This document shows, piece after piece, positions 1 through 64,000 of a stretch of 64,000 bases of DNA. The notes below the pieces were generated by a model. That model had not been told where the DNA came from, did no database searches, and worked only from the letters and a program-made list of their open reading frames with translations. The stretch is from Archangium sp. (GTDB lineage Bacteria > Myxococcota > Myxococcia > Myxococcales > Myxococcaceae), in assembly GCA_030695565.1 (NCBI GenBank), contig JAUYRZ010000123.1, positions 124,001 to 188,000 of the forward strand, given 5' to 3'. Positions within the stretch are counted from its first letter, which is position 1. The number at the start of each line of letters is the position of its first letter. The position numbers were made by a program, and so were the translations under genes.

Positions 1-1
1 G

Positions 2-1129
2 GAGATGTCGACCACCAACGACGAGGTGGCGGCCAACGTGCAGAAGATGGCGGCGTCGGTGGAAGAGACGACCTCGGCCATCGAGCAGACCACGTACTCC
101 ATCAAGGAGGTCGCGCGGAACGTCGAGGACCTGCTCAAGAACACCGAGACCACCTCGTCCTCCATTCGCGAGATGGACATCGCCATCGGCCAGGTCGAGA
201 CCAACGCGTACGAGACGGCGCGGCTCTCGGAGCAGGTGTCGAAAGACGCCGAGACCGGCATGGAGTCGATCCAGAAGACGATCGTCGGCATCGACCGCAT
301 CAAGGAGTCCAGCAAGACGGCCTCGAGCGTGATCGAGCAGCTGGGCCGGCGCATCGGTGAGATCGGCAACATCGTCGACGTGATCGACGACGTGGCGGAG
401 CAGACCAACCTGCTCGCGCTCAACGCCGCCATCATCGCCGCGCAGGCCGGTGATCACGGCAAGGGCTTCGCGGTGGTCGCCGATGAGATCAAGGATCTCT
501 CGGAGCGCACCGCGGCCTCGACCAAGGAGATCGCCGAGCTCATCCGCGCGGTGCAGTCGGAGTCACGCAACGCAGCGACCGCCATGAACACCGGCGTGCG
601 CTCGGTCGAAGAAGGCGTGGTGCTCGGCCGGGAAGCCGAAGGCGCGCTGCGCAAGATTCAGGAGTCCGCCAAGAACTCCACCCAGATGGTCAAGGCCATC
701 GCGCGCGCGACGGTCGAACAGGCGCGGGGCAGCAAAGACGTCACCGCCGCCGTCGAGCGGGTGCGCGACACCATCGAGCAGATCAACAAGGCGACCAACG
801 AGCAGGCGCGCGGCTCGGAGCAGGTGATGAAGGTGGCCGAGCAGATGAAGCTGCTCACCCAGCACGTGAAGCGCTCGGTGGAAGAGCAGAGCCACGGCGG
901 CAAGCAGATCAGCCGCAGCATCGAGAACATCAACGAGATGGTGACGCACCTGAACCGCGCGCAGAAGGAACAGACGCGCGGTACCGAGCAGGTGCTCAAG
1001 GCGATCGAGACGATCCGCGCGGTGGCCGATCAGCAGAACCGGTCGGTCATTCAGCTCGAAGAAGCGATCGAGACGCTGCGCAATCAGGCCGACGTGCTCA
1101 GAGGCGAAGTCCGCCGCTTCCGCGTGTAA
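2..1129 (+). CDS. Methyl-accepting chemotaxis protein, C-terminal part (cut by window start)
   Basis: The reading frame is open to the left edge, so the first ATG at position 5 is probably internal and the sensor/membrane part lies outside. What remains is a continuous coiled-coil MCP signalling domain of about 374 residues. The hairpin tip that contacts CheA/CheW is visible around residues 133-170 ([18 protein letters not shown] followed by [18 protein letters not shown]). The [10 protein letters not shown] variant resembles FrzCD-type receptors of myxobacteria more than enteric receptors. Glu/Gln pairs along the helices are candidate methylation sites. The tail ends [10 protein letters not shown] without a CheR-tethering pentapeptide. 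Family call is firm; the signal sensed cannot be told. Confidence 0.93.
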
Positions 1130-1139
1130 CCGGTGTGCT

Positions 1140-1250
1140 CCCTCTCCTCGCGAAGCGGGGAGAGGGTCGGGGTGAGGGGCCACAGTGGCAACCAAGTCAG
1201 CCCCTCACCCGGCCTCCGGTCGACCTCTCCCCGCGTCGCAGGGAGAGGTT
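1140..1250. repeat. Dispersed hairpin repeat, double unit
   Basis: Two related units face each other. The first is CCCTCTCC, short loop, GGGGAGAGGG, then TCGGGGTGAGGGGC. The second is CCCCTCACCCGG, then CCTCTCCCC, loop, GGGAGAGG. The same double arrangement recurs at 60478-60590, with single or degraded units at 14751, 17040, 56029 and 61673. The second unit here runs into the 3' end of the M50-like gene and supplies its stop codon and last residues. Confidence 0.85.
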
Positions 1251-2305
1251 TCTCCCAGCCGCTCCAGGACCCACTGATTGCCGCCGAGCGCGAACACCCG
1301 GCTGACATGCCCTTGGACGCCCGCATTCCATCGAGCAAGAGCAGCAACACTCGCCGCTGAATCACCCTGAGCCCGCGCGATACAAGCGACCAACAGCTCG
1401 CAGTACCACTCGGTCGACTGGTTGGCCTTCACCTCGCTCAGACAGGCCTGGGCGAACACCGCATCGCCCTCCAGCGCCGACAGGCACCCGACCTGATTGA
1501 ACACGTCGGTGCGCAGCCACTCCGGAGACTCTTCGTCGAGCCGCTCGGTCATCGACCTGAGCCGGGGCCGCGCCACGTCGACCTGCCCCGCATCGAGGCA
1601 CGCAAGGCACCAGCCCAGCTCGATCGCCTCCACTTCCCCCGACTCCGGCAGCAACGGCTGCACCGCCCGCCAATCGAGCACCTCGTTGACCCGCTTGCCC
1701 TGCGTGATGCCCTGCAGCGCGGCCGCGTTGAACCAATGCGCGAGCACCGCCCGCGGCTGAATCATCTGCTCGAGATCCGTGCCGCTCTCCGGCCGGCGAG
1801 GCAACAAAGCCCCTGGCATCAGCGCGGTCACCAGCGTGAACACGCCCATCACCAGGAAGATCCCCAGCGGGCTGGCCAACGACTCCGCCCCGCGGGCCCG
1901 CCACCACCCGAACGCACCGAGCGTGACCACCAGGGTCATCAACGGCCCCGCCATCGCCACCACCCGCAGCCGCGGAGCCAACCGCACCGCGCCGCGCGGG
2001 AGTGAATTCACGCTCCCGCCGAGATCGCCGCCCCAGCGCACCACCGGCTTCGGGCCGGTGAAGTCGAGCGTGACCGGGCCGAACCGCACCTTGCGCACCT
2101 CGAAGTCCTGCCACGCCGCGGCGACCCAGTGCGCCAGCTCATGGAGCACCATGTGCACCAACCACGCAGCCAACGAGGCGAGGGTGACGGTGAGGGTGGC
2201 GCGCGCGACCAGCTCGAAGCCGCGATCGCGCCCCAGCACGTAGAGCCGCGAGAGCACCGCACCCACCGTCACCACCAACAGCATTCTGCGAAAGCGCGGG
2301 TTCAT
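1205..2305 (-). CDS. M50-like (site-2 protease family) membrane metalloprotein
   Basis: 366 residues from the ATG at 2305; the frame continues upstream but would run into the divergent MFS promoter region. A first membrane helix is followed by HELAHW (His55, Glu56, His59), the HExxH zinc motif of M50 intramembrane proteases, placed in a hydrophobic segment as in that family. Further hydrophobic segments lie around residues 115-175. The second half is soluble and helical, reminiscent of TPR (LGWCLACLDAGQVDVARPRL). A canonical second zinc ligand (NxxPxxxLDG) is not obvious, so proteolytic activity is unproven. The last ~18 residues (from ERLGETSPCDAGRG) are encoded by the dispersed repeat, suggesting the native C-terminus was altered by repeat insertion. 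Confidence 0.75.
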   Translation of the reverse strand: MNPRFRRMLLVVTVGAVLSRLYVLGRDRGFELVARATLTVTLASLAAWLVHMVLHELAHWVAAAWQDFEVRKVRFGPVTLDFTGPKPVVRWGGDLGGSVNSLPRGAVRLAPRLRVVAMAGPLMTLVVTLGAFGWWRARGAESLASPLGIFLVMGVFTLVTALMPGALLPRRPESGTDLEQMIQPRAVLAHWFNAAALQGITQGKRVNEVLDWRAVQPLLPESGEVEAIELGWCLACLDAGQVDVARPRLRSMTERLDEESPEWLRTDVFNQVGCLSALEGDAVFAQACLSEVKANQSTEWYCELLVACIARAQGDSAASVAALARWNAGVQGHVSRVFALGGNQWVLERLGETSPCDAGRGRPEAG

Positions 2306-2356
2306 GGGCCTGGCTCGGCGCATCCTGCACCCGGCTTCATGGCGCGGCCGGAGTTT

Positions 2357-2369
2357 TTCACTTAGTGAA
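2357..2369. promoter_or_regulatory. Perfect palindrome, putative operator before the MFS gene
   Basis: TTCACT-T-AGTGAA is a perfect 6-1-6 inverted repeat ending seven bases before the MFS start codon, between divergently transcribed genes. Its size and position fit a dimeric repressor of the TetR/MarR/ArsR kind that would block transcription or ribosome access. No regulator gene is adjacent, so the binding protein is unknown. Confidence 0.5.
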
Positions 2370-2375
2370 GTGCCC

Positions 2376-3650
2376 ATGCCTTCGTCGGTGCCGGCCGTGC
2401 AGATGACCCGCAGACAATGGGGCATCGTGTTGCTCATCGGCGCGGTGCAGTTCGTCAACATTCTCGATTTCGTGATCGTGATGCCGTTGGGGCCCGACTT
2501 CGCCACGGCGCTGGGCATCCCCGAATCGCACCTGGGTTACGTGGGCGGCGCGTACACGGCGGCGGCTTGCGTCTCCGGCCTCATCGGCAGCCTGTTCCTG
2601 GACCGCTTCGATCGTCGGAAGGCCCTCGCGGTGACGATGCTCGGCCTGGTGGTGGGCACGGCCTCGGCGTCGTTCGCGGTGGATCTGCCCACGTTGTTGA
2701 TGGCGCGCGTGGTGGCGGGTGCGTTCGGTGGCCCGGCCACGTCGATCTCCTTCAGCATCATCTCGGATGCGATTCCCAACTCGTTGCGCGGCCGGGCGAT
2801 GGGTACGGTGATGGGCGCGTTCTCGATCGCCTCCGTGCTCGGCGTGCCCACCGGCTTGTGGCTCGCAGAGGCCTTCAACTGGCAGGCGCCTTTCATCGGC
2901 GTGGCGGCGGTGGGGCTGGTGGTCGCGGCCGCGGCGATCTTCGCGTTGCCTCCGATGACGGGGCACCTGGAAGGCGAGAAGAAGAAGGTCGACGTGCTCG
3001 CGCTCGTCTCAGACCCGCTGGTGCAGATGAGCTTCTTGATGACGGCGATCGTGATGATGGCGGGGTTCGTGATCATCCCGAACATCGCGGCCTACCTGCA
3101 GCTCAACCTGGGGTTCCCCCGCAGCGCGCTCAAGTGGGCCTACGGCGTGGGCGGGGTGGCCAGCCTGCTCGCCACCCAGCTGGGCGGCCGCGCGGTGGAT
3201 CGCTTCGGCAGCTTCCGGGTGGGCAGCGTCGGCGCGCTGATGGTGGTGGGCGTGGTGTTCGGCTTCTTCTACCTGCCGCACGACCGCGGCCTGCCGATGT
3301 GGATCGTGTTGTGGGTCTTCATCGGCTTCATGATCTCGAACGGCCTGCGCAACGTCTCGTACAACACGCTGACCACCAAGGTGCCCGCGCCCGAAGTGCG
3401 AGCGCGGTTTCAGTCACTGCAATCGGCCACGCAGCACGGTGCCTCAGCGCTGGCGGCGATGTTGTCGGCGCAGATCCTCACCACCACCGAGCTGCCCACC
3501 CGACGGCTGGAGCACATGGACACGGTGGCCCTGGTGAGCATCACCTTGAGCCTGATCATCCCGCTCCTGCTCTTCCTCGTGGAGCGCGGCGTCAAACGAA
3601 GAGCCCTGACGCCCGGTCCCCTCGGGGCCGTCGGGAGCGGGGCAGGGTAG
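2376..3650 (+). CDS. MFS transporter, DHA1-like drug exporter
   Basis: 424 residues from ATG 2376; an upstream in-frame ATG at 2304 overlaps the divergent M50 start and is disfavoured. Twelve hydrophobic segments are present. The loop between segments 2 and 3 carries LFLDRFDRRKAL, a form of the MFS signature G-x-x-x-D-R-x-G-R-R, and the N-terminal helix has NILDFVIVMPLGPDF, typical of DHA1 proton-coupled exporters (AraJ/Bcr type). A segment rich in small residues (VMGAFSIASVLGVPTGLWLA) matches motif C of antiporters. Predicted inner-membrane efflux pump; substrate unknown. The palindrome at 2357-2369 is the likely regulatory site. Confidence 0.9.
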   Translation: MPSSVPAVQMTRRQWGIVLLIGAVQFVNILDFVIVMPLGPDFATALGIPESHLGYVGGAYTAAACVSGLIGSLFLDRFDRRKALAVTMLGLVVGTASASFAVDLPTLLMARVVAGAFGGPATSISFSIISDAIPNSLRGRAMGTVMGAFSIASVLGVPTGLWLAEAFNWQAPFIGVAAVGLVVAAAAIFALPPMTGHLEGEKKKVDVLALVSDPLVQMSFLMTAIVMMAGFVIIPNIAAYLQLNLGFPRSALKWAYGVGGVASLLATQLGGRAVDRFGSFRVGSVGALMVVGVVFGFFYLPHDRGLPMWIVLWVFIGFMISNGLRNVSYNTLTTKVPAPEVRARFQSLQSATQHGASALAAMLSAQILTTTELPTRRLEHMDTVALVSITLSLIIPLLLFLVERGVKRRALTPGPLGAVGSGAG

Positions 3651-3720
3651 AGCTCACCTGGGCGAGGGAGAACGTCAGTCTGTTGATCCAGCGCTGTCCG
3701 GTGGGCTACAGGCGCCCTCC

Positions 3721-5346
3721 ATGAAGAATCGCCTTCTCTGCCTTGCTGTCGCTGCCCTGCTCGCCGCCCCCACCGCCTTCGCTCAAGAAGAGGTGCAGGA
3801 CGTCGCGGGCCCCAAGTCCGCCGCGGGCGGTGAGGACTCGTCGGGTGGCCGCCGCAAGCCGATCACGCGCGATGACCGCACCCAGGCGCTGAAGGCCGAA
3901 GAAGAGAAGAAGAAGCGCGAGGAAGAAGAGAAGAAGCGCGCCGAAGCCGAGCGCAAGCTCGCCGAGGCCGAGGCCAAGATGCGCGCCGCCGAAGAGGCCA
4001 CCGCCAAGATGAAGGCCGACAACGAGGCCAGAGAGAAGGCCGCCGCCGAAGCCAGGAAGGCCAAAGAAGCCCAGGACCTGGTCGACAAGAAGAAGAACCA
4101 GGAGGCCGAGGCCAAGCGGCTCGCCGAAGAAGACAAGAAGCACAAGGAAGAGGAAAAGAAGCTCGCCGAGGAGAAGAAGAAGCTCGACGTCGAGGAGAAG
4201 AAGCGCCTCGCCGAGGAGGACAAGGCGAAGAAGGCCGAAGAGAAGAAGCTCGCCGAGGAGCAGAAGAAGGAAGAAGCCCTCGAGAAGCAGAAGAAGGCCA
4301 CCGAAGAGCGCGAGGCGGCGCTGACCAAACAGAAGGAAGAGCTCGAGAAGAAGAAGGCCGAGCTGGAAGAGAAGAAGAAGACCGCCGACGAAGAGAAGGC
4401 GAAGAAGGCCGAAGAGCAGAAGCTCGCCGCCGAAGAGAAGAAGAAGGCCCAGGAAGAGGCCAGGGCGAAGAAAGACGCTGAGCTCGCCGAGAAGAAGTCG
4501 AAGCAGGAGGCCGAGCTCGCCGAGAAGAAGGCCGCCGCCGAAGAGGCGAAGAAGGCCAGAGACGCCGAGCTCGCCGAGAAGAAGGCCAGGGCCGAAGAGG
4601 AGCGCAAGGCGAAGGCCGAAGAGAAGCAGCGCCTGGCCGACGAAGCGCGCGCCAGGAAAGACTCCGAGTTCGCCGCGAAGAAGGCCGCCGCCGACGAAGA
4701 GAAGCGCCGCAAGGACGAAGAGAAGAAGAACGCCGAAGAGGCCAAGCGCCTCGAGGCCGACTCCAGGCGCCTCGACGAGCAGCAGAAGAAAGAAGCCGCC
4801 CGCCTCGCCGCGGAAGCCGCCAAGAACCCCCCGCAGGAGACCTCCAGCCGCCGCGTGGTGAAGCCGGGTGAGACGCCCCCGCCCGCCCCGCAGCAGCCGG
4901 TGGCCGCCACCACCACCACCGCGCAGCCCGGCACCACCGCCACCGCGACCTCGGCCAACTCCTACCTGGGTGGGAAGGGTTCGATGGGCGGCCTCATCCC
5001 CGCGGCCACCGTCGAAGAAGCGAAGAAAGATCCCCGCTTCGCCGCCGCCGCCATGGTGGAAGACGCGCGGGTGAAGGTCGTCGCGGTGGCCGACAAGTAT
5101 CCGTACTACGGCATCTCCAACAACGGCTGCACCTCGGGCCGCAGCTTCGTGACCGCGGAGCTCGTCTCGCCGTTCGACGGCCTCTCGTCGGGCGTGCCGG
5201 TGGTCTTGCGCATCGAAGACCCGAACCTCGGCCCTGCCCGCGCGGGTAGCTACCTGGCCTTCTCGGGTTTGCGCCGCGCCGGTAAAGCACCTGACGGAAC
5301 GTTCGTGTACTGCGGCAAGGGCACTGCATTCCCTGTTCGCCGCTGA
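3721..5346 (+). CDS. Secreted Lys/Glu-rich single-helix/coiled-coil protein
   Basis: 541 residues. Residues 1-21 are a Sec signal peptide (MKNRLLCLAVAALLAAPTAFA, cleavage before QEE). From about residue 55 to 370 the sequence is almost entirely E, K, A, L and R in EEKKKLAEE-type patterns, as in TolA stalks or ER/K single alpha-helices. A Pro/Ala/Thr-rich linker follows (about 375-415), then a globular C-terminal domain of about 115 residues with two cysteines (NNGCTSG and FVYCGKG) that could form a disulphide. A periplasmic or surface-spanning spacer is plausible. I do not recognise the C-terminal domain. It sits just upstream of tatB, probably by chance. Confidence 0.85.
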   Translation: MKNRLLCLAVAALLAAPTAFAQEEVQDVAGPKSAAGGEDSSGGRRKPITRDDRTQALKAEEEKKKREEEEKKRAEAERKLAEAEAKMRAAEEATAKMKADNEAREKAAAEARKAKEAQDLVDKKKNQEAEAKRLAEEDKKHKEEEKKLAEEKKKLDVEEKKRLAEEDKAKKAEEKKLAEEQKKEEALEKQKKATEEREAALTKQKEELEKKKAELEEKKKTADEEKAKKAEEQKLAAEEKKKAQEEARAKKDAELAEKKSKQEAELAEKKAAAEEAKKARDAELAEKKARAEEERKAKAEEKQRLADEARARKDSEFAAKKAAADEEKRRKDEEKKNAEEAKRLEADSRRLDEQQKKEAARLAAEAAKNPPQETSSRRVVKPGETPPPAPQQPVAATTTTAQPGTTATATSANSYLGGKGSMGGLIPAATVEEAKKDPRFAAAAMVEDARVKVVAVADKYPYYGISNNGCTSGRSFVTAELVSPFDGLSSGVPVVLRIEDPNLGPARAGSYLAFSGLRRAGKAPDGTFVYCGKGTAFPVRR

Positions 5347-5376
5347 GCCAGAGAATCAGCTACAAGTCGCGGGGAG

Positions 5377-5763
5377 ATGTTCAACCTCGGCTCCGGCGAA
5401 ATTGCGCTGATCGCGGTGGCGGCCCTGCTGATCCTGGGGCCCAGCCGATTGCCTGAGCTTGCCCGCGGCATCGGCAAGTTCATGCGTGAGTTCCGCCGCC
5501 AGACCGATGAAGTGCGCGGCGTGGTGGAGCGCGAGTTCTACAAGATGGATTCGCCCATCGACGAGCCGCCGCTCCAGATTCGCCCCGCGCACGACTCGGT
5601 CTCTCACCGGGACCCCGACCTGCTCCCCGTACCCGAGGATCACGGTGGCTCGCAGCTGACCGCGGGCATGCCTCCCCCGGTCGAAGCACCCGTGACGGCC
5701 CCGGCCGACGTGCAGGCTCCCGTGGCGACGACTCCGCCCGCAGACCCCACGCCCAAGAGCTGA
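5377..5763 (+). CDS. tatB: Twin-arginine translocase subunit TatB (TatA/B family)
   Basis: 128 residues: one N-terminal membrane helix (MFNLGSGEIALIAVAALLIL), the GP hinge with RLPELARGIGKFMREFRR amphipathic helix, and a Pro/Ala-rich tail. Glu8 within the membrane helix and GP rather than FG at the hinge favour TatB over TatA. TatB and TatC form the receptor for twin-arginine signal peptides in the inner membrane. The purine-rich GGGGAG abuts the ATG directly, so Shine-Dalgarno spacing is odd. tatC follows after 3 nt. No separate tatA is seen here, so either it lies elsewhere or this protein does both jobs. Confidence 0.92.
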   Translation: MFNLGSGEIALIAVAALLILGPSRLPELARGIGKFMREFRRQTDEVRGVVEREFYKMDSPIDEPPLQIRPAHDSVSHRDPDLLPVPEDHGGSQLTAGMPPPVEAPVTAPADVQAPVATTPPADPTPKS

Positions 5764-5766
5764 CCC

Positions 5767-7011
5767 GTGGTCGACGCCGAGCCGCAAGACGAGTTCCGGA
5801 TGAGCCTGATGGAGCACCTGGGCGAGCTGCGCAAGCGGCTCATGCGGGTGACCATCGCGGTGCTGGTCCTCGGCAGCGCCTCGCTCATCTTCGCGCGCGA
5901 GGTGTACGGCCTGCTGATGCGCCCGGTGCTGCTGGCCCTGCCCAGCGACTCGGCGGCGCTGGTGTACACGTCGGCGATCGAAGAGATCAACGTGCTGATG
6001 AAGATCGGCCTCTACGCCGGCATCTTCATGAGCACCCCGGTGCTGCTCTGGCAGATCTGGGGCTTCGTTTCTCCCGGGCTCTACGAGAACGAGCGCAAGC
6101 TGGCCGCGCCCTTCATCATCTTCGGCACCCTCGCGTTCCTCGCCGGCGCCACCTTCTGTTACCTGGTGCTGTTGCCGCAGATGTTCACCTTTCTTCTCCA
6201 GAAGGAGGACGCCACCGCCATCACGCAGCGCATGTCATCGGCCCGGCTCCACGAAGAAGACGCCGTGCGCTACCTGCGCCTGGGTGACTTCCAGCGTGCC
6301 GGGGCCTGGTCACGTGCTGCGCTGGGTGACTTGCAGGCGCCGGGTGATGGCAAGACGGAGCAGGGCGCCTTCGGCCTCACCCTCATTCCCAAAGCCGCGG
6401 TCGACGTGCAGGCGAGGCTCGAAGGTCTGGGCCGGTTGATCGACGCCCTCTCCGTGGCGCAGGGGCCTTCGGCTTCGCCCCTGTTGATCGCGGCCACCGA
6501 CAAACGGGGCGATGCGGTGAAGGCCTGGTCTGAGGGGAACTTCTACGCGGCCACCGCCCGCCTCGATGAAGCAGCCCAGGTGTTGATGGGCGTGGTGCCC
6601 GAGAAGTCGGGCGAGGTCGCCGCGTTGTGGGAGCTGGAGAAGCTGCTGGGCGTGGCGCAGGCCCGCTCGGAGTCGCTCAACTGGACCAAGCCGATGCTCT
6701 CGATGAACGAGCAGCTGACCCTGGTGCTCGTGCTCGAGCTGGCCTTCGGGGTCATCTTCGAGCTGCCTCTGGTGATGGCGGTGTTGGGGCTGACCGGTCT
6801 GGTCAGCTCGAAGTTCCTCTTCAAGTACCAGCGGCACGCCTTCGTGGTGTGCCTCATCGTGGCCGCGTTGATCACCCCCACCGGCGACGCGGTGAACCTG
6901 GCGCTGATGGCTGGCCCCATGCTGCTTTGTTACGAGCTGGGCGTCGTGCTGGTGTGGCTGGTGGAGAAGCGTCGCGCCCGCTCCGAGACGATCGTTCCCC
7001 CTACGCAATAG
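5767..7011 (+). CDS. tatC: Twin-arginine translocase TatC with ~160-residue periplasmic-loop insertion
   Basis: 414 residues from a GTG start, against about 250 in ordinary TatC. The core is clear: EHLGELRKRL before helix 1, STPVLLWQIWGFVSPGLYENER between helices 2 and 3, then FGVIFELPLVMAVL and LIVAALITPTGDAVNLALMAGPM for helices 4-6. The extra length is one block, about residues 146-305, between helix 3 and helix 4, which in TatC is the second periplasmic loop. It is helical and holds TPR-like pieces (YLRLGDFQRAGAWSRAAL and AWSEGNFYAATARLDEAAQVL). The frame is intact, so this is a genuine insertion. TatC binds twin-arginine signals; the insert may be a docking or gating domain. Confidence 0.93.
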   Translation: MVDAEPQDEFRMSLMEHLGELRKRLMRVTIAVLVLGSASLIFAREVYGLLMRPVLLALPSDSAALVYTSAIEEINVLMKIGLYAGIFMSTPVLLWQIWGFVSPGLYENERKLAAPFIIFGTLAFLAGATFCYLVLLPQMFTFLLQKEDATAITQRMSSARLHEEDAVRYLRLGDFQRAGAWSRAALGDLQAPGDGKTEQGAFGLTLIPKAAVDVQARLEGLGRLIDALSVAQGPSASPLLIAATDKRGDAVKAWSEGNFYAATARLDEAAQVLMGVVPEKSGEVAALWELEKLLGVAQARSESLNWTKPMLSMNEQLTLVLVLELAFGVIFELPLVMAVLGLTGLVSSKFLFKYQRHAFVVCLIVAALITPTGDAVNLALMAGPMLLCYELGVVLVWLVEKRRARSETIVPPTQ

Positions 7012-7031
7012 GGTTTGAAGACCCGCGTAAT

Positions 7032-7094
7032 GGGCCCTGTACGAGGGGCGCACAGCAACACGGTGCACCTTCACCCGGTGGGTCAACAGGGCCC
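7032..7094 (+). repeat. Inverted-repeat leader upstream of the small membrane protein
   Basis: GGGCCCTGT (7032-7040) and ACAGGGCCC (7086-7094) are perfect 9-nt complements. The 45-nt loop itself has GGTG/CACC pairings. The hairpin ends two bases before the AAAAGGA ribosome-binding site of the gene starting at 7110, so it could modulate translation or protect the mRNA. No T-tract follows, so it is not an ordinary terminator. Confidence 0.55.
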
Positions 7095-7109
7095 CCAAAA
7101 GGACACTTT

Positions 7110-7295
7110 ATGTTTGCGAATCAACGTCGCGGCACCGCGGGTCTGGGAAGTATTGCTGGCGTGGCCGCCGTTCTGGTCGCGTGGCTCATCGGCACGGGCG
7201 TGATGCTCAAGACCTATTCACAGGGCGGCGCCTCGCTGCTCCCGGCCAACGGCACCTGCCAGGTGGTCTGCCCCGGCAAGCACGTGAAGGGCTGA
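7110..7295 (+). CDS. Small single-pass membrane protein with C-terminal CxxxC
   Basis: 61 residues with a good ribosome-binding site (AAAAGGA, 6-7 nt before the ATG). The N-terminus is basic (MFANQRRGTAG), one membrane helix follows (about 13-34, SIAGVAAVLVAWLIGTGVML), then a short tail ending GTCQVVCPGKHVKG. The two cysteines spaced CxxxC on the putative periplasmic side could form a disulphide or bind a metal or haem. Not recognised as a known family. Downstream of tatC, possibly co-transcribed, behind its own structured leader. Confidence 0.7.
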   Translation: MFANQRRGTAGLGSIAGVAAVLVAWLIGTGVMLKTYSQGGASLLPANGTCQVVCPGKHVKG

Positions 7296-7359
7296 AAACG
7301 CCCTCGATAATTCACCCGGAATAAGCCTTTCACGGCGCTGTTCTGGCCGTCAGCTTCAA

Positions 7360-7475
7360 CTCTGGGCGGGTGAGGGGAGACGGATACTCCCAGGAACTTC
7401 CAGGATTCAGTGCGGGGGTGGTCCTCGCCCCTGGAAGACGAATTGCACCCTCCGTTTCACTTCGCCCGCTCAGAG
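7360..7475 (+). ncRNA. ssrS: Rod-shaped RNA resembling 6S RNA (core region)
   Basis: Positions 7360-7384 pair with 7451-7475 over 25 positions with one mismatch (G-U pairs allowed; outer CTCTGGGCGGG with CGCCCGCTCAGAG). Inside lies an open bubble (about 12 nt 5' and 13 nt 3'), then a second perfect 8-bp stem, CTTCCAGG (7397-7404) with CCTGGAAG (7430-7437), capped by a GGGG/CCCC hairpin. Closing stem, central bubble and apical hairpin is the architecture by which 6S RNA mimics an open promoter and binds sigma70 RNA polymerase. A rho-independent terminator at 7504-7548 would make a transcript of about 190 nt, the usual 6S length. No protein-like frame fits. The fold was made by hand; another structured RNA is possible. 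Confidence 0.5.
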
Positions 7476-7503
7476 CCGCAGGACCCCACAAGCTTGCAGT
7501 ACC

Positions 7504-7548
7504 AATGAGCGCTTGGGTCCCAGGAGACCCCGGCGCTCATTCTTTTTT
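7504..7548 (+). terminator. Rho-independent terminator for rightward transcription
   Basis: AATGAGCGC (7504-7512) pairs perfectly with GCGCTCATT (7533-7541), followed on the plus strand by CTTTTTT. The T-tract is on the plus side, so it ends rightward transcripts, i.e. the 6S-like RNA, not the leftward aldolase gene whose last codons it overlaps. Confidence 0.8.
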
Positions 7549-8205
7549 GCGGGGCCCGAGGCCGGCTTTTTTCCTCGCCTCGAGCAGCTTCGCCACGTCA
7601 CCCGGGGGCAGGGGTTCCACCTGACCCAACTGCCGGGCCGCGGTGAGAATCTTCGCGTAGTGCTCCAGCAGCTCCATGCGCAGGAGCGCCTGGTTCAGAT
7701 CGGCGCCCAGGGTCAACGCGCCGTTTCCCGCGAGCAACATGGCGTCGACCTGCGAGGCGGCCGCTTCGACCCCCTTCACCGCTTCGGGCGTCTTGGGCAT
7801 CGCGCGCGGCACCGTGGGGATGCGATCGCCCAACGAGACCACGATCTCCGGCATGGCCACCGGGGCCAGCTCCAGCCCCACCAGGCCAAAGGCGGTGGCG
7901 CAGGGCGGGTGGGCGTGCAGCACCACCTCAATCTCCGGCCGGGCGCGGTAGGCGGCCAGGTGCAGCTCGAGCTCGGAGAAGGGCTTCTTGCGCCCCTCGA
8001 GCACCTTGCCGTCCATGTCGACGATGATCAACGAGGCGTCGTCGACGTCGAGCTTGGAGTACGCGGTGGGGGTGATCAGCAGGCGGTCTCCCCTCAACCG
8101 CAAGGAGATGTTGCCGTCGTGGTTGGCCACCCAGCCCAGCTGATGCAGCCGCCGCGAGGTGGCGACCAGCTCTGAACGGACCTTGGGAAGCGGTGCGACG
8201 GGCAT
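7537..8205 (-). CDS. Class II aldolase/adducin-family protein, variant metal site
   Basis: 222 residues from ATG 8205. The fold signatures are clear: GNISLRL near residue 32, LLITPTAYSKLD, SELELHLAAYRAR (Glu78 and His82 as in the family) and VVLHAHPPCATAF (His97, His99). These belong to zinc-dependent aldolases of the fuculose/rhamnulose-phosphate type. The usual third zinc ligand in the NHG motif is replaced: the equivalent segment reads LLAGNGALTLG (Asn161). Loss of that His could weaken metal binding or change the reaction. Two microcompartment vertex genes lie directly upstream with a 5-nt gap, so it is probably the enzyme associated with that shell. Confidence 0.85.
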   Translation of the reverse strand: MPVAPLPKVRSELVATSRRLHQLGWVANHDGNISLRLRGDRLLITPTAYSKLDVDDASLIIVDMDGKVLEGRKKPFSELELHLAAYRARPEIEVVLHAHPPCATAFGLVGLELAPVAMPEIVVSLGDRIPTVPRAMPKTPEAVKGVEAAASQVDAMLLAGNGALTLGADLNQALLRMELLEHYAKILTAARQLGQVEPLPPGDVAKLLEARKKAGLGPRKKE

Positions 8206-8210
8206 GGGCG

Positions 8211-8492
8211 TTACGCCGGCTTCGGCACGTCGACGGCGTCGACCACGCCGACGATCAACGCGCGGATGGGGGCGGTCTTGTCTTGCAGAACCTGGCGCAC
8301 GCCGCCGCCTTCGTTCATCACCAGCACCAGGTCGCCTTTGCCGGCCGAGGAGCTGTGGTCGATGGCGAGGTAGCTCTTGCCCAGCGGCTTTTGCTGCTCG
8401 TCGAGCGGCTGCACCACGAGGATCTTCCGCCCGGTGAACACGGGCAGCTTCTCGCTGGCGACCACGGTGCCCAGCACGCGACACAGATTCAT
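8211..8492 (-). CDS. EutN/CcmL-family microcompartment vertex (BMC-P) protein
   Basis: 93 residues. It begins MNLCRVLGTVVASEKLPVF and continues GRKILVVQPLDEQQKPLG, AIDHSSSAGKGDLVLVMNEGGGVRQVL and IVGVVDAVDV: the complete EutN/CcmL domain (PF03319), which forms pentamers capping the vertices of bacterial microcompartments. Length matches the family. It is the second of two such genes in a leftward cassette ending in the class II aldolase. No BMC-H hexamer gene is present within the window. Confidence 0.92.
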   Translation of the reverse strand: MNLCRVLGTVVASEKLPVFTGRKILVVQPLDEQQKPLGKSYLAIDHSSSAGKGDLVLVMNEGGGVRQVLQDKTAPIRALIVGVVDAVDVPKPA

Positions 8493-8574
8493 AGGAGCGA
8501 CCCGGTAGCAGCGCGACGCTGCGCGAGACAGGCGGGAGCGAAACCGACGACGGGCCGAGGTGAGCGCAAACAGC

Positions 8575-8838
8575 TCATGCGTCGACCTCGTCGACCAGCC
8601 CGACGATCGCGGCGTCGACGGGCACGAACGAGGGGTCGCACGCGAGCGCGGCTTCTCGGCTGCCTTCGAGCATCACCAGGGTGCCGGGGCTGGCCGAGAC
8701 CAGATCGACCGCGACCTCCACCGCGCCCGACGGTTGGTTCTGGTGATCGACCGGCTGCACCACGAGAAAACGAGCGCCCTCGAGGCCGCTCACGCGACGG
8801 GTTGCGACGACCGTTCCGATGACCCGACCCAGATACAT
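8575..8838 (-). CDS. Second EutN/CcmL-family vertex (BMC-P) protein
   Basis: 87 residues from the ATG at 8838, chosen because MYLGRVIGTVVATRRVSGLEG aligns with the N-terminus of its neighbour; ten extra in-frame residues upstream look non-native. Conserved blocks: FLVVQPVDHQNQPSG, VAVDLVSASPGTLVMLEGSREAAL, VDAAIVGLVDEVDA. It diverges clearly from the other copy, as expected when different pentamers occupy one shell. It heads the cassette, with 82 nt before the next gene. Confidence 0.9.
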   Translation of the reverse strand: MYLGRVIGTVVATRRVSGLEGARFLVVQPVDHQNQPSGAVEVAVDLVSASPGTLVMLEGSREAALACDPSFVPVDAAIVGLVDEVDA

Positions 8839-8883
8839 GCGCGGGGGAGAATCGGCCGGAACGCGCACCGATGCAAACGAATC

Positions 8884-10401
8884 CTACGGCGCGATGGCCA
8901 CGCCGACCTTGAAGGGCAGCTCGACCTGCGTCTCCGCGTCGGAGCCGGGGAAGACGATGCGTTTGCCGGTGCTCATCATGCACTGGCCCCAGTCGGTGAT
9001 CTCATGCTTCTTGGGCTCGATCGCGGCCGACTTCACCGCGCCCGAGGGGCCCACGTTCAGGATCACCGTCACGTTGCCCACCGAGAGATTCGGGTTTCGG
9101 CGCAGCGCGGTGTCGATGCAGGTCTGGAAGGCCTTCGACTTGTCGGCCACCACCTTGCCCACCGCTTCGGCCGACAGCCCCGAGGTGTTCACCGAAGAGC
9201 CCGTGTTCTCCTGGCCGCCGCCGCGAATCTTGGGCACCCGGGTCTTGCGATCGTCCTCCCCGTAGAAGGCGGCGAGGTTCGGGTCCTGCACCTTCGGCTT
9301 GACCACTTCGGGCTCCTCCACCACGCCGGGTTTCGCAGTGGCCTTCGCTTTGGCGGCCAGCGCGAGGGCTTCCCGCTCCTGGCGCTGTTTCTCGGCTTCC
9401 TCCCGGCGTTTCTTCGCGTCGCCGGTGAGCAGATCTTTGAGGCCGGCCGCGCCGCCCGCGGAGAAGAAGCTCTCCTGCACCTCTTCACCGTTCTCGTTGG
9501 TGCGGGTGACCGTGGGCAGGGTGACGATCTCGAAGGTGTTGAGCACGTAGATGAGCACCAGCGGCGCCACCACGAAGGCCATCACGAAGAGGGCGATCTT
9601 CCACGGCGGGTTGCGTTTGTTCACCCCGGCCTGGGCGATGAAGAAACGGGTCGCTTCACCGGGCGGGGGCGCTTCTTTGCCGTCGTTGTCGCTGAGCGCT
9701 GCGAACGGATCGACCGGTGCGTTGGCGGCCTGCAGCTCGGCCAGATCGCCCGAGGGCTCTTCTTGCTGCGCTGCGCGGGGCACGTCGTGCAGGCCGCTCA
9801 CGTCGCCGAAGAGATCGTTGAGCGGCTCGTGGCCGCGTTGCGAGACCACCGCTCCAGAGCCGCTCTGCGCGGTGGGCCGGGTCAGCTCGGGCGAAGGCAC
9901 TTCGTTGGCCACCGCCACGTCGCGCTGCACCGCGGGCACCGACTTGGTGGGGGGGCGAGGCGGAGGCGGCGGCGCAGCAGGTGCGGTGGCGCCGGCGAAC
10001 ACCGGGCTCACCTCGGGCAGGTCGGAGGCGCGTTTCCAGTCGCCCATGCCCGCTTTCCACAAATAGGTGCGCAGGGTCACTTCACCCGCGGCCACCCGGC
10101 GCTGCAGCTCACCCAGGTCGAAGGGCCCCTGCTGTTTGCCCCCCAACATGGCGAACCACTGCGCGGTGGTGTCGAGCGGGGGCATGGCCCGGGTCGACTC
10201 CTCTTCCCAGGGGCTGCGCTGGGCGGGCACCACGCCCCCGGTGGAGGCAGACACCTGCGGCGGTGCGGCCACGGGCGCCGTCACCGCGACGGAGATCAGG
10301 TTCTGACACTGTTTGCAGCGGATTTTGACGGACGCCTTCCCCACGACCTTGTCGTCGGAGATGACGTATCGCTTACCGCACTTGTCGCAGGTGACGTTCA
10401 C
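8884..10401 (-). CDS. GltJ/AgmX-like protein: zinc ribbon, GYF_2, membrane helix, AgmX/PglI C-terminal domain
   Basis: 505 residues. A zinc ribbon starts the protein (Cys5, Cys8, Cys29, Cys32; CDKC and CKQC, MJ0042-like). A GYF_2 domain spans about 82-131 (WFAMLGGKQQGPFDLGELQ, then LWKAGMGDWKRASDLPEV). A Pro/Ala linker leads to one membrane helix (about 271-295, WKIALFVMAFVVAPLVLIYVL). The periplasmic part has a charged helix and a C-terminal domain (about 395-505) with FQTCIDTALRRNPNLSVGNV and a TonB-like beta pattern, matching AgmX/PglI. This order is that of GltJ (AgmX) in the Myxococcus gliding machinery, where the cytoplasmic zinc ribbon and GYF domain sense MglA/AglZ. Whether this is the motility gene or a paralogue cannot be decided here. 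Confidence 0.88.
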   Translation of the reverse strand: MNVTCDKCGKRYVISDDKVVGKASVKIRCKQCQNLISVAVTAPVAAPPQVSASTGGVVPAQRSPWEEESTRAMPPLDTTAQWFAMLGGKQQGPFDLGELQRRVAAGEVTLRTYLWKAGMGDWKRASDLPEVSPVFAGATAPAAPPPPPRPPTKSVPAVQRDVAVANEVPSPELTRPTAQSGSGAVVSQRGHEPLNDLFGDVSGLHDVPRAAQQEEPSGDLAELQAANAPVDPFAALSDNDGKEAPPPGEATRFFIAQAGVNKRNPPWKIALFVMAFVVAPLVLIYVLNTFEIVTLPTVTRTNENGEEVQESFFSAGGAAGLKDLLTGDAKKRREEAEKQRQEREALALAAKAKATAKPGVVEEPEVVKPKVQDPNLAAFYGEDDRKTRVPKIRGGGQENTGSSVNTSGLSAEAVGKVVADKSKAFQTCIDTALRRNPNLSVGNVTVILNVGPSGAVKSAAIEPKKHEITDWGQCMMSTGKRIVFPGSDAETQVELPFKVGVAIAP

Positions 10402-10486
10402 AGGTGACTGCCGGCCCTTAACTGGGGGCTCGGCAAGGCCGGCACCCGTTCAATATGAAACCGGTTCGACACTACCCTTGGAAGCG

Positions 10487-10515
10487 TTGACTTGGAAACA
10501 CAGCGCCACTAAGTC
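10487..10515 (+). promoter_or_regulatory. Candidate sigma70-type promoter of the FYDLN gene
   Basis: TTGACT (10487-10492) and TAAGTC (10510-10515) are separated by 17 nt. The start codon at 10525 lies only nine bases after the -10, with no Shine-Dalgarno sequence, which would give an almost leaderless mRNA. Confidence 0.4.
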
Positions 10516-10524
10516 GCGCGGCCC

Positions 10525-10779
10525 ATGCCCGCTAAGGATCTCGGCAACAAGCACGTGTGCTTCAAGTGCGCTTCGAAGTTCTACGATTTGAAGAAGCCCG
10601 ACCCGATCTGCCCGAAATGCGGGGCTGATCAGCGCGAGGCGACCGCCAAGCCAGAAGGTCGACGGAGCCGGCTGTCTGCCGTGCCCAAGATCATCGAGGC
10701 GGTGGAGCCGGCGGAGAAGGAAGAGAGCGACGACGTCGAAGAGGCGGAAGAAGAAGTCGAAGAAGACGAAGAGCCCTGA
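10525..10779 (+). CDS. FYDLN-type acidic zinc-ribbon protein
   Basis: 84 residues. A zinc ribbon is formed by CFKC and CPKC (residues 13-16 and 33-36) around [16 protein letters not shown], matching the small FYDLN_acid family (TIGR02300; here FYDLK). The C-terminal third is almost all Glu/Asp ([13 protein letters not shown]). Cytoplasmic, function unknown; the zinc ribbon plus acidic tail suggests contact with RNA polymerase or another basic partner, which is conjecture. Followed by a strong bidirectional hairpin. Confidence 0.88.
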
Positions 10780-10809
10780 CTTTCGGGTTGTTCGAAGGCT
10801 TCGGTTCTC

Positions 10810-10847
10810 AACGCCGCGTTCCGTCATCGAGACGGGCGCGGCGTTTT
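10810..10847. terminator. Hairpin terminator shared by convergent genes
   Basis: AACGCCGCG (10810-10818) pairs with CGCGGCGTT (10837-10845); inside, CCGT pairs with ACGG, and TTTT sits at the plus-strand end. It lies between the FYDLN gene (+) and the small 46-residue gene (-). Its presence here supports that minus-strand gene being real. Confidence 0.7.
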
Positions 10848-10851
10848 ACGT

Positions 10852-10992
10852 TCAGCACGACGTCTTGACCGGGGCCTCGGTGAGCTCGCGGATGGTCTTG
10901 ACGATTTGCGCCCAGGCCGCCGAGCCGAGCTGCTGCTCCCCCTGTGGCTTACCGGTCTGAGGTCGCGGGCGTGGTGGCTTGGTGCGTCCCAT
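10852..10992 (-). CDS. Small basic protein, 46 residues, unknown
   Basis: MGRTKPPRPRPQTGKPQGEQ followed by QLGSAAWAQIVKTIRELTEAPVKTSC. A Pro/Arg/Lys-rich N-terminus leads into one amphipathic helix. The start is chosen for the strong AAAGGGGA ribosome-binding site five bases before the ATG at 10992; a 22-residue extension is open upstream but lacks such a site. A perfect 8-2-8 palindrome lies 18 bases upstream and a hairpin terminator directly downstream, giving it a complete gene-like context. No family recognised. Confidence 0.5.
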   Translation of the reverse strand: MGRTKPPRPRPQTGKPQGEQQLGSAAWAQIVKTIRELTEAPVKTSC

Positions 10993-11010
10993 GGTGTTCC
11001 CCTTTGTGCT

Positions 11011-11028
11011 GCTGAGGACTTCCTCAGC
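11011..11028. promoter_or_regulatory. Perfect 8-2-8 palindrome
   Basis: GCTGAGGA-CT-TCCTCAGC in the gap between a leftward small gene (start 10992) and the rightward zinc-ribbon coiled-coil gene (start 11256). It could be an operator for either direction or a short hairpin in the small gene's leader. Confidence 0.45.
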
Positions 11029-11255
11029 AATGTGCTTGCCAACGGTCGGGGCCTTCAACGGCCGAGCGGGCGAATCGATTTCCGCTCGGGATCCGGTGGG
11101 TCCACATGGCCACGGTGGTGTCGTTCGGTGGCCACCAGTCTGACGCGGGTGTCAGGGCGCACGACTTCGCGGGAGACATTCGCGTAAGTCGTGGATCAGC
11201 AAACTCGTTTCAGCTAAGGCCCTCCTCGTCTTTGTCTTCTACGTTGGAGGAAGTT

Positions 11256-11984
11256 TTGCGGGACAAACTGCTGGCTCTCGCGGCGCTGCAGAAGGTGGAC
11301 CTCGACATTGCGGCTCTGAAGAAGAACGCCGAGGTGTACCCACGCGAGATGTCAGAGCTGGAAAAGCAACTGAATGCAGCAAAAGCCTCGGTCGACGCCG
11401 AGCGCACGAAGCTCGAACAATTCGAGTCTCAGCGCCGCACGCTCGAGCAGACCATCACGGACGACAAGGACAAGGTCCGCAAGTGGGAGGGCCGGCTGAC
11501 GGAACAGCGGTCCACGCGTGAGTACTCCGCGCTCGCCCGCGAAATCGACATCGCCAAGAAGGGTCAGCTCACCATGGCCGAAGAGGTCCAGGAGCTGGGC
11601 CGCCAGGCGTTGGTGCAGCGTGAAGTGGTGAAGTCGAAAGAAGCCGAGTTCACGGTCAAGACGAAAGACCTGGTCGACCGCATCGCGGTGCTCCAGGGCA
11701 AGCTCGGCGAGATCGAGGCCCAGGTGAAGATCGCCGACGGCAAACGGGCCGACGCCGCCAAGAGCGTCGACGACAAGCTGCTGCGTCAGTACGACGTGGT
11801 TCGCAAGAAGCGCATGCCGGCGATGGTGCCCGTCAACCACCCCGGCACCTGCTCGGGGTGCCGCATGAACATCCCCGCTCAGCGTTTCAACACCCTGGTC
11901 GCCTCACGCGGCATCGACACCTGCCCGTCGTGCACGCGAATCATCTACGCCGCCGAGACGCTCGAAGCTCCGCCGGCGTCGTAA
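11256..11984 (+). CDS. Coiled-coil protein with C4 zinc ribbon (DUF164/CdsZ type)
   Basis: 242 residues from a TTG start at 11256, chosen because GGAGGA precedes it at good spacing; in-frame sequence back to 11106 looks non-coding. A long antiparallel coiled coil (about 1-185, LAALQKVDLDIAALKKNAEV onwards) ends in a C4 zinc ribbon with CSGCRMNIP and CPSCTRIIY. This architecture is widespread in bacteria; the assigned domain is DUF164/zf-RING_7, and a chlamydial member (CdsZ) acts in type III secretion. RNase HI and RNase P RNA follow, a neighbourhood I recall for this family in several phyla. Confidence 0.88.
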   Translation: MRDKLLALAALQKVDLDIAALKKNAEVYPREMSELEKQLNAAKASVDAERTKLEQFESQRRTLEQTITDDKDKVRKWEGRLTEQRSTREYSALAREIDIAKKGQLTMAEEVQELGRQALVQREVVKSKEAEFTVKTKDLVDRIAVLQGKLGEIEAQVKIADGKRADAAKSVDDKLLRQYDVVRKKRMPAMVPVNHPGTCSGCRMNIPAQRFNTLVASRGIDTCPSCTRIIYAAETLEAPPAS

Positions 11985-12028
11985 TCGTTGTGGCCTTGCG
12001 CTGACGCCAGCGCGAGGCAAAGGGAAGC

Positions 12029-12634
12029 ATGGCCACGAAGAGCTCCAGGTCGATGATGGGTCGCGCCCTGCAGGCGGCCGTGTTGCGATTCATCGCCCGC
12101 GAAGAGCCCTTGGTCGCCACGCTGGGCGCGTTCCCCGACATCGATCGCACCAAGCTGCAGCGCGCGCTGGAGAAAGCGGCGATGTTGCTCGAGGGCAAGG
12201 TGGGTGACGACGTGGAGCAGGCGCCCGTCTACATCCGCCTGCGGCTCTATTCCGATGGCGCGGCGCGGGGAAACCCGGGGCCTGCGGGCGCGGGCGCGGT
12301 GTTGGTCGAGCCTTCAGGCCAGGTGGTCGATCGCCTCGGCAAGTTCCTCGGGCACCAGACCAACAACTACGCGGAGTACCAGGGGCTGCTGCTGGGGCTC
12401 AAACGGGCGCGTGAGCTGGGCGTGCGCGAGGTCGAGGTGTTCGCCGACTCCGAGTTGATGATTCGCCAGCTCGGCGGGCGCTACCAGGTGAAGTCGCCGT
12501 CGTTGAGGCCGCTGTACGAAGAAGCGCTCAAGGTGCTCAACGAGTTCGAGCGGGTCAAGCTCGTGCACGTGCCGCGCGAGATGAACCGCGCCGCCGACGA
12601 GATGTCGAACAAGGCCATCGAAGAACGCATGTAG
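12029..12634 (+). CDS. rnhA: Ribonuclease HI-family protein with N-terminal extension
   Basis: 201 residues. The RNase H fold starts near residue 68. The four carboxylates are visible: Asp76 (YSDGAARGNPGPAG), Glu116 (TNNYAEYQGLLLGL), Asp140 (FADSELMIRQLGG) and Asp190 (NRAADEMSNKA). It would cut the RNA strand of RNA-DNA hybrids. The first ~65 residues are an additional helical domain not present in E. coli RNase HI and without an obvious hybrid-binding motif. The stop codon is only 18 nt before the RNase P RNA. Confidence 0.92.
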   Translation: MATKSSRSMMGRALQAAVLRFIAREEPLVATLGAFPDIDRTKLQRALEKAAMLLEGKVGDDVEQAPVYIRLRLYSDGAARGNPGPAGAGAVLVEPSGQVVDRLGKFLGHQTNNYAEYQGLLLGLKRARELGVREVEVFADSELMIRQLGGRYQVKSPSLRPLYEEALKVLNEFERVKLVHVPREMNRAADEMSNKAIEERM

Positions 12635-12652
12635 TGGTGCTAGTCCTCAAAC

Positions 12653-13061
12653 CGGTCGGAGCAGTCCGGGTGAACGCCGGTCAGTGCAGGACGGGCTGAC
12701 GGGAGGAAAGTCCGGGCTCCATAGGGCAGGGTGCTGGTTAACGGCCAGTCGGCGTGAGCTGCAGGAAAGTGCCACAGAAAAATACCGCCTGTCGCAAGGC
12801 AGGTAAGGGTGAAAAGGTGCGGTAAGAGCGCACCGCGCTCCTGGTGACAGGAGCGGTCCAGGCAAACCCCACCCGGAGCAAGAGCCAATAGGGGAGCGTC
12901 TCTTTTCCGAAAGGGATCGAGGCAAGGGTTGCCCGCCCGACGCTCCCGGGTCTGCTCGCTAAATAGCTGTACGAGGGCGTCGGCAACGACGACCCTGGAT
13001 GAATGTTCACCGCCCGGGGCAACCCGGGAACAGAACCCGGCTTACAGGGCTGCTCCGACCG
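12653..13061 (+). ncRNA. rnpB: RNase P RNA, bacterial type A
   Basis: About 409 nt. The ends pair as helix P1 (CGGTCGGAGCAG with CTGCTCCGACCG). The conserved core is visible: GAGGAAAGTCCGGGCTCC near 12702-12720, the ACAGAAAAATACCGCC stretch near 12773, GGTAAGGGTGAAAAGGTGCG, AAACCCCACCCGGAGCAAG near 12865, and AACAGAACCCGGCTTAC (the J2/4 GAAxCCGGCTTA element) before P1 closes. This is the catalytic RNA that matures tRNA 5' ends. Little room is left for a separate promoter after the RNase HI gene. Confidence 0.98.
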
Positions 13062-13067
13062 TTTTTT
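13049..13067 (+). terminator. Terminator of RNase P RNA
   Basis: The 3' strand of the long P1 helix ends in CTCCGACCG and is followed immediately by TTTTTT (13062-13067). The RNA's own terminal helix therefore serves as the terminator stem. Confidence 0.65.
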
Positions 13068-13114
13068 CCCTGAGGCGTGTTTCTGAACGGGCAGGCCGTT
13101 ACAACCCACAGCCC

Positions 13115-13516
13115 ATGGCTGACATCCAACCCCGTGTGCTGGTGGTCGACGACGACCCCGGTGTTCTGCAGAGCCTGCAGCTGTTGCTCTCTGACGATTG
13201 TGAAGTGACGGTGTGTGACTCACCGACCCGGGCGCTGGAGATAGCGGTCTCGCGGCCCTTCGACGTGATCATCACCGACTACCGGATGCCGCACATGACC
13301 GGGGCGGAGTTCGCGCACGCGCTCAAGACCCGGCTCTCGCCCACGCCGTACACGCTGCTGCTCACCGGCACGCCCAACGAGGTCAAGCCGCACATGGAGG
13401 GCGCTGCGGAGCTGGTGATGGTGTTGGCCAAACCGTTCGAGCCGCAGCGGCTGCTCAACGTGGTGCTGCAGGTGGGGCGGTTGGGCGTGAACCGGCGCGG
13501 TCCCTCTCAGGCCTGA
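13115..13516 (+). CDS. Single-domain response regulator (receiver)
   Basis: 133 residues from ATG 13115; upstream in-frame sequence is rnpB. A complete receiver domain: acidic pocket VVDDD near residue 11, phospho-acceptor Asp in IITDYRMPHMTG, Thr in LLLTGT and Lys in LAKPFEP. The tail is short and has no output domain, so it acts by protein contact or as a phosphate relay. The histidine kinase gene starts one base after its stop codon, so the two form a cognate pair. Confidence 0.92.
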   Translation: MADIQPRVLVVDDDPGVLQSLQLLLSDDCEVTVCDSPTRALEIAVSRPFDVIITDYRMPHMTGAEFAHALKTRLSPTPYTLLLTGTPNEVKPHMEGAAELVMVLAKPFEPQRLLNVVLQVGRLGVNRRGPSQA

Positions 13517-13517
13517 A

Positions 13518-14777
13518 GTGGTGGATCGTCTCGACCCTGAGCAGGTGGCGCTCGCTCGGGCGCTGCTCACGGAGCGGCTGCTCAACGCGCGGCGCGCCCA
13601 CGTGGTGCGGCTGGTGGGGCTGAGCTTCTTCGTCGCGCTCTTCTTGTTCCTGGGCGTGGTGCTGGGCGACCCCGCCTGGGCCACCAACCTCCCCGCCCTG
13701 GGCGCCTATCTGCTGCTGGCCGTGGGCTGCGTGATTCTCTCGAGACGCGACGACCGGGTGGCCCAGGTGCTCACCTTCGCGCCGGCGGTGCTCGACATGC
13801 CCTTCATCTACCTGGTGCAGCGGGGGCAGTACGCCACCACGGCGAGCCCGGCGGGGGTGGCGGGTTTTTCCATGGGGTTGTTCGCGCTGTTGATGGCCAG
13901 CGCGTCGTTGTCGGCGGTGCGGTGGCAGATCTTCGCCACGGCGGTGGCCGCCTCGTTCTGGGAGGTGCTGCTGCAGGCAGAGGCGGGCGTGTCGGTGGGC
14001 GCGCGGGTCTCGGCGGTGGTGGTGTTCGGGCTGATCGCGTTCGTGCTGGCCTACGCGACCGATCGGCGGGCGAGCCTGCTGGTGCAGACCAGCCGGCGGG
14101 AGAAGCTGGCGGCGTTGGGCCAGTTGTCGGCGGGCGTGGGGCATGAGCTGCGCAACCCCCTGGCGGCGATCGCCAACGCGGTGTTCGTGTTGCGGCGGCG
14201 GTTGGAGAAAGAGGGGCCCATCACCGAGAAGGTCGAAGCGCCCCTGGGGCTGGCGGAGCGGGAGATCGCGCAGTGCCAGCGCATCGTCACCGACCTGCTC
14301 GACTACGCGCGCGAGACGAAGCTCGAGTTGGTGCCGGTGGCGCTGGAGGCCTTGCTCACCGAGTGCGTGGGGCTGTTGCGCATGCCGCCGAACGTGGAGG
14401 TGCGGCTCGAGGTGCCGGCGGGTTTCCCCGTCTTTTCCGGCGAGCCTGGGCGGCTGCGGCAGGTGTTCTTGAACCTGCTGCAGAACGGGGTGGAGGCGAT
14501 TGCCGAAGGCCGGGCGGGGCTGGTGCGGGCGAGCGCTTCGGTGAACGACGAGCGGGTGACGGTGGTGGTGCGCGACGACGGGCTGGGCATGGACGCGGCG
14601 ACGAAAGCGCGGGTGTTCGAGCCGCTCTTCACCACGAAGAAGCAGGGCACGGGGCTGGGCCTGGCCATCGTGGAGAGCCTGGTGCGCCAGCACGGCGGAA
14701 CCCTGTCGTTGGACAGCACCCCAGGTGAAGGCACCTCGGTCACCGTCGAACTCCCTCTCCCTGCGCCAGCGGCCTGA
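13518..14777 (+). CDS. Membrane sensor histidine kinase
   Basis: 419 residues from a GTG (a second GTG lies one codon downstream). About six hydrophobic helices occupy residues 30-185, with no large extracellular domain. The H-box is VGHELRNPLAAIANAV with His209. The ATPase part shows LLQNGVEAI (N-box variant), DDGLGMD (G1), LFTTKKQGTGLGLAI (F/G2). Partner of the preceding receiver. The final residues (LPLPAPAA) are encoded by the start of a dispersed repeat. Confidence 0.93.
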   Translation: MVDRLDPEQVALARALLTERLLNARRAHVVRLVGLSFFVALFLFLGVVLGDPAWATNLPALGAYLLLAVGCVILSRRDDRVAQVLTFAPAVLDMPFIYLVQRGQYATTASPAGVAGFSMGLFALLMASASLSAVRWQIFATAVAASFWEVLLQAEAGVSVGARVSAVVVFGLIAFVLAYATDRRASLLVQTSRREKLAALGQLSAGVGHELRNPLAAIANAVFVLRRRLEKEGPITEKVEAPLGLAEREIAQCQRIVTDLLDYARETKLELVPVALEALLTECVGLLRMPPNVEVRLEVPAGFPVFSGEPGRLRQVFLNLLQNGVEAIAEGRAGLVRASASVNDERVTVVVRDDGLGMDAATKARVFEPLFTTKKQGTGLGLAIVESLVRQHGGTLSLDSTPGEGTSVTVELPLPAPAA

Positions 14778-14877
14778 GCGGAGCCGGTCCAGCGGAACGC
14801 TGGGCGAGCGCAGCTGAAGCGAAGCGGAAGATGCGCCGAGGCGAAGCGACCCGGAAAGAAGGGTCGGGGTGAGGGCC
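14751..14877. repeat. Degenerate long copy of the dispersed repeat
   Basis: Begins CTCCCTCTCCCTGCG like other copies and ends AGGGTCGGGGTGAGGGCC. The two halves are separated by about 90 nt of irregular Gly/Arg-codon-like sequence with short GCGAAGCG motifs. It covers the stop codon of the kinase gene and fills the gap to the next gene. Confidence 0.6.
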
Positions 14878-14925
14878 AAGCCTGAACCCTTGCATCGATT
14901 GCCGTGAAAGATACAAGCCGCGGGC

Positions 14926-15471
14926 ATGCGCCACTGGCTCCCTCTCACCGCGCTGTTGTTGAACGCCGCCTGCATCGTCGAGGCGCCGACCAAAGAAGGC
15001 ACGCAGGGTTCTGCGCCCCGCCTGCCCCCGGCCCCGCCGCAGGAGTTCAAGAGCGGCGCGAACTTCGGAGGCGCGATCGAGCTGGTCTCGGTGATCGTCA
15101 GCCCCGGCCGCGGCGAGCCCGGCCAGCCGGTGCGGGTGCTGGCGAACTTCAAGGTGCTCTCGAAGATCGACCGCGACTACGTGATCTTCGTGCACGTGGA
15201 AGACGTGGACGGCCGGGTGGATCGCCTGAACGTGGATCACGCGCCGCGGGCCAAGCCGACCTCGCAGTGGGTGCCCGGCGAGCTGGTGCAAGACGTGTTC
15301 GACATACCGATCCCGCTGGGCATGCCGGTGCGCGGGCTCTCGCTGGTGCTGGGGTTCTGGGATCCGAAGAGCGATGCGCGCATGCCGATTCAGAACAAGG
15401 ATCAAGTGCCCACCGACGGGCGTGATCGCCTGTTCGTCGCCAAGTTCCCCGTCGCAGCGCAGGCGCCGTGA
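14926..15471 (+). CDS. Putative outer-membrane lipoprotein
   Basis: 181 residues. A signal peptide with lipobox LLNAAC places the lipidated Cys at residue 16. A Pro-rich linker precedes a single beta-rich domain (GGAIELVSVIVSPGRGEPGQ, then VIFVHVEDVDGRVDRLNVDH, and GLSLVLGFWDPKSDARMPI). This looks like an immunoglobulin-like beta sandwich; family not recognised. Its last four bases overlap the GTG start proposed for ftsY. Confidence 0.8.
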   Translation: MRHWLPLTALLLNAACIVEAPTKEGTQGSAPRLPPAPPQEFKSGANFGGAIELVSVIVSPGRGEPGQPVRVLANFKVLSKIDRDYVIFVHVEDVDGRVDRLNVDHAPRAKPTSQWVPGELVQDVFDIPIPLGMPVRGLSLVLGFWDPKSDARMPIQNKDQVPTDGRDRLFVAKFPVAAQAP

Positions 15472-16991
15472 TCGCGCGCGCGGCGTTCGAGTGGGTGGCG
15501 GGGCAAGCGCCGGTGCCGGTGCCGGTGCCGGTCGAGGGTGGCCCTGACGTGGCGATGTACGTCATCATCGCGGTCTTCTTTCTCTTCCTGGCCCTCGGGG
15601 TCTGGGCCATCCGCCGCCGCAACAAGGCGCGGGGGCCTGCGCCCAAGCAGCTCCAGTCGACGCAGCAACTGACCCCGTCGATCGAGACCGGCAAACCGCC
15701 CGAGCTGGTGGTGCCGAAGGTGACGTTGCCGCCCTCCGAGCTGGAGGCGCAGAAGAAGGCCGAAGCCGAAGCGGCGCGACGCCAGGCCGAGACGCTGCGC
15801 AACAAGCTGGCCGAGCTCGAAGCGCGGAAGACGAGAGCCGACGAAGGCGAGCGCGCAGAGATCGACCGGGCGCAGCAGAAGCTGCGTGACGAAGCGGAAG
15901 GTGCGAAGCGCGAGGCGTACCGCGCCGAGAAGGCCGCCGAGGTCGAAGAGAAGGAGCGCAAGAAGCGCGAGCGCGAAGAAGCCGCCCGGCTGGCCGCTGA
16001 AGAGGTGCAACGTCAGGCCGCGGAGACGGCGCGCCTGGCGGCAGAGCAGCAGGCGGCGCAAGCGAAGAAGGTCGAAGCGGAAGCCGGTCAGACGCTGGCC
16101 CACGGCCTGGCGAAGACCAAACGTGAAGGCTTCATGGCCCGGCTGTCGGGGCTGTTCGGCGGCGCGCCGCGGGTGGTCGACGAGAGCGTGCTGGCCGAGC
16201 TGGAAGAAGTGCTCTTCACCGCCGACATCGGCGTGAAGACGGCCTCTCGGTTGGTGGAGCACGCGCGCGATCAATCGAAGACGAAGTCGTTGGGTTCGGC
16301 GGAGCTCAAGAGCGTCATCCGCGAAGAGGTCGAGCGCATCGTCACCTTGAAGGCGAACCACTCGCTGAGCGGCGGCGGCTCGCCGCACGTGATCATGGTG
16401 GTGGGCGTGAACGGGGCGGGCAAGACCACCACCATCGGCAAGCTGGCGGCGAAGGCGGCGGCGCAGGGCAAGAAGGTGTTGTTGGGCGCAGGCGATACCT
16501 TCCGCGCGGCGGCGGCCGAGCAGCTCGACGTGTGGGCCGAGCGGGCGGGCGCAGAGCTGGTGAAGGGCAAAGACGAAGCCGATCCGGCGTCGGTGGTGTT
16601 CGACGCGGTGAAGCAGGGCGTGGAGCGCAAGGTCGACCTGGTGATCGCCGATACCGCGGGGCGGTTGCACACCAAGGCGAACCTGATGGAGGAGCTCAAG
16701 AAGGTGAAGCGGGTGATCGAGAAGGCGCTGCCGGGAGCACCGCATGAGGTGCTGCTGGTGCTCGACTCGACCAATGGTCAGAACGCGATCATGCAGGCCC
16801 GGCAGTTTCACGACGCGGTGGGCATCACGGCGATCGCGCTGACCAAGCTGGATGGCACGGCGCGGGGCGGGGTGATCATCGGCATCTGCGACGATATGAA
16901 GGTGCCGGTCTCGTGGGTGGGCATCGGCGAGAAGGTGTCCGACCTGCGGCCGTTCGACCCCAAAGAGTTCGTGGCTGCGTTGTTCGACTGA
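15468..16991 (+). CDS. ftsY: Signal recognition particle receptor FtsY with N-terminal membrane anchor
   Basis: 507 residues from the GTG overlapping the upstream stop (GTGA); an ATG at 15555, just before the membrane helix, is an alternative. One membrane helix (MYVIIAVFFLFLALGVWAI) is followed by an acidic/Lys-rich coiled coil (about 85-210) and the NG GTPase domain: GVNGAGKTTTIGKLA (G1), DTFRAAAAEQL, DTAGRLHTKANL (G3), TKLDGTARGG (G4). It docks SRP-ribosome complexes at the inner membrane. E. coli FtsY lacks a true transmembrane helix, so this anchor is notable. A GCCGGT repeat encoding PVPVPVPV lies between the two candidate starts. Confidence 0.95.
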   Translation: MIARAAFEWVAGQAPVPVPVPVEGGPDVAMYVIIAVFFLFLALGVWAIRRRNKARGPAPKQLQSTQQLTPSIETGKPPELVVPKVTLPPSELEAQKKAEAEAARRQAETLRNKLAELEARKTRADEGERAEIDRAQQKLRDEAEGAKREAYRAEKAAEVEEKERKKREREEAARLAAEEVQRQAAETARLAAEQQAAQAKKVEAEAGQTLAHGLAKTKREGFMARLSGLFGGAPRVVDESVLAELEEVLFTADIGVKTASRLVEHARDQSKTKSLGSAELKSVIREEVERIVTLKANHSLSGGGSPHVIMVVGVNGAGKTTTIGKLAAKAAAQGKKVLLGAGDTFRAAAAEQLDVWAERAGAELVKGKDEADPASVVFDAVKQGVERKVDLVIADTAGRLHTKANLMEELKKVKRVIEKALPGAPHEVLLVLDSTNGQNAIMQARQFHDAVGITAIALTKLDGTARGGVIIGICDDMKVPVSWVGIGEKVSDLRPFDPKEFVAALFD

Positions 16992-17039
16992 TCGTCGAAA
17001 CAAACTCCGCAGCTACACCAACGGCCTCCGCTGCTGTCC

Positions 17040-17062
17040 CCCTCTCCCCGAGGGGGAGAGGG
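17040..17062. repeat. Short perfect copy of the dispersed hairpin
   Basis: CCCTCTCCCC (17040-17049), loop GAG, GGGGAGAGGG (17053-17062): a 10-bp perfect stem between ftsY and the RHH/nucleotidyltransferase pair. No T-tract follows. Confidence 0.75.
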
Positions 17063-17124
17063 CTTTCACAAGAGCGGTGGGGCCTTGCCGTCTCCCGCAG
17101 AACTGCAGTACTTCTGCGGGGACG

Positions 17125-17520
17125 ATGCGCATCGACGCGACCATCCCCGACCGTGACGGCAAGCAGCTCACGCGGCTGGCGAAGGAGCTCGGCCTGAGCC
17201 GAAGCGAGCTGGTGTCTGAAGCGGTCAGCTACTTCGTGCGCCTGTCGATGGAAGTCCGCGCAGGCCGACTTCTGCTGCTCCACGACCCTCAGGGCGGAGC
17301 GCCGCCGCGGGAGTTGGTGAGCCGTCACCTCGGTTCGTTCGCCGCCGTGCCCGTGCCCCTGCCGCGAGTCGCCGAGGGCGTGTTGGGCCAGCGGCCCAGC
17401 AGAACCGCGGACCAGGCGTGGCGTGACGAGCTGGCCCGGGTACGGGGGCTCACGCCCTACGAGCGAATGGCCGAGGCGCTCGAGCTGGGAGAGGACGACT
17501 TCGGAACCAACCACCGATGA
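17125..17520 (+). CDS. Ribbon-helix-helix antitoxin-like protein
   Basis: 131 residues from ATG 17125. The first 45 residues are an RHH DNA-binding domain: strand MRIDATIPDRDG, then KQLTRLAKELGLSRSELVSEAVSYFVRL. The rest carries no clear domain; it is Pro/Ala-rich with a C-terminal helical stretch that would wrap a partner. Its stop overlaps the start of the nucleotidyltransferase gene (ATGA), the usual antitoxin-before-toxin arrangement. Confidence 0.72.
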   Translation: MRIDATIPDRDGKQLTRLAKELGLSRSELVSEAVSYFVRLSMEVRAGRLLLLHDPQGGAPPRELVSRHLGSFAAVPVPLPRVAEGVLGQRPSRTADQAWRDELARVRGLTPYERMAEALELGEDDFGTNHR

Positions 17521-18092
17521 GCCGTTCGGTGCTGAAGAAGACGGTGAAGGTGGCCGAGCGCGTGCAATCCCTCCTCGAGGCCGCGGGAGCACGCTCGGCG
17601 GTGATCGGCGCGATGGCGTGTGCGGCGTGGAGCTACCCGCGCCACACGCGAGACTTCGATCTGGGGTGCGCGACCGACCCCTTCACGGTGCTCGAGAAGG
17701 TGGCACGTGCGCTGCGCGAGGCCGGGTGGGAGGTCGAGTGCCGCCTCCCCGACGGCGAGGATCCGCTGGGGGGGATGTTGGTCATCGAAGGCCCCGGGTT
17801 CAGGCGGGTGGAGGTGGTGAACTTCTACAACCCGCTCCGTCCACGCAAGAACCCGGGGGCGCAGGCCATCGAAAGCGCGCTCGAAGGCCGGCTGGCGCCC
17901 TCGAAGTTGCGGTTGGTGAAGCTGACCGATCTCATCGCACTCAAGCTGTACGCGGGTGGACCGAAGTCGCGACTGGACGTGCTCGAGTTGGTCGCTCGGA
18001 ACCCCGGCCTCGATCTGGCTGAGCTTCAGCGGACCTGCAAGGTGGCGGGGCTCGAGCGGGAGTTCGAAGCCTTCAGAATCGGGTTCCAATAG
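17517..18092 (+). CDS. Nucleotidyltransferase-fold protein, AbiEii/DUF6036-like toxin candidate
   Basis: 191 residues. Near the N-terminus VIGAMACAAWSYPRHTRDFDLG carries the NTase pattern: a Gly-rich turn (Gly31) and the acidic pair Asp46-x-Asp48. The rest (LRLVKLTDLIALKLYAGGPKSRLDVLEL) matches the segment following the core in minimal NTases of the AbiEii/DUF6036 kind, where KxxDLxxLK recurs. Some relatives modify tRNA as toxins. Translational coupling to the RHH gene supports a toxin-antitoxin pair; activity is inferred only. Confidence 0.75.
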   Translation: MSRSVLKKTVKVAERVQSLLEAAGARSAVIGAMACAAWSYPRHTRDFDLGCATDPFTVLEKVARALREAGWEVECRLPDGEDPLGGMLVIEGPGFRRVEVVNFYNPLRPRKNPGAQAIESALEGRLAPSKLRLVKLTDLIALKLYAGGPKSRLDVLELVARNPGLDLAELQRTCKVAGLEREFEAFRIGFQ

Positions 18093-18143
18093 GGTCATGC
18101 GCGCGTGCGGGCGCCTTCACCAGAACGCTCTGAGGCCGGGCGC

Positions 18144-18443
18144 TCATCGTGCGCTCGCGCTCACAGCGGATTCGACGGCCGGCGATGCAGGGGGCCCGCT
18201 CAGCGCGGCGCGCAGGTGGGTGCGAAGCGCGATGGTGAGCGCGGAGTCGAGGTGGTGCGCATGTTCAGCGAGCACCAGCACGGTGTCGGTGAGCGCGATC
18301 GCCGCCACGAGCGCCGAGGGCCGCTGCGCTGCCGAGAGCGAGAAGGCCGCGTTCTTGAGCAGCCCCTGCCAGCCGGCGTCCTTGATGGAGAGCGCGGCGC
18401 GGTAGAGGCGCGTGACGAGGTCGTCGAGTTCTTGATTGTTCAT
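18144..18443 (-). CDS. Hypothetical helical protein, 99 residues
   Basis: MNNQELDDLVTRLYRAALSI continues through WQGLLKNAAFSLSAAQRPSA to an Ala/Ser-rich tail. Composition looks like a genuine helical protein rather than a shadow frame, and no better frame covers this stretch. The ribosome-binding site is weak (GAGAG about 11 nt upstream). No family recognised. Confidence 0.5.
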   Translation of the reverse strand: MNNQELDDLVTRLYRAALSIKDAGWQGLLKNAAFSLSAAQRPSALVAAIALTDTVLVLAEHAHHLDSALTIALRTHLRAALSGPPASPAVESAVSASAR

Positions 18444-18505
18444 GCCCGGGTTCTCTCACCGGGGTCTGACAAGTGCGGGTGGCCCTCAGGCAACTTGGCG
18501 AAACT

Positions 18506-19456
18506 TCAGAGCACGCCGCGGAAGTAGTCGATGGTTCGCGGCAGACCGACCTCGAGGGTGATCTTCGGCTCCCAACCGAGGATCGCGCGCGCCCGCGAGA
18601 TATCGGGCTTGCGCTGCTTCGGATCGCCCGGCGGGAGCGGCTCGAACACGAGCTTCCCACCACCCCCCGCGGCCTGCTTCACGGCCTCCGCGAATTCACG
18701 AATGGTCTGCTCGCGCGGGTTGCCGATGTTGACGGGATCCTGCTCGTTCGAGAGCGCGAGGCGCAGAATGCCCTCGAGCAGATCGTCGACGAAGCAGAAG
18801 CTGCGGGTCTGCGAGCCGTCGCCGTAGAGGGTGAGATCTTCACCGCGCAGGGCCTGGGCCACGAACTGCGGCACCACGCGGCCATCGTTGAGGCGCATGC
18901 GCGGACCGTAGGTGTTGAAGATGCGAACGATGCGCGTGGCCACGTTGCGCTTGCGGCGGAAGGCCTGCACGATCGCCTCTCCGTAGCGCTTGGCCTCGTC
19001 GTACACGGCGCGCGGGCCGGTGGAGTCGACGTTGCCGAAGTAGCTCTCGACCTGCGGGTGCACGAGCGGGTCGCCGTAGATCTCCGAGGTGGAGGCCTGC
19101 AGCATCACGGCCTTCTTGTTCTCGGCCAGCTCGAGGGCGTGCTGCGTGCCGAGGCTGCCGACGCGCAGGGTCTCGAGCCAGAGCACCTCGTAGTCCTTCG
19201 GGGATGCGGGGGAGGCGAGGTTGAAGACGAAGTCGACGGGGCCGGTGATCGGCACGGGCTGGCAGACGTCTTGCTGCATCAGATCGAAGCGGGCGTCGCG
19301 CTTCACGTCGTCGAGGTTCTTCAGGTTGCCCGTCACGAGGTTGTCGACGGCGATCACACCCTCGGCGCCATCGGCCAGCAGGCGTTCACACAGGTGCGAG
19401 CCGAGAAACCCTGCACCGCCGAAGACGACTGCACGTTTTCCACGAAGGGAGTTCAC
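18506..19456 (-). CDS. UDP-glucuronate decarboxylase (UDP-xylose synthase)
   Basis: 316 residues from a GTG start. Extended SDR fold: Rossmann motif [12 protein letters not shown] at residues 11-22, the UXS-type [15 protein letters not shown], and catalytic [13 protein letters not shown] with [20 protein letters not shown] (YxxxK). These signatures separate UXS from dehydratases and epimerases. It oxidises and decarboxylates UDP-glucuronate to UDP-xylose using bound NAD. The UDP-glucose dehydrogenase making its substrate is at the far end of the locus (51726-53024). The glycosyltransferase upstream ends 12 nt away, so they share an operon. Confidence 0.9.
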
Positions 19457-19468
19457 ACCCGAGGCGTA

Positions 19469-20542
19469 TCACCGCGCGGCGTCGAGGAGCAGCGCAGCGA
19501 GCGGCTCCTGCCAGCGCTGCACGGAGTAACGCTCCACCACGGTCGCGCGGCCGGCTGCACCGATGCGCTGGCGCAGGGCCGCGTCGTCGATCAACCGGGA
19601 GAGCGCCTCGACCCATTCGTCGTCGGTGCGCGCGAGCAGGCCATTCTCGCCGTGCTTCACGATCTCGGTGTTCACGCCGACGGGGCTCATCACGGTGGCG
19701 GCGCCCATCGACATCGAGACCAGGCCCTTGAGGCCACACTTGCCGCGCGTCCACGCGTCGTCGGGCAGGGGCATCAGGCCGATGTCCATCCGTCGCAGGA
19801 GCTCGAGCTCGGCCTCGGCCGACCACGCTTCACCCTGCAGCCCGAGTGGCGCGTGGCTGAAGGTGGGGTCGCCCATCACGCGCAGGCGCACGCGGTCCTG
19901 GTAGCGGGCCTTCACGCGCTCCAGGGCGGGGAGCAGCGGGCGCAGGTGCGCGACCGTGGAGGGGCTGCCGCTCCAGCCGATGGTGACGACGGAGTCAGCG
20001 CGGTTCGAGAGGGGCGCGAAACGGTCGGTGTCGACGCAGGTGGGAATGACCTGCACGTTGCGCGAGTGCTGCCGGGCCCAGGTGGCGAGGTACTCGTTGC
20101 CGGCGATGACGGTGTGCGAGAGCCCCACCACGCGGGGAATCTTCTCGACGTTCTTGAGGAAGGCGAAGCGGCGGTTCGCCTCCGAGACCGCGTGAATCCA
20201 GATCGCGTCGTCGAAATCGAAGACCACCGGGGCGCGCAGGTGGGCGAGCCATTCGCTCCAGTGGTTGAGCAGGAAGAAGGCTTCGCGTTGCACGAAGAAG
20301 ACGTCGATCTCCCTTGGGCGTACGACGCTTCTCAATCGCCTGAGTGCTGCCTTCGCGGCGATGAGGCCCTTCTTCACGGGGGACTCGCGGCCATAAAAGA
20401 CGCGCAAGTCGTCACGATCGAGAAGCCAATCGTACGAGACTTCGATGCCTCGTCGCGAGAGATGAGGGAGGAACGCCTCGAAACGGTAGCGCTGGCCGGG
20501 GCTGAGGTCAGGTGCCTGAAGCGCCAGAAAGCCCACTTTCAT
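19469..20542 (-). CDS. Family 4-like glycosyltransferase
   Basis: 357 residues from ATG 20542, whose ATGA overlaps the upstream methyltransferase stop. GT-B fold: VVFDFDDAIW and VIAGNEYLATWARQHSRNV in the N-domain, then IPTCVDTDRFAP, IGWSGSPSTVAHL and ARTDDEWVEALSRL in the C-domain. The nearly identical motifs FDFDDA, AGNEYLA, VDTDRFAP and GSPST occur in the protein at 41604-42668, so they are paralogues. Cytoplasmic sugar transfer to a lipid-linked oligosaccharide is expected; donor unknown. Confidence 0.88.
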   Translation of the reverse strand: MKVGFLALQAPDLSPGQRYRFEAFLPHLSRRGIEVSYDWLLDRDDLRVFYGRESPVKKGLIAAKAALRRLRSVVRPREIDVFFVQREAFFLLNHWSEWLAHLRAPVVFDFDDAIWIHAVSEANRRFAFLKNVEKIPRVVGLSHTVIAGNEYLATWARQHSRNVQVIPTCVDTDRFAPLSNRADSVVTIGWSGSPSTVAHLRPLLPALERVKARYQDRVRLRVMGDPTFSHAPLGLQGEAWSAEAELELLRRMDIGLMPLPDDAWTRGKCGLKGLVSMSMGAATVMSPVGVNTEIVKHGENGLLARTDDEWVEALSRLIDDAALRQRIGAAGRATVVERYSVQRWQEPLAALLLDAAR

Positions 20543-21375
20543 TTCTGCGGTCGCTTCCTGCCAACGGCGCACCAGTAGGGCACCCCCTCGCGGAACTCGA
20601 TTCGCTCGAGTCCAGCGCGCTCCATCATCGAACGAATCTCGTCACGGGTGAACCGTTGCTCGAGTTGAGTGCCGAAGCGATCGAGGGCGTCAGTGCGCAT
20701 CGTGTAGAGACTGAGTTTGCGATACGCGGCGAGCGGCAGGTTGGACACGTTGAACCCCGCCTTCTCGAGCACAGCCGCCGTGCGCGCGAGGGGAAGGTAG
20801 ACGGTCCCCGCGATGACGTCGGTAACGAGGTGACGCCGTGTAGTGGGGAGGCGCGAGATGAGCCGCCGGGCCCGATCCGTTGCCTCCCATAAGGTGCGGA
20901 ACCACGCGGGCCGGTTGTCGAAGCGGTAGTAGAGGTAGACGAGAAAAGGCGCCCCCGGCTTGAGTGCCCTCACGCATTGATCGAGTGCAGCCTGGGTGTC
21001 CGGAATGTGATGCAGCACGCCCAGCGAGTAGCCGAAGTCCATCGACGCCGATTCGAAGGGGAGCGAGTCGACTCCGCGATGATGGAACTCGCAGTTGGGC
21101 TGCGCAGCGAGATTTCGTTTCGCGACCGTGAGGGCTTCATCGCTCGCATCCACGCAATGCAGTGTACCGACGCGCGGCGCTACGTGCTTCGCCCAGCGGC
21201 CGCTTCCGCAGCCCATGTCGAACCCGACCGGAGCTTCGGGGAGTTGGGCCCAGGGGAAGACCGAGAAGTATTCCTCGAAGAGTCTTTGGGCCTCGGAAGG
21301 CGAGAGTTCACTCTGATCGAAGCGAGACCATTCTTCTCCGAAGCCGGCGACCGTCCGTTCATGCAGGTTGGCCAT
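20539..21375 (-). CDS. Class I SAM-dependent methyltransferase
   Basis: 278 residues from ATG 21375 (another ATG at 21393 is possible). Motif I is FDMGCGSGRWAKH (about 52-64), followed by LHCVDASDEALTVAKRNL, YSLGVLHHIPDT and LKPGAPFLVYLYYRFDNRP, a UbiE/COQ5-like pattern. The C-terminal ~100 residues are helical. Start is 55 bp from the divergent glycosyltransferase at 21431. Likely methylates a sugar in the polysaccharide. Confidence 0.87.
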   Translation of the reverse strand: MANLHERTVAGFGEEWSRFDQSELSPSEAQRLFEEYFSVFPWAQLPEAPVGFDMGCGSGRWAKHVAPRVGTLHCVDASDEALTVAKRNLAAQPNCEFHHRGVDSLPFESASMDFGYSLGVLHHIPDTQAALDQCVRALKPGAPFLVYLYYRFDNRPAWFRTLWEATDRARRLISRLPTTRRHLVTDVIAGTVYLPLARTAAVLEKAGFNVSNLPLAAYRKLSLYTMRTDALDRFGTQLEQRFTRDEIRSMMERAGLERIEFREGVPYWCAVGRKRPQK

Positions 21376-21430
21376 GAGTCCGCGTCGTACCATGAAGCGG
21401 TCGGGCTTCTGGGCTAAGGAACGACCCTCG

Positions 21431-22546
21431 ATGGCGCATCTGGTTTTCGTGGTGAACAACGCCGACTTCCTTGTGTCGCATCGGCTCGTGCTCGTTGAAG
21501 GCGCGATGAAGGCTGGATATCGCGTCACGGTGGTCGCCCCGGAAGGCCCCGGTCTTCACGTTCTCGAAAAGGTGGGTTGCGAGATCGCGCCGTGGAAGCT
21601 TCGAAGAACGGGTCAGCGACCCCACGAGGAGGCCATCGCTCTGGCCCACCTCGGGGCGCTCTACCGTTCGCTCAAGCCCGACCTCGTCCACCACATCACC
21701 GTCAAGGCGATGCTCTACGGCAGTCTCGCGGCCCGCGCGAACGGCGTTCGGGCAGTCGTCAACGCGGTATCAGGGCTGGGCTACGTGTTCTTGTCTTCCG
21801 GCCTCCGCGCGCAGGTGAGACGGCAGGTGCTTCGGGCGGGCTATCGCATGGCGCTCACCACCCCCGGATCTGCGGTGATTCTGCAAAACGATGATGACGA
21901 GGCCTCGCTGCGATCGTTGGGCGTGCTCGACGGCGCGCGGGTGGTGAAGATTCGAGGGTCCGGCGTCGACCTGAGCCGCTTCCCGACCACGCCCGAGCCT
22001 TCTGGAGTTCCCCTCGTCGTCCTCCCGGCGCGCCTGCTGGTGGACAAGGGGGTGCGCGAGTTCGTCGAGGCGGCGCAGCTTCTCGGCAAGGTCGCTCGTT
22101 TTGCGCTGGTTGGCGGGGAAGACGAGGGCAATCCCGCGGGCGTGCCCCGGGCTGAATTGGATCGCTGGGTCGATGAGGGCATCGTGGAGTGGTGGGGCCA
22201 CCGCACCGACATGCCCGAAGTGCTTCGGCAGGCGCACGTGGTGTGTCTGCCTTCATACCGAGAGGGCATGCCCAAGGCGTTGCTCGAGGCCGCCGCAATG
22301 GGGAGAGCGATCGTCACAACCGACGTTGCCGGCTGTCGCGATGCGGTGGCGGGTGGGGCCATCGGCCGCTTGGTGCCGGTTCGAAACGCACACGCGCTCG
22401 CAGCTGTTTTGGGCGAACTCATCGCATCGGCTCCCGAACGGAAGCGCTGGGGTGACCTGGCCTCTGCGCACGCTCGGGAGAACTTCAGCGAAGACAGGGT
22501 GTTGGCGAGCCACCTGGAGTTGTACGCCTCGCTCTTGCTGGGATAG
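21431..22546 (+). CDS. Family 4 glycosyltransferase (PglA/TuaC-like)
   Basis: 371 residues from ATG 21431. The N-terminus MAHLVFVVNNADFLVSHRLVLV with LVHHITVKAMLYGSLAAR and VNAVSGLGYVF is typical of GT4 enzymes that act early on undecaprenyl-linked sugars. The C-terminal donor site shows LPSYREGMPKALLEAAAMGR (E-x7-E) and TTDVAGCRDAV. The next gene is the WecA-like initiating transferase, so it probably adds the second sugar. Inference from position and family. Confidence 0.88.
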   Translation: MAHLVFVVNNADFLVSHRLVLVEGAMKAGYRVTVVAPEGPGLHVLEKVGCEIAPWKLRRTGQRPHEEAIALAHLGALYRSLKPDLVHHITVKAMLYGSLAARANGVRAVVNAVSGLGYVFLSSGLRAQVRRQVLRAGYRMALTTPGSAVILQNDDDEASLRSLGVLDGARVVKIRGSGVDLSRFPTTPEPSGVPLVVLPARLLVDKGVREFVEAAQLLGKVARFALVGGEDEGNPAGVPRAELDRWVDEGIVEWWGHRTDMPEVLRQAHVVCLPSYREGMPKALLEAAAMGRAIVTTDVAGCRDAVAGGAIGRLVPVRNAHALAAVLGELIASAPERKRWGDLASAHARENFSEDRVLASHLELYASLLLG

Positions 22547-22599
22547 AGCGATTCTCTGAACGTCGCCGGGGTGCGTGGGGACGAGTTCAGGGGCGTTCG

Positions 22600-24108
22600 A
22601 TGCAGACTTACCTCACGAGCTTCGTGGTTGCTGCCCTGGCCGGTTCGGCCCTCACGCCCGTGGCTCGTCTGCTCTCATTCCGTTGGGGCGCGGTGTCTTC
22701 GCCTGGCGGTCGGCACATTCACGGTCAGGCGATCGCTCGCCTGGGCGGCCTGGGCATCTTCGCCGCCTTCATGACGACCGTGATTTCGCTCGTCGCCACC
22801 GGCTTTGCCAACTCGGTGCTGGAGCCGGAGCAGCTTCGGCTCGGCCTCGGACTGCTGATTGGTGGCAGCGTGATGTTCGCGGTCGGTTTGTACGACGACC
22901 TGAAGACGCTGCGGGCGCTCTACAAGCTCTACGGACAGATCCTCGCTGCGGCCATCGCCTGGCACTTTGGTTTTCGAGTCGATGTCGTGGACCTGCCGAT
23001 GTTGCCGAGCTTCGAGACCGGCATCTTGTCGTTGCCACTCACGATCATCTGGATCGTCGGCATCATCAACGCGGTCAACCTGATCGACGGCCTCGATGGG
23101 CTGGCCGCGGGCGTGGTGTTCTTCGCCGCCGTCACCAACTTCGTCGTGGCGTGGATGATGGGCACGACGCTGGTGGCCATGGTGATGGCGACGCTGGCGG
23201 GCGCGGTGCTTGGCTTCTTGTTCTTCAACTTCAACCCGGCGCGCATCTTCATGGGCGACTCGGGCAGTTACTTCCTCGGCTTCATCCTCGCCGCGTGCAG
23301 CATCGCCGGCCCTCTGCAGAAGGCGTCTGCTGCGGTTTCGATTGCCGTACCCCTCGTCGCGTTGGGGGTGCCGATCATCGACACGCTCCTGGCGATCGTG
23401 CGCCGTTTCCTCGAGAAGCGGCCCTTGTTCTCGCCGGACCGCGGGCACATTCACCATCGTCTGCTCGACATGGGCATCACCCATCGCCGCGCGGTGCTGA
23501 TCATCTACGGCGTGACCGTGCTGCTTTGCATCAGCTCGATCGCGATCGCGTTCGGGCGGCAGTGGCAAGTCGGTGCTGCAATCCTCGGTGTCAGCGCAGT
23601 GTTGTTCGGGCTCATTCGGTTCATCGGGTACTTCGAGTACCTGATGGTGCTCGGTCGACAGAAGCAGCGCATGCGGAGCCGCCACGTCGAGTGGCTGCGG
23701 AAGCTCGTGCTCAAGGTGCCCGCGAAGTGGGGCGCCGAGACGACGCATGACACGCTGCTGGAACAACTCGGGTGGCTCGCGCGCGAGGCGAAGCTCGATT
23801 CGATCGAGGTGCGCCACAAGGGCGAACTGATCAAGCGCTTCGCGGGCAACGACTATCAAGACATGTCAGACCGCGACGTGACCTTCGCAAGCTTCCCGTT
23901 CTTCGGAGAGGCGGGAGACGTGCGCTTCGGTTGGAAGAGCGAGTACGGCGACGTGCCCCCGCAGATGGACATCTTGCTGCAGTTGGTCGTCGATCAACTT
24001 GAAGAGCACCTGCGGCGTGTCGGAAGTTCGTGGGTACCCGCGGCACATGATTCCGTACTGGCGGCGGAAGCCGACCCGGAGCCCAGCCTCAAGCCTGCGC
24101 GGTCTTGA
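22600..24108 (+). CDS. WecA/TagO-family polyprenyl-phosphate sugar-1-phosphate transferase
   Basis: 502 residues. Eleven or so membrane helices with family signatures: SPGGRHIHGQAIARLGGL (cytoplasmic loop), GLYDDLKTL (DD motif), NAVNLIDGLDGLAAG, FMGDSGSYFLGF (catalytic Asp) and GHIHHRLLDMG (HIHH motif). It starts the lipid-linked repeat unit by moving a sugar phosphate (GlcNAc-1-P in WecA) to undecaprenyl phosphate. About 140 extra C-terminal residues form a soluble domain (HDTLLEQLGWLAREAKLD onwards) absent from WecA. Its last 20 bp overlap the convergent gene at 24089. Confidence 0.92.
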   Translation: MQTYLTSFVVAALAGSALTPVARLLSFRWGAVSSPGGRHIHGQAIARLGGLGIFAAFMTTVISLVATGFANSVLEPEQLRLGLGLLIGGSVMFAVGLYDDLKTLRALYKLYGQILAAAIAWHFGFRVDVVDLPMLPSFETGILSLPLTIIWIVGIINAVNLIDGLDGLAAGVVFFAAVTNFVVAWMMGTTLVAMVMATLAGAVLGFLFFNFNPARIFMGDSGSYFLGFILAACSIAGPLQKASAAVSIAVPLVALGVPIIDTLLAIVRRFLEKRPLFSPDRGHIHHRLLDMGITHRRAVLIIYGVTVLLCISSIAIAFGRQWQVGAAILGVSAVLFGLIRFIGYFEYLMVLGRQKQRMRSRHVEWLRKLVLKVPAKWGAETTHDTLLEQLGWLAREAKLDSIEVRHKGELIKRFAGNDYQDMSDRDVTFASFPFFGEAGDVRFGWKSEYGDVPPQMDILLQLVVDQLEEHLRRVGSSWVPAAHDSVLAAEADPEPSLKPARS

Positions 24109-25423
24109 GGAGCGGAAGTGGCGCAGTCTTCGCAGGCGCTTTCTCGGGCTCTCTGAGGATGATCAGGAGCAAGAGGAAGAACGGCATCATCGGAGCGCGG
24201 TAGCGCGAGAGCGTGCCGAGGTTGGCCGTGGACAACCCAGTCCCAAGCGCGAGCACGAGCACGAAGACAAGGCAGAACATGAGGCCCGGATTCGCGGTCA
24301 CCCTTCGCACGAGATCGGTCCATCGATTCCTTCGAACCATCTGAACGAAGAGAACCAGCAGCCAGGTCATCTCGATGGCGTTCAAGAACTGCATCGCGCT
24401 GAAAGACTCGAAGATGAAGGGTCTGAAGAGCGCGGTGACGAGAGCGACTGGCATGATCGCGATCTGCGACAGGAAGCCCTCAGCGGGCGCTTCGCCCACG
24501 GGTGCGTCACGGCCCTCCAGATAGAAGTTGGAGCCACCCTCTTCTCGAGAAGAGAGTCGGCGTTGGGCCTGCATCGACTCGGCGACCTTGTCCGGGGAGA
24601 GCGACGGCACAAAGGTCGAAACGACGGTGAAGCCGAGCATCACCACACCCGCGGCGACCAGGAAATAGGCCGGCTTCACGATGATGTTGCCTCCCGAGCG
24701 AAGCGTTCTCGCCCAGAAGATCCAGGCGCCTCCTGCGAGGGCGAAGGCGATCAGCACGTAGGGCTTGATCAGGAGGATGACGAACCCTCCAAGGCCAACC
24801 AGCACTGCGCCCCCAGCGACGCGGCGACCGTCGAGGATCCACTTCAACCCAAGAAAGGCCGGGCCGAAGAACACCATGAGCACGGGCTCCTTGAGGAGCG
24901 CGCAGGTCCACACGATGCCTGTGGGGGACAGGGCGAGCGCGAAGAGCACCTGCTCGTGCTTGTCGTCTGGAAACTCCGAGCGAAGCGCACGGTAGATCAT
25001 CACCTTGGCCAGGTAGGAGCAGATGCTGATGACCAGGGCCGCCGCGTAGAGCGAGTTCCCCAGAAGGAAAAGCAAGGCCACCGCCACGACCTGCATGGTC
25101 CCCGTCGAGCCGAGACCCACGGGCTCCAGGGGGAGGCGATAGTCGCCGTGAATGAACAGCGACCACACCTCAGGGAAGACCTCACCGAAGTCGTAGCGGA
25201 GCGCCTCGGCGATCGGCACTCCGTAGCGGTGGTACGAGATCATGTCTCCGCCGTCGTAGTAGTAGGTGTAGACGAGGATCAGCCCGATCCCGGCAGCCAC
25301 ATGCGCCACGAAGCTGCGGTTGAGGAGTCGCTGTTCAAACGAACGATGGTGCTGCCGCAGCACCACCTGATGAATTCCAAAGCCGATGAGGAGCACCAGC
25401 GGTGCAAAGATCACGTCTTCCAT
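24089..25423 (-). CDS. Polytopic membrane protein of the polysaccharide locus
   Basis: 444 residues with 9-11 hydrophobic helices. The loop after the third helix carries TYYYDGGDMISYHRYG, and another has PTGIVWTCALLKEPVLMVFFG. This resembles GT-C-like or Wzy-like integral proteins with an early acidic loop, but no signature decides between polymerase and lipid-dependent glycosyltransferase. It converges with the WecA-like gene and is divergent from 25450, with only 26 bp between the start codons. Confidence 0.7.
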   Translation of the reverse strand: MEDVIFAPLVLLIGFGIHQVVLRQHHRSFEQRLLNRSFVAHVAAGIGLILVYTYYYDGGDMISYHRYGVPIAEALRYDFGEVFPEVWSLFIHGDYRLPLEPVGLGSTGTMQVVAVALLFLLGNSLYAAALVISICSYLAKVMIYRALRSEFPDDKHEQVLFALALSPTGIVWTCALLKEPVLMVFFGPAFLGLKWILDGRRVAGGAVLVGLGGFVILLIKPYVLIAFALAGGAWIFWARTLRSGGNIIVKPAYFLVAAGVVMLGFTVVSTFVPSLSPDKVAESMQAQRRLSSREEGGSNFYLEGRDAPVGEAPAEGFLSQIAIMPVALVTALFRPFIFESFSAMQFLNAIEMTWLLVLFVQMVRRNRWTDLVRRVTANPGLMFCLVFVLVLALGTGLSTANLGTLSRYRAPMMPFFLLLLIILREPEKAPAKTAPLPLLKTAQA

Positions 25424-25449
25424 GACTTGCGGCCGGTGAGTCTCCTCTG

Positions 25450-26427
25450 ATGCGACCCCTATTCGAAATCATCGGTCGCTGGCCAGCGTGGGAACAGGCC
25501 GCCGTGCGACATGGCCTGGCGGCGTGGGTAGCTGACGAGATGTCTGCCGCGGGTCACCCCATCCCCAGTGGCATCACTCAGGCAGCCCGCGCACAGGTGT
25601 CGAACGGCGCAAGGCTGAAGCGATTGACGCTCGCGGTGGTCGACGCGCTGGCCGCCGTCGAGGTGATTCCGGTCCTTCTCAAGGGCTACGGCCTCGCGTC
25701 CCGGCTTTTTCCCGAGCAGCCCTTTGCGCGACCGGCGACTGACGTCGACGTGCTGGTGTGGCCGGAGGAACTGGTCAGGGCTGAATCAGCGCTGGCGAAG
25801 CTGGGTCTCCGGCTCGGTGAGGTCCCCGGAGTGGAGGACGTCTTTGAGGAACATCACCACCGACCGTGGAGCGGTCCTGCCGGGCTGGTTGAACTCCATT
25901 TCCGCCTCTTCTCGGGCTTCGGAGGCGGCGTCTTCGACGACCGTCGCCTTCGCGAACGCACGACCCTCGGTACGCTCGACGGCCGCCAGGTGCGCTGGTT
26001 GTCGGCCGAGGACGAGTTTCTCTACCTCGCGACCCACGTCGCCAATCACGGCTTTCTGCGCATCTCCTGGCTGGTCGATCTCGAGCGCTATCTGCGGTTC
26101 GCCCCGGGGCTCGATTGGGGGCTGATGAGCGAGCGCTCCCACGAGGCGCGCTTCGAAGTTCCCGTGGCCACAGCGCTCGCCGTGCTTGAACGCCTGCTCG
26201 ACGTTCGGTTGCCAGTTGCCGCCAAGAAGGCATTCCCCTCGGCACTTCTGCGGCGGCAGCTCGACGCGCGAATCTTCTCGGCCGCGAGGGTGATCGACGC
26301 ACGTTGGTCCAACGACCCAATCGCTTCGTTCTTCCTCAGGCTGTACCTCGTCGACTCTCCCGGGCAAGGTGCGCGACATCTGTTCGAGGGCGCGAAGCGG
26401 TACCTGCGTCAGCGGCGAGGAGGCTGA
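25450..26427 (+). CDS. Nucleotidyltransferase-fold family protein (NTP_transf_5 type)
   Basis: 325 residues. The core is LLKGYGLASRLFPEQPFARPATDVDVLVW, where the Lys-Gly and the Asp-x-Asp pair are hallmarks of PF14907. VELHFRLF and DEFLYLATHVANHGFL are also conserved. These proteins recur in exopolysaccharide and exosortase loci; their reaction is not established. The stop codon overlaps the start of the next gene by one base (TGATG). Confidence 0.8.
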   Translation: MRPLFEIIGRWPAWEQAAVRHGLAAWVADEMSAAGHPIPSGITQAARAQVSNGARLKRLTLAVVDALAAVEVIPVLLKGYGLASRLFPEQPFARPATDVDVLVWPEELVRAESALAKLGLRLGEVPGVEDVFEEHHHRPWSGPAGLVELHFRLFSGFGGGVFDDRRLRERTTLGTLDGRQVRWLSAEDEFLYLATHVANHGFLRISWLVDLERYLRFAPGLDWGLMSERSHEARFEVPVATALAVLERLLDVRLPVAAKKAFPSALLRRQLDARIFSAARVIDARWSNDPIASFFLRLYLVDSPGQGARHLFEGAKRYLRQRRGG

Positions 26428-28898
26428 TGCCCAGGTCGGATCAGAGCCGTTGGTGGCTTGCAGCCGAGGCCGCGCTGGGGCTCTCGCTCGTCGTCGCGCC
26501 GTGGTCCTTCGGCGGCGCGCCTTGGTGGACGCTGTGGATGCTGATCGGTCTGGGCGCGGCGGCATTGTTGTTGTGGACCATCGGAGCCGCGCGCAACCAT
26601 CGGCGTTGGGGCTTTCATCCGGTCCTGATCTTCCCGGTGGGCGCCGTTGTCGTCAGCGCGTTCCAGCTGGTGCCGTTGCCCCCACCGCTCTTGAGTTGGC
26701 TGTCGATGCCTGCCCACGAGCTGAGGGAATTCGCGCTCGTTCCGCTCGGGCTGACGGGTTGGCGACCCATTTCACTCGACCCTCCCTCGACCGCCCGCGC
26801 GTTGGCTCGTTTCGTCGGTCTGGGGTCGCTGCTGTTCGTTGGCCTCGAGTTGGGCCGGCTCGAGACCGTTCGGCAGCGCCTGCTCGGTCTCCAGGCGTTG
26901 GTCGGACTGAGCATCGCGCTGACGGGGCTCGGCCACATGGTGGCGAGCGCGGAGTCACTCTTCGGCATTCATCACTTCACTGCCACGCTGAGCCTGCTCA
27001 CGCCATTCGGTAACACCAACCACCTCGCCGCCTATCTCGCGCTGAGCGCCACGGTCGCCTTGGGGCTCGCGCTGGGAACGAAGTCGCGCGACGTCGCGAT
27101 CGGGTGGGGTGCGATCGCCTTCATCTGCGGCCTGGCGGTCTTTCTCACCTTCTCCCGCGGTGGCATCGTCACCTTCGTCGCGACATGGGCGTTGGTCGGT
27201 GCGGCTGTCCTCGCGCAGCGAGGTGGTGGTCTGCGCTCCGTCATTCCGTGGGTGCTCATCGGGGCGACGGTGTTGTTCGCGGGACTGCTCGCGTTCGAGC
27301 AGCTCGTCGCACGGGCCGAGACGGTGAGCTCGGTCGAGAAGCTGCGCAGCACCAAGGTCGAGCTCTGGCCGATGTTGTGGAAGGGCGAGATCAGCACCTG
27401 GCCGCTGGGAATGGGCGCTGGTGCGTTCGAGCTGGGCTTCACGCGAGGGCACACCGAGCAGCTCGACGTCACCTTCACGCACCCGGAAAACGTGCTCTTC
27501 CAGTCGCTCGCTGATTGGGGGCTGCCGCTGACCGTGTTGCTTCTGCTCGGGGCGCTGGTGGTGGTGCGGCAGGCGTGGACACGCGTGTATTCGCTGGCGC
27601 TCGAGCGCACCGTGCTCCTTGGCCTGGTCGGAGTTCTGCTGCACGACGTCTTCGATTTCGCGCTCGAGCTGCAGGCGGTCGCGATCACCGCGTCAGTCCT
27701 GCTTGGCCTTGTGGTCGGGGCCGGTGCGTCGAGTGAAGAGCGGAGGAACGTCAGTTGGCATGGGCCACTTCGCGCGAGCGCGCTCCTAATTCTCGCTTTG
27801 GTGGCGCTCTGGTTCGGTCTGCCGATTCACAACGAAGCTGAGTCTCGTTTGCGAAGGGCGATTTCCGAGCGCCGCGCGATTGATGAAGTGCGGCGGCTCG
27901 GGGTGTCACTGATCGATCGGCATCCATCGGACTGGGTGTTGTACGCCGACTTGTCCTCCGACTTCGCGCTGAGGGCTGACCCGCGTGAGACGCTAGCCTG
28001 GGTCAACCGGCTTCTGTTTCTTCGCCCCAATGACGCGCGGGCTCACGTGGCCGCTGGAAAGGCGTTGCTGCGCCTCGGCCAGCCACTTCAATCCCTGGGC
28101 GAGTTCAAGACGGCGTGGGCGTTGGGTGACCCGAGTTCTATCGATCTGGCCCTGGCAGTCGCGGTCAAGCATGAAGCGCTCGATCGGGTGCTGGTGGATC
28201 GCGAGGGTCACTTGACCGATCTCTGGCAGCGCCTGCGCGGCCAGGGGCGGATGGTCGAGGCGAGCGCGCTCCTCGACTCCGTCGAAGTCAGCTCCGTGGG
28301 TGATGGGGTACGGGCCGAAGCGGCCGTGCTGAGAGTCCGTCAGCAGGCTGAAGGCGGTGACCCGGTCGCTGCCCTGAGTTCATGGGACAAACTGCCGGAG
28401 GCCGAAAAGCAGAAGGTCGCCCAACAGCTCGTTCGGGTCGCGCTGCTAGAGAAGCTCGGGCGAGCCGAAGAGGCCTTGTTGGTTGTGGAGAAACTGGTCG
28501 CTCGTTCGCCTGAGCAACTCGAGGTCACTCTTCGCCTGGTCGACATGCTGGCGGGCCGGGGACGCCCGACGGCTGCCCGGGCCGTGCTCGAGCGCGCCAG
28601 GCCGTTTCTCACCGGCCCACAGCAGCGGTCGACGCTCTTTCAGCGAGAGGCCGCACTCCTGGTTCAAGAAGAGCGTTGGGGCCGAGCACTCGAGGCGCTG
28701 CAGACTGCTGCCCGCATCGAGCCGACTCGCGCTGACCTTCACTACCGGATGGCGGACATCCTCGAACGAATGGGCAGTCTGCATTCCGCGCTCGACACCC
28801 TTCGAAGGGGACGTCTGCTCGACAGCCCGGCTGGAGCCAAGGCCCAGGACGCGAATGTCGCGCGGCTGGAGGCGGCGATGGCGGGTGCTGGCCAGTAA
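26427..28898 (+). CDS. O-antigen ligase/polymerase (Wzy_C) with C-terminal TPR domain
   Basis: 823 residues from ATG 26427. About 12 membrane helices fill residues 8-470. The Wzy_C region shows GNTNHLAAYLALSATVAL, FLTFSRGGIVTFVATWAL and the periplasmic loop with THPENVLFQSLADWG. From about residue 480 the protein is soluble and helical, with TPR repeats (ARAHVAAGKALLRLGQPLQSLGEF; ADLHYRMADILERMGSLHSAL). The combination occurs in exopolysaccharide clusters. It would polymerise or ligate lipid-linked units in the periplasm. Confidence 0.88.
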   Translation: MPRSDQSRWWLAAEAALGLSLVVAPWSFGGAPWWTLWMLIGLGAAALLLWTIGAARNHRRWGFHPVLIFPVGAVVVSAFQLVPLPPPLLSWLSMPAHELREFALVPLGLTGWRPISLDPPSTARALARFVGLGSLLFVGLELGRLETVRQRLLGLQALVGLSIALTGLGHMVASAESLFGIHHFTATLSLLTPFGNTNHLAAYLALSATVALGLALGTKSRDVAIGWGAIAFICGLAVFLTFSRGGIVTFVATWALVGAAVLAQRGGGLRSVIPWVLIGATVLFAGLLAFEQLVARAETVSSVEKLRSTKVELWPMLWKGEISTWPLGMGAGAFELGFTRGHTEQLDVTFTHPENVLFQSLADWGLPLTVLLLLGALVVVRQAWTRVYSLALERTVLLGLVGVLLHDVFDFALELQAVAITASVLLGLVVGAGASSEERRNVSWHGPLRASALLILALVALWFGLPIHNEAESRLRRAISERRAIDEVRRLGVSLIDRHPSDWVLYADLSSDFALRADPRETLAWVNRLLFLRPNDARAHVAAGKALLRLGQPLQSLGEFKTAWALGDPSSIDLALAVAVKHEALDRVLVDREGHLTDLWQRLRGQGRMVEASALLDSVEVSSVGDGVRAEAAVLRVRQQAEGGDPVAALSSWDKLPEAEKQKVAQQLVRVALLEKLGRAEEALLVVEKLVARSPEQLEVTLRLVDMLAGRGRPTAARAVLERARPFLTGPQQRSTLFQREAALLVQEERWGRALEALQTAARIEPTRADLHYRMADILERMGSLHSALDTLRRGRLLDSPAGAKAQDANVARLEAAMAGAGQ

Positions 28899-28948
28899 TC
28901 TTTCCGGGGATTTGAACTCAGGCCTCGGGCGGTGGTACTGAGGCCAGA

Positions 28949-31120
28949 GTGTCTGCACCCGCCGATGGGATGATCAGCAGCGTCGGGACCGACCCCCGCT
29001 ACTACCTCCGTGTCTTCCTTCGGAGAAAGTGGCTGATTCTCCTCATCTTTGCAGTGTGCACGGGTGTGGCCACGCTCTACGCGACCCGGCAGCCGAAGGT
29101 TTACGCGTCGCAGATCAGCTTGATCATCGACCCCAAGGAGCCCCGGTTTCTCGACGCCCAGATTCAGGACGTCAACACCGAGGCGGGCAGCTTCTATTGG
29201 GCGAACAAGGAGTACCTGGAGACGCAGTACAAGATCATCCAAAGCCGATCGGTCTCGCAGCGCGTCGTTGAGAAGCTGGGTCTGGCGACTGACGCCGATT
29301 TCCTTGGGCTGACCCGCGTGACCGACGAGAAGCGCCGCCAGGAGATCATGGCGAAGATGGATGTGGTCGCTATCGTTCAGGCCAAGATTCGCGTGGAGCC
29401 GGTGAAGGAGAGCCGCGTCTCACTCATTAAGATCGAAGACGCCGACCCGACCCGCGCGGCGTTGCTCGCGAACGAGGTCGCTCAGGCGTACATCGACGAG
29501 ATCCTCTCGCAGAAGTTGAAGCTGACCGAGAACGCTTCGAAGTGGCTCGACGAGCGACGTGACAGCCTTTCTGACTCGGCGAGGGCGAGTGAACTGGCCC
29601 TCTACAACTACCGCAAGGGTGCCGACATGCTCTCGGCGTCGATCGATGATCGAGCGAGCATGGTCTCGCAGAAGCTGCAGGAGACGAGCAAGGCGTTGAC
29701 TGAGGTCCAACTGAAGATCGCAGGCTACAAAGCTCGCGTGACCGCCATCCGCGGGGTGCAGGCGACGCAGGGCGCCGAAGACCGGCTTTGGGCCGAAGCG
29801 CTGCCCGCCGCGCGCGAGAACCTTCTGCTCGCAAAGTACAAAGATCGGGTGATCACCCTCCGGGTGGAGTGCACCGATCTCGGCACTCGCTACCTCGACG
29901 GGCATCCCAAGTTGCTCGAGTGCCGCGAGAAGCTCGCCACTGCCGAGAAGGAGTTCGCCCGCGAGTTGTCGAACCTCGTGCTTGCCACCGAGGCCGAACT
30001 CAAGGAGGCCCAGGAGAAAGAAAAGAACCTGAAGGCGCTCTTCGACCAGGCGCGCGTCGAGGCCTTCGAGGTGGAGAAGAAGAAGCTCGAACTCGATCAG
30101 CTCAAGAGCGAGGCCGACAGCAACAAGCGCCAGTACGACGTGGTCTTCAAGCGCCTCAAGGACATCGAGCTGTCGGGCATGTTGAGGACCTCGAACGTTC
30201 GCGTGCTCGATGCGGCCAGGCCGATGATGGCGCCCATCCGGCCCAACGTTCCGCAGGGCGTGTTGATGGGTGTGATTGCAGGGCTGGTGTTGGGTCTGGG
30301 CCTGGCGATGCTGCTTGAGTTGCTCGATTCCACCGTCGCCTCGCAGGCCGATGTCGAGGAGCGCCTGGGCCTAACCTTTCTGGGCTTCCTCCCTTCGATT
30401 CCCGAAGGGGAGAAGGGGTCACGGGATCTTCACATTCACCGTGAACCGAAGTCCCTCATCGCCGAGTGCACCCGGGCGATTCGGACTAACCTCCTCTTCA
30501 TGTCGCCGGACAGGCCGTTCAAGCGGCTCCTCGTGACTTCGAGCGGCCCTCAGGAAGGCAAGTCGACCACTGCGATCAACCTCGGCATCGCGATGGCGCA
30601 GTCTGGCAACCGCGTCCTGCTCATCGACACCGACATGCGACGTCCTCGCTTGCACAAGGCGTTCGGTGTTTCGAATGAGAAGGGGGTCTCGTCTGTGGTT
30701 GTCGGCGAAGGCAAGATCGAGGACGCAATCAAGTCGACGGACATCGCGGGGCTATTCGTGATGCCATGCGGTCCTATCCCCCCGAACCCTGCCGAACTGC
30801 TTCACACGCAGGCTTTTGGAGACCTGCTCGGCAAGCTTGGCGACCGATTTGACCGCGTGATCCTCGATACGCCACCGGTCGGTGCGGTTGCGGACGCCGT
30901 CGTATTGTCGACTCAGGTCGACGGCGTCGTGGTCGTGCTGAAGGCGGGTCAGACGAACCGCGATCTCGCCAAACGCACTGTGCGCGCGCTTCAAGATGTG
31001 AAGGCGAACATCTACGGTGCGGTGCTCAACGACGTGGATCTTCAGAGCAGCAAATACGGCGACTACTACTACGGCTACGCGTACCGCTATTACGGCGAGA
31101 GCGAGAAGAAGGGCGCCTAG
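28949..31120 (+). CDS. Wzc-like polysaccharide copolymerase with BY-kinase domain
   Basis: 723 residues from a GTG start. The Wzz domain has one helix near residue 30 (WLILLIFAVCTGVATLYA), a long periplasmic coiled coil, and a second helix near 440 (VLMGVIAGLVLGLGLAMLLE). The fused tyrosine kinase has Walker A SSGPQEGKSTT near 530, Walker A' LLIDTDMRRPR and Walker B VILDTPPVG. The C-terminus is a Tyr cluster (YGDYYYGYAYRYYGES) for autophosphorylation. It controls chain length and export. The partner outer-membrane channel (Wza/OPX) is not in this window. Confidence 0.94.
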   Translation: MSAPADGMISSVGTDPRYYLRVFLRRKWLILLIFAVCTGVATLYATRQPKVYASQISLIIDPKEPRFLDAQIQDVNTEAGSFYWANKEYLETQYKIIQSRSVSQRVVEKLGLATDADFLGLTRVTDEKRRQEIMAKMDVVAIVQAKIRVEPVKESRVSLIKIEDADPTRAALLANEVAQAYIDEILSQKLKLTENASKWLDERRDSLSDSARASELALYNYRKGADMLSASIDDRASMVSQKLQETSKALTEVQLKIAGYKARVTAIRGVQATQGAEDRLWAEALPAARENLLLAKYKDRVITLRVECTDLGTRYLDGHPKLLECREKLATAEKEFARELSNLVLATEAELKEAQEKEKNLKALFDQARVEAFEVEKKKLELDQLKSEADSNKRQYDVVFKRLKDIELSGMLRTSNVRVLDAARPMMAPIRPNVPQGVLMGVIAGLVLGLGLAMLLELLDSTVASQADVEERLGLTFLGFLPSIPEGEKGSRDLHIHREPKSLIAECTRAIRTNLLFMSPDRPFKRLLVTSSGPQEGKSTTAINLGIAMAQSGNRVLLIDTDMRRPRLHKAFGVSNEKGVSSVVVGEGKIEDAIKSTDIAGLFVMPCGPIPPNPAELLHTQAFGDLLGKLGDRFDRVILDTPPVGAVADAVVLSTQVDGVVVVLKAGQTNRDLAKRTVRALQDVKANIYGAVLNDVDLQSSKYGDYYYGYAYRYYGESEKKGA

Positions 31121-31202
31121 GTCGCGGTTGGCACCGGAGTCCGATCGGAACACTTTGGTGTTAGCCGCATCCCAAATTTCTCGTTCGAGCTATGAGTCAC
31201 GC

Positions 31203-31820
31203 ATGAGTTCGGTCGGTTTGGTTGACTACGGAATGGGAAATCTTCGTTCGGTGCGAAACGCGCTTGAGGGGCTCGGCGCGACCGTCGATGTGGTGAGGGA
31301 CCCCCTTCGCCTTGAGCGGTACGACAGAGTCGTGCTCCCAGGCGTCGGGGCTTTTGGCGACGCGATGGCCAACCTTAACCGTGCGAACTGGCCCGCGGCT
31401 CTTTCAGAGCACGCGCTCGTTCGTCAGCGCCCATTTCTCGGAATCTGCTTGGGCATGCAGCTGTTGGCCTCTCGCGGCACTGAGCACGGACTTCACGCAG
31501 GGCTTGGTTGGTTCTCTGGCGCGGTTAGGCAGCTCGAACGCCCCGCGCCCCATCGCGTGCCGCACATGGGGTGGAATGAGGTTCGGGCGGTGGTGCGAAC
31601 CGGTCTGCTTCGCGACCTGGCCGCTGATGCAACCTGCTACTTCGTGCACAGCTTCGCTTTCGTTCCCGACGATGCAGCCGTAGTGACGGGAGTGACTGAG
31701 TACGGCGGCGCCGACTTTGTCTCGGCCATCGAGCGGGGGAATGTGGTCGGCACCCAATTCCACCCTGAGAAGAGTCAGAAACATGGCGTCGGTTTGCTCG
31801 CCCGCTTCCTTCAGATGTGA
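31203..31820 (+). CDS. hisH: HisH-like glutamine amidotransferase for sugar amidination
   Basis: 205 residues from ATG 31203. Class I glutaminase: oxyanion region PGVGAFGDAM, nucleophile Cys82 (GICLGMQLL), His187 and Glu189 (FHPEKSQ). It releases ammonia from glutamine. It lies in a surface-sugar operon followed by a HisF-like and a PseA-like gene, the same trio as in Campylobacter flagellin glycosylation loci. It therefore most likely supplies ammonia for acetamidino-sugar formation, not histidine synthesis. Confidence 0.9.
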   Translation: MSSVGLVDYGMGNLRSVRNALEGLGATVDVVRDPLRLERYDRVVLPGVGAFGDAMANLNRANWPAALSEHALVRQRPFLGICLGMQLLASRGTEHGLHAGLGWFSGAVRQLERPAPHRVPHMGWNEVRAVVRTGLLRDLAADATCYFVHSFAFVPDDAAVVTGVTEYGGADFVSAIERGNVVGTQFHPEKSQKHGVGLLARFLQM

Positions 31821-31823
31821 CCC

Positions 31824-32612
31824 ATGCTTCGCACTCGCCTCATTCCAGTGTTGCTGCTTCAGAACGGACTCCTCGTCCGGAGCGAGTCGTTTGCCGTTCA
31901 TCAGGTCGTGGGAAACCCGATCCACGAGGCGAAGCGCTTCAACGAATGGAACGTCGACGAACTTATCTACCTCGACATCTCTCGTGACGGCACTTACGAC
32001 TTCCGGCGCGACGACCACAAGGTGAAGAGCCTTTCTGCCCCCATGGAGATCCTGGAAGAGGTCAGCAAGACTTGCTTCATGCCGCTCACTTGGGGAGGCC
32101 GCATCCGAAGCGTTGACGACATGCGCCAATGCTTCCTCCATGGCGCTGACAAGATCGCGATCAATTCAGGGGCGTTTCGAAACCCAGAGTTGATCACCGC
32201 TGGCGCCAAGCTCTTCGGGAGCCAGGCGATCGTCGTGTGTGTCGACGTGAAGCGCCACGCTGACGGCCGGGCGGAGGTCTTCATTGATGGAGGACGCGAG
32301 CCGACAGGCGCCGATCCTGTGGACTGGGTTAGGAGCGCGATCGACGCGGGCGCGGGGGAGGTGCTCCTTCAAAGCCTCGACCGCGACGGGACGGCACGAG
32401 GCTACGATCTCGAAATCATCCGCGCAGTGGCCAGCGTAAGCACCGTACCGGTCATCGCCTTGGGAGGCGTCGGCCGATATGAGCACTATGTGGAGGGCTT
32501 GCGTGCTGGTGCCGACGCGGTTGCCGCCGCCAACATTTTCCACTTCAAAGAGCTTTCAGATCGAAACGCGAAGAGAACCATGAACAAGGCAGGTATTACG
32601 GTGAGGCTCTGA
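31824..32612 (+). CDS. hisF: HisF-like ammonia-channel subunit lacking the cyclase Asp
   Basis: 262 residues, TIM barrel close to HisF throughout: DELIYLDISRDG, MPLTWGGRIRSVDDM, GADKIAINSGAF, LLQSLDRDGTARGYD, PVIALGGVG. The catalytic Asp11 of true HisF (CLDVKDG) is Leu11 here (PVLLLQNG), while the second Asp (Asp141, VCVDVKR) stays. It should not make imidazole glycerol phosphate. Such paralogues pair with HisH and pass ammonia to an N-acetyl sugar amidotransferase. Three nt separate it from hisH and one nt from the next gene. Confidence 0.9.
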   Translation: MLRTRLIPVLLLQNGLLVRSESFAVHQVVGNPIHEAKRFNEWNVDELIYLDISRDGTYDFRRDDHKVKSLSAPMEILEEVSKTCFMPLTWGGRIRSVDDMRQCFLHGADKIAINSGAFRNPELITAGAKLFGSQAIVVCVDVKRHADGRAEVFIDGGREPTGADPVDWVRSAIDAGAGEVLLQSLDRDGTARGYDLEIIRAVASVSTVPVIALGGVGRYEHYVEGLRAGADAVAAANIFHFKELSDRNAKRTMNKAGITVRL

Positions 32613-32613
32613 G

Positions 32614-33834
32614 ATGCCAGTCAATTACTGCAGTCGTTGTGTCTACCCTTCTGTCGCTGCGACCCCGCTAACTTTCGATGAGCGCCGCGTGTGCTCGGGT
32701 TGTCGCGCTTCGGAGCCCAAGGCGTCCATTAACTGGTCAGAACGATTTCAATGGCTCAGGGACATCGCCGACGAGTACCGATCAAACGGCAACTACGACA
32801 TCCTGATCCCGGTGAGTGGCGGAAAGGACAGTTATTATCAGACACATGTGGCTGTGCACGAGCTCGGGCTCAAGCCACTTCTGATGACGTACCACGGAAA
32901 CAATTACCTGCCCGAAGGTGAGTACAACCTGAACCGCATGCGCGAGGTCTTTGACTGCGACCACGTCATCGTGCGGCCAAGCATTTCTACGCTCGTGAAG
33001 ATGAATCGCATCGGCTTCAAACTTCAGGGCGATATGAACTGGCATGGTCACTGCGGCATCTTCACGACGCCAATTCAGGTGGCGGTCCGGTACAAAGTGC
33101 CCTTGATGATGTGGGGCGAGCACGGCTTCCTCGATCTCGGAGGCATGTACTCTTTGAACGACCTGGTTGAGTTCACCGCCAAGTTCCGACTCGAGCATGC
33201 GCTCCGCGGGTACGACTGGGACGACTTCACTGACGAAGGCCTCGAAAAGCTCGGCCGCGGCGAGTTGAAAGAAGGCCTGCGCGAGAAGGATCTCCTCTGG
33301 GCTCAGTACCCCTCGGACGATGAGATAGACGCAGTCGGCGTGCGCGGAATCTACCTCGGCAACTTCGTGAACTGGGACGCGAACCCGCAGACGAAGTTGG
33401 TGATGGAAAAATATGATTGGAAGCCTGCCGAGAAGCCTTTTGAGCGTACCTATCGACAGATGTCGAATTTGGACGACATGCACGAGAACGGAATGCACGA
33501 CTACCTCAAGTTCATCAAACTCGGGTACGGACGTGGTTCTGATCACGCGTGCAAGGACATCCGGGCCGGTCATATGACCCGAGAGCAGGGCGTGGAGATG
33601 GTGCGCAAGTACGACCACGTCAAGTCAAGCGATCTCAAGCGGTGGTTGAGCTACGTAGGAATGGCGGAGGCCGAGTTTGACGCCGTGAGCGACACGTTCC
33701 GAGATCCGCGGGTCTGGTGGATTCAGGACGGACAGTGGTGGAAGAACAACATCTGGGGCTCGTCTTCTTCGTTTGGCCCAGTGCACCTCGTTGATGCTGC
33801 GCAGGCGAAATACAAGGAAGGACGGGCTCAATGA
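32614..33834 (+). CDS. pseA: N-acetyl sugar amidotransferase (PseA/WbpG family)
   Basis: 406 residues. A zinc ribbon (Cys6, Cys9, Cys27, Cys30) precedes an adenine-nucleotide PP-loop, VSGGKDS at residues 67-73. GDMNWHGHCGIFTTPIQVA and MMWGEHGFLDLGGMYS are family blocks. The enzyme adenylates an acetamido group and replaces the leaving group with ammonia from HisH/HisF, giving an acetamidino sugar (Pse5Ac7Am in Campylobacter). Neighbouring pseI/F/G/C genes favour pseudaminic acid as substrate. Stop and next start overlap (ATGA). Confidence 0.9.
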   Translation: MPVNYCSRCVYPSVAATPLTFDERRVCSGCRASEPKASINWSERFQWLRDIADEYRSNGNYDILIPVSGGKDSYYQTHVAVHELGLKPLLMTYHGNNYLPEGEYNLNRMREVFDCDHVIVRPSISTLVKMNRIGFKLQGDMNWHGHCGIFTTPIQVAVRYKVPLMMWGEHGFLDLGGMYSLNDLVEFTAKFRLEHALRGYDWDDFTDEGLEKLGRGELKEGLREKDLLWAQYPSDDEIDAVGVRGIYLGNFVNWDANPQTKLVMEKYDWKPAEKPFERTYRQMSNLDDMHENGMHDYLKFIKLGYGRGSDHACKDIRAGHMTREQGVEMVRKYDHVKSSDLKRWLSYVGMAEAEFDAVSDTFRDPRVWWIQDGQWWKNNIWGSSSSFGPVHLVDAAQAKYKEGRAQ

Positions 33835-34850
33835 TCAAGCAACCGGAGAACGTTCAGCTCAGTGAGGAGGAGATCCGCCCAAAGGCGCTCATGGTAGAAC
33901 AGCAGCGACGCTTCGCCAACGACATTGCCCGATTGCTCAAGAGCAAAGCTTCCTTCGTCGACGTGCCTTGTCCAGCCTGCGGGAGCGATCGCAGCGCACC
34001 AGCGTGGGTGAAGTACGAGATGCAGTATCGCGGCTGCCTCGAATGCCAAACCATCTACATAAGTCCAAGGCCGCCGCCTCCAGTCCTCGATGACTACTAT
34101 CGTCACTCGGAGAACTACGCTTACTGGAACGACGTCATCTTTCCGGCGTCCGAAAGCGTACGCCGCGAGAAATTGTTCAAGCCCCGGGCTGAGCGCGTGG
34201 TCGAGATCTGCAGGCGGCACGGGGTCGCCGGCGGCACGCTGCTCGAAATAGGAGCGGGTTTTGGAACCTTCGGCGAGGAGGTCAAGAGGCTCGGCTACTT
34301 CGGTCGCTTCATCGCCGTAGAACCAACGCCACACCTCGCCGCCACCTGCCGTTCGCGAGGGCTTGACGTACTTGAATCCCCCATCGAGCATGTCTCGTTG
34401 CCCGAAGGCACCGTCGACGTGATCGCCTCATTCGAGGTCGTCGAGCACCTCTTCTCGCCGAACGAAATTCTCCACAAGGCGAGACGAATCTTGCGGCCAG
34501 GGGGATTGATGATCGTGAGCGTGCCGAGCAGCGGTGGATTCGACGTCATGCTTCTGAAGGAGAAGAGCTCGTCTGTGGATGTCGAGCACCTCAACTACTT
34601 CAACAATGCCTCCCTCGCCCGACTCTTCGAGTCTTGCGGATTCAGTACTCTGGAGGTGCTGACCCCCGGCAAGTTGGATGCTGAGCTCGTTCGCAGCAAG
34701 GTACTTTCTGGAGAGGTTTCGCTCACGAACAATGCTTTCCTCCAGACGGTATTGATCGACCGCTGGGCGGAGCTCGGTGATTCATTTCAGGAGTTCCTCG
34801 CCAAGCACCAATTGTCTTCCCATCTTTGGCTGGTCGCACAGAAAGGGTAG
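33831..34850 (+). CDS. Zinc-ribbon class I methyltransferase
   Basis: 339 residues. A zinc ribbon (VDVPCPACGSDR with RGCLECQTIYISPRP, about residues 43-80) is followed by a SAM-binding core: LLEIGAGFGTFGEEV (motif I), ASFEVVEHLFSPNEIL, RILRPGGLMIVSVPS. Paired with the amidotransferase and formyltransferase-like genes, it could N- or O-methylate the nonulosonic acid; N-methylated acetimidoyl groups are known on related sugars. Target is inference. Confidence 0.85.
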   Translation: MIKQPENVQLSEEEIRPKALMVEQQRRFANDIARLLKSKASFVDVPCPACGSDRSAPAWVKYEMQYRGCLECQTIYISPRPPPPVLDDYYRHSENYAYWNDVIFPASESVRREKLFKPRAERVVEICRRHGVAGGTLLEIGAGFGTFGEEVKRLGYFGRFIAVEPTPHLAATCRSRGLDVLESPIEHVSLPEGTVDVIASFEVVEHLFSPNEILHKARRILRPGGLMIVSVPSSGGFDVMLLKEKSSSVDVEHLNYFNNASLARLFESCGFSTLEVLTPGKLDAELVRSKVLSGEVSLTNNAFLQTVLIDRWAELGDSFQEFLAKHQLSSHLWLVAQKG

Positions 34851-34853
34851 GCC

Positions 34854-35501
34854 TTGCGGATCTCAATCGTCTGCAGCGAGGAGGGCCACCCAGTGAATCG
34901 GATGTTGGTGGCCTGGACTGCGCGTCATGCGCGGAATCACCAGACTCGAATCGTTCGCAAAGTCGCCGAACTCGACGCGGGGGAGTTGCTCTTCCTGATT
35001 TCGTGCCACGAGATCGTCCGTGCGGAGGTGCGAGCTCGCTTCGGCGCGACGCTGGTAATTCATGCGTCGGACCTTCCGGTCGGTCGGGGGTGGTCACCTC
35101 ACATTTGGCAGATACTTGAAGGTAAGAATGAGATTCCCGTCACCCTGTTGCAAGCAGAGGACGGCGTGGACAGCGGTGCGATCTGGGCGCAGACGGTCAT
35201 TCGGCTACAGGGTCACGAGATGGCTGGCGAGATCAATGAGGCCCTTTTTGCTGCGGAGTCCGAGTTGATGGATCAGGCGCTCGAGTTGGCGGCGACGCCG
35301 AGGCCTCGTGCGCAGGACTCTCGCGCACCGACCTATTACCCGAAGCGCTCTCGCACGGACAGCGAGCTCGATCCCAACAAAACGATCGCTGAGCAGTTCG
35401 ACCTCCTTCGAGTCTGCGACAACGATCGCTACCCGGCATTCTTCAGATTCAGAGGTCATTCGTACATCGTGAAGATTGAGAAAGGTTCGGATCATGAGTA
35501 G
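34854..35501 (+). CDS. Formyltransferase-family protein in the pseudaminic acid operon
   Basis: 215 residues from a TTG with AAAGGG upstream, three nt after the previous stop. The formyltransferase core is visible: LLFLISCHEIV, then TLVIHASDLPVGRGWSPHIW (compare NIHPSLLPxxRG) and LLQAEDGVDSGAIW with the catalytic Asp. The catalytic Asn of the usual N-x-H triad is Val here (VIH). I recall the HASDLPxGRGWSP form in other surface-sugar loci, so it may be a family trait. It could transfer a formyl group to an amino sugar in place of the missing PseH acetylation step. Overlaps pseI by 8 bp. Confidence 0.8.
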   Translation: MRISIVCSEEGHPVNRMLVAWTARHARNHQTRIVRKVAELDAGELLFLISCHEIVRAEVRARFGATLVIHASDLPVGRGWSPHIWQILEGKNEIPVTLLQAEDGVDSGAIWAQTVIRLQGHEMAGEINEALFAAESELMDQALELAATPRPRAQDSRAPTYYPKRSRTDSELDPNKTIAEQFDLLRVCDNDRYPAFFRFRGHSYIVKIEKGSDHE

Positions 35502-36555
35502 CGTATCATTTGAAATTGCCGGCCGGCGAGTTGGGCATGACGCCAAACCATTTGTTATTGCTGAGATGTCAGGCAATCATAATCAGTCGCTCTCTCGCGC
35601 ACTCGAGATCGTAGAGGCTGCAGCACGCGCCGGGGCCCACGGGCTCAAGCTGCAAACGTATACGCCCGACACGATGACCATCGATAAGTCGGATGGCGAC
35701 TTCGTGATCACAGATACCTCAAGCCTGTGGCACGGTCGCTCACTCCACTCATTATATCAGGAGGCACACACCCCGTGGGAGTGGCATGCCCCGTTGTTCA
35801 AGCGGGCGCGTGACTTGGGTATGGTCCCTTTTAGCACTCCGTTCGATGACTCGGCCGTCGACTTCCTCGAGTCGCTGGGTTGCGCTTGCTACAAAATTGC
35901 CTCGTTCGAGAACACTGACATTCCCCTGATTCGTAAGGTCGCCGGAACAGGCAAGCCCATGATCATCTCGACAGGTATGGCGACTGCTGCCGAGATTGAT
36001 GAGGCTGTACGAGCAGCCCGCGGCGCAGGTTGCCGAGATCTTGTGCTGCTCAAGTGCACGAGCACCTACCCGGCAGATCCGCAGAACAGCAACATCGCGA
36101 CCATCCCAAGCATCGCCCAGACTTTCGGCGTCCAGGTCGGTCTTTCTGACCACACGATGGGTGTGGGGGTAGCCGTTGCGAGCGTGGCGCTTGGCGCGAC
36201 CGTTATCGAGAAGCACTTTACTTTGCGTCGTTCTGACGGCGGCGTGGACTCCACGTTTTCGCTCGAACCAGACGAGATGGCGCTCTTGGTGACGGAGAGC
36301 GAACGCGCATGGCTTGGGATCGGGTCGGTGCGTTACGGCACTGCGGCCGAGCAGAAGTCGAAAGTCTTCCGAAGATCGCTCTACGTGACTGAAGACATCG
36401 AGGCAGGCACGGTGCTCACGTCAGCAAACTTGAGAGCGATTCGACCGGGATATGGGTTGCCACCAAAGTACTTAGACTCTGTGTTGGGACTTCGCGTCGG
36501 GCGAAGCGTCAAGAGAGGTACTCCGATGAGTTGGGAACTCCTCGCGTCCCCCTGA
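35494..36555 (+). CDS. pseI: Pseudaminic acid synthase PseI (NeuB family)
   Basis: 353 residues from ATG 35494. KPFVIAEMSGNHNQSLSRAL and AHGLKLQTYTPDTMTID are close to PseI rather than NeuB or LegI. FSTPFDDSAVDFLE, KIASFENTDIPLI and GLSDHTMGVGVAVASVALGA with IEKHFTL are the barrel's active-site strands. A SAF (antifreeze-like) domain closes the protein (about 290-350). It condenses the 6-deoxy-altrose derivative with phosphoenolpyruvate. Codons are less GC-biased (TTA, ATA) than in flanking genes. It converges on pseF with 3 bp between stops. Confidence 0.92.
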   Translation: MSSVSFEIAGRRVGHDAKPFVIAEMSGNHNQSLSRALEIVEAAARAGAHGLKLQTYTPDTMTIDKSDGDFVITDTSSLWHGRSLHSLYQEAHTPWEWHAPLFKRARDLGMVPFSTPFDDSAVDFLESLGCACYKIASFENTDIPLIRKVAGTGKPMIISTGMATAAEIDEAVRAARGAGCRDLVLLKCTSTYPADPQNSNIATIPSIAQTFGVQVGLSDHTMGVGVAVASVALGATVIEKHFTLRRSDGGVDSTFSLEPDEMALLVTESERAWLGIGSVRYGTAAEQKSKVFRRSLYVTEDIEAGTVLTSANLRAIRPGYGLPPKYLDSVLGLRVGRSVKRGTPMSWELLASP

Positions 36556-36558
36556 GGC

Positions 36559-37296
36559 TCAAGTTGGCTTCTGTTCAATGTGTCCGTTGAATTTGCGGAT
36601 GTCGGGCTGGGCGTTGGCCGCCTCGAGGACTTGCTGTAGGTCCGCGGTTTGTGCGGCTGAGCCAAGACGCTCGAAGAGCCGGACCAAGAACTGGTAGTCC
36701 TCAGGCGTGTCGAGAGTCCAACGGTGTTGGCTCTCGTCACCCGCTCCCGGAGGCAGGACGCTCTCGCAGACGAATTTGGCAGCGTTTGTGTAGATAAACC
36801 GTGTGACGTGTTCTCGGTCAGGCGCAGCAGTCGCTTCGTAGTTTGCGCGCTGCAGCGCCTCAAAGCTGAACACCTCGGTGTCGAGGCCGCGCGGAAGCCT
36901 GCGATTGAGGGTGTTCGATGCGTACTGAATGGTATCGCCGCGACCTAAGAAGTGACTGATGACCTGCGAGGAGATGGTCGGATCGAGAAGGGGGCAATCA
37001 GAAGTCACTCGAACGATGACGTCAGCGCGCGTCTCGGTGGCCGCAAAGAAGTACCTGGCCAGAACGTCGAGTTCGCTCCCTCTATAGCAGGGCACTCCAA
37101 GCCGCCTCGCCAACAGGGCGATAGGTTCGTCGTACTCAGACTCACTTGTCGCGATGACAACCTCGTCCACGCCAGTGAACTGCTGTGCTCGTCGAAGACA
37201 GCGCTCGAGTGCTGTCTTACCACCCAAATCGAGAAGGACCTTGGCTGGCAGTCTGGTGGACGAGATGCGCGCCTGAATGATTGTGACAACCCTCAT
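36559..37296 (-). CDS. pseF: CMP-nonulosonate cytidylyltransferase (PseF/SpsF-like)
   Basis: 245 residues. IIQARISSTRLPAKVL is the nucleotide-binding signature of CTP_transf_3 enzymes; VIATSESEYDEPI, DVIVRVTSDCPLLDP and TLDTPEDYQF also match SpsF-type proteins. In a pseudaminic operon the expected reaction is CTP + Pse to CMP-Pse. Its ATG overlaps the pseG stop (ATGA). Assignment as PseF rather than another cytidylyltransferase depends on context. Confidence 0.82.
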   Translation of the reverse strand: MRVVTIIQARISSTRLPAKVLLDLGGKTALERCLRRAQQFTGVDEVVIATSESEYDEPIALLARRLGVPCYRGSELDVLARYFFAATETRADVIVRVTSDCPLLDPTISSQVISHFLGRGDTIQYASNTLNRRLPRGLDTEVFSFEALQRANYEATAAPDREHVTRFIYTNAAKFVCESVLPPGAGDESQHRWTLDTPEDYQFLVRLFERLGSAAQTADLQQVLEAANAQPDIRKFNGHIEQKPT

Positions 37297-38294
37297 CGGG
37301 TGGGTCCCAGCATTGCGTCCACCACTCGACTAGCCCCCCGGCCGTCAGAGATGTGCCCCGCGGCTTCGGCCATGCGCTCAAGTTCATCCCTCAAAGAGAG
37401 CGCAGCTTTGAGCGCGTCACCCAGTTCCGCGGCCCCAAGCAGTCGTGCATCACCCACCACCCGCATAAGCCCCCGCTGGCGAACATCCTCAGCGATGAGC
37501 TTTTGGTTGTCCGCGACGACAAGTCCTATGCATGGAACCTGTAAATACGACATTTCCCAGAAGGTGGTGGATGGACTGCAGATGCAAACGCCCGCACTCG
37601 CCATAATGTCGGCTACTCCCTCTGGATCCACGAGGATTCGGAATTGTGGGCCGGGTTGAGCTTCACGGTATTCCGAAATGCGGCCGTTTGCCGCGCCAAC
37701 CAGCACCACGACGCCTTGGGCGAGCAGCGTCGGCTGCGATGTTATGGCCGCAAGCGTGAGTTTGGTCGCGTCGGCGGGGTCAGCACCGCCAAACGAGACC
37801 AAGAGCGGACCTCCGGTTCGAGTCCGTCGGGCACGCAGGATTGCACTTCGCAACAAGAGAAAATCGCTGCCCAGCAGCAGCCTCGAGTGTGCGGCCCTCC
37901 TCGCATACATGGTCTCACGCGCGTGGGCGTTCACGTTCAGTATCCAAGTAGCCGCGTACTCGCGATTTTCTCCATTGTCGTCCACGAGCAGCAACTGCAG
38001 ACCAGCGTCTTGGACGACGCGTTGGTACTCCAGCCCGAACGAATACCCGTCTGCTGCGACAAAACTGCAGCCGCTGATTCGGGCCTGGGTGATCGTCCAT
38101 TGGGCGTCGTCGGTCCCGGCTCGTTCGATGAAGGGGGCCTCCGCCCGCTCCCGTAGCCCCTTCGGTACGGCACCTCCGAAGATGACCCGCCCCCCGCGCC
38201 TTTTCCATTCCTCGGACAGGGCGAGCATGCGCATGAAATGCCCCACCCCCATTGTTGCGCTGGCGTCAGCTCGAACGAAAAGACCGTGGCTCAT
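37293..38294 (-). CDS. pseG: PseG-like UDP-sugar hydrolase
   Basis: 333 residues, GT-B fold. The N-terminus VRADASATMGVGHFMRMLAL is the PseG signature (RxDxSxxIGxGHxMR). LLVDDNGENREY and LLGSDFLLLR follow, and the C-domain has SFGGADPADATKLTL and SPSTTFWEMSYLQVPCIGLV. It removes UDP from the diamino-trideoxy-altrose intermediate, giving the PseI substrate. No acetyltransferase domain is fused to it. Confidence 0.9.
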   Translation of the reverse strand: MSHGLFVRADASATMGVGHFMRMLALSEEWKRRGGRVIFGGAVPKGLRERAEAPFIERAGTDDAQWTITQARISGCSFVAADGYSFGLEYQRVVQDAGLQLLLVDDNGENREYAATWILNVNAHARETMYARRAAHSRLLLGSDFLLLRSAILRARRTRTGGPLLVSFGGADPADATKLTLAAITSQPTLLAQGVVVLVGAANGRISEYREAQPGPQFRILVDPEGVADIMASAGVCICSPSTTFWEMSYLQVPCIGLVVADNQKLIAEDVRQRGLMRVVGDARLLGAAELGDALKAALSLRDELERMAEAAGHISDGRGASRVVDAMLGPTR

Positions 38295-38300
38295 GCGCGC

Positions 38301-39503
38301 CTATGGTGTCAGCACTTCACCGACGGCATTGACGACGCGATCGACGTCGGCGTCGGTCATGCCGGGGAACATCGGCAGGCTCAAGCAGCCGGCATAGTAG
38401 GCGTCGGCCCCGGGGAAGTTCCCCTCACTGAAGCCGGCGCGCTGATAGTCGGGCTGGGTATGCACGGGGATGTAGTGCACCTGCGGCGCGATGCCGCGCT
38501 CGCGCAATCCGTCGTAGAGCGCGCGCCGCCGTGCCGCCACGGATGACGAGGTTTCATCGGGGGCGGGCGTCAGGCGAATGACATAGAGGTGGTAGGACGA
38601 CTCGACGCCTGGTCGCGCTGCGAGCGGCTTCAGGAGCTCACGGAAGGGCGATGCACCGAACGCCTGGTTGTAGCGCTCTGCAATGGCCCGCCTCCTGGCG
38701 ACGAAGCGGTCGAGCTTCCCTGCTTGCGAGACGCCGAGAGCGCACTGAACGTCGGTCAAGCGGTAGTGATACCCCAGCGACTGTTGCTCGTAGTACCAGG
38801 GACCGTCGACCTTGGTGAGACGGGCAGGGTCCTTGGTGATGCCGTGGGTCCGCAGCTCGAGCAGCTCGCGATACGCACCTTCATCGTTGGTGAGGATCGC
38901 CCCGCCTTCCCCCGTGGTGATGTGCTTCACAGGGTGGAACGAAAGGATCGCCAGCTGTGCGTGGCGGCAGTTGCCGGCCTTGAGCCGCTCACCTTCGCGG
39001 CTCGTGTACGTCGCGCCCAGGGAGTGCGCCGCGTCTTCGATGACCATCGCGCCGACCTCATCGGCAATCGCCCTCACGCCCTCGAGATCCGCGACGCTGC
39101 CGGAGAAGTCGACCGGCACGATGACACGGGGCGGCTTCCCTGCGGCCTTGAGGTTGGCCACCACTGAACGCAGCGCGGGCAGCGAGATGTGCCCGGTGGT
39201 GGGATCGACGTCTGCGAGGGCCGGCTTACCGCCCGCGTAGCGGATGCAGTTGGCCGACGCGACGAAGGTCACGTCTGAGGTGACCCCCGTGTCGCCATCA
39301 CGAACCCCGGCCGCGAGCGCGGCGAGGTGGAGGGCCGCAGTGCCGGAAGAGACTGCGACGGCGAATCGGGCCCCGGTCAGCCCGGTGAGCGCCTCTTCGA
39401 ACTTCGCGACCATCGGGCCCTGCGTGAGCCAGTCACTTCGCAACTGCGCGGTCACCGCCGCGATGTCGTCTTCTTCGATGAGCTGTCGGCCGTAAGGAAG
39501 CAT
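38301..39503 (-). CDS. pseC: PseC-like PLP aminotransferase
   Basis: 400 residues from ATG 39503, chosen for AAAGGAG six bases upstream. MLPYGRQLIEEDDIAAVTAQ with SDWLTQGPMVAKFE is the PseC N-terminus. DegT/DnrJ/EryC1 fold: SSGTAALHLAALA, VIEDAAHSLGA, and the PLP-binding Lys in LSFHPVKHITTGEGG, again PseC-like. It transfers an amino group from glutamate to C4 of UDP-2-acetamido-2,6-dideoxy-arabino-hexos-4-ulose. More GC-rich than the pseF/G/I genes. Confidence 0.92.
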   Translation of the reverse strand: MLPYGRQLIEEDDIAAVTAQLRSDWLTQGPMVAKFEEALTGLTGARFAVAVSSGTAALHLAALAAGVRDGDTGVTSDVTFVASANCIRYAGGKPALADVDPTTGHISLPALRSVVANLKAAGKPPRVIVPVDFSGSVADLEGVRAIADEVGAMVIEDAAHSLGATYTSREGERLKAGNCRHAQLAILSFHPVKHITTGEGGAILTNDEGAYRELLELRTHGITKDPARLTKVDGPWYYEQQSLGYHYRLTDVQCALGVSQAGKLDRFVARRRAIAERYNQAFGASPFRELLKPLAARPGVESSYHLYVIRLTPAPDETSSSVAARRRALYDGLRERGIAPQVHYIPVHTQPDYQRAGFSEGNFPGADAYYAGCLSLPMFPGMTDADVDRVVNAVGEVLTP

Positions 39504-39514
39504 CGTCGCTCCTT

Positions 39515-40540
39515 TCACCATGCCCAGCGGTTCTGCTCCAGCCACGAGCGGGTCTTGCGAATGCCCTCTTCGAGCGAAGACCTCGGCTGCCAGCCGAGCA
39601 ACTCCCGGGCAAGGCTCGCGTCACAGCAGAGCTTCATAATCTCCGCTTGTGGGTGATCGTGAGGCACCTTCTCCACGCGATTGCCCGCGGTGCAGCACAG
39701 CTGGGCCAGGTCGTTGACCGAGACGTCGTGACCGGTTCCGGCGTTGATGATTCGGCCTTCTGCCTTCTCGGAGCTCGCTGCAGCGACGACGAACTCCGCG
39801 CAGTCTTCTACGTAGAGAAGATCGCGCGTTTGTTGCCCCGAGCCCTTGATCAACAAGGGGCTGCGCTCGATGTCTCGTTTGAGAAAGATCGAGACCACAC
39901 CACCCTCGGAGTTGCTCTTCTGAAACGGGCCGTACGTGTTGAAAGGACGAACGACGGTCACCGGCATCCGGTACGCGTGGAAATACGAGAGGGCGAGCAT
40001 GTCCGCCCCGATCTTCGCCGCGGCATAGGGCGAAGCCGGTCGGTACGGGTGGACCTCTCGAATGGCGGCGTCTCCTGCGAGGTCGTAGACCATGCACGTG
40101 GACATCACGGCCACCCGGGGAGCGCGGCGAACGAGCTTCGGAACGTCCCGGTCGAAGTCGAAATGTTTCGCGTCGAAGTTCAGGCCGTTGTGTTCGAAAT
40201 ACTGCCGACGACAGGCCTCCAGCACCTGAAAGGTCCCCAGCGCGTCGTTCTGAAAAGTCGGGCCCGGGTTGTCGATCGACTTCTGCACGTGGATCGAGGC
40301 CCCCAGGTGGAGCACCAGGTCCCACTGGTGGGCCTTGAACAGGGGTTGCAGCACCTCTGCGCGCGTCAGGTCGCCGTCGACCAGGCCGAGCCACCCCGGG
40401 CGGCCTTCGAACTCACGCAGGTTCTCTCGGCGACCGTTGGAGAGGTCGTCGAGTGCAAGGACCTCGTGGCCGTCTCGCAGCAGTCGCTCGACGACCCAGC
40501 GTCCGATGAAGCCAGCACCTCCAGTGACCAGGCACTTCAT
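39515..40540 (-). CDS. NAD-dependent epimerase/dehydratase between pseB and pseC
   Basis: 341 residues from ATG 40540 (ATGA overlap with pseB). Extended SDR: VTGGAGFIGRWVVE near residue 4, LDDLSNGRRENL (GalE-like NAD selectivity), HLGASIHVQKSIDNP, STCMVYDLAG and SPYAAAKIGAD (YxxxK), RPFNTYGPFQ. Resembles UDP-sugar 4-epimerases. The standard pseudaminic pathway has no such step between PseB and PseC, so it may make a separate sugar or an isomer of the intermediate. Confidence 0.85.
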   Translation of the reverse strand: MKCLVTGGAGFIGRWVVERLLRDGHEVLALDDLSNGRRENLREFEGRPGWLGLVDGDLTRAEVLQPLFKAHQWDLVLHLGASIHVQKSIDNPGPTFQNDALGTFQVLEACRRQYFEHNGLNFDAKHFDFDRDVPKLVRRAPRVAVMSTCMVYDLAGDAAIREVHPYRPASPYAAAKIGADMLALSYFHAYRMPVTVVRPFNTYGPFQKSNSEGGVVSIFLKRDIERSPLLIKGSGQQTRDLLYVEDCAEFVVAAASSEKAEGRIINAGTGHDVSVNDLAQLCCTAGNRVEKVPHDHPQAEIMKLCCDASLARELLGWQPRSSLEEGIRKTRSWLEQNRWAW

Positions 40541-41568
40541 GCGAGCGCCCCTTTCTCGAGGTACGGAGCCAGAACGCCTTCCTCGTCCAGGTACTTCACG
40601 ATCTCCTCGCGACTCATCGAGGTGTCCTTTCCGGAATGCCACTCACGCGTGACGCTCTTGCCAGACGCGAAGACCTCGCGCGTGCCGCCGTCGTACTGCT
40701 CAGCGTTCAGAGAAAGCACGACGAGCAACCGCTCGAGCTCAACCGCGCGGCTCATCTCGTCGATCGACAGCAGTTCCTCGAACAGCTTCTCACCCTGGCG
40801 GGCTCCGATGATGTCGATCTTGGGCGGGCGCGTGCTGAGCCTCGAGGCCATCGCATGAGCGAGGTCGACGACTTTCAGAGCGCGCATCTTGGTGACGAAG
40901 ACCTCTCCGCCCCGCATCAACGACCCGGCTTCCAGCACGAGGCGGGCCGCCTCGGGGATCGTCATCACGTAGCGGGTCATGCCCTCGTCGGTGAGAGACA
41001 ACGCTTCTCCGCGCAGAATCTGGCGAGCGAAGATTGGGACCACCGAGCCCCTCGAGCCAATGACGTTTCCGAAGCGCACCGATGCGAATCGAGTGCGGTG
41101 GGTGCCGCGGATCTCATTGGCTGCTGCGATGAGACGCTCTCCCATCATCTTCGAGGCGCCCATCACGTTGGTCGGGTTCACCGCCTTGTCCGACGACGTG
41201 AAGACGACCCGTTCGACGTTCGCGTCGAGCGCGGAGCGGATCACGTTGTTCAAGCCCTGGAGGTTGGTCTGCACCACCTCGAAGGGGTTGTACTCCCCCA
41301 GGCCGACGTGCTTGAGCGCCGCCGTGTGAAAGACGACGTCCACTCCGTTCATCGCGAAGCGGAGCCGATCGAGGTCGCGCACGTCACCGATGAAAGGTGA
41401 ACAGCGGGGGAGCTGCTGGTGGAGGAAGAAGAGGTCATTCTCTGAATGGTCGAGGCAACGCAGCGACTTCACCAGGGGCGTCAGCTGCTCGCAGAGCGCA
41501 CTCCCGATCGTCCCGGCAGCGCCAGTGACGAGCACGACCTTGCCCTTGAGGTATTCCCACGAGTTCAT
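40537..41568 (-). CDS. pseB: PseB/CapD-like UDP-GlcNAc 4,6-dehydratase
   Basis: 343 residues from ATG 41568, preceded by AAAGGAG. SDR of the Polysacc_synt_2 family: VVLVTGAAGTIGSAL, HTAALKHVGLGEYNPFEVVQ, FTSSDKAVNPTNVMGASKMM (catalytic Ser/Asp/Lys instead of Tyr) and RYVMTIPEAARLV. Inverting (PseB) and retaining members share these motifs; the co-operonic pseC/G/F genes argue for the inverting type. It would start the pathway from UDP-GlcNAc. Confidence 0.78.
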   Translation of the reverse strand: MNSWEYLKGKVVLVTGAAGTIGSALCEQLTPLVKSLRCLDHSENDLFFLHQQLPRCSPFIGDVRDLDRLRFAMNGVDVVFHTAALKHVGLGEYNPFEVVQTNLQGLNNVIRSALDANVERVVFTSSDKAVNPTNVMGASKMMGERLIAAANEIRGTHRTRFASVRFGNVIGSRGSVVPIFARQILRGEALSLTDEGMTRYVMTIPEAARLVLEAGSLMRGGEVFVTKMRALKVVDLAHAMASRLSTRPPKIDIIGARQGEKLFEELLSIDEMSRAVELERLLVVLSLNAEQYDGGTREVFASGKSVTREWHSGKDTSMSREEIVKYLDEEGVLAPYLEKGALA

Positions 41569-41603
41569 CAAGACTCCTTTGTGCCGCGACCTGCCTGCCT
41601 GAT

Positions 41604-42668
41604 TCACCCCATACCAGTCAGGGGCCCGGTGCCTGAACCAACTTCGCGGGGCGACTCAAGCGCCTGAATCCACGCCGGGGCCAGCGCACCAACCGAGTAG
41701 TGCGTCACGGCCCGCCGCCTTCCTTCCGTCACCAGCCGCGACCTCAGCTCCGGTCCCTTCAGCAAGGCGGTCAGGCGTTCAGCCCATTCGCTCTCGGTGC
41801 GGGCCCACAAGCCGTCAAGACCGTCTCTGACGATGTCGGCGACCACCCCTACGGGGGCCACTACGAACGGGACGCCACACGCCATGTACTGGATGGCCTT
41901 GAAGCCGCACTTGCCGCGCGACCAGGCATCGTCGACGAGGGGGTACAGTCCGACATCGAGATCCTGAAAGGCGCTCACTTCGTTCTCCAGAGACCAAGCG
42001 CGGTTTTCCACCTCGACGTGTTCGAGGCGCCAGGTTCGGCCGGCGCCCACGATGCGAAGCGTGAACTCGTGCTCACGCCCCAGCTTGTCGAGGAGCGGCA
42101 AGAGGGGCTCGAGGTACTTCGCGGTGGAAGGCGAGCCGACCCAGCCGACCACAGGTTTGGTCGATTGGCGGTGATCCGCGGGTGCAAAACGATCCGTATC
42201 GACCACCGTAGGAACGATGCGGACGTGGCGGGAATGCTTGGCTGCGTATTCGGCCAGGTATTCGTTGCCGGCGAACACCAAGTCCGCTCGAGCGATCAGA
42301 TTTCCCGTGGACTCAGGCCGGGCCAGCCGGCCCCTCCATCCGCCCACTGGTAGATGGACTGCGTCGTCGAAGTCGAAGATCAGGGGCGTGCTGGACGGGA
42401 GGCCGCGTGCATACACGTTGAGCGAGAGCGGGAAGGCTTCTCGATGCACGAAGATCCTGTCTGCGCTCATCATTGCGGTGCCGAGATCCCTTGCGCGTCG
42501 TGCGACCCCTCGCGCGACCCTGACAGGCCAGCGGCTTTTTCGTTCATCAAAGAAGGTGGAGACGAGTGCTTCATGCCCGGCACGTGAAAGCGGCTCGAGA
42601 AACTGAAGCACTCGAAACCTCATGCTGGCTTCGGTGCGCGGGTTCGAGCAGAGAAAGAGCGTCTTCAT
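41604..42668 (-). CDS. Family 4-like glycosyltransferase, paralogue of 19469-20542
   Basis: 354 residues. Shared motifs with the other copy: FDFDDAVHLP, FAGNEYLAEYAAKHSRHVRI, VDTDRFAPADHRQS, GWVGSPSTAKYL and SRGKCGFKAIQYMACG. Start overlaps the stop of the 658-residue gene (ATGA). With the pse genes directly downstream, a role in adding the nonulosonic acid or the next sugar is possible, but the family fold gives no donor. Confidence 0.88.
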   Translation of the reverse strand: MKTLFLCSNPRTEASMRFRVLQFLEPLSRAGHEALVSTFFDERKSRWPVRVARGVARRARDLGTAMMSADRIFVHREAFPLSLNVYARGLPSSTPLIFDFDDAVHLPVGGWRGRLARPESTGNLIARADLVFAGNEYLAEYAAKHSRHVRIVPTVVDTDRFAPADHRQSTKPVVGWVGSPSTAKYLEPLLPLLDKLGREHEFTLRIVGAGRTWRLEHVEVENRAWSLENEVSAFQDLDVGLYPLVDDAWSRGKCGFKAIQYMACGVPFVVAPVGVVADIVRDGLDGLWARTESEWAERLTALLKGPELRSRLVTEGRRRAVTHYSVGALAPAWIQALESPREVGSGTGPLTGMG

Positions 42669-44641
42669 TGGGGGAACACGACCTCGGCAATGGAGGCAGG
42701 CACTTCGGGGCGCCCGAAAAACTCCCGACGAAGCGCCTGCTCCTCGTGAAGAGGCTTCGCGCCTTCGAGTTGCTGTGCGGCCAGGTCGAAGGCGGCGGCC
42801 AGTTCCTCAGCGTTCCGAAATCTTCTGTTGCTGTCGAAGAGTGACATCAGAACCACGGCTTCGTGGATTGGGATGTCATGCATCAGCAGAGGTTTGTCCC
42901 ATGCCAGCGCCTCCACGACGGTGGATGAAAGGGAGCTGATGAAGAGATCTGCCCAGCTGAGGTCGTCTTCAAGCGGGGAAGAACGGGAGATCTCGAGCTG
43001 AGACCCGAACGCGGCGCCGGCCAGGCGGACTCGCTCTCGATCGTCCCCTGGGTGTGGCCGCCACCGAAGGGCGAGCTGCCTCTTCTCACGGCGCACCAAT
43101 GCGCCCACGTCGTCGAGAAGGTGCTCCTGGTACCCGACGCGAGGCAGCCGGCGGCGGTGGCCGCCACCAACGAGCGTGCCGTAATTCGAGAGGATCAGGA
43201 CCCGCAGCGGTTCATGTACGGGCACGCGCGGGCGCGGGTTCCAGGTGCGAGACGGCACCGCGCCCACACAAACGGGCGGGGTGTGCCCTTTGAGGTACGT
43301 CGCTTCAGAGCGAGTCCACAGCAGCTTCATGCTCGACGAGGTCCGAGCCGTGGTGATCATGTCCAATGGTTCAGCGAGCGCCCCGTGCACGACATCGAAG
43401 GTCGTGGCCCCGGCAGCCTGCAGGAGAAGGTCTGGCACTGCATCAGCGACCAGGCTGGCCTGCGAGAGCGCCACGTGTGCACCCGACAACGACGTGACCG
43501 CAAGAAATCGTCGAGTCGCCGCTGCAGCTTCTCGGGCGCGCAAGACGTCGAGCGTCGTCGCCCAGACCAGTCGACGGGGAGCGCTGGTGACAGGAATGCG
43601 AAAGGGGCCGAAGTCGATCTCGGACGAATGCGTCGCGACACGAGCCGTGCAGCGCAACATGGCAGTCAATGTGCCGGGTGTTGCCGCCAGGGCCTGCGCC
43701 CACGTGGAGTGGCTCACCAGTTGGGCAACGTGCGAGACCGTGCCCTCGAGTGCCTCGCTCGAGAGTACCGGGAGGACCGCTGCCGTATTTCTGGTGCCGC
43801 GGTGGGCGTCGCCGAGGTCGCCCGGTCGCAAGCTCGACTGGAGCAAGACGCCGACCTTCCGGCCCGACTTCTTCGCATAGGCGCCGAGCGGATTGAGCAC
43901 GTGCCGGGAGCTGTACTCCCAGGCGCCGTTGACCCCTAACCACACCCTCGGTGTCGGACCCGACTCGAAGGAACGCAGCAGGCGACGGCTGGGCGCTTCT
44001 TGCATGAACTCCCTGGCCCGGCCGAGCAGCGCGACCACCGCACCGGCGCTGCCCAGCGTTCCGAAGGCCACCCGCTCGAGGAGCCTCCGGGCAAGCGATC
44101 TCGCGCCATTGGGCTTGCCCGAATGCGCCGGTACCACGCTGCCGAGCATCGCTGCCCCAATCCAGCTGGGTTCAGTGAAGACGAATTCAGAAGTGGGGTG
44201 CGTCGATGCGAGACCGGAGACGTAGCACCACGCGTCGAACACATCTTGAAGGCCCAACCGGGTCACTGCGCTCGCCCAGAACGCATCACGGCCGCTCACC
44301 CCCGGCACCGCGTCGCCGAAGACGGTCTCGAGCCACCGGCTCAGGCCCTGTTCCATCGCGCGCTGGAAGGGGCGCTTGTCCGATGGAAGGTACGCATCAA
44401 GCTCGGTCAGCACGACCCCTCCTCTGCCGGGGAGCCCCCTGACGAAGCTGTTGGTGGTCACGCCGCGACCCACGATTCGAACGCGACGGCCCGCGTCGAT
44501 GCGTTTCCACGCGAGAGCTATCGAGGCCTCTGGCGGAGCGTCTGGCGGCACCACAACGACATCCTCCACCGCGCTGGTCTCGACGGCAGAACCCGCGACG
44601 CGGCTCCACATTTTGATGGTGCCCGCCTCAGTCGAACTCAT
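42665..44641 (-). CDS. Large GT-B-like protein of the polysaccharide operon, unassigned
   Basis: 658 residues, no membrane helix. The C-terminal third looks like a GT-B donor domain: LRVLILSNYGTLVGGGHRRR, LRWRPHPGDDRERVRL, LSWADLFISSLSSTVVEALAW, with PHP and the SSLSSTVxE pattern of capsule/teichoic-type transferases. The N-terminal part (VWLGVNGAWEYSSRHVLNPL) is unfamiliar. Both ends overlap neighbours by ATGA, so it is tightly coupled to the flippase and glycosyltransferase. A transferase using CMP-pseudaminic acid is an attractive guess only. Confidence 0.7.
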   Translation of the reverse strand: MSSTEAGTIKMWSRVAGSAVETSAVEDVVVVPPDAPPEASIALAWKRIDAGRRVRIVGRGVTTNSFVRGLPGRGGVVLTELDAYLPSDKRPFQRAMEQGLSRWLETVFGDAVPGVSGRDAFWASAVTRLGLQDVFDAWCYVSGLASTHPTSEFVFTEPSWIGAAMLGSVVPAHSGKPNGARSLARRLLERVAFGTLGSAGAVVALLGRAREFMQEAPSRRLLRSFESGPTPRVWLGVNGAWEYSSRHVLNPLGAYAKKSGRKVGVLLQSSLRPGDLGDAHRGTRNTAAVLPVLSSEALEGTVSHVAQLVSHSTWAQALAATPGTLTAMLRCTARVATHSSEIDFGPFRIPVTSAPRRLVWATTLDVLRAREAAAATRRFLAVTSLSGAHVALSQASLVADAVPDLLLQAAGATTFDVVHGALAEPLDMITTARTSSSMKLLWTRSEATYLKGHTPPVCVGAVPSRTWNPRPRVPVHEPLRVLILSNYGTLVGGGHRRRLPRVGYQEHLLDDVGALVRREKRQLALRWRPHPGDDRERVRLAGAAFGSQLEISRSSPLEDDLSWADLFISSLSSTVVEALAWDKPLLMHDIPIHEAVVLMSLFDSNRRFRNAEELAAAFDLAAQQLEGAKPLHEEQALRREFFGRPEVPASIAEVVFPQ

Positions 44642-45927
44642 ACGCGAATGCTGGCGCGCGCTGCGAAGGCCGAAGCCCCTGAGCGGACACCTCCTCCGAT
44701 GGCTCGACTGACGATGGCGCCGGCGACGCCAATGAACGGAATGAGGAGGAGATTGCAGAGAACGTTTGTGAGGGCAGCCCCCATGGTGATCTTAGGGATC
44801 GTCTTCGTGTGATTCATGAAGAAGAGATAGTTCGAGTACGGGTAGTAGAAAGTCTCGATCACCATCACCAGACACAAGCCCGGCAGCAACCAGAGGGCAG
44901 CCCCGTACGCACTTCCGAAGACGAGCAGGACCAGGGGCGAGAAGACGAGGAGTGCTGTCGAGACGCCCAGGGCGAGGAAGAAGTAGCTGCGGACCACCGT
45001 CCGTTCGCTTTCACGAAGCGAGGCGACTCCGCGCAGGCGAAATTCTTCCCCTACTCGGGGCGAGACCGCCTCATTCCAAGCCAGGATCACCATGGTGATC
45101 GGCGCCGCCAACTGTGAGGCCAGTGAGTAGATGCCGAGCTCCTGATCAAAGCCGAAAAATTTGAGCAGCCACCGATCGCTGATGAGCAGCAGTTGGTTGG
45201 CCGCGAAGTGGGGCACGTAGGGCAGCGAGAAGATCAGCGCACGGCGGAGAATGGCTCCATCGAGAGTTCCGGGCATCGAACGAACGACGAAAACGAGGCA
45301 GACGACCGTGCTCACCAACCCAGCGATGCCGGTGGCTTCGAGCGCTCCCCGCGTTCCGCGGCCCAGAACGGCGACCAGCACGATGGCCGAGCTGAGGCTC
45401 ACTGCGAAATCGATGAGCTGGAGGATCGATGCGAGACCGGCGCGTTGAGCCGAGCGAAGCACGACCATGGGTACGCCCAGCATCAAGGCTCCCGTGGCGC
45501 CCCAGATCACGCAGCTGAGTTCGTGTCGCTGCCACAGCCCCGTGCCCGGAAGGGGAATCAGAAAGAGCGCCAGTTGGAGAGTGAGCGCAGCACCGATGGC
45601 GATCACCACGATCCAGCGGGCAACCCCACCAGCGCGTTGAGTTCCCTCCGCGGGGTTCGCTCCTTCGAAGAAGAAGCGGCTTAGACCCGACAGCAGACCC
45701 AGCGACACGAAGGTCGGCAGCGTCCCCACGAGGGTCTGCGCCAGCGCCAGGTCGCCGTACTCTGCCGGCGACAGCCGTCGAGTGTAGAGGGGGGCGAGCA
45801 CGAGGATCGCCGCACGAGAGAGGACCGTGGTCAGCGTGTAGAGCAGCGCGTTGCGACCTCCAAGCTTGGACGCGCCCGCGATACGCTCGCGTACTTTTCC
45901 CCAGAAGCGAGTGAGTGCCGCCGTCAT
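44638..45927 (-). CDS. wzx: Wzx-type oligosaccharide flippase
   Basis: 429 residues with about 12-14 membrane helices. NALLYTLTTVLSRAAILVLA with PLYTRRLSPAEYGDLALAQT is the N-terminal signature of the MATE-related polysaccharide exporters (RfbX/MurJ superfamily). It would flip undecaprenyl-linked units across the inner membrane for the Wzy-like polymerase at 26427. ATGA overlaps on both sides. Confidence 0.9.
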   Translation of the reverse strand: MTAALTRFWGKVRERIAGASKLGGRNALLYTLTTVLSRAAILVLAPLYTRRLSPAEYGDLALAQTLVGTLPTFVSLGLLSGLSRFFFEGANPAEGTQRAGGVARWIVVIAIGAALTLQLALFLIPLPGTGLWQRHELSCVIWGATGALMLGVPMVVLRSAQRAGLASILQLIDFAVSLSSAIVLVAVLGRGTRGALEATGIAGLVSTVVCLVFVVRSMPGTLDGAILRRALIFSLPYVPHFAANQLLLISDRWLLKFFGFDQELGIYSLASQLAAPITMVILAWNEAVSPRVGEEFRLRGVASLRESERTVVRSYFFLALGVSTALLVFSPLVLLVFGSAYGAALWLLPGLCLVMVIETFYYPYSNYLFFMNHTKTIPKITMGAALTNVLCNLLLIPFIGVAGAIVSRAIGGGVRSGASAFAARASIRV

Positions 45928-46649
45928 CGATCAGTGGCGGGACGATTGAAGGCCCGGGCAACCAGCAACTTCGAGAGGATCGTAGGGGCATCCGAGCCCA
46001 CTGCGGCGAGGTAGATGGCTCGATGCAGGCGCTGATAGGCGGTGTTGGCCAGCCAATAGGCGGAGCGCTTGAGGGTGGGGCGCCATTGAGTTCGCAGACC
46101 TGTGAGCTCGACCCCCACGAACCCTGCCGCGACGAGCACCTGCTTCAACGAGTGCTCGGTGAACGCAACCTCGTGCGTGAAGTCGAGATATCGGGCGACG
46201 AGACCAAAGGTGTTGGCGGCGTTCGGCACTTTGACAACCAATTGCCCACCCGGTCGCAGTGACAGGCGGAGCGCCTCGAGGGTCGAAACGATCTCTGGTT
46301 TGGGAATGTGCTCGAGTACATCGTTGAGCACGATCGTCTGAAACGACTGTTGGTGGCTCGCGAGCCAAACTGCGGAGTCGTTCACGAACTCGACATTCTG
46401 CAGACCCCGTTCGTGGCAGCGCTCGACCTGCTGCTGACTTCGGTCGATGCCGCAAAGCTGTTCGAAGCCCTGGGAGCGCAGGTACTCAAGAAACTCTCCG
46501 CCACCGCAACCAAAGTCCAGGAGGGGGGCCTGCCTGGTATCACCGAAGAGCGGAATGAGCTGGCCGTAGCCCTCAGCGGCAGTCTGCTCGCCGGTGTCTG
46601 CAAATCCAGCGGAGCGATAGACGTCGTAGACCTTCTGGTTGGCGCCCAT
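45924..46649 (-). CDS. Class I SAM-dependent methyltransferase
   Basis: 241 residues. Motifs: LLDFGCGGGEFLEYLRSQGF, GIDRSQQQVERCHERGL, LNDVLEHIPKPEIV, SLRPGGQLVVKVPNAANTFG. Methyltransf_23-like, typical of surface-sugar loci. Overlaps the flippase start and is one base from the PhyH gene stop. Substrate unknown. Confidence 0.87.
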   Translation of the reverse strand: MGANQKVYDVYRSAGFADTGEQTAAEGYGQLIPLFGDTRQAPLLDFGCGGGEFLEYLRSQGFEQLCGIDRSQQQVERCHERGLQNVEFVNDSAVWLASHQQSFQTIVLNDVLEHIPKPEIVSTLEALRLSLRPGGQLVVKVPNAANTFGLVARYLDFTHEVAFTEHSLKQVLVAAGFVGVELTGLRTQWRPTLKRSAYWLANTAYQRLHRAIYLAAVGSDAPTILSKLLVARAFNRPATDR

Positions 46650-46650
46650 T

Positions 46651-47469
46651 TCAGCTCACCGGAAGAAGACGGGCGCCTGCACTGGAGACCGCTTCACGGA
46701 CCGACGGGGAGTACTCGTGTTCCTTGAGGAAGGCGTAATCGGGCCGCTGCTTGATGTAGCGCAGGTAAGACTGCGCGTGCTCGTTGTTGGCGCTGCACGC
46801 GGCGAAGAGCGCGAACTTCGCACGGCCTCCTGGAATTTCTCCAGACCTTCTTGGCCAGCTCGCCTTGTGATCGAGCCTGAAGTCGAAGATGACGAGGTCA
46901 CCCGCTTTGCTCGGAATACTCCGACCCCGGAGTCGAGGAATGAGGCGACGGCGCTCGAGTCGGGCTCGAAGCTCTTCCACGGCCCCCCGCTCAGCAACCC
47001 AGCGATCGGAGGCCCGGTGCGAACCGGGAATGACGTCGAGCCCTCCTCCCCAGTCGCCGTTGTCCTGGAGATAGATCGCTGCCTCGACCGTTGCGTAGGT
47101 CGGTGACCATTGGAAAAAATGCCCGGCCTTCTCCTGTTGTGTCGTGTCTTTGTGCCAGTCGCCAAAGCCTCCGCAGTGAGCTGACATTTCCGGGAGATAA
47201 AGGAAGTCCTCTCCGAGGAGCGCTTTCAGTGCGCTCACCATGGCTCCGTGCCCAAGAACCCAGGCGAGGGTTGGCTCCCGGCAAAACGGATCGAACCGAA
47301 CCGAGCCCAGCGTGGCTCGACCGTCGAAATCTCCGGGATGGCTCGCCCGGGTGCGGAACATCTCTTTGAGCGTGCCGCGAAGTTGGGTGACCTCGCTTGA
47401 AGAGAAGACGTTCGGCACCAACAGGAAGCCGTCGTTGAGGAAGGCGATCTTCTGAGTGGTGGTCAGCAT
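46651..47469 (-). CDS. Phytanoyl-CoA dioxygenase (PhyH)-family oxygenase
   Basis: 272 residues. Fe(II)/2-oxoglutarate facial triad: HxD in GDWHKDTTQQ and the distal His in DFRLDHKASWP, with Arg in GGRAKFALF likely binding 2-oxoglutarate. LNDGFLLVPNVFSSSEV and GGLDVIPGSHRASDRW are typical PhyH elements. It would hydroxylate a small molecule or sugar. Overlaps asnB by 7 bp. Its presence in a flippase/Pse operon suggests modification of a sugar or its N-acyl group; substrate unproven. Confidence 0.87.
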   Translation of the reverse strand: MLTTTQKIAFLNDGFLLVPNVFSSSEVTQLRGTLKEMFRTRASHPGDFDGRATLGSVRFDPFCREPTLAWVLGHGAMVSALKALLGEDFLYLPEMSAHCGGFGDWHKDTTQQEKAGHFFQWSPTYATVEAAIYLQDNGDWGGGLDVIPGSHRASDRWVAERGAVEELRARLERRRLIPRLRGRSIPSKAGDLVIFDFRLDHKASWPRRSGEIPGGRAKFALFAACSANNEHAQSYLRYIKQRPDYAFLKEHEYSPSVREAVSSAGARLLPVS

Positions 47470-49364
47470 GGTCCTGAACGCCCTTCTTTCTCACGCGTGA
47501 GCCAGGAGTCCAACAGCCAGAGACCCCAGAACTGCAGGCCCAGGTCGCGTCGGTTCTCTTGATGTTGCGCGAAGAGCCCCTCGAGTGCTCCTTTGCGGAA
47601 GAAGGCGCGAAGAGGAGAGCCTGGATTGAGCAGACGGTCCTCGAGCTGAGCCTTGACCCCCTCTCGAAACCACGCGCCAAGGGGAACCCCGAAGCCCATC
47701 TTCTTGCGGTGAATGACCTCGTGAGGGAGCAGGTCTCCGAAGGCGCGCTTGAGGATCCACTTGAGGTTGGTGCCCCGCGCCTTGAGGCTTCCCGGCAGGG
47801 TAGAGACGTAGTCCATGAGCGCCGTGTCGAGGAAGGGTGCCCGGCCCTCAAGGCTGGCCGCCATTGATGCCCGATCCATTTTCACGTTGAGGTCATCGAG
47901 CAGGTAGGTTTTCGAATTGAGATAGAGCACTCGGTTCATCGGGTCGAGACGCCCCGTGGCTCGATCGAGCTCCGTGTACGAACTGCCGAGGTGCGCTGGC
48001 GTGGCGAAGGCCGCAAGTTCCGGGATGAGGAGCGTCTGAAGCTCGCTGGCGGGAAAGAGCGAGACCCAATTTCGCAGGCGCTCAGGGAGCGGTTGAGAAG
48101 CGTGAAGCGCGAAGCGCCGCGCTCGTTCCCACGTCGATCCATGCCGCCTTCCGGCGGGAAGAGGGGCGAGCGCACGGCGGGCAATTCTGCGCACGAGCGA
48201 AGGGACTCGCTCAGCTGCCACCGCCGCCGCGAACCTTGGATAGCCGGCGAAGAGTTCGTCACCGCCATCGCCCGTGAGTGCGACGGTGACCTTCGCTCTC
48301 GTCAGCTTGGAGACGAGGTAGGTCGGGATCGCCGAGGAATCGCCGAAGGGCTCGTCGTAATGCCAGGCCAGCTTGTCGATGAGCTCAAAGCTTTCCGGTT
48401 TGACTTTGAACTCGGTGTGCTCAGTTCCGTAGCGGTCGGCGACCTGGCGTGCGTATTTCGTCTCATCCCAGTCCGGATAGCCTTCGAAGCCGATGCTGAA
48501 CGTCTTGACGGGCTTCGACGAGAAGCGGGCCATGGCTGCGACGACGAGAGTCGAGTCGATGCCTCCCGAGAGGAAGGCACCGAGCGGAACGTCGGACAGC
48601 ATGCGGCGCTTCACCGCAGCGAAGAAGAGCTCGCGGATTCGCCCCTCGACTTCCCGCAGATCAGTGACCTCCCGAGATGCGCCGAGCGGGAACTCCCAGT
48701 ACTGAGTGGCCTTGGTGCCCTCTTCCCCGAGCGAAATAATCTCGAAGTGGGCGGGCTTCAGCTTGCGAATGCGGGAATAAAAGGTGCCCGGGGTTGGCAC
48801 GTAGCCATGGGAGAGGAACTGGGGGATCGCATCGGGGGTGTGCGCCCGATCAATCGCAGGGTGGGCGAGGATGGCCTTGATCTCGGAGGCAAAGACGACC
48901 TTCTCCTGATCCTCGTATACGTAGAGCGGCTTCTTTCCGGTGCGATCCCGTGCAAGGAAAAGACGGCGCTGTTTGAGATCCCACAGGGCGAGCGCAAACA
49001 TTCCATCGAGCCGGCCAACCACGCCCTCGCCCCACTGAAGCCAGCCGGCGAGAATGACCTCGGTATCAGTGTGGGAACGGAACTGGTGGCCGAGACCTTC
49101 GAGCTCCTTGCGCAGTTCGGGAAAGTTGTAGATCTCGCCGTTGAACGCAATCCACGCAGAACCGTCGCTCGACTGCATCGGCTGCGCCCCAGCGGGACTC
49201 AGGTCGATGATGGCCAGGCGGCGGTGAGCGAGGCCTGCGCCTTCGAAGGACTGCACACCTTCACCGTCTGGGCCCCGATGCGCAATCGTCTGGGCCATCG
49301 CCCGAAGCACGCGCTCTTCGGCGCGCCGACCATCTCGATATACGACTCCTGCAATGCCGCACAT
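47463..49364 (-). CDS. asnB: Glutamine-hydrolysing asparagine synthetase family (AsnB)
   Basis: 633 residues. Cys2 is the N-terminal glutaminase nucleophile (MCGIAGVVYRDG), with RLAIIDLSPAGAQPM and FNGEIYNFPELR in the glutaminase domain. The synthetase half has LSGGIDSTLV (PP-loop), DGGDELFAGYPRF and SKTYLLDDLNVKMDRASMA. First gene of the leftward 11-gene operon. In surface-sugar clusters such proteins often amidate a sugar carboxylate (a uronic or nonulosonic acid) rather than aspartate; either is possible. Confidence 0.93.
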   Translation of the reverse strand: MCGIAGVVYRDGRRAEERVLRAMAQTIAHRGPDGEGVQSFEGAGLAHRRLAIIDLSPAGAQPMQSSDGSAWIAFNGEIYNFPELRKELEGLGHQFRSHTDTEVILAGWLQWGEGVVGRLDGMFALALWDLKQRRLFLARDRTGKKPLYVYEDQEKVVFASEIKAILAHPAIDRAHTPDAIPQFLSHGYVPTPGTFYSRIRKLKPAHFEIISLGEEGTKATQYWEFPLGASREVTDLREVEGRIRELFFAAVKRRMLSDVPLGAFLSGGIDSTLVVAAMARFSSKPVKTFSIGFEGYPDWDETKYARQVADRYGTEHTEFKVKPESFELIDKLAWHYDEPFGDSSAIPTYLVSKLTRAKVTVALTGDGGDELFAGYPRFAAAVAAERVPSLVRRIARRALAPLPAGRRHGSTWERARRFALHASQPLPERLRNWVSLFPASELQTLLIPELAAFATPAHLGSSYTELDRATGRLDPMNRVLYLNSKTYLLDDLNVKMDRASMAASLEGRAPFLDTALMDYVSTLPGSLKARGTNLKWILKRAFGDLLPHEVIHRKKMGFGVPLGAWFREGVKAQLEDRLLNPGSPLRAFFRKGALEGLFAQHQENRRDLGLQFWGLWLLDSWLTREKEGRSGPC

Positions 49365-49514
49365 GGCTCGCCCATACTCCTTGTTCCCAGAGCGCTACTC
49401 GTGATTCAGCGCACCTAACACAGAGGGCAAAGCGGGGTTGAACTTGGGGCGGGGGTGTGGGAACTCACCGACTCTTGAAGGGGTAGGGCGATCAACGCAC
49501 TTAAACTCAACAGA

Positions 49515-50444
49515 GTGGCGCCGGCAGGGGTTCAGAGGAATCAGCGTCGTGACGTGCTCGTTGGGGCGTTTTTCGTCGCGTTTTTCGCAGGCAGCCTCGG
49601 GGCTCTCGCCGCGCTGCCGTACTCGACCAGCTGGATCGAACGGGTTGACGAGTCCCAAGTGCTCGAGCGACCGGGCCAACGGTTCAAGGCCGGTCCTCTC
49701 ATCTGGGATCTTGAACTGCTTCGTTCAGCGCCTTCACTGCAGGCGTTTCGTGACACCTTCGGAGCCGAGTGCTCCACCCTGGTCGGCCTCGAATCAGCGC
49801 GCTGTGTCGCAGACATCATCAAAGCGAAAAGCCCCCGGGGCGCTCCGAAGATCGAGTTTGTCGATGGCAGATTCGATCCTTCCAGTGCACTCCGTGCCCA
49901 CATGGAAGGTGCGCCGGGTCACTGCACCACCCGCAGCGCGATGACGGCCACGGCACTGCTCTCGATGGGGATTGCCGCGCGCATCGTTCAAGTCCTTCCT
50001 GCCGAAATGCATGGGCACAACCTCGTGGAGGTCTGGGACCCGGTGCAGGGATGGCTTCTGTTCGACCCCCACTTCGATTCGTCGTACCTGCTGGGCGACG
50101 CCTTCTTGTCCGCAGCAAAGCTGTCTCAGATTCAAGGTGGGCTCCGCTGGAGACGACCGAGCGAAGGGCAACCTGATCCCAACCTCTTCGCGGGAGCCAC
50201 GATCAGCTACCCCGAACCCTGGCTCTACACGCGCGTGGGCGAGCGGTGTGCCGGTTGGCCGTTTCGTGGGTGTTTCGCGCAGCTGGGTCCGGTGCAGTTT
50301 CGGTACGGCTTGGCGCAGCGGTTGGCTCTCTTGGGCGCGGGAGTCTTCGGAATCAGCGCCGTGGTTTGGACCTTGTTCTTGGTGTGGCGGTCGAGGCGAA
50401 TCAGGGGTCGCGAACCCGCTGGAATCGCCCCCGAACTCACCTGA
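49515..50444 (+). CDS. Membrane-anchored transglutaminase-like cysteine protein
   Basis: 309 residues from a GTG. An N-terminal helix (about 13-33), a soluble domain and a C-terminal helix (about 272-292). The catalytic triad of the transglutaminase-like fold is in order: Cys137 (APGHCTTRSAMTATALLSMG), His168 (MHGHNLVEVW) and Asp184 (WLLFDPHF). It may act in the periplasm as a peptidase or transferase. Two further Cys (GERCAGWPFRGCF) may form a disulphide. Within the polysaccharide locus, but its role is unknown. Confidence 0.82.
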   Translation: MAPAGVQRNQRRDVLVGAFFVAFFAGSLGALAALPYSTSWIERVDESQVLERPGQRFKAGPLIWDLELLRSAPSLQAFRDTFGAECSTLVGLESARCVADIIKAKSPRGAPKIEFVDGRFDPSSALRAHMEGAPGHCTTRSAMTATALLSMGIAARIVQVLPAEMHGHNLVEVWDPVQGWLLFDPHFDSSYLLGDAFLSAAKLSQIQGGLRWRRPSEGQPDPNLFAGATISYPEPWLYTRVGERCAGWPFRGCFAQLGPVQFRYGLAQRLALLGAGVFGISAVVWTLFLVWRSRRIRGREPAGIAPELT

Positions 50445-50455
50445 AGCGAGGTTCT

Positions 50456-51703
50456 GTGACGAGTCTTCCGACCTCGCTTCTCTACGTGACGGCCGATGGG
50501 CTGCTCGAGCCGCTCGGCTTTTCGCAGGTCGTGCGCGTGGTCGAAGGTCTGGCCCGTCGCGGTTGGCCCTACCGGCTGGCCTCCCTCGAGAAGACCGCGG
50601 ACCTCGCGCGGGAAGACCGCGTTCGTGATCTGCGGGCAAGGCTCAGCGCCTCGCGCATCGACTGGAACTTCACCCCCTACGCGAGTGACGGCTCAGTGTC
50701 CGCCGCGGCTCGAAATGAAGCCGCGCTCATCAGCGCAGCGACGAGCACCCGAGGCGTCGCTGGCCTTCACGCCCGCGCGTACCACTCGGCTGTCGCCGCG
50801 TTCGCGCGCTGGCTGAGGGATCGCACCCCGTACCTCTTCGACGCGCGCTCCTATTGGTTCGACGAGCGCCTTGAGGACGGACGCTGGTTCACCACGCCCA
50901 TCCGGCTCGCGGTCGCGCGAGGCGTCGAGCATCAACTCTTTGCCCAGGCGGCCGGCGTGGTCACTCTGACCGAGCTGCAGGCCGACGACGTGCGAGCGGG
51001 CCGCTTCGGAACCTCTCGCCACAAGGCGGTGCAGTGCATCACCACCTGCGCCGACTTCCACGACTTCGTGCGCCGCCCCTCCGCTGAGTGCCTGCGCGTT
51101 CCTGAAGTCATTCGGAAGAACCTCAGTGGCAAGCGCGTGCTCGGAATCATCGGGTCGGTCAATCGCTCCTATCTCGTCGACGAGACCCTCTCGCTCGTCT
51201 CCGCCGTGCTGCGACGTGACGCGAACGCACACCTGCTCATCCTGAGTGGGCAACGCGAAGAGTACGTGCGCCGCCTCGACGGTCTCCACGTCGACCCCGC
51301 TCGTTTCACCCTCACCCGCGCAGATCACGAGGCGATGCCCGAGTGGCTGTCACTCATCGACTGGGGAATGTTGCTCCTCAACCCCGGCTCGCCCGCCAAA
51401 CGCGCTTCCATGCCCACCAAGCTCGCTGAGTTCCTCGCCTGTGGCGTCAGGCCGGTTCAGTTCGGGTGCAACGCCGAAGTCTCCGAGTGGGTTCGCAGCA
51501 CCGGCTCGGGTTTCGTCCTCGCCGATGTTCGCCCAGAAACCCTCGAGGCTGCTGCGGAGCGCATCGTCGCCGCCCCCGCCGATGCGGGCGTGATGGAACA
51601 GGCGAGGGTGCTCGCTGCTCCGCATTTTTCACTCTCCTCGGGGCTCGACAAATACGAACGCGTGTTGCTCGCCACCTTCGGCGATCTCCGTCGAGCGCCC
51701 TGA
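50456..51703 (+). CDS. Glycosyltransferase, GT4-like
   Basis: 415 residues from GTG 50456, preceded by AGCGAGG. SLLYVTADGLLEPLGFSQVV is a frequent N-terminus of exopolysaccharide glycosyltransferases. PYLFDARSYWFDERLEDGRW and VTLTELQADDVRAG lie in the acceptor half; LGIIGSVNRSYLVDETLSLV, NPGSPAKRASMPTKLAEFLA in the donor half. The Ugd gene follows after 22 nt, so a UDP-glucuronate or UDP-xylose donor is plausible. Confidence 0.85.
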   Translation: MTSLPTSLLYVTADGLLEPLGFSQVVRVVEGLARRGWPYRLASLEKTADLAREDRVRDLRARLSASRIDWNFTPYASDGSVSAAARNEAALISAATSTRGVAGLHARAYHSAVAAFARWLRDRTPYLFDARSYWFDERLEDGRWFTTPIRLAVARGVEHQLFAQAAGVVTLTELQADDVRAGRFGTSRHKAVQCITTCADFHDFVRRPSAECLRVPEVIRKNLSGKRVLGIIGSVNRSYLVDETLSLVSAVLRRDANAHLLILSGQREEYVRRLDGLHVDPARFTLTRADHEAMPEWLSLIDWGMLLLNPGSPAKRASMPTKLAEFLACGVRPVQFGCNAEVSEWVRSTGSGFVLADVRPETLEAAAERIVAAPADAGVMEQARVLAAPHFSLSSGLDKYERVLLATFGDLRRAP

Positions 51704-51725
51704 ACAATGGTAGGTAGCGCTCTCG

Positions 51726-53024
51726 ATGCGCATCTCCGTGATTGGCGCTGGGTATGTCGGGCTGGTGGCGGGCACCTGCTTCGCCGACTCCGGCAATGAC
51801 GTCATCTGCGTCGACCTCGATGCGAGCAAGGTCGACGGGCTGAACGCCGGCCGGGTGCCCATCTACGAACCCGGCCTCGAAGACCTGGTGAAGAAGAACC
51901 TGCACGAGCAGCGGCTCTCCTTCACCACCGACCTCGCCGCCGCCGTCGCCAAGAGCCAGGTGGTGTTCATCGCCGTCGGCACCCCGCAGGGCGAGAACGG
52001 CGATGCCGACCTCCAGCACGTGTTGAAGGCGGCCAAAGACATCGGCCGTGCGCTCACCGGCGCCACCGTCATCGTCGACAAGAGCACCGTGCCCGTCGGC
52101 ACCGCTGACCTCGTCAAAGCCGCCATCGCCCAGGAGACCACGCACCCCTTCGAGGTCGTCAGCAACCCCGAGTTCCTCAAAGAAGGCGCCGCCCTCGACG
52201 ACTTCTTGAAGCCCGACCGCGTGGTCATCGGCACCGATTCCGAGCCGGCCCGCGCCTTGATGGCCGAGCTCTACGCGCCTTTCGTGCGCACCGAGAACCC
52301 CATCCTCTTCATGGATACCCGCTCGGCCGAGCTCACCAAGTACGCCGCCAACGCCATGCTCGCCGTGCGCATCTCCTTCATGAACGACGTGGCCTCGCTC
52401 TGCGAAAAGGTCGGCGCTGACGTCGACCTCATTCGCAAAGGCCTCGGCGCGGACAAACGCATCGGCTACCCGTTTCTCTTTCCCGGGGTCGGCTACGGCG
52501 GCAGCTGCTTTCCCAAAGACGTGAAGGCCCTCGTCAACACCGCGCAGGCGAATGGGCTCGAGTTCGATCTGCTCCGCGCGGTCGAGAAGACCAACGCCCG
52601 GCAGAAACGTGCGCTCGTGGAGAAGGCGAAGGCGCACTTCGGCTCGCTCCAGGGGAAGTCGTTCGCCGTGTGGGGGCTCTCGTTCAAGCCCAAGACCGAT
52701 GACATGCGCGATGCGCCTTCTCTGGAGATCATCGAGGGGTTGCTGGCGGGTGGGGCGCGGGTCACGGCGTTCGACCCGGTCGCCAATGAGAATGCCCGGC
52801 GGTTGCTCGGTGACAAGGTCAGCTTCGTCGAGCGGCCGTATGACGCTCTGGCAGGGGTGGATGCGCTCTTCGTCGTCACCGAGTGGAACGAGTTTCGCCA
52901 CCCCGACTTCGAGCGCATGAAGGGCTTGATGAAGGCGCCGGTCATCTTTGATGGGCGCAATGTCTACGCGCCTTCGAAGATGCGGGAGATGGGCTTCACC
53001 TACTTCGGCATCGGACGGAAGTAG
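51726..53024 (+). CDS. ugd: UDP-glucose 6-dehydrogenase
   Basis: 432 residues. NAD-binding MRISVIGAGYVGLVAGTCFA, then FIAVGTPQGENGDADL, STVPVGTADLV, SNPEFLKEGAALDDFL, ELTKYAANAMLAVRISFMN and the catalytic Cys261 in GVGYGGSCFPKDV. It oxidises UDP-glucose to UDP-glucuronate, the substrate of the UDP-xylose synthase at 18506-19456. Last gene of the polysaccharide locus; an imperfectly terminator-like hairpin (ACTTGC-TC-GCAAGT, 53026-53039) follows. Confidence 0.97.
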   Translation: MRISVIGAGYVGLVAGTCFADSGNDVICVDLDASKVDGLNAGRVPIYEPGLEDLVKKNLHEQRLSFTTDLAAAVAKSQVVFIAVGTPQGENGDADLQHVLKAAKDIGRALTGATVIVDKSTVPVGTADLVKAAIAQETTHPFEVVSNPEFLKEGAALDDFLKPDRVVIGTDSEPARALMAELYAPFVRTENPILFMDTRSAELTKYAANAMLAVRISFMNDVASLCEKVGADVDLIRKGLGADKRIGYPFLFPGVGYGGSCFPKDVKALVNTAQANGLEFDLLRAVEKTNARQKRALVEKAKAHFGSLQGKSFAVWGLSFKPKTDDMRDAPSLEIIEGLLAGGARVTAFDPVANENARRLLGDKVSFVERPYDALAGVDALFVVTEWNEFRHPDFERMKGLMKAPVIFDGRNVYAPSKMREMGFTYFGIGRK

Positions 53025-53066
53025 GACTTGCTCGCAAGTGCCCGGAAACAGGTGCATGGGCCTGCG

Positions 53067-53128
53067 CTATTAAAGCCCGCTTACCGAGCCTGTCCGTTAT
53101 TAAAGAGAACACTCGTTTGCTTTATTAA
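53067..53128. promoter_or_regulatory. Three TATTAA direct repeats before the Fic gene
   Basis: CTATTAAAG (53067-53075), TTATTAAAG (53097-53105) and TTATTAA (53122-53128) stand out in otherwise GC-rich sequence. Spacing is 30 and then 24 bp. They end 22 bp before the Fic start codon and could bind the Fic protein's own winged helix or another regulator. Confidence 0.4.
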
Positions 53129-53150
53129 CCCAACTCGCTAGGAAAGCGGG

Positions 53151-54320
53151 ATGACACAGGGGTCTGCCACCCGCCGAGGTCACTTCGTCGAGACGCCGGT
53201 CTCTGGCGAGGTGGTTCGCGCTTTTGTGCCCCCTCCACTCCCTCCCGTCCCGCCTCTTGATCTCCTCAGCCTGCTCAATCGCCTGAGCGCAGCGGAACGG
53301 GCGGTGGGACGCCTCGACGGGATCACGATGCTGCTGCCGCGGCAGGAACTCTTCCTCTTCATGTACGTGCGCAAGGAAGCAGTGCTCTCGTCGCAGATCG
53401 AAGGCACGCAATCGACTTTGTCCGACCTTCTCCGGTTCGAGACCGAGGCTCAAGCCGGTCAGCCCGTCGACGATGTTCGTGAGGTGTCGAACTACGTCGA
53501 CGCGATGATGTACGGACTTGGCGAGCTGGAAAACCTGCCGCTCTCACTTCGGCTCATTCGCAACATGCACGCTCGTTTGCTCCAGGACGGCCGCGGCGCG
53601 ACTCAGAGCCCCGGAGAATTTCGTCGCACCCAGAACTGGATCGGGGGCACGCGCCCAGGCAACGCGCTCTTCGTGCCACCGCCCATCAGCGAGTTGGATG
53701 CTTGCCTCGACGCCTTCGAGCGCTTCATGCACGAAGAAGAATCGCGTCTGCCAGCGCTGATCAAGGCAGGCCTTCTCCACGTGCAGTTCGAAACGATTCA
53801 CCCCTTTCTCGATGGGAATGGACGGATGGGGCGCTTGCTCGTGACGCTGTACCTGTGCGTCAACGACGTCCTCGAGAAGCCGTTGCTCTACTTGAGCCTC
53901 TACCTGAAGACGCACCGTGCCGATTACTACCGGCTGCTTCAGGAAGTACGCGAACACGGCGCGTGGGAAGCGTGGCTGGAGTTCTTCCTCGACGGCATCA
54001 CTGAGACTGCAAATCAGGCCTTCGATGCTGCCACTCGAATCGTCGAGTTGTTCAAGCGTGATCGCGAACGGATCGCAGCCGAAGTAGAGAGGGCAGGTTC
54101 AGCGCTCCGCGTGTACGACCTGCTCCAGCAGAACCCGTATGCGACGGCCAAGTTGTTGGTCGGGCGCACTGGCCTGACAGCGCCCACCATCAATGCTGCG
54201 CTCGCCGACCTTCAGCGATTGGAGATCTTGGAAGAAGTCACGGGCCGCAAACGGGGTCGTGTCTTTGGCTATCGGGAATACTTGAAGATCCTCAACGAAG
54301 GCACGAACCCGCTGCCCTGA
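53151..54320 (+). CDS. Fic family AMP/NMP-transferase with inhibitory helix and winged helix
   Basis: 389 residues with GGAAAG before the ATG. The Fic motif HPFLDGNGRMGR (residues 217-228) is intact, including catalytic His217. An N-terminal inhibitory helix carries SSQIEGTQSTL, matching [S/T]xxxE[G/N], so the protein is a self-inhibited class II Fic. The C-terminal ~80 residues form a winged helix (VYDLLQQNPYATAKLLVGRT, GLTAPTINAALADLQRLEIL). Such proteins modify targets with AMP, and the DNA-binding domain suggests autoregulation. Single gene without a separate antitoxin. Confidence 0.92.
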   Translation: MTQGSATRRGHFVETPVSGEVVRAFVPPPLPPVPPLDLLSLLNRLSAAERAVGRLDGITMLLPRQELFLFMYVRKEAVLSSQIEGTQSTLSDLLRFETEAQAGQPVDDVREVSNYVDAMMYGLGELENLPLSLRLIRNMHARLLQDGRGATQSPGEFRRTQNWIGGTRPGNALFVPPPISELDACLDAFERFMHEEESRLPALIKAGLLHVQFETIHPFLDGNGRMGRLLVTLYLCVNDVLEKPLLYLSLYLKTHRADYYRLLQEVREHGAWEAWLEFFLDGITETANQAFDAATRIVELFKRDRERIAAEVERAGSALRVYDLLQQNPYATAKLLVGRTGLTAPTINAALADLQRLEILEEVTGRKRGRVFGYREYLKILNEGTNPLP

Positions 54321-54321
54321 G

Positions 54322-56004
54322 CTACTGGCCTCCGAGCGCCTTCATCGCCTTCTCCAACTCCTGCATCACCTTCGGGTCGAGGCCCTGCATCGAGCCCCCT
54401 GTCAGGAGCGAATTGAGATCGAGTCCGCCGATGTCGTCATCGCCGTGCGCCTCGTTCCACCAGTGGTTTCTCAGCGCCTCGAGCTTCTTCGCGTGCACCG
54501 GGTTCTGTTTGCCCACCAACTCCGTGAGCGTGCGCGAGGTCACCCAGCGATACCGGTTTTGCTCGACATAACTCTTCAGGCCCTTGAGCCACGCCTCGTC
54601 GCCCACCAGCTTGCGCTGCTCGTCGAACAACAGCGGCGCCTTCCCGTAGATCAACGCCGCGTACTCCCGGTTCGACGAATACTCGTGCGTCGCCCGGTTG
54701 GCCTTGCCGTCCACTCCGCCCATCAACCGGTGCAGCTGGTACGCCGCCTTCAACTGGCCGTCCCTCATCGCCGCCGCGGCCTGCTTGCCCTGCCTCCACT
54801 CGAGCAACAACAACGCCAGGTGCTGCGTGAGCGGCTCGTCGGCCACCGGCTCCGCGATGGGATCGTTGCCCACCAACATCGCCGTGTACTGGTGCGCGAT
54901 CTCGTGATCGATCGTGAACTCCAGCGTGTTCTTCATCAGCTGACCCATCATCGGCCCAAGCAGCAACATCGCCGCCTGCATCTCTTCGCCCCCCAACCCC
55001 AACGCCTCGAGCGGATCCGTCTGCCCTGACAGCAGGCTCGTCGACACGCTCACCAGCCCGGGGAACTCCATGCCGCCCGCGCCGTTCACCAGGCGCATCT
55101 CCACCACCCGCAACGTCTTGAACGGGTAGGGGCCCAGCTTTGCTTCGAGCAGCTCGAGCGCTTTCGCGGCGTGCTCCGTCACCTGGGTCGCCTGCTTCGC
55201 GTTGCCGAACAGCACCGCTTCGACCGTCACCTCGCCCACCTGCTTCGACGTCACCTTCGCGCCCTTGAGCACCAGCAGCGGCAGCTCCCGCGCTCCCGCC
55301 GTCGCGTAGGCAAAACGCACCGCGCCCTCGCCCGTCGGCACTTCACCCACCGCCTGCCCACTCGACACCGTGCGCCACCCCAAAGGAGAAACCACGCTCA
55401 CGATGAAGTTCGACGGCTCGAAGCTGCCCAGGTCGCCGATGCCCGACGGCCCTTCGAACAACTTGCCCGCGCGTTCGGGGGGAATCATCGGCATCAACCC
55501 CACCAGCTGCAGCGTGTCGTCACTGGCGGAGAACGCGCCGTAGTCGCCGCCGGGACTGTCTTCGAGCGCGCTGGTGGCCCGCGGCAGCTTCGGCACCCGG
55601 GCCTTCAGCTCGAACTCCACCGTGAGCTGCTCGCCCTTCTCGGCCTCGACGCGGACTCGGTAGAGCGAAGGATCGGGCTGCGCGAGGCCGGTGTCTTTGC
55701 CGTTCACCTTGGCCCGGCTCAAGACCACGGCGCCCGGGTGGTTCGCGTTGGGGGTGCAGCGCAGGTACAGCTCGGTCAGCGGTGATTTGGCGGTGATGGT
55801 GAGCGCGACTTTGCCGGTCACCAGGCGGGCTGCCGGATCGACCACGAAGTCGCCGCGGTAGAGGGGCAGCTGGGTGGGGTCTCCCAGCACGGCTTCCAGG
55901 CGGGCTCTTTCTCCCGGTCTCAGCGAGGTGAGGGCCAGCTGCGCCTCCGGCGAGAGGTCGGCTGCGAAGCAGGGCAGGGCGATCAGGAACAGCAGCCAGC
56001 GCAT
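54322..56004 (-). CDS. Secreted M1-like (gluzincin) metallopeptidase
   Basis: 560 residues. Signal peptide MRWLLFLIALPCFA cleaved before ADLSP. An N-terminal beta domain of about 240 residues is followed by GAGGMEFPG (310-318, equivalent of GxMEN in M1 enzymes), and the zinc site His367-Glu368-x-x-His371 with Glu390, exactly 18 residues after the second His (HExxH-x18-E). TTSRTLTEL follows near the C-terminus. Predicted periplasmic or secreted aminopeptidase. One base separates its stop from the convergent Fic stop. Confidence 0.88.
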   Translation of the reverse strand: MRWLLFLIALPCFAADLSPEAQLALTSLRPGERARLEAVLGDPTQLPLYRGDFVVDPAARLVTGKVALTITAKSPLTELYLRCTPNANHPGAVVLSRAKVNGKDTGLAQPDPSLYRVRVEAEKGEQLTVEFELKARVPKLPRATSALEDSPGGDYGAFSASDDTLQLVGLMPMIPPERAGKLFEGPSGIGDLGSFEPSNFIVSVVSPLGWRTVSSGQAVGEVPTGEGAVRFAYATAGARELPLLVLKGAKVTSKQVGEVTVEAVLFGNAKQATQVTEHAAKALELLEAKLGPYPFKTLRVVEMRLVNGAGGMEFPGLVSVSTSLLSGQTDPLEALGLGGEEMQAAMLLLGPMMGQLMKNTLEFTIDHEIAHQYTAMLVGNDPIAEPVADEPLTQHLALLLLEWRQGKQAAAAMRDGQLKAAYQLHRLMGGVDGKANRATHEYSSNREYAALIYGKAPLLFDEQRKLVGDEAWLKGLKSYVEQNRYRWVTSRTLTELVGKQNPVHAKKLEALRNHWWNEAHGDDDIGGLDLNSLLTGGSMQGLDPKVMQELEKAMKALGGQ

Positions 56005-56028
56005 GAGGCGAACATATACGCCACTTAC

Positions 56029-56072
56029 GGCCCCTCACCCCGACCCTCTCCCCGCTTCGCAGGGAGAGGGAG
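56029..56072. repeat. Dispersed hairpin repeat, single unit
   Basis: GGCCCCTCACCCCGACCCTC followed by TCCCCGCTTCGCAGGGAGAGGG. The stem CCCTCTCCC/GGGAGAGGG is intact. It lies in the short gap between the divergent M1-like and ElbD genes, leaving about 20 bp to the ElbD start. Confidence 0.85.
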
Positions 56073-56091
56073 AACGGGTAGATGCCCCGGC

Positions 56092-60474
<4,383 letters not shown>

Positions 60475-60477
60475 AAC

Positions 60478-60590
60478 TCCCTCTCCCTGCGAAGCGGGGA
60501 GAGGGTCGGGGTGAGGGGCCTTCCGGGCTCCGGAGCCGCGCCCCTCACCCGGCCTTCAGCCGACCTCTCCCCGCTGGCGCAGGGAGAGGT
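60478..60590. repeat. Dispersed hairpin repeat, double unit inside the elbD operon
   Basis: CCCTCTCCCTGCGAAGCGGG then GAGAGGGTCGGGGTGAGGGGCC, a short GC-rich spacer with TCCGGGCTCCGGA, then GCGCCCCTCACCCGG and CCTCTCCCCGCTGGCGCAGG. Same facing pair as at 1140-1250. It fills the gap between elbD and the next gene. Confidence 0.85.
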
Positions 60591-60603
60591 GAAAGCGAAC
60601 TCA

Positions 60604-61641
60604 ATGAACATTCTCATCACTGGCGGCACTGGTTTTCTCGGCACTCACCTCGTGCCGCTCCTACGCAAGCAGGGGCACGCGCTCACGCTCCTCTCGCGCT
60701 CGAAGCCCCCGGCCGCGTGGCTGACCGGCGATCACCCCATCCGTCACGTGCAGGCCGACTTGAAGGATCGTGAAGCCGTGCGCGATTCACTGCGCGGCGT
60801 CGAGGCGATTTATCACCTGGCAGGTCTGGTCAGCTTCAAGAACGAAGACGGCCGCAAGATGTACGAGCTGCACGTCGACTGCACCCGCGAGCTGCTGCGC
60901 GACGTGCGCACGCTGGGCACCAGGCCGCGCGTCATCCTCGCGTCGACCTCCGGCACCATCGCCGTCTCGAAAGAAGAGCGCATCGGCACCGAAGCCGACG
61001 ACTACCCCATCGAGACCGTGGGCCGCTGGCCGTACTACCTCTCGAAGATCTACGAAGAGAAGCTCGCCCTCGAGTTCTGCAAGAAGGAAAGCATTCCCCT
61101 CGTCGTGCTCAACCCCTCGCTGCTGATGGGCCCGGGTGACGACCGGCTCTCCTCCACGTGGACGGTGGTGAAGTTTCTTCAGCGCGACATCCCCGCGATG
61201 CCCGGTGGCGGCATGAGCTTCGTCGACGCCCGTGACGCGGCGCAGGCGGCGGCCAACGCGCTGACCCGCGGCGAGCTGTACGGCCGGCACTTGATGGGCC
61301 TCAACTTCTCCATGAAGGAGTTCTTCTCGCGCCTCGAGCGGCTCACCGGCGTGGCGGCGCCGCGCGTGAAGCTGAACAAGCAGCTCAACATTCTGGGCGC
61401 GTACGCGCTCGACCAGGTGGCGAAGTGGCGCGGGGAAAAGCCCAGCATCGATCCGCAAGAGGTCGAGGTAGGGGAGCACTGGTTCTGGTGTGACTCGAGC
61501 AAGGCCGAGGCGCAGCTGGGCTTCGTGGCGCGCGACCCCTACGAGACGCTGTATGAGACCGTGCAGTACGTGCTCAAGAAGCTCCCGCCCGGCGAGTTGC
61601 CCGGGCTGAAGGGTGAGTTGGCCGAGCTGCGGAATCGGTGA
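60604..61641 (+). CDS. NAD(P)-dependent SDR downstream of elbD
   Basis: 345 residues from ATG 60604 (upstream in-frame sequence is repeat). MNILITGGTGFLGTHLVPLL, HLAGLVSFKNEDGRKMYELH, ASTSGTIAVSKEE and YYLSKIYEEKLALEF (YxxxK) define an extended SDR of the dihydroflavonol reductase/3-beta-HSD kind. LVVLNPSLLMGPGDDRLSS follows. Same strand and direct neighbour of elbD, so it may process the same lipid; I cannot match it to a named elb gene. Confidence 0.85.
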   Translation: MNILITGGTGFLGTHLVPLLRKQGHALTLLSRSKPPAAWLTGDHPIRHVQADLKDREAVRDSLRGVEAIYHLAGLVSFKNEDGRKMYELHVDCTRELLRDVRTLGTRPRVILASTSGTIAVSKEERIGTEADDYPIETVGRWPYYLSKIYEEKLALEFCKKESIPLVVLNPSLLMGPGDDRLSSTWTVVKFLQRDIPAMPGGGMSFVDARDAAQAAANALTRGELYGRHLMGLNFSMKEFFSRLERLTGVAAPRVKLNKQLNILGAYALDQVAKWRGEKPSIDPQEVEVGEHWFWCDSSKAEAQLGFVARDPYETLYETVQYVLKKLPPGELPGLKGELAELRNR

Positions 61642-61672
61642 AGTGAGGTGAGGGTCTCGAGGGCAAGCAGGT

Positions 61673-61731
61673 GGGCCCCTCACCCGGTCCTTCGGACCGA
61701 CCTCTCCCCGCGTCGCAGGGAGAGGTTTTTT
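61673..61731 (+). terminator. Repeat unit acting as rho-independent terminator
   Basis: GGGCCCCTCACCCGGTCC, a CGGTCC-TTC-GGACCG hairpin (containing C-UUCG-G), then CCTCTCCC (61701-61708), loop, GGGAGAGG (61718-61725) and TTTTTT (61726-61731). Here the dispersed repeat has a T-tract on the plus strand and would end transcription from elbD and its neighbour, four bases before the convergent exbD stop. Confidence 0.75.
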
Positions 61732-61734
61732 ACT

Positions 61735-62216
<482 letters not shown>

Positions 62217-62220
<4 letters not shown>

Positions 62221-62633
62221 TTCTTCACCTCTTCCACGCCCAGCGCGATCGACTTGGCGCCCGACTTGCGCGCGAGGTTCATCACCCTGCGCACGTCTTC
62301 GAACACCAACGACTGATCGCCCTTGAGGAGGATGCGCTGGTTGGGGTTGCTGATGAGCTTCTTCTGCAGCTCGACCTGGAAGCCCTCGTCATCGTACGAG
62401 TCGCTCTCGATGTAGATGGTCTTGTCGGGCGTGACCGAGACCACGATGGGGTCGGCGCCGCCCTTCTTCTCGTCGTCGACCTTCACGGCCTTGGGCAGCT
62501 GCACGTCTTTGCCGCGCTGGAGCATGGGGGTGATCACCATGAAGATGATCAAGAGCACGAGCACCACGTCGACCATGGGGGTCACGTTGATCTCGGCCTT
62601 GATGCCTTTTTTCCCGCCGACGGCCATTCCCAT
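62217..62633 (-). CDS. exbD: ExbD/TolR-family protein (first copy)
   Basis: 138 residues. KAEINVTPMVDVVLVLLIIF carries the same membrane Asp; the periplasmic domain has QRILLKGDQSLVFEDVRRVM, typical of ExbD. Two different ExbD proteins with one ExbB is the gene ratio also seen in the Agl gliding motor (AglR, AglQ, AglS), though TonB next door points to energised transport. Confidence 0.93.
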
Positions 62634-62662
62634 GGTGAGTGCTCCTTCAGCTCAACAAGGAC

Positions 62663-63322
62663 TTACTTGGCGAAGTGGCGGGTGACGACGTCGAGGAACT
62701 CGTTGCTCGACTCGGAGAGATCCACCGAGCGCGCATCGACCCAGCCCTGCAGGAAGTTGAAGGCCATCACCGCGGGGATCGCCACCAGCAGGCCGAAGGC
62801 CGTGGTGATGAGCGCCTCCGAGATGCCGCCCGAGATGGTGCCCAGGCCGCCTGAGCCGGTGGCCGCCATCTGCTGAAAGGCGTTCACGATGCCCATGGTG
62901 GTGCCCAGCAGGCCGATGAAGGGCGCCGTGGAGCCGACCGTGGCCAGCACGCCCAGGCCGCGCTTGAAGTTCTGCACCTCGCGCGCCGCCTGACGCTCCA
63001 TCGCGCGGGCGACCGATTCGATCGCCACGTCTTTGTCGGTGGGCGCCGTGCGGAAGGCGGTCAGGCCGGCGTTGATGGTGCGGCCCAGGTGGCCCACGTT
63101 CTTGGTCAGGCCCGCGGCCGCTGCGGCGGGCACATCGCCGCCAGAGAGCACCTTGGCCATCTTCTCGGCGAACGCCACCGACTCAGAACCAGACCGCATG
63201 TAGACCACGATGCGCTCGAACATCACGAGCAGGCTGGCGACCGACATGATGCCCATCGTGATCACGATGAGCTTCGCGAAGATCCCCATCGAGGACCAGA
63301 GATGACTCAGGGAGAAGTCCAT
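62663..63322 (-). CDS. exbB: ExbB/TolQ/MotA-family proton channel protein
   Basis: 219 residues with three helices: the first near residue 15-38, the others in TVGSTAPFIGLLGTTMGIVN and SEALITTAFGLLVAIPAVMA, which carry the conserved Thr/Pro/Gly of the proton path. Inner-membrane pentamer around ExbD. The start lies 74 nt after the tonB stop, so tonB-exbB-exbD-exbD reads as one operon. Confidence 0.95.
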   Translation of the reverse strand: MDFSLSHLWSSMGIFAKLIVITMGIMSVASLLVMFERIVVYMRSGSESVAFAEKMAKVLSGGDVPAAAAAGLTKNVGHLGRTINAGLTAFRTAPTDKDVAIESVARAMERQAAREVQNFKRGLGVLATVGSTAPFIGLLGTTMGIVNAFQQMAATGSGGLGTISGGISEALITTAFGLLVAIPAVMAFNFLQGWVDARSVDLSESSNEFLDVVTRHFAK

Positions 63323-63396
63323 GGGCGAGGCTTCCTAGTAGGGGCTCCCACAGGAGCCAACGTGTTTGATCAGCCGTTACCGATCGCGAAGGGCGA

Positions 63397-64000
63397 TCAG
63401 CGCGGCAGCTTGAACTGAAAATTCTGCACGTAGTCGATGCTGATCGGGTGGCCCTGGTAGGTGGCCGGTTTGCACCGCATGCGCGCCATGGCAGCGAGCG
63501 CCGCCTCGGAGAGATGAGGCAGCGGCTTCATCACGCGGCAGTTCTTCACCACGCCGTCCGTCATGATGTTGCACTTGATGATCATCATGCCTTCGATGTG
63601 CGCCTCACGCGCTTCACGGCTCTGCGAGTAGATGTCGGCCAGCACTGACTTGTCGCAGTCGGGGCGGGTCATGCCTTCGCCGAAGGGCACCACGTCGGTG
63701 CCCAGCGTGCCGCCCACCACGCCACCGACGACGCCGCCCACCACGCCGCCTTCGACGCCGCCCTCCACGCCTTCGGGCTCGGCCGAAGGCTCCTCGGGCT
63801 GGGGCTCGGCCTCAGGCGGCTTCTCCAAGGGGATCTCTTTGGGCTGAACGATGACGTCCTTCTTGATCTTCTTCTCCACCTTCTTCTCGACCTTGGGCGT
63901 GGTGCTGCCGGCAGGCGGGGGCGGGGGCGGCGGCGGCGGGGGGGGCACCGCGGCGAAAAACTTCACCTCGGAGAGGTCTTCTTCGATCGCCGGTGGCCGG
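63397..64000 (-). CDS. tonB: TonB energy transducer, 5' end beyond window
   Basis: The frame is open to the right edge (…RPPAIEEDLSEV), so the GTG at 63966 is probably internal and the N-terminal anchor is missing. Visible parts are a Pro run (PPPPPPPPPPP), a Lys/Pro-rich spacer (VEKKVEKKIKKDVIVQPKEI), a Gly-Val repeat (GVEGGVEGGVVGGVVGGVVG) and the C-terminal TonB domain (CNIMTDGVVKNCRVMKPLPH, then MRCKPATYQGHPISIDYVQN). It transfers proton-motive energy from ExbB/D to outer-membrane receptors. Confidence 0.93.
   Translation of the reverse strand, partial: RPPAIEEDLSEVKFFAAVPPPPPPPPPPPAGSTTPKVEKKVEKKIKKDVIVQPKEIPLEKPPEAEPQPEEPSAEPEGVEGGVEGGVVGGVVGGVVGGTLGTDVVPFGEGMTRPDCDKSVLADIYSQSREAREAHIEGMMIIKCNIMTDGVVKNCRVMKPLPHLSEAALAAMARMRCKPATYQGHPISIDYVQNFQFKLPR

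What the first reader, a model, noticed from the sequence alone, without database searches (positions are those of the whole stretch)
7537..8838. Orphan microcompartment vertex genes with an aldolase that lacks a zinc ligand
Two EutN/CcmL pentamer genes and a class II aldolase-like gene form a leftward cassette. No BMC-H hexamer or aldehyde dehydrogenase is present in 64 kb. Planctomycete/verrucomicrobial-type sugar-aldolase microcompartments pair these families. In the aldolase the NHG zinc-binding motif is GNG. This may be a satellite of a shell locus elsewhere, or a shell-independent use of pentamers.
Basis: partly seen in the sequence, partly recalled or inferred. Interest (0 to 1): 0.7.

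Follow-up and report, generated by a model that had tools for sequence, protein, structure and literature searches.

The report
Satellite genes of a myxobacterial microcompartment
The two vertex-protein genes and the aldolase gene are not orphans: they are a known kind of detached piece of a bacterial protein organelle (the Haliangium ochraceum type) whose other pieces lie elsewhere in the same genome, and the aldolase's missing metal-binding histidine is a real change that has arisen several times in this enzyme family.

Summary
In detail: window 8838-7537 (-) encodes two EutN/CcmL pentamers and a class II aldolase whose third metal-ligand histidine (FucA His155) is Asn. The same genome has the HO-type (Haliangium ochraceum) main locus (BMC-Tdp, BMC-H, BMC-P, CoA-acylating AldDh, BMC-Tsp), a EutBC-EutL module, a PduL-acetate kinase fusion, and a DeoC with an encapsulation-peptide-like extension. 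Sutter et al. [quoted passage not shown] Elsewhere the cassette is fused to the main locus, and it co-occurs with the shell (aldolase in 30 of 32 shell genomes, 0 of 28 others). Fucose/rhamnose isomerases are absent; context points to acetaldehyde from nucleoside sugars. New here: His-to-Asn is fixed in the window's order, arose repeatedly (single clade rejected, AU p=0.009) and co-varies with Ala/Ser107 to Gly; Asn enzymes in shell loci keep encapsulation tails, so it is not simple decay. The DeoC extension occurs in 30 of 30 shell genomes and 0 of 26 others. Substrate, metal and activity are untested.

The parts
8575..8838 (-). BMC-P (EutN/CcmL pentamer) 1 of the satellite; paralogue of the main-locus BMC-P
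   Evidence: PF03319 89 bits; best PDB match 4i7a, EutN/CcmL; conserved upstream of BMC-P 2 in relatives
8211..8492 (-). BMC-P (EutN/CcmL pentamer) 2 of the satellite
   Evidence: PF03319 80 bits; best PDB matches CcmL 4n8x/6owf
7537..8205 (-). class II aldolase (PF00596), 222 aa, no C-terminal encapsulation peptide
   Evidence: PF00596 148 bits; AF2 model pLDDT 95.9, FucA fold Z 29; start ATG at 8205; tail ends GLGPRKKE
7720..7728 (-). Gly160-Asn161-Gly162: replaces the xHG motif, so the third metal-ligand His (FucA His155) is Asn
   Evidence: invariant in all 30 orthologues of the order
7909..7917 (-). His97-Ala-His99: the other two metal-ligand histidines, kept
7972..7974 (-). Glu78, equivalent of FucA catalytic Glu73, kept (invariant in 60 sequences)
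7885..7887 (-). Gly107, which co-varies with Asn161 (Ala or Ser in His161 enzymes)

Best explanation
The cassette is the type I satellite of an HO-type bacterial microcompartment in a Myxococcales-order myxobacterium. Its two pentamers are two of the three vertex proteins of a shell whose BMC-H, two BMC-T, third BMC-P and CoA-acylating aldehyde dehydrogenase are encoded on another contig (shown by sequence; assembly itself inferred). The organelle most likely turns acetaldehyde into acetyl-CoA and then acetyl phosphate and acetate; acetaldehyde would come from deoxyribose-5-phosphate (DeoC with an encapsulation-peptide-like extension), from ethanolamine (EutBC with the EutL shell protein) and, by inference, from a sugar 1-phosphate cleaved by the class II aldolase (for example 5-deoxyribulose 1-phosphate to DHAP plus acetaldehyde, as in DrdA). 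The aldolase keeps Glu78, His97 and His99 and probably binds a metal through these, with Asn161 as a weak ligand or none, so that a metal other than zinc is likely. Confidence by step: satellite of an HO BMC 0.95; acetaldehyde/nucleoside-sugar metabolosome 0.65; aldolase is an active metalloenzyme 0.7; its product is acetaldehyde 0.4.
For: Main locus on C9: BMC-H (best natural PDB match H. ochraceum HO-5815, E 4e-43), BMC-P (5v74, H. ochraceum, E 3e-34), BMC-Tdp (HO-5816, 2e-79), AldDh (PRK15398 subfamily, 638 bits, cut-off 403), BMC-Tsp. Satellite on C87: EutB, EutC, EutL. [quoted passage not shown] Cassette P1-P2-aldolase conserved (27 of 30 in the order with both pentamers adjacent; 67 of 80 named-collection loci have a pentamer nearby) and in one run with BMC-H/BMC-P/AldDh/BMC-Tsp in L062, L069, L070, L078, L086, L090, L098. 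Aldolase orthologue in 30 of 32 shell-bearing and 0 of 28 other relatives. DeoC extension (amphipathic helix plus Cys cluster) in 30 of 30 shell-bearing and 0 of 26 shell-less relatives; DeoC is within 60 bp of the aldolase in G043 and G048 and inside shell-encoding loci L076, L090, L114. PduL-AckA fusion. Nearest solved sequence by single-sequence search is DrdA 6btd, a Mn-preferring class II aldolase that makes acetaldehyde (PMC6079011). Glu78, His97, His99 invariant in 60 diverse sequences; Asn161 enzymes in shell loci keep C-terminal EP-like tails.
Against: No activity, metal or localisation data. The window aldolase has no C-terminal encapsulation peptide, so its place inside the shell is not shown. 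No NCBIfam equivalog reaches its cut-off, so the substrate is not identified. Kinase and isomerase for a 5-deoxyribose route were not searched. Two shell-bearing relatives (G029, 87% complete; G058) lack the aldolase, and in G058 the two pentamers are followed by another gene, so the aldolase can be lost. Amphipathicity of the proposed EP helices is only suggestive (shuffle p 0.03-0.17 for most, 0.10 for DeoC, 0.5 for L038). Co-occurrence counts are not corrected for shared ancestry.
Confidence: 0.75

Rival explanations
1. The Asn161 enzyme is no longer an aldolase: with His97, His99 and Glu78 left it has a 2-His-1-carboxylate site and has become an iron-dependent or other enzyme (oxygenase, decarboxylase, epimerase or dehydratase) serving the same organelle.
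For: The fold hosts Fe(II) enzymes: the model matches pyruvic oxime dioxygenase, NovR and TqaM with Z 22-24. The switch is fixed in the order, recurrent and co-varies with residue 107, as expected for a change of chemistry.
Against: Sequence and structure are closer to FucA/DrdA/YgbL; the listed iron enzymes keep three His ligands as far as I know (own knowledge, not tested); enzymes with His161 and Asn161 sit in the same kind of locus.
Confidence: 0.15
2. Pseudoenzyme: the aldolase lost catalysis and is kept as a structural or regulatory partner (as adducin in the same superfamily).
For: A metal ligand is lost; G058 lost the gene while keeping the pentamers; the window copy has no EP.
Against: Glu78, His97, His99, Asn32 and fourteen further columns are invariant over 60 sequences down to 41% identity; a decaying active site would not be expected to show a paired 107/161 switch.
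Confidence: 0.12
3. Shell-independent use of the pentamers.
For: The genes are on a different contig from the shell genes.
Against: Complete shell genes are present in the same genome and co-inherited in relatives; the cassette is fused to shell genes in other genomes.
Confidence: 0.02
4. PVM-type fucose/rhamnose microcompartment.
For: Class II aldolase with a BMC; FucA-like fold.
Against: Shell proteins and gene order are HO; no L-fucose or L-rhamnose isomerase in a genome rated 100% complete.
Confidence: 0.03

Closest known systems
HO BMC (Haliangium ochraceum type), type I satellite with two BMC-P and an aldolase (Sutter et al. 2021, PMC8217296)
   Same: BMC-P triplet, one BMC-H, HO-5816-like BMC-Tdp, AldDh, two-BMC-P-plus-aldolase satellite, EUT module, DeoC-family enzyme with N-terminal extension
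   Different: The text read here does not mention the metal-ligand loss, the paired residue 107 change, the Cys cluster in the DeoC extension, or a constant tie of that extension to shell presence (it says 'some of these orthologs')
E. coli L-fuculose-1-phosphate aldolase FucA (1fua)
   Same: Fold (Z 29, rmsd 1.8), Glu73, His92, His94 equivalents
   Different: His155 is Asn; Tyr113, Ser71 and Gly44 positions are not kept in the window enzyme; 28% identity; no fucose isomerase in the genome
DrdA, 5-deoxyribulose-1-phosphate aldolase of Bacillus thuringiensis (6btd, PMC6079011)
   Same: Best single-sequence PDB match (4e-21), same fold; DrdA makes acetaldehyde
   Different: DrdA keeps NHG; no microcompartment; substrate of the window enzyme unknown
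ACI BMC of Acidobacteria (PMC8217296)
   Same: BMC-P triplet and a pfam00596 aldolase with C-terminal EP
   Different: Different AldDh and a hydroxyacid dehydrogenase in the locus; not compared in sequence here

Membership tests
HO-type BMC | Main locus with BMC-H, BMC-P, BMC-T and AldDh close to H. ochraceum | tested here: met
HO-type BMC | Three BMC-P genes in the genome | tested here: met
   exactly three PF03319 matches; three in most shell-bearing relatives
HO-type BMC | Type I satellite: two BMC-P plus aldolase away from the main locus; in the main locus in type II | tested here: met
   text
HO-type BMC | AldDh on the SPU5/SPU7 branch | not tested
   only the EutE-like CoA-acylating subfamily was tested
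HO-type BMC | Proteins assemble into a shell | not testable with these tools
   needs expression and microscopy
Class II aldolase/adducin family (PF00596) | Profile and fold | tested here: met
Zn class II aldolase (FucA type) | Three-His metal site (FucA 92, 94, 155) | tested here: not met
   third His is Asn161
FucA, AraD, OtnC, MtnB equivalogs (NCBIfam) | Score above the curated cut-off | tested here: not met
   best 102.7 bits against cut-off 251
PVM fucose/rhamnose BMC | Fucose/rhamnose isomerase pathway present | tested here: not met
   PF02952 and PF06134 absent
DrdA | Cleaves 5-deoxyribulose 1-phosphate, Mn-dependent | not testable with these tools
   needs assay

The most novel reading that the evidence does not exclude
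In HO microcompartments the class II aldolase has repeatedly switched from a three-His metal site to a two-His-one-Glu site by a paired change (His161Asn with Ala/Ser107Gly), giving a metal-switched or new-chemistry enzyme that defines a functional subtype of the organelle.
Probability: 0.25. Interest if true: 0.75.

Novelty: new variant of a known kind. Interest (0 to 1): 0.5.

Why it matters
The H. ochraceum shell is a main structural model of microcompartments, but what the organelle does is called enigmatic (PMC8217296). The strict tie between the shell and the DeoC extension, and the pairing of DeoC with the class II aldolase in one cassette, make the acetaldehyde/nucleoside-sugar hypothesis directly testable. 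The repeated loss of a metal ligand, with a paired second change, is a natural experiment on metal use in class II aldolases.

Tried and rejected
Alignment slip as cause of GNG: rejected, the final Gly and flanks align in all 30 orthologues and FucA. Duplicate of a complete locus: rejected, no aldolase in the main locus. Compensating metal ligand in Asn161 enzymes: none found; the columns that gain acidic residues (55, 70, 80) do so only partially. Link between Asn161 and EP loss: all four combinations exist. The other pfam00596 gene of the genome (C33, RHG) is a 36% paralogue, not the partner. The independent-pairs test of 107 with 161 had too few pairs on supported branches for significance. 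A plasmid search gave only remote aldolases under 60% identity. H. ochraceum itself was not retrieved by name. A paper search for a described ligand loss gave nothing, but the library lacks most subscription journals and supplementary files were not open to me.

Full report
What is there. On the minus strand, 8838-8575 and 8492-8211 encode two EutN/CcmL pentamers and 8205-7537 a 222-residue class II aldolase. The aldolase has Gly-Asn-Gly (codons 160-162) where E. coli FucA has His154-His155-Gly; FucA His155 is the third metal ligand (established knowledge of FucA). His97, His99 and Glu78 are kept.

The shell is elsewhere in the genome. The window is C108:124001-188000 of an 8.52 Mb, 134-contig assembly rated 100% complete. 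PF00936 matches lie on C9 and C87, and the third PF03319 gene is on C9. C9 reads BMC-Tdp, BMC-H, BMC-P, AldDh, BMC-Tsp. Best PDB relatives are H. ochraceum HO-5815 for BMC-H (the top row, 6ner, is an engineered tandem fusion), the H. ochraceum pentamer in 5v74, and HO-5816 for BMC-Tdp; for BMC-Tsp, PduT-type proteins come first and 5dih (whose sequence is shared with the H. ochraceum shell-protein entries 6n06 and 6n0f) follows. The AldDh is of the CoA-acylating EutE-like subfamily. [quoted passage not shown]

It is a known kind of locus. Sutter et al. [quoted passage not shown] Both are found here. Among 60 relatives, a close aldolase orthologue (58-100% identity) is in 30 genomes; all 30 have shell genes, and of 28 genomes without a shell none has it; two shell genomes, G029 and G058, lack it (G020 and G034, with one weak PF00936 match each, are counted as shell-less, and G007, 78% complete, shows BMC-T and two pentamers only). 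Both pentamers are adjacent in 27 of 30, one is seen at a contig end (L033), and in two genomes they lie about 22 kb and 6 kb away on the same contig. In a named-genome scan, 67 of 80 aldolase loci have a pentamer of this kind within the fetched flank, and in seven loci BMC-H, BMC-P, AldDh, BMC-Tsp, P1, P2 and aldolase form one run, with BMC-Tdp in five of them.

The metal-ligand change is real and more than a curiosity of one genome. In the aldolase family tied to these loci 69 sequences have Asn161 and 36 have His161. All 30 orthologues of the window's order have Asn. On a tree built without the columns concerned the state changes 7 times (bootstrap 6-8, at least 3 forced by well-supported branches); a single clade of Asn enzymes is rejected (AU p 0.009, quick tree). 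Residue 107 is Gly in 67 of 69 Asn enzymes and Ala or Ser in all 36 His enzymes; it also changes 7 times on the tree. The test of independent pairs goes the same way but has too few supported pairs to be significant. One locus, L099, has Gly-His-Gly, a possible intermediate.

It is not simple decay. Glu78, His97, His99 and Asn32 are invariant in 60 sequences down to 41% identity. In shell-encoding loci the aldolase has a linker and a C-terminal helix of encapsulation-peptide type, and this holds for Asn161 enzymes as well (L076, L090, L114). The window enzyme and nearly all of its order have lost this tail, so whether it enters the shell is open. An AlphaFold2 model (pLDDT 95.9) has the FucA fold, Z 29.

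What the organelle may do. There is no fucose or rhamnose isomerase in the genome. On the window's own contig, about 108 kb from the cassette, lies a DeoC-family aldolase with an N-terminal helix and a cluster of cysteines. In relatives this extension is present in all 30 shell genomes that have the DeoC and in none of 26 shell-less ones (27 align from the start, G037 and G041 were read directly, G058 is inferred from the alignment start). DeoC is next to the class II aldolase in G043 and G048, within about 6 kb in G015, G019, G028 and G038, and inside the shell locus in L076, L090 and L114. A PduL-type phosphotransacylase fused to acetate kinase is on C73. Sutter et al. suggest nucleic acid catabolism for HO BMCs and note such an extension in some DeoC proteins; the strict association found here strengthens that. 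EutBC also gives acetaldehyde. The aldolase's closest solved sequence, DrdA, makes acetaldehyde plus DHAP from 5-deoxyribulose 1-phosphate and prefers Mn. I therefore propose that the class II aldolase is a further acetaldehyde source; this last step is inference only.

Verdict. The locus is a new member of a described satellite type; the recurrent, paired ligand switch in its aldolase is a variant for which I found no description in the papers I could search.

Noticed in passing
G000 C108:22680-23600 (L161:5681-6604) and L163-L189: DeoC with an N-terminal helix plus a conserved Cys cluster (e.g. CAPSCFECANHDTC); extension present only in shell-bearing relatives. The Cys cluster looks like a possible metal or Fe-S site.
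   Followed up: partly
window 5767-7011 (+): TatC of 414 aa whose Pfam match is split in two stretches, with roughly 160 extra residues in between.
   Followed up: no
window 8884-10401 (-): Zinc-ribbon plus GYF_2 protein directly upstream of the pentamers; a gene with a similar sequence layout sits next to the pentamers in G058 (L153:6282-7604), so the neighbourhood is old.
   Followed up: partly
L153:5718-6271 (G058): Both pentamers kept but followed by a gene that looks like a DNA methylase instead of the aldolase: the aldolase is dispensable in at least one shell-bearing lineage.
   Followed up: partly
L162:6542-8311 (G000 C73): Acetate kinase fused to PduL-type phosphotransacylase in one 589-aa protein.
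   Followed up: partly
L070:6665-7927: Rhomboid-domain gene between the pentamers and the aldolase in a fused HO locus.
   Followed up: no

Follow-up and report, generated by a model that had tools for sequence, protein, structure and literature searches.

A predicted sugar N-formyltransferase in the PseH position of an Archangium pseudaminic acid cluster that also encodes probable amidination enzymes

Introduction

Which acyl group does a pseudaminic acid (Pse) pathway install when PseH is missing, and which nitrogen do the accompanying amidination enzymes modify? Both questions are raised by a gene cluster at positions 31203-41568 of a 64,000-nucleotide stretch of Archangium sp. DNA (contig JAUYRZ010000123.1), hereafter called the window. 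The first-pass annotation had proposed that a formyltransferase-like enzyme (FT) formylates the C7 nitrogen and that a HisH/HisF/PseA trio then amidinates the formyl group, possibly followed by N-methylation. Here we examine the cluster and its relatives by profile, structure, and locus comparisons.

Results

Profile searches of the window proteins gave a plus-strand run, HisH-HisF-PseA-methyltransferase-FT-PseI, and a convergent minus-strand run, PseF-PseG-PseC-SDR-PseB. Every component listed previously (homologues of pseB, pseC, pseG, pseI, and pseF plus HisH/HisF/PseA, a methyltransferase, and a formyltransferase-like gene) was present by profile match, and the amidination trio and methyltransferase assigned to the cluster lie in the same gene run as FT, the six plus-strand genes overlapping or being no more than 3 bp apart. 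The curated TIGR cut-offs were passed by PseI, the pseudaminic acid synthase (35494..36555, plus strand; TIGR03586, 488 over 340), and by the aminotransferase PseC (38301..39518, minus strand; TIGR03588, 461 bits over 423.5). Three other minus-strand proteins scored below theirs: the PseB/Pen-like UDP-GlcNAc dehydratase (40537..41568; PF02719, 313.6 bits; TIGR03589, 273.6 below 407.75), the PseG-like UDP-sugar hydrolase (37293..38294; TIGR03590, 136.3 bits below 153.55), and the PseF-like cytidylyltransferase (36559..37296; PF02348, 97.8 bits; TIGR03584, 20.3 versus 205.7; 54-57% identical to sister clusters), and their names come partly from gene context. A chimeric assembly was rejected, as FT-PseI lies within a 227 kb contig and is flanked by the methyltransferase and PseF, both of which have orthologues in the sister clusters of same-family genomes.

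The SDR between PseC and PseB (39515..40540, minus strand), unnamed in the earlier annotation, has Pal as its closest solved relative (6bwl, 340.6 bits; the next scores 158) and orthologues at 80-83% identity in six same-family genomes. It adjoins the PseB-like dehydratase, for which searches of the PDB gave 6bwc (232 bits), which we take to be Pen, and 2gn4 (218.5 bits). Pen and Pal are the Bacillus thuringiensis enzymes of one such first-step route. The Pal homology suggests that step one of the window pathway probably follows the Pen/Pal route, with the SDR as probable second enzyme. In the Y-x-x-x-K motif of the dehydratase the Tyr reads Met; a dead PseB was dropped as an explanation because the sister clusters have the identical motif and Met at this position is known in enzymes of the WbpM/PglF type.

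A search of the whole window genome for PseH (TIGR03585) gave no match at E<=0.001. The same search matched 13 of 14 control genomes, one of them above the cut-off. The GNAT profile run against all window ORFs of at least 60 aa also gave no match at E<=0.001, and none of the 17 proteins encoded from HisH through AsnB has an acetyltransferase domain. A GNAT domain of a sister cluster, itself scoring just 43.9 bits to TIGR03585, was detected in 6/6 sister genomes and had no match in the genome of the window. These searches bear out the earlier statement that PseH/GNAT is missing, both alone and as a fusion, and no pseH that could overturn the proposal was found elsewhere in the genome at E<=0.001. 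The PseH on which the classical Pse5Ac7Ac pathway depends was not found in this genome. Among the FT genomes, whole-genome PseH searches covered 48 (there are 82 FT loci in all), and sub-cut-off TIGR03585 matches were common, 40 of the 48 having some match at E<=0.001.

FT (34854..35501, plus strand; PF00551, 45.5 over 26.1) begins with a TTG start codon. Its AlphaFold model has a pLDDT of 96.5 and matches the fold of 1zgh with a Z score of 21.9. His70 and Asp106 were invariant in all 83 FT sequences aligned, giving FT both the formyltransferase fold and the conserved His and Asp that characterize PseJ-type enzymes. The canonical formyltransferase motif is N-x-H. FT has V-x-H, with Val in 80 of the 83 sequences, and Val is also found at this position in 1zgh, a solved transformylase fold. 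PseJ, which formylates a UDP-sugar, is a distant sequence match to FT (22 bits over residues 28-117, with E about 0.001) and was not among the best 50 matches listed of each fold comparison. A plasmid search with FT returned 49 records, all less than 60% identical, and among the 20 matches listed there were only distant formyltransferases.

In 58 of 82 FT loci, FT occupies the place immediately between PseG and PseI, the usual PseH position. This set of 82 loci is partly redundant (L007/L046, L021/L022, and L086/L088 encode identical FT proteins; 80 distinct proteins including that of the window). In an even sample of 61 PseI loci from 398 genomes FT was found in five loci, and GNAT genes in 0/5 FT loci versus 37/56 of those lacking FT (Fisher, p = 0.007). 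The GNAT profile is broader than PseH, and both counts are reported: when only GNATs adjoining PseG were counted, p was 0.07. Mutual exclusion of FT and GNAT is not absolute, a GNAT-profile match being found somewhere in 22 of the 82 FT loci and adjoining PseG in three. One genome has both arrangements, PseG-PseH-PseI (L089) and PseG-FT-PseI (L059). A second formyltransferase family, FT2, was always accompanied by a PIG-L deacetylase (7/7 in the sample, 6/6 in FT loci) and occurred alongside GNAT in five of the seven sample loci, as expected for an enzyme acting at N5; two of the five FT loci of the even sample also carry FT2 and PIG-L. Service of FT itself at N5 was rejected because the window has no PIG-L and 71 of the 82 FT loci have neither PIG-L nor FT2. 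In the window the FT2 profile matched FT alone, and weakly. The survey suggests a readable code, in which the gene between PseG and PseI, either GNAT or FT, would specify the group on N7 and PIG-L plus FT2 that on N5. Given the position of FT and the absence of PseH, the earlier proposal of C7-nitrogen formylation stands as the most likely reading, FT being predicted to formylate the C4 amine that becomes C7 of the product.

The six same-family genomes encode Pal plus a PseI-GNAT fusion in one reading frame (6/6); the window has no such fusion. Window proteins are highly similar to those of the sister clusters (Pal 80-83%, PseC 77-79%, PseB 74-75%, and PseA 87-88%) whereas PseI is only 48-49% identical. 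The window PseI instead groups with two Bradyrhizobium FT-linked PseI proteins (L009/L010; support 0.935), and the FTs of those two loci are the top FT matches of the window FT. Co-replacement of PseG was rejected: PseG evolves fast, two acetyl-type sisters being only 50% identical, and thus its divergence says little. Gene content, orthology, and the differing acylating gene are direct readings of the sequence; the direction of the swap, FT-PseI in and PseI-GNAT out, is the one we infer.

The amidination trio comprises a HisH-like glutaminase (31203..31820; TIGR01855, 226 bits; 64% identical to those of L229 and L231), a HisF-like ammonia-channelling partner of the WbuZ/HisF2 type (31824..32612; TIGR03572), and a PseA/WbuX-family sugar amidotransferase (32614..33834; TIGR03573, 295 bits, cut-off 203), all on the plus strand. 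The HisF protein scores below the equivalog cut-offs (WbuZ, 251 versus 299.7; AglZ/HisF2, 221 versus 310). Assignment of HisH/HisF to histidine synthesis was rejected because the genome has its own housekeeping hisF (324 bits) on a separate contig, C10; the HisF paralogue that accompanies HisH and the WbuX-family amidotransferase in the window is thus separate from histidine synthesis. The methyltransferase that follows (33831..34850, plus strand; PF13489) has a Cys-rich N-terminal stretch and is a candidate amidine N-methyltransferase. It gave no match at E<=0.001 to TIGR03587, the Pse-associated methylase, which is represented by a separate gene in L229 and L231.

Across the formyl/acetyl difference between the window and sister clusters, PseA, HisF, and the methyltransferase have been retained. 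The clade of window-like PseA proteins includes members associated with FT (the window, L028, and L079) and members associated with PseI-GNAT fusions (L229, L230, and L231); in the stretches examined for the other members (L145, L146, and L236) no FT was found. The trio and methyltransferase occur in one locus in L028, L057, L059, L079, L146, L229, L230, and L236; the methyltransferase was not seen at L145 or L231. One genome, G250, has a window-like HisF-PseA (L145) plus a separate PseI locus (L161), and the first 267 bases of the two contigs are 92% alike.

Discussion

The best explanation of the whole, to which we give about even chances, is a Pse pathway with a switched acylating step within a surface-polysaccharide locus, comprising an FT-PseI cassette, amidination, and methylation. 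The PseB/Pen-like dehydratase and Pal, followed by PseC, would form UDP-4-amino-4,6-dideoxy-L-AltNAc, the C4 amine of which FT would formylate with N10-formyl-tetrahydrofolate in place of PseH acetylation. PseG would then strip UDP, PseI would add phosphoenolpyruvate, and PseF would activate the sugar to give CMP-Pse5Ac7Fo. HisH/HisF/PseA would convert one amide to an amidine; the N5-acetyl, which the switch leaves as it was, is the most likely one, giving Pse5Am7Fo, and N-methylation of the amidine is the probable role of the neighbouring methyltransferase. The FT-PseI pair would be an incoming cassette that replaced the PseI-GNAT fusion still kept by relatives. We infer the substrates of all the enzymes, the amidine position, and the methylation.

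The C7 formylation half of this scheme is known chemistry. Pse5Ac7Fo is reported from Pseudoalteromonas distincta in the excerpt consulted of PMC3210612 and 5-hydroxybutyryl-7-formyl-Pse from the pilin of P. aeruginosa 1244 in that of PMC6222762, and PseJ has been solved, so formylation as such is no novelty. What is new is the natural formyl/acetyl swap, predicted from an acylating-gene difference that is plain in the sequence.

In the first-pass reading, the formyl group that FT places on N7 becomes the substrate of the trio, and the product is a Pse with a formimidoyl, or possibly N-methylformimidoyl, group at C7. We consider this unlikely. Amidination of the formyl group itself found no support, as the trio is little changed relative to the GNAT-type sisters, and retention of the same PseA clade, HisF, and methyltransferase on formyl and acetyl sides alike suggests that the target is a group untouched by the swap, the N5-acetyl. 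This favours Pse5Am7Fo, perhaps N-methylated, although an N5-specific enzyme could not be told apart from a tolerant PseA by this pattern. The literature points both ways: the table of a review gives C. jejuni Pse5Am7Ac, an N5 amidine (PMC3958885), whereas a passage of PMC13317340 names C. jejuni PseA CMP-Pse5Ac7Am synthase, an N7 assignment. Also in favour of a C7 formimidoyl group, the PIG-L deacetylase of L079 shares a locus with FT and the trio and could remove the N5-acetyl. Moreover, N-methylformimidoyl has the formula of acetimidoyl (residue 315.143, computed), so 7-(N-methylformimidoyl)-Pse would equal acetamidino-Pse in residue mass and could be missed by mass alone. Searches of the literature collection used found nothing joining "nonulosonic" with "formimidoyl" and, among the matches listed, nothing relevant for formimidoyl with polysaccharide or O-antigen; there was no match for PseJ with formyl and none for PtmG.

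A reading in which the trio and methyltransferase act on some other sugar of this polysaccharide, the Pse being plain Pse5Ac7Fo, is quite improbable. In its favour, 22 FT loci out of 82 contain a trio, 20 of them having a PseA outside the clade of the window; in L228, of the same family, the Pse genes occur alongside a trio that is different and distant, and L146, in which no FT was found, combines window-like HisF-PseA and the methyltransferase with a synthase of the NeuB type. Against it, trio, methyltransferase, FT, and PseI form a single tightly packed run in the window, FT-PseI-HisH-HisF-PseA is one run on a single strand in L028, and in L229, L230, and L231 the trio is convergent to the Pse genes. 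Finally, we regard as very improbable an inactive or otherwise employed FT with N7 acetylated by an acetyltransferase of unrecognised family: Val in place of the usual motif Asn and the common sub-cut-off TIGR03585 matches, with a sister GNAT of such low score, would fit it, but every FT sequence aligned keeps His and Asp, the Val is typical of the family and recurs in 1zgh, the sister-type GNAT was not found in a genome search whose positive control worked, and the neighbouring proteins have no acetyltransferase domain.

The same amidination genes, little altered between formylating and acetylating clusters, constitute a natural pair, which makes testable whether PseA-type enzymes amidinate N5 or N7, the assignments given in the excerpts of PMC3958885 and PMC13317340, respectively. 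The wider proposal, an undescribed nonulosonic acid that bears an amidine as well as a formyl-derived group (7-(N-methylformimidoyl)-Pse in the boldest version) together with FT-PseI cassettes that move between bacteria as acyl-switching modules, is speculative and in our view unlikely to hold in full. A passage of PMC4690887 describes a Campylobacter phage protein that recognises acetamidino-Pse and has no action on a pseA mutant; groups on Pse can therefore decide what binds the cell.

The window resembles several known systems. Its first step recalls Pen/Pal of Bacillus thuringiensis (341 bits to Pal and 232 bits to 6bwc), an organism of a different phylum. PseJ (6ci2, 6ci4), a formyltransferase named for the Pse pathway, belongs to the same superfamily as FT by sequence match, although the similarity is just 22 bits. 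The C. jejuni pse locus, which contains PseH, has acetyl at the acylated position, whereas the window has FT together with a Pal homologue and an additional methyltransferase. The two share a Pse pathway plus a PseA-family amidotransferase, which makes acetamidino-Pse in C. jejuni (passages of PMC4690887 and PMC13317340). The P. distincta and P. aeruginosa 1244 sugars have formyl at N7 of Pse, as does the proposed product, but the excerpts describing them mention no amidine. Campylobacter PtmG/PtmH and Legionella ORF 8 likewise pair an amidotransferase with a methyltransferase in tailoring a nonulosonic acid (passages of PMC13317340 and PMC3766260); their product is an N-methylated acetimidoyl legionaminic acid with acetyl at N7, whereas the window sugar would be a Pse with formyl at that position.

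Gene content and initial steps of the pathway

The pseudaminic acid (Pse) cluster at 31203-41568 consists of two convergent gene runs, as seen by window annotation and profile searches. The (+) strand run encodes, in order, HisH, HisF, PseA (WbuX family), a methyltransferase, a formyltransferase (FT, 34854-35501) and PseI, with adjacent genes overlapping or no more than 3 bp apart. From 41568 downward, the (-) strand run encodes a PseB-like dehydratase, an SDR, PseC, PseG and a cytidylyltransferase. The gene content described in the first-pass annotation (HisH/HisF/PseA, methyltransferase, FT and PseI plus PseF-, PseG-, PseC- and PseB-type genes) is therefore present.

The SDR (39515-40540), left unnamed in that annotation, scored 340.6 bits to the solved enzyme Pal, the runner-up protein scoring 158. 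The best solved match of the PseB-like protein was 6bwc (232 bits), which we take to be Pen, followed by the UDP-GlcNAc C6 dehydratase 2gn4 (218.5 bits). The protein missed the curated PseB cut-off (273.6 vs 407.75); PseB of L165, another FT locus, scored 532 bits to the curated model. Bacillus thuringiensis Pen and Pal reportedly form UDP-4-keto-6-deoxy-L-AltNAc in two steps. These matches suggest that the window pathway probably begins by the Pen/Pal route. Across the 82 FT loci and 61 sample loci described below, no match to Pal exceeded 156 bits.

The cluster is flanked by glycosyltransferases and by genes encoding a WecA/MraY-type initiating transferase (22600-24108), a Wzy-like protein with TPRs (26304-28898), a Wzz/tyrosine-kinase protein (28949-31120) and a Wzx-like flippase (44638-45927). 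Given polysaccharide genes all round, the sugar most likely enters a surface polysaccharide. A 658-residue ORF lacking Pfam or NCBIfam matches (42665-44641, (-)) lies between a glycosyltransferase and the flippase. A PhyH-type dioxygenase gene is within the polysaccharide run (46651-47469, (-)), and another is immediately 3' of the methyltransferase in locus L057 (12916-13755, (+)). Elsewhere in the window are a Fic/DOC-family protein with a winged helix, directly 3' of a UDP-glucose dehydrogenase-like gene (53151-54320, (+)), and a 1460-residue protein having NAD-binding reductase, AMP-binding, carrier and acyltransferase domains (56092-60474, (+)).

A formyltransferase as the probable substitute for PseH

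The absence of PseH noted in the first-pass annotation extended to the whole genome: TIGR03585, the PseH model, gave no match at E<=0.001, a search that gave matches in 13 of 14 control genomes, although above cut-off in just one. Four genes in the genome, none inside the window, matched the general acetyltransferase domain PF13302. The GNAT (acetyltransferase superfamily) domain of a sister cluster (see below) used as query detected all six sister genomes but nothing in the window's genome.

FT belongs to PF00551. In one scan covering 84,980 species, 128 relatives were confirmed and the top 80 of them entered the analysis; a phylum search (matches at E<=1e-15 in 3 of 195 genomes, the window's own being one) contributed two more loci. 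FT lies directly between PseG (before) and PseI (after) in 58 of these 82 loci, adjoins PseG alone in four, PseI alone in four and neither in 16, several loci being incomplete. His70 and Asp106 are invariant in an alignment of 83 sequences, 80 of which have Val two residues ahead of the His. The AlphaFold model of FT is confident (pLDDT 96.5, pTM 0.91) and its best solved structural match is 1zgh (Z 21.9, rmsd 3.0 over 206 residues; Foldseek TM 0.80). PseJ, a solved Pse formyltransferase, matched FT only weakly in sequence (22 bits).

PseH scored above cut-off in only one of 48 FT genomes searched whole (from 50 of the 82 loci), although 40, that one included, had some match to the model at E<=0.001. 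In this exceptional genome, PseG and PseI flank PseH in one run (L089) and FT in another (L059). As the sister GNAT scores just 43.9 bits to TIGR03585, the cut-off by itself discriminates poorly, and therefore an even sample was taken: 398 genomes of the phylum that includes the Gammaproteobacterium carrying locus L079, with PseI above cut-off in 61 and all 61 loci fetched. FT was present in five loci and GNAT in 37, with no locus having both (Fisher p 0.007). The stricter count of GNAT directly beside PseG gave 0/5 FT loci vs 25/56 others (p 0.07). Evidence against replacement is that a broad GNAT profile matched somewhere in 22 of the 82 FT loci, in three of them beside PseG (L038, L074 and L087). 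On this distribution, FT is the predicted substitute for PseH in Pse loci.

A second formyltransferase family, FT2, closely resembles 1zgh, a structure deposited as a Met-tRNA formyltransferase (the L070 copy scores 229 bits). FT2 was seen only alongside a PIG-L deacetylase (PF02585, 72.8 bits), in 7/7 cases in the even sample and 6/6 in FT loci; PIG-L lacked FT2 in none of the sample loci and in five FT loci. The seven FT2 loci of the sample also contain GNAT (five) or FT (the remaining two). This pairing suggests that FT2 plus PIG-L is probably an N5 deacetylation-formylation module, and the simplest reading is that PIG-L would free N5 for formylation by FT2, with FT or PseH serving the PseC-made amine (N7). 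FT2 with PIG-L was found in L038, L068, L070, L077, L082, L087, L165, L166, L167, L171, L176, L201, L212 and L233. In the window the sole match to the FT2 profile was FT itself, a weak one (52.7 bits vs 313 by the FT profile), and PIG-L gave no match.

A probable natural exchange of acyl transfer genes

Six same-family genomes encode a Pal orthologue with 80-83% identity to window Pal (83% in L231) and PseI followed by GNAT in one reading frame. Four of these sister loci were fetched. L228, L229 and L230 have the order PseB-Pal-PseC-PseG, PseI-GNAT gene, PseF; L231 has this order from Pal on, where its contig ends. HisH-HisF-PseA faces the Pse genes in L229, L230 and L231; L229 and L230 have the methyltransferase too. 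Leaving out the different trio and 30% identical methyltransferase of L228, window and sister proteins share 74-75% (PseB), 80-83% (Pal), 77-79% (PseC), 63-64% (HisH), 77-81% (HisF), 87-88% (PseA), 70% (methyltransferase), 54-57% (PseF), 39-43% (PseG) and 48-49% (PseI) identity. As control, the acetyl-type loci L229 and L231 share 79% (Pal), 77% (PseC), 50% (PseG), 70% (PseI, fusion length), 65% (PseF), 64% (HisH), 83% (HisF) and 91% (PseA). By this comparison it is PseI that was clearly exchanged; PseG and PseF diverge just slightly more than in the control.

In a tree of 143 PseI proteins, window PseI joins two Bradyrhizobium proteins likewise encoded beside FT (support 0.935); the PseI-GNAT fusions, four in all, make up a separate clade (0.998). 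The same Bradyrhizobium loci (L009 and L010) gave the best FT matches (58-60% identity), and the sister loci lack FT. We conclude that an FT-PseI cassette probably took over from a PseI-GNAT fusion, the PseI tree suggesting this direction. The five genomes of the same genus as the window that were searched gave no PseI match at E<=1e-90, and thus the distribution of the cluster is patchy. A TIGR03587 Pse-associated methylase, for which the window gave no match, is encoded between HisF and PseA in L229 (14800-15414, (-); 255 bits) and L231 (4404-5021, (+); 249 bits).

Probable target of the amidination trio

Window PseA, which scores above the WbuX family cut-off, forms a close clade (support 1.0) with PseA of L229-L231, L236, L028, L079, L145 and L146. 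FT is present in the window, L028 and L079, whereas L229-L231 are acetyl-type; in L145, L146 and L236 no FT was seen within the sequence stretches available. Such PseA proteins (at least 460 bits) occurred in 3 of the 398 genomes of the L079 phylum. The methyltransferase is found in seven of the nine loci of this clade (not seen in L231 or L145), and also accompanies the trio of another PseA clade in L057 and L059. This co-occurrence indicates that trio and methyltransferase are a tailoring set, usually moving together, found on either side of the N7 acyl change. Since the set is present with both N7 acyl types, its simplest target is the unchanged N5-acetyl.

Within the clade the L146 synthase is NeuB-like, and HisF and PseA are fused as one ORF in L079 (11271-13328), L145 (604-3021) and L146 (9021-11102). 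Contigs C1 (L161) and C9 (L145) of genome G250 are 92% alike over their first ~267 bases, which encode a PseB end; one then continues with a long ORF having PseF, PseG and GNAT parts followed by PseI, and the other with HisH and then HisF-PseA.

We thus favor, with modest confidence, a pathway in which FT would formylate the PseC-made amine (N7) in place of acetylation by PseH and the trio would convert the unchanged N5-acetyl to an amidine, giving Pse5Am7Fo. By analogy with PtmG/PtmH the methyltransferase would perhaps N-methylate this amidine. The first-pass annotation suggested that the N7 formyl group itself may be amidinated to a formimidoyl or related group. A tolerant PseA working on N7 would leave the same genomic trace; we rate N5 as slightly more probable than not and an N7 formimidoyl as distinctly less probable. 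The first-pass interpretation is partly supported: the gene-level observation is confirmed and replacement of PseH by a formyltransferase is likely (0/5 FT sample loci with GNAT), whereas amidination of the formyl group is not supported, the trio being common to both acyl types.

Comparison with known nonulosonic acids

Computed residue masses are 302.111 for Pse5Ac7Fo, 301.127 with one amidine and 315.143 with amidine and N-methyl. The last has the same formula as ordinary acetamidino-Pse, and by mass spectrometry alone would be read as Pse5Ac7Am. A literature search that most subscription journals lay outside turned up no nonulosonic acid combining formyl with an amidine, nor one bearing formimidoyl, and we do not claim that none is published.

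Pse with formyl on N7 is described in Pseudoalteromonas distincta (PMC3210612) and P. aeruginosa 1244 pilin (PMC6222762). Halorubrum has a formylated legionaminic acid, for which a formyltransferase gene has been predicted (PMC6137143). A 2016 study described Geobacillus flagellin islands having Pse genes without PseH, one type of which (III) includes a formyltransferase gene (PMC5109656), and pseA is required for acetamidino-Pse in C. jejuni (PMC4690887). PtmG/PtmH are a comparable amidotransferase and methyltransferase pair, which act on N5 of legionaminic acid (PMC3766260, PMC13317340).
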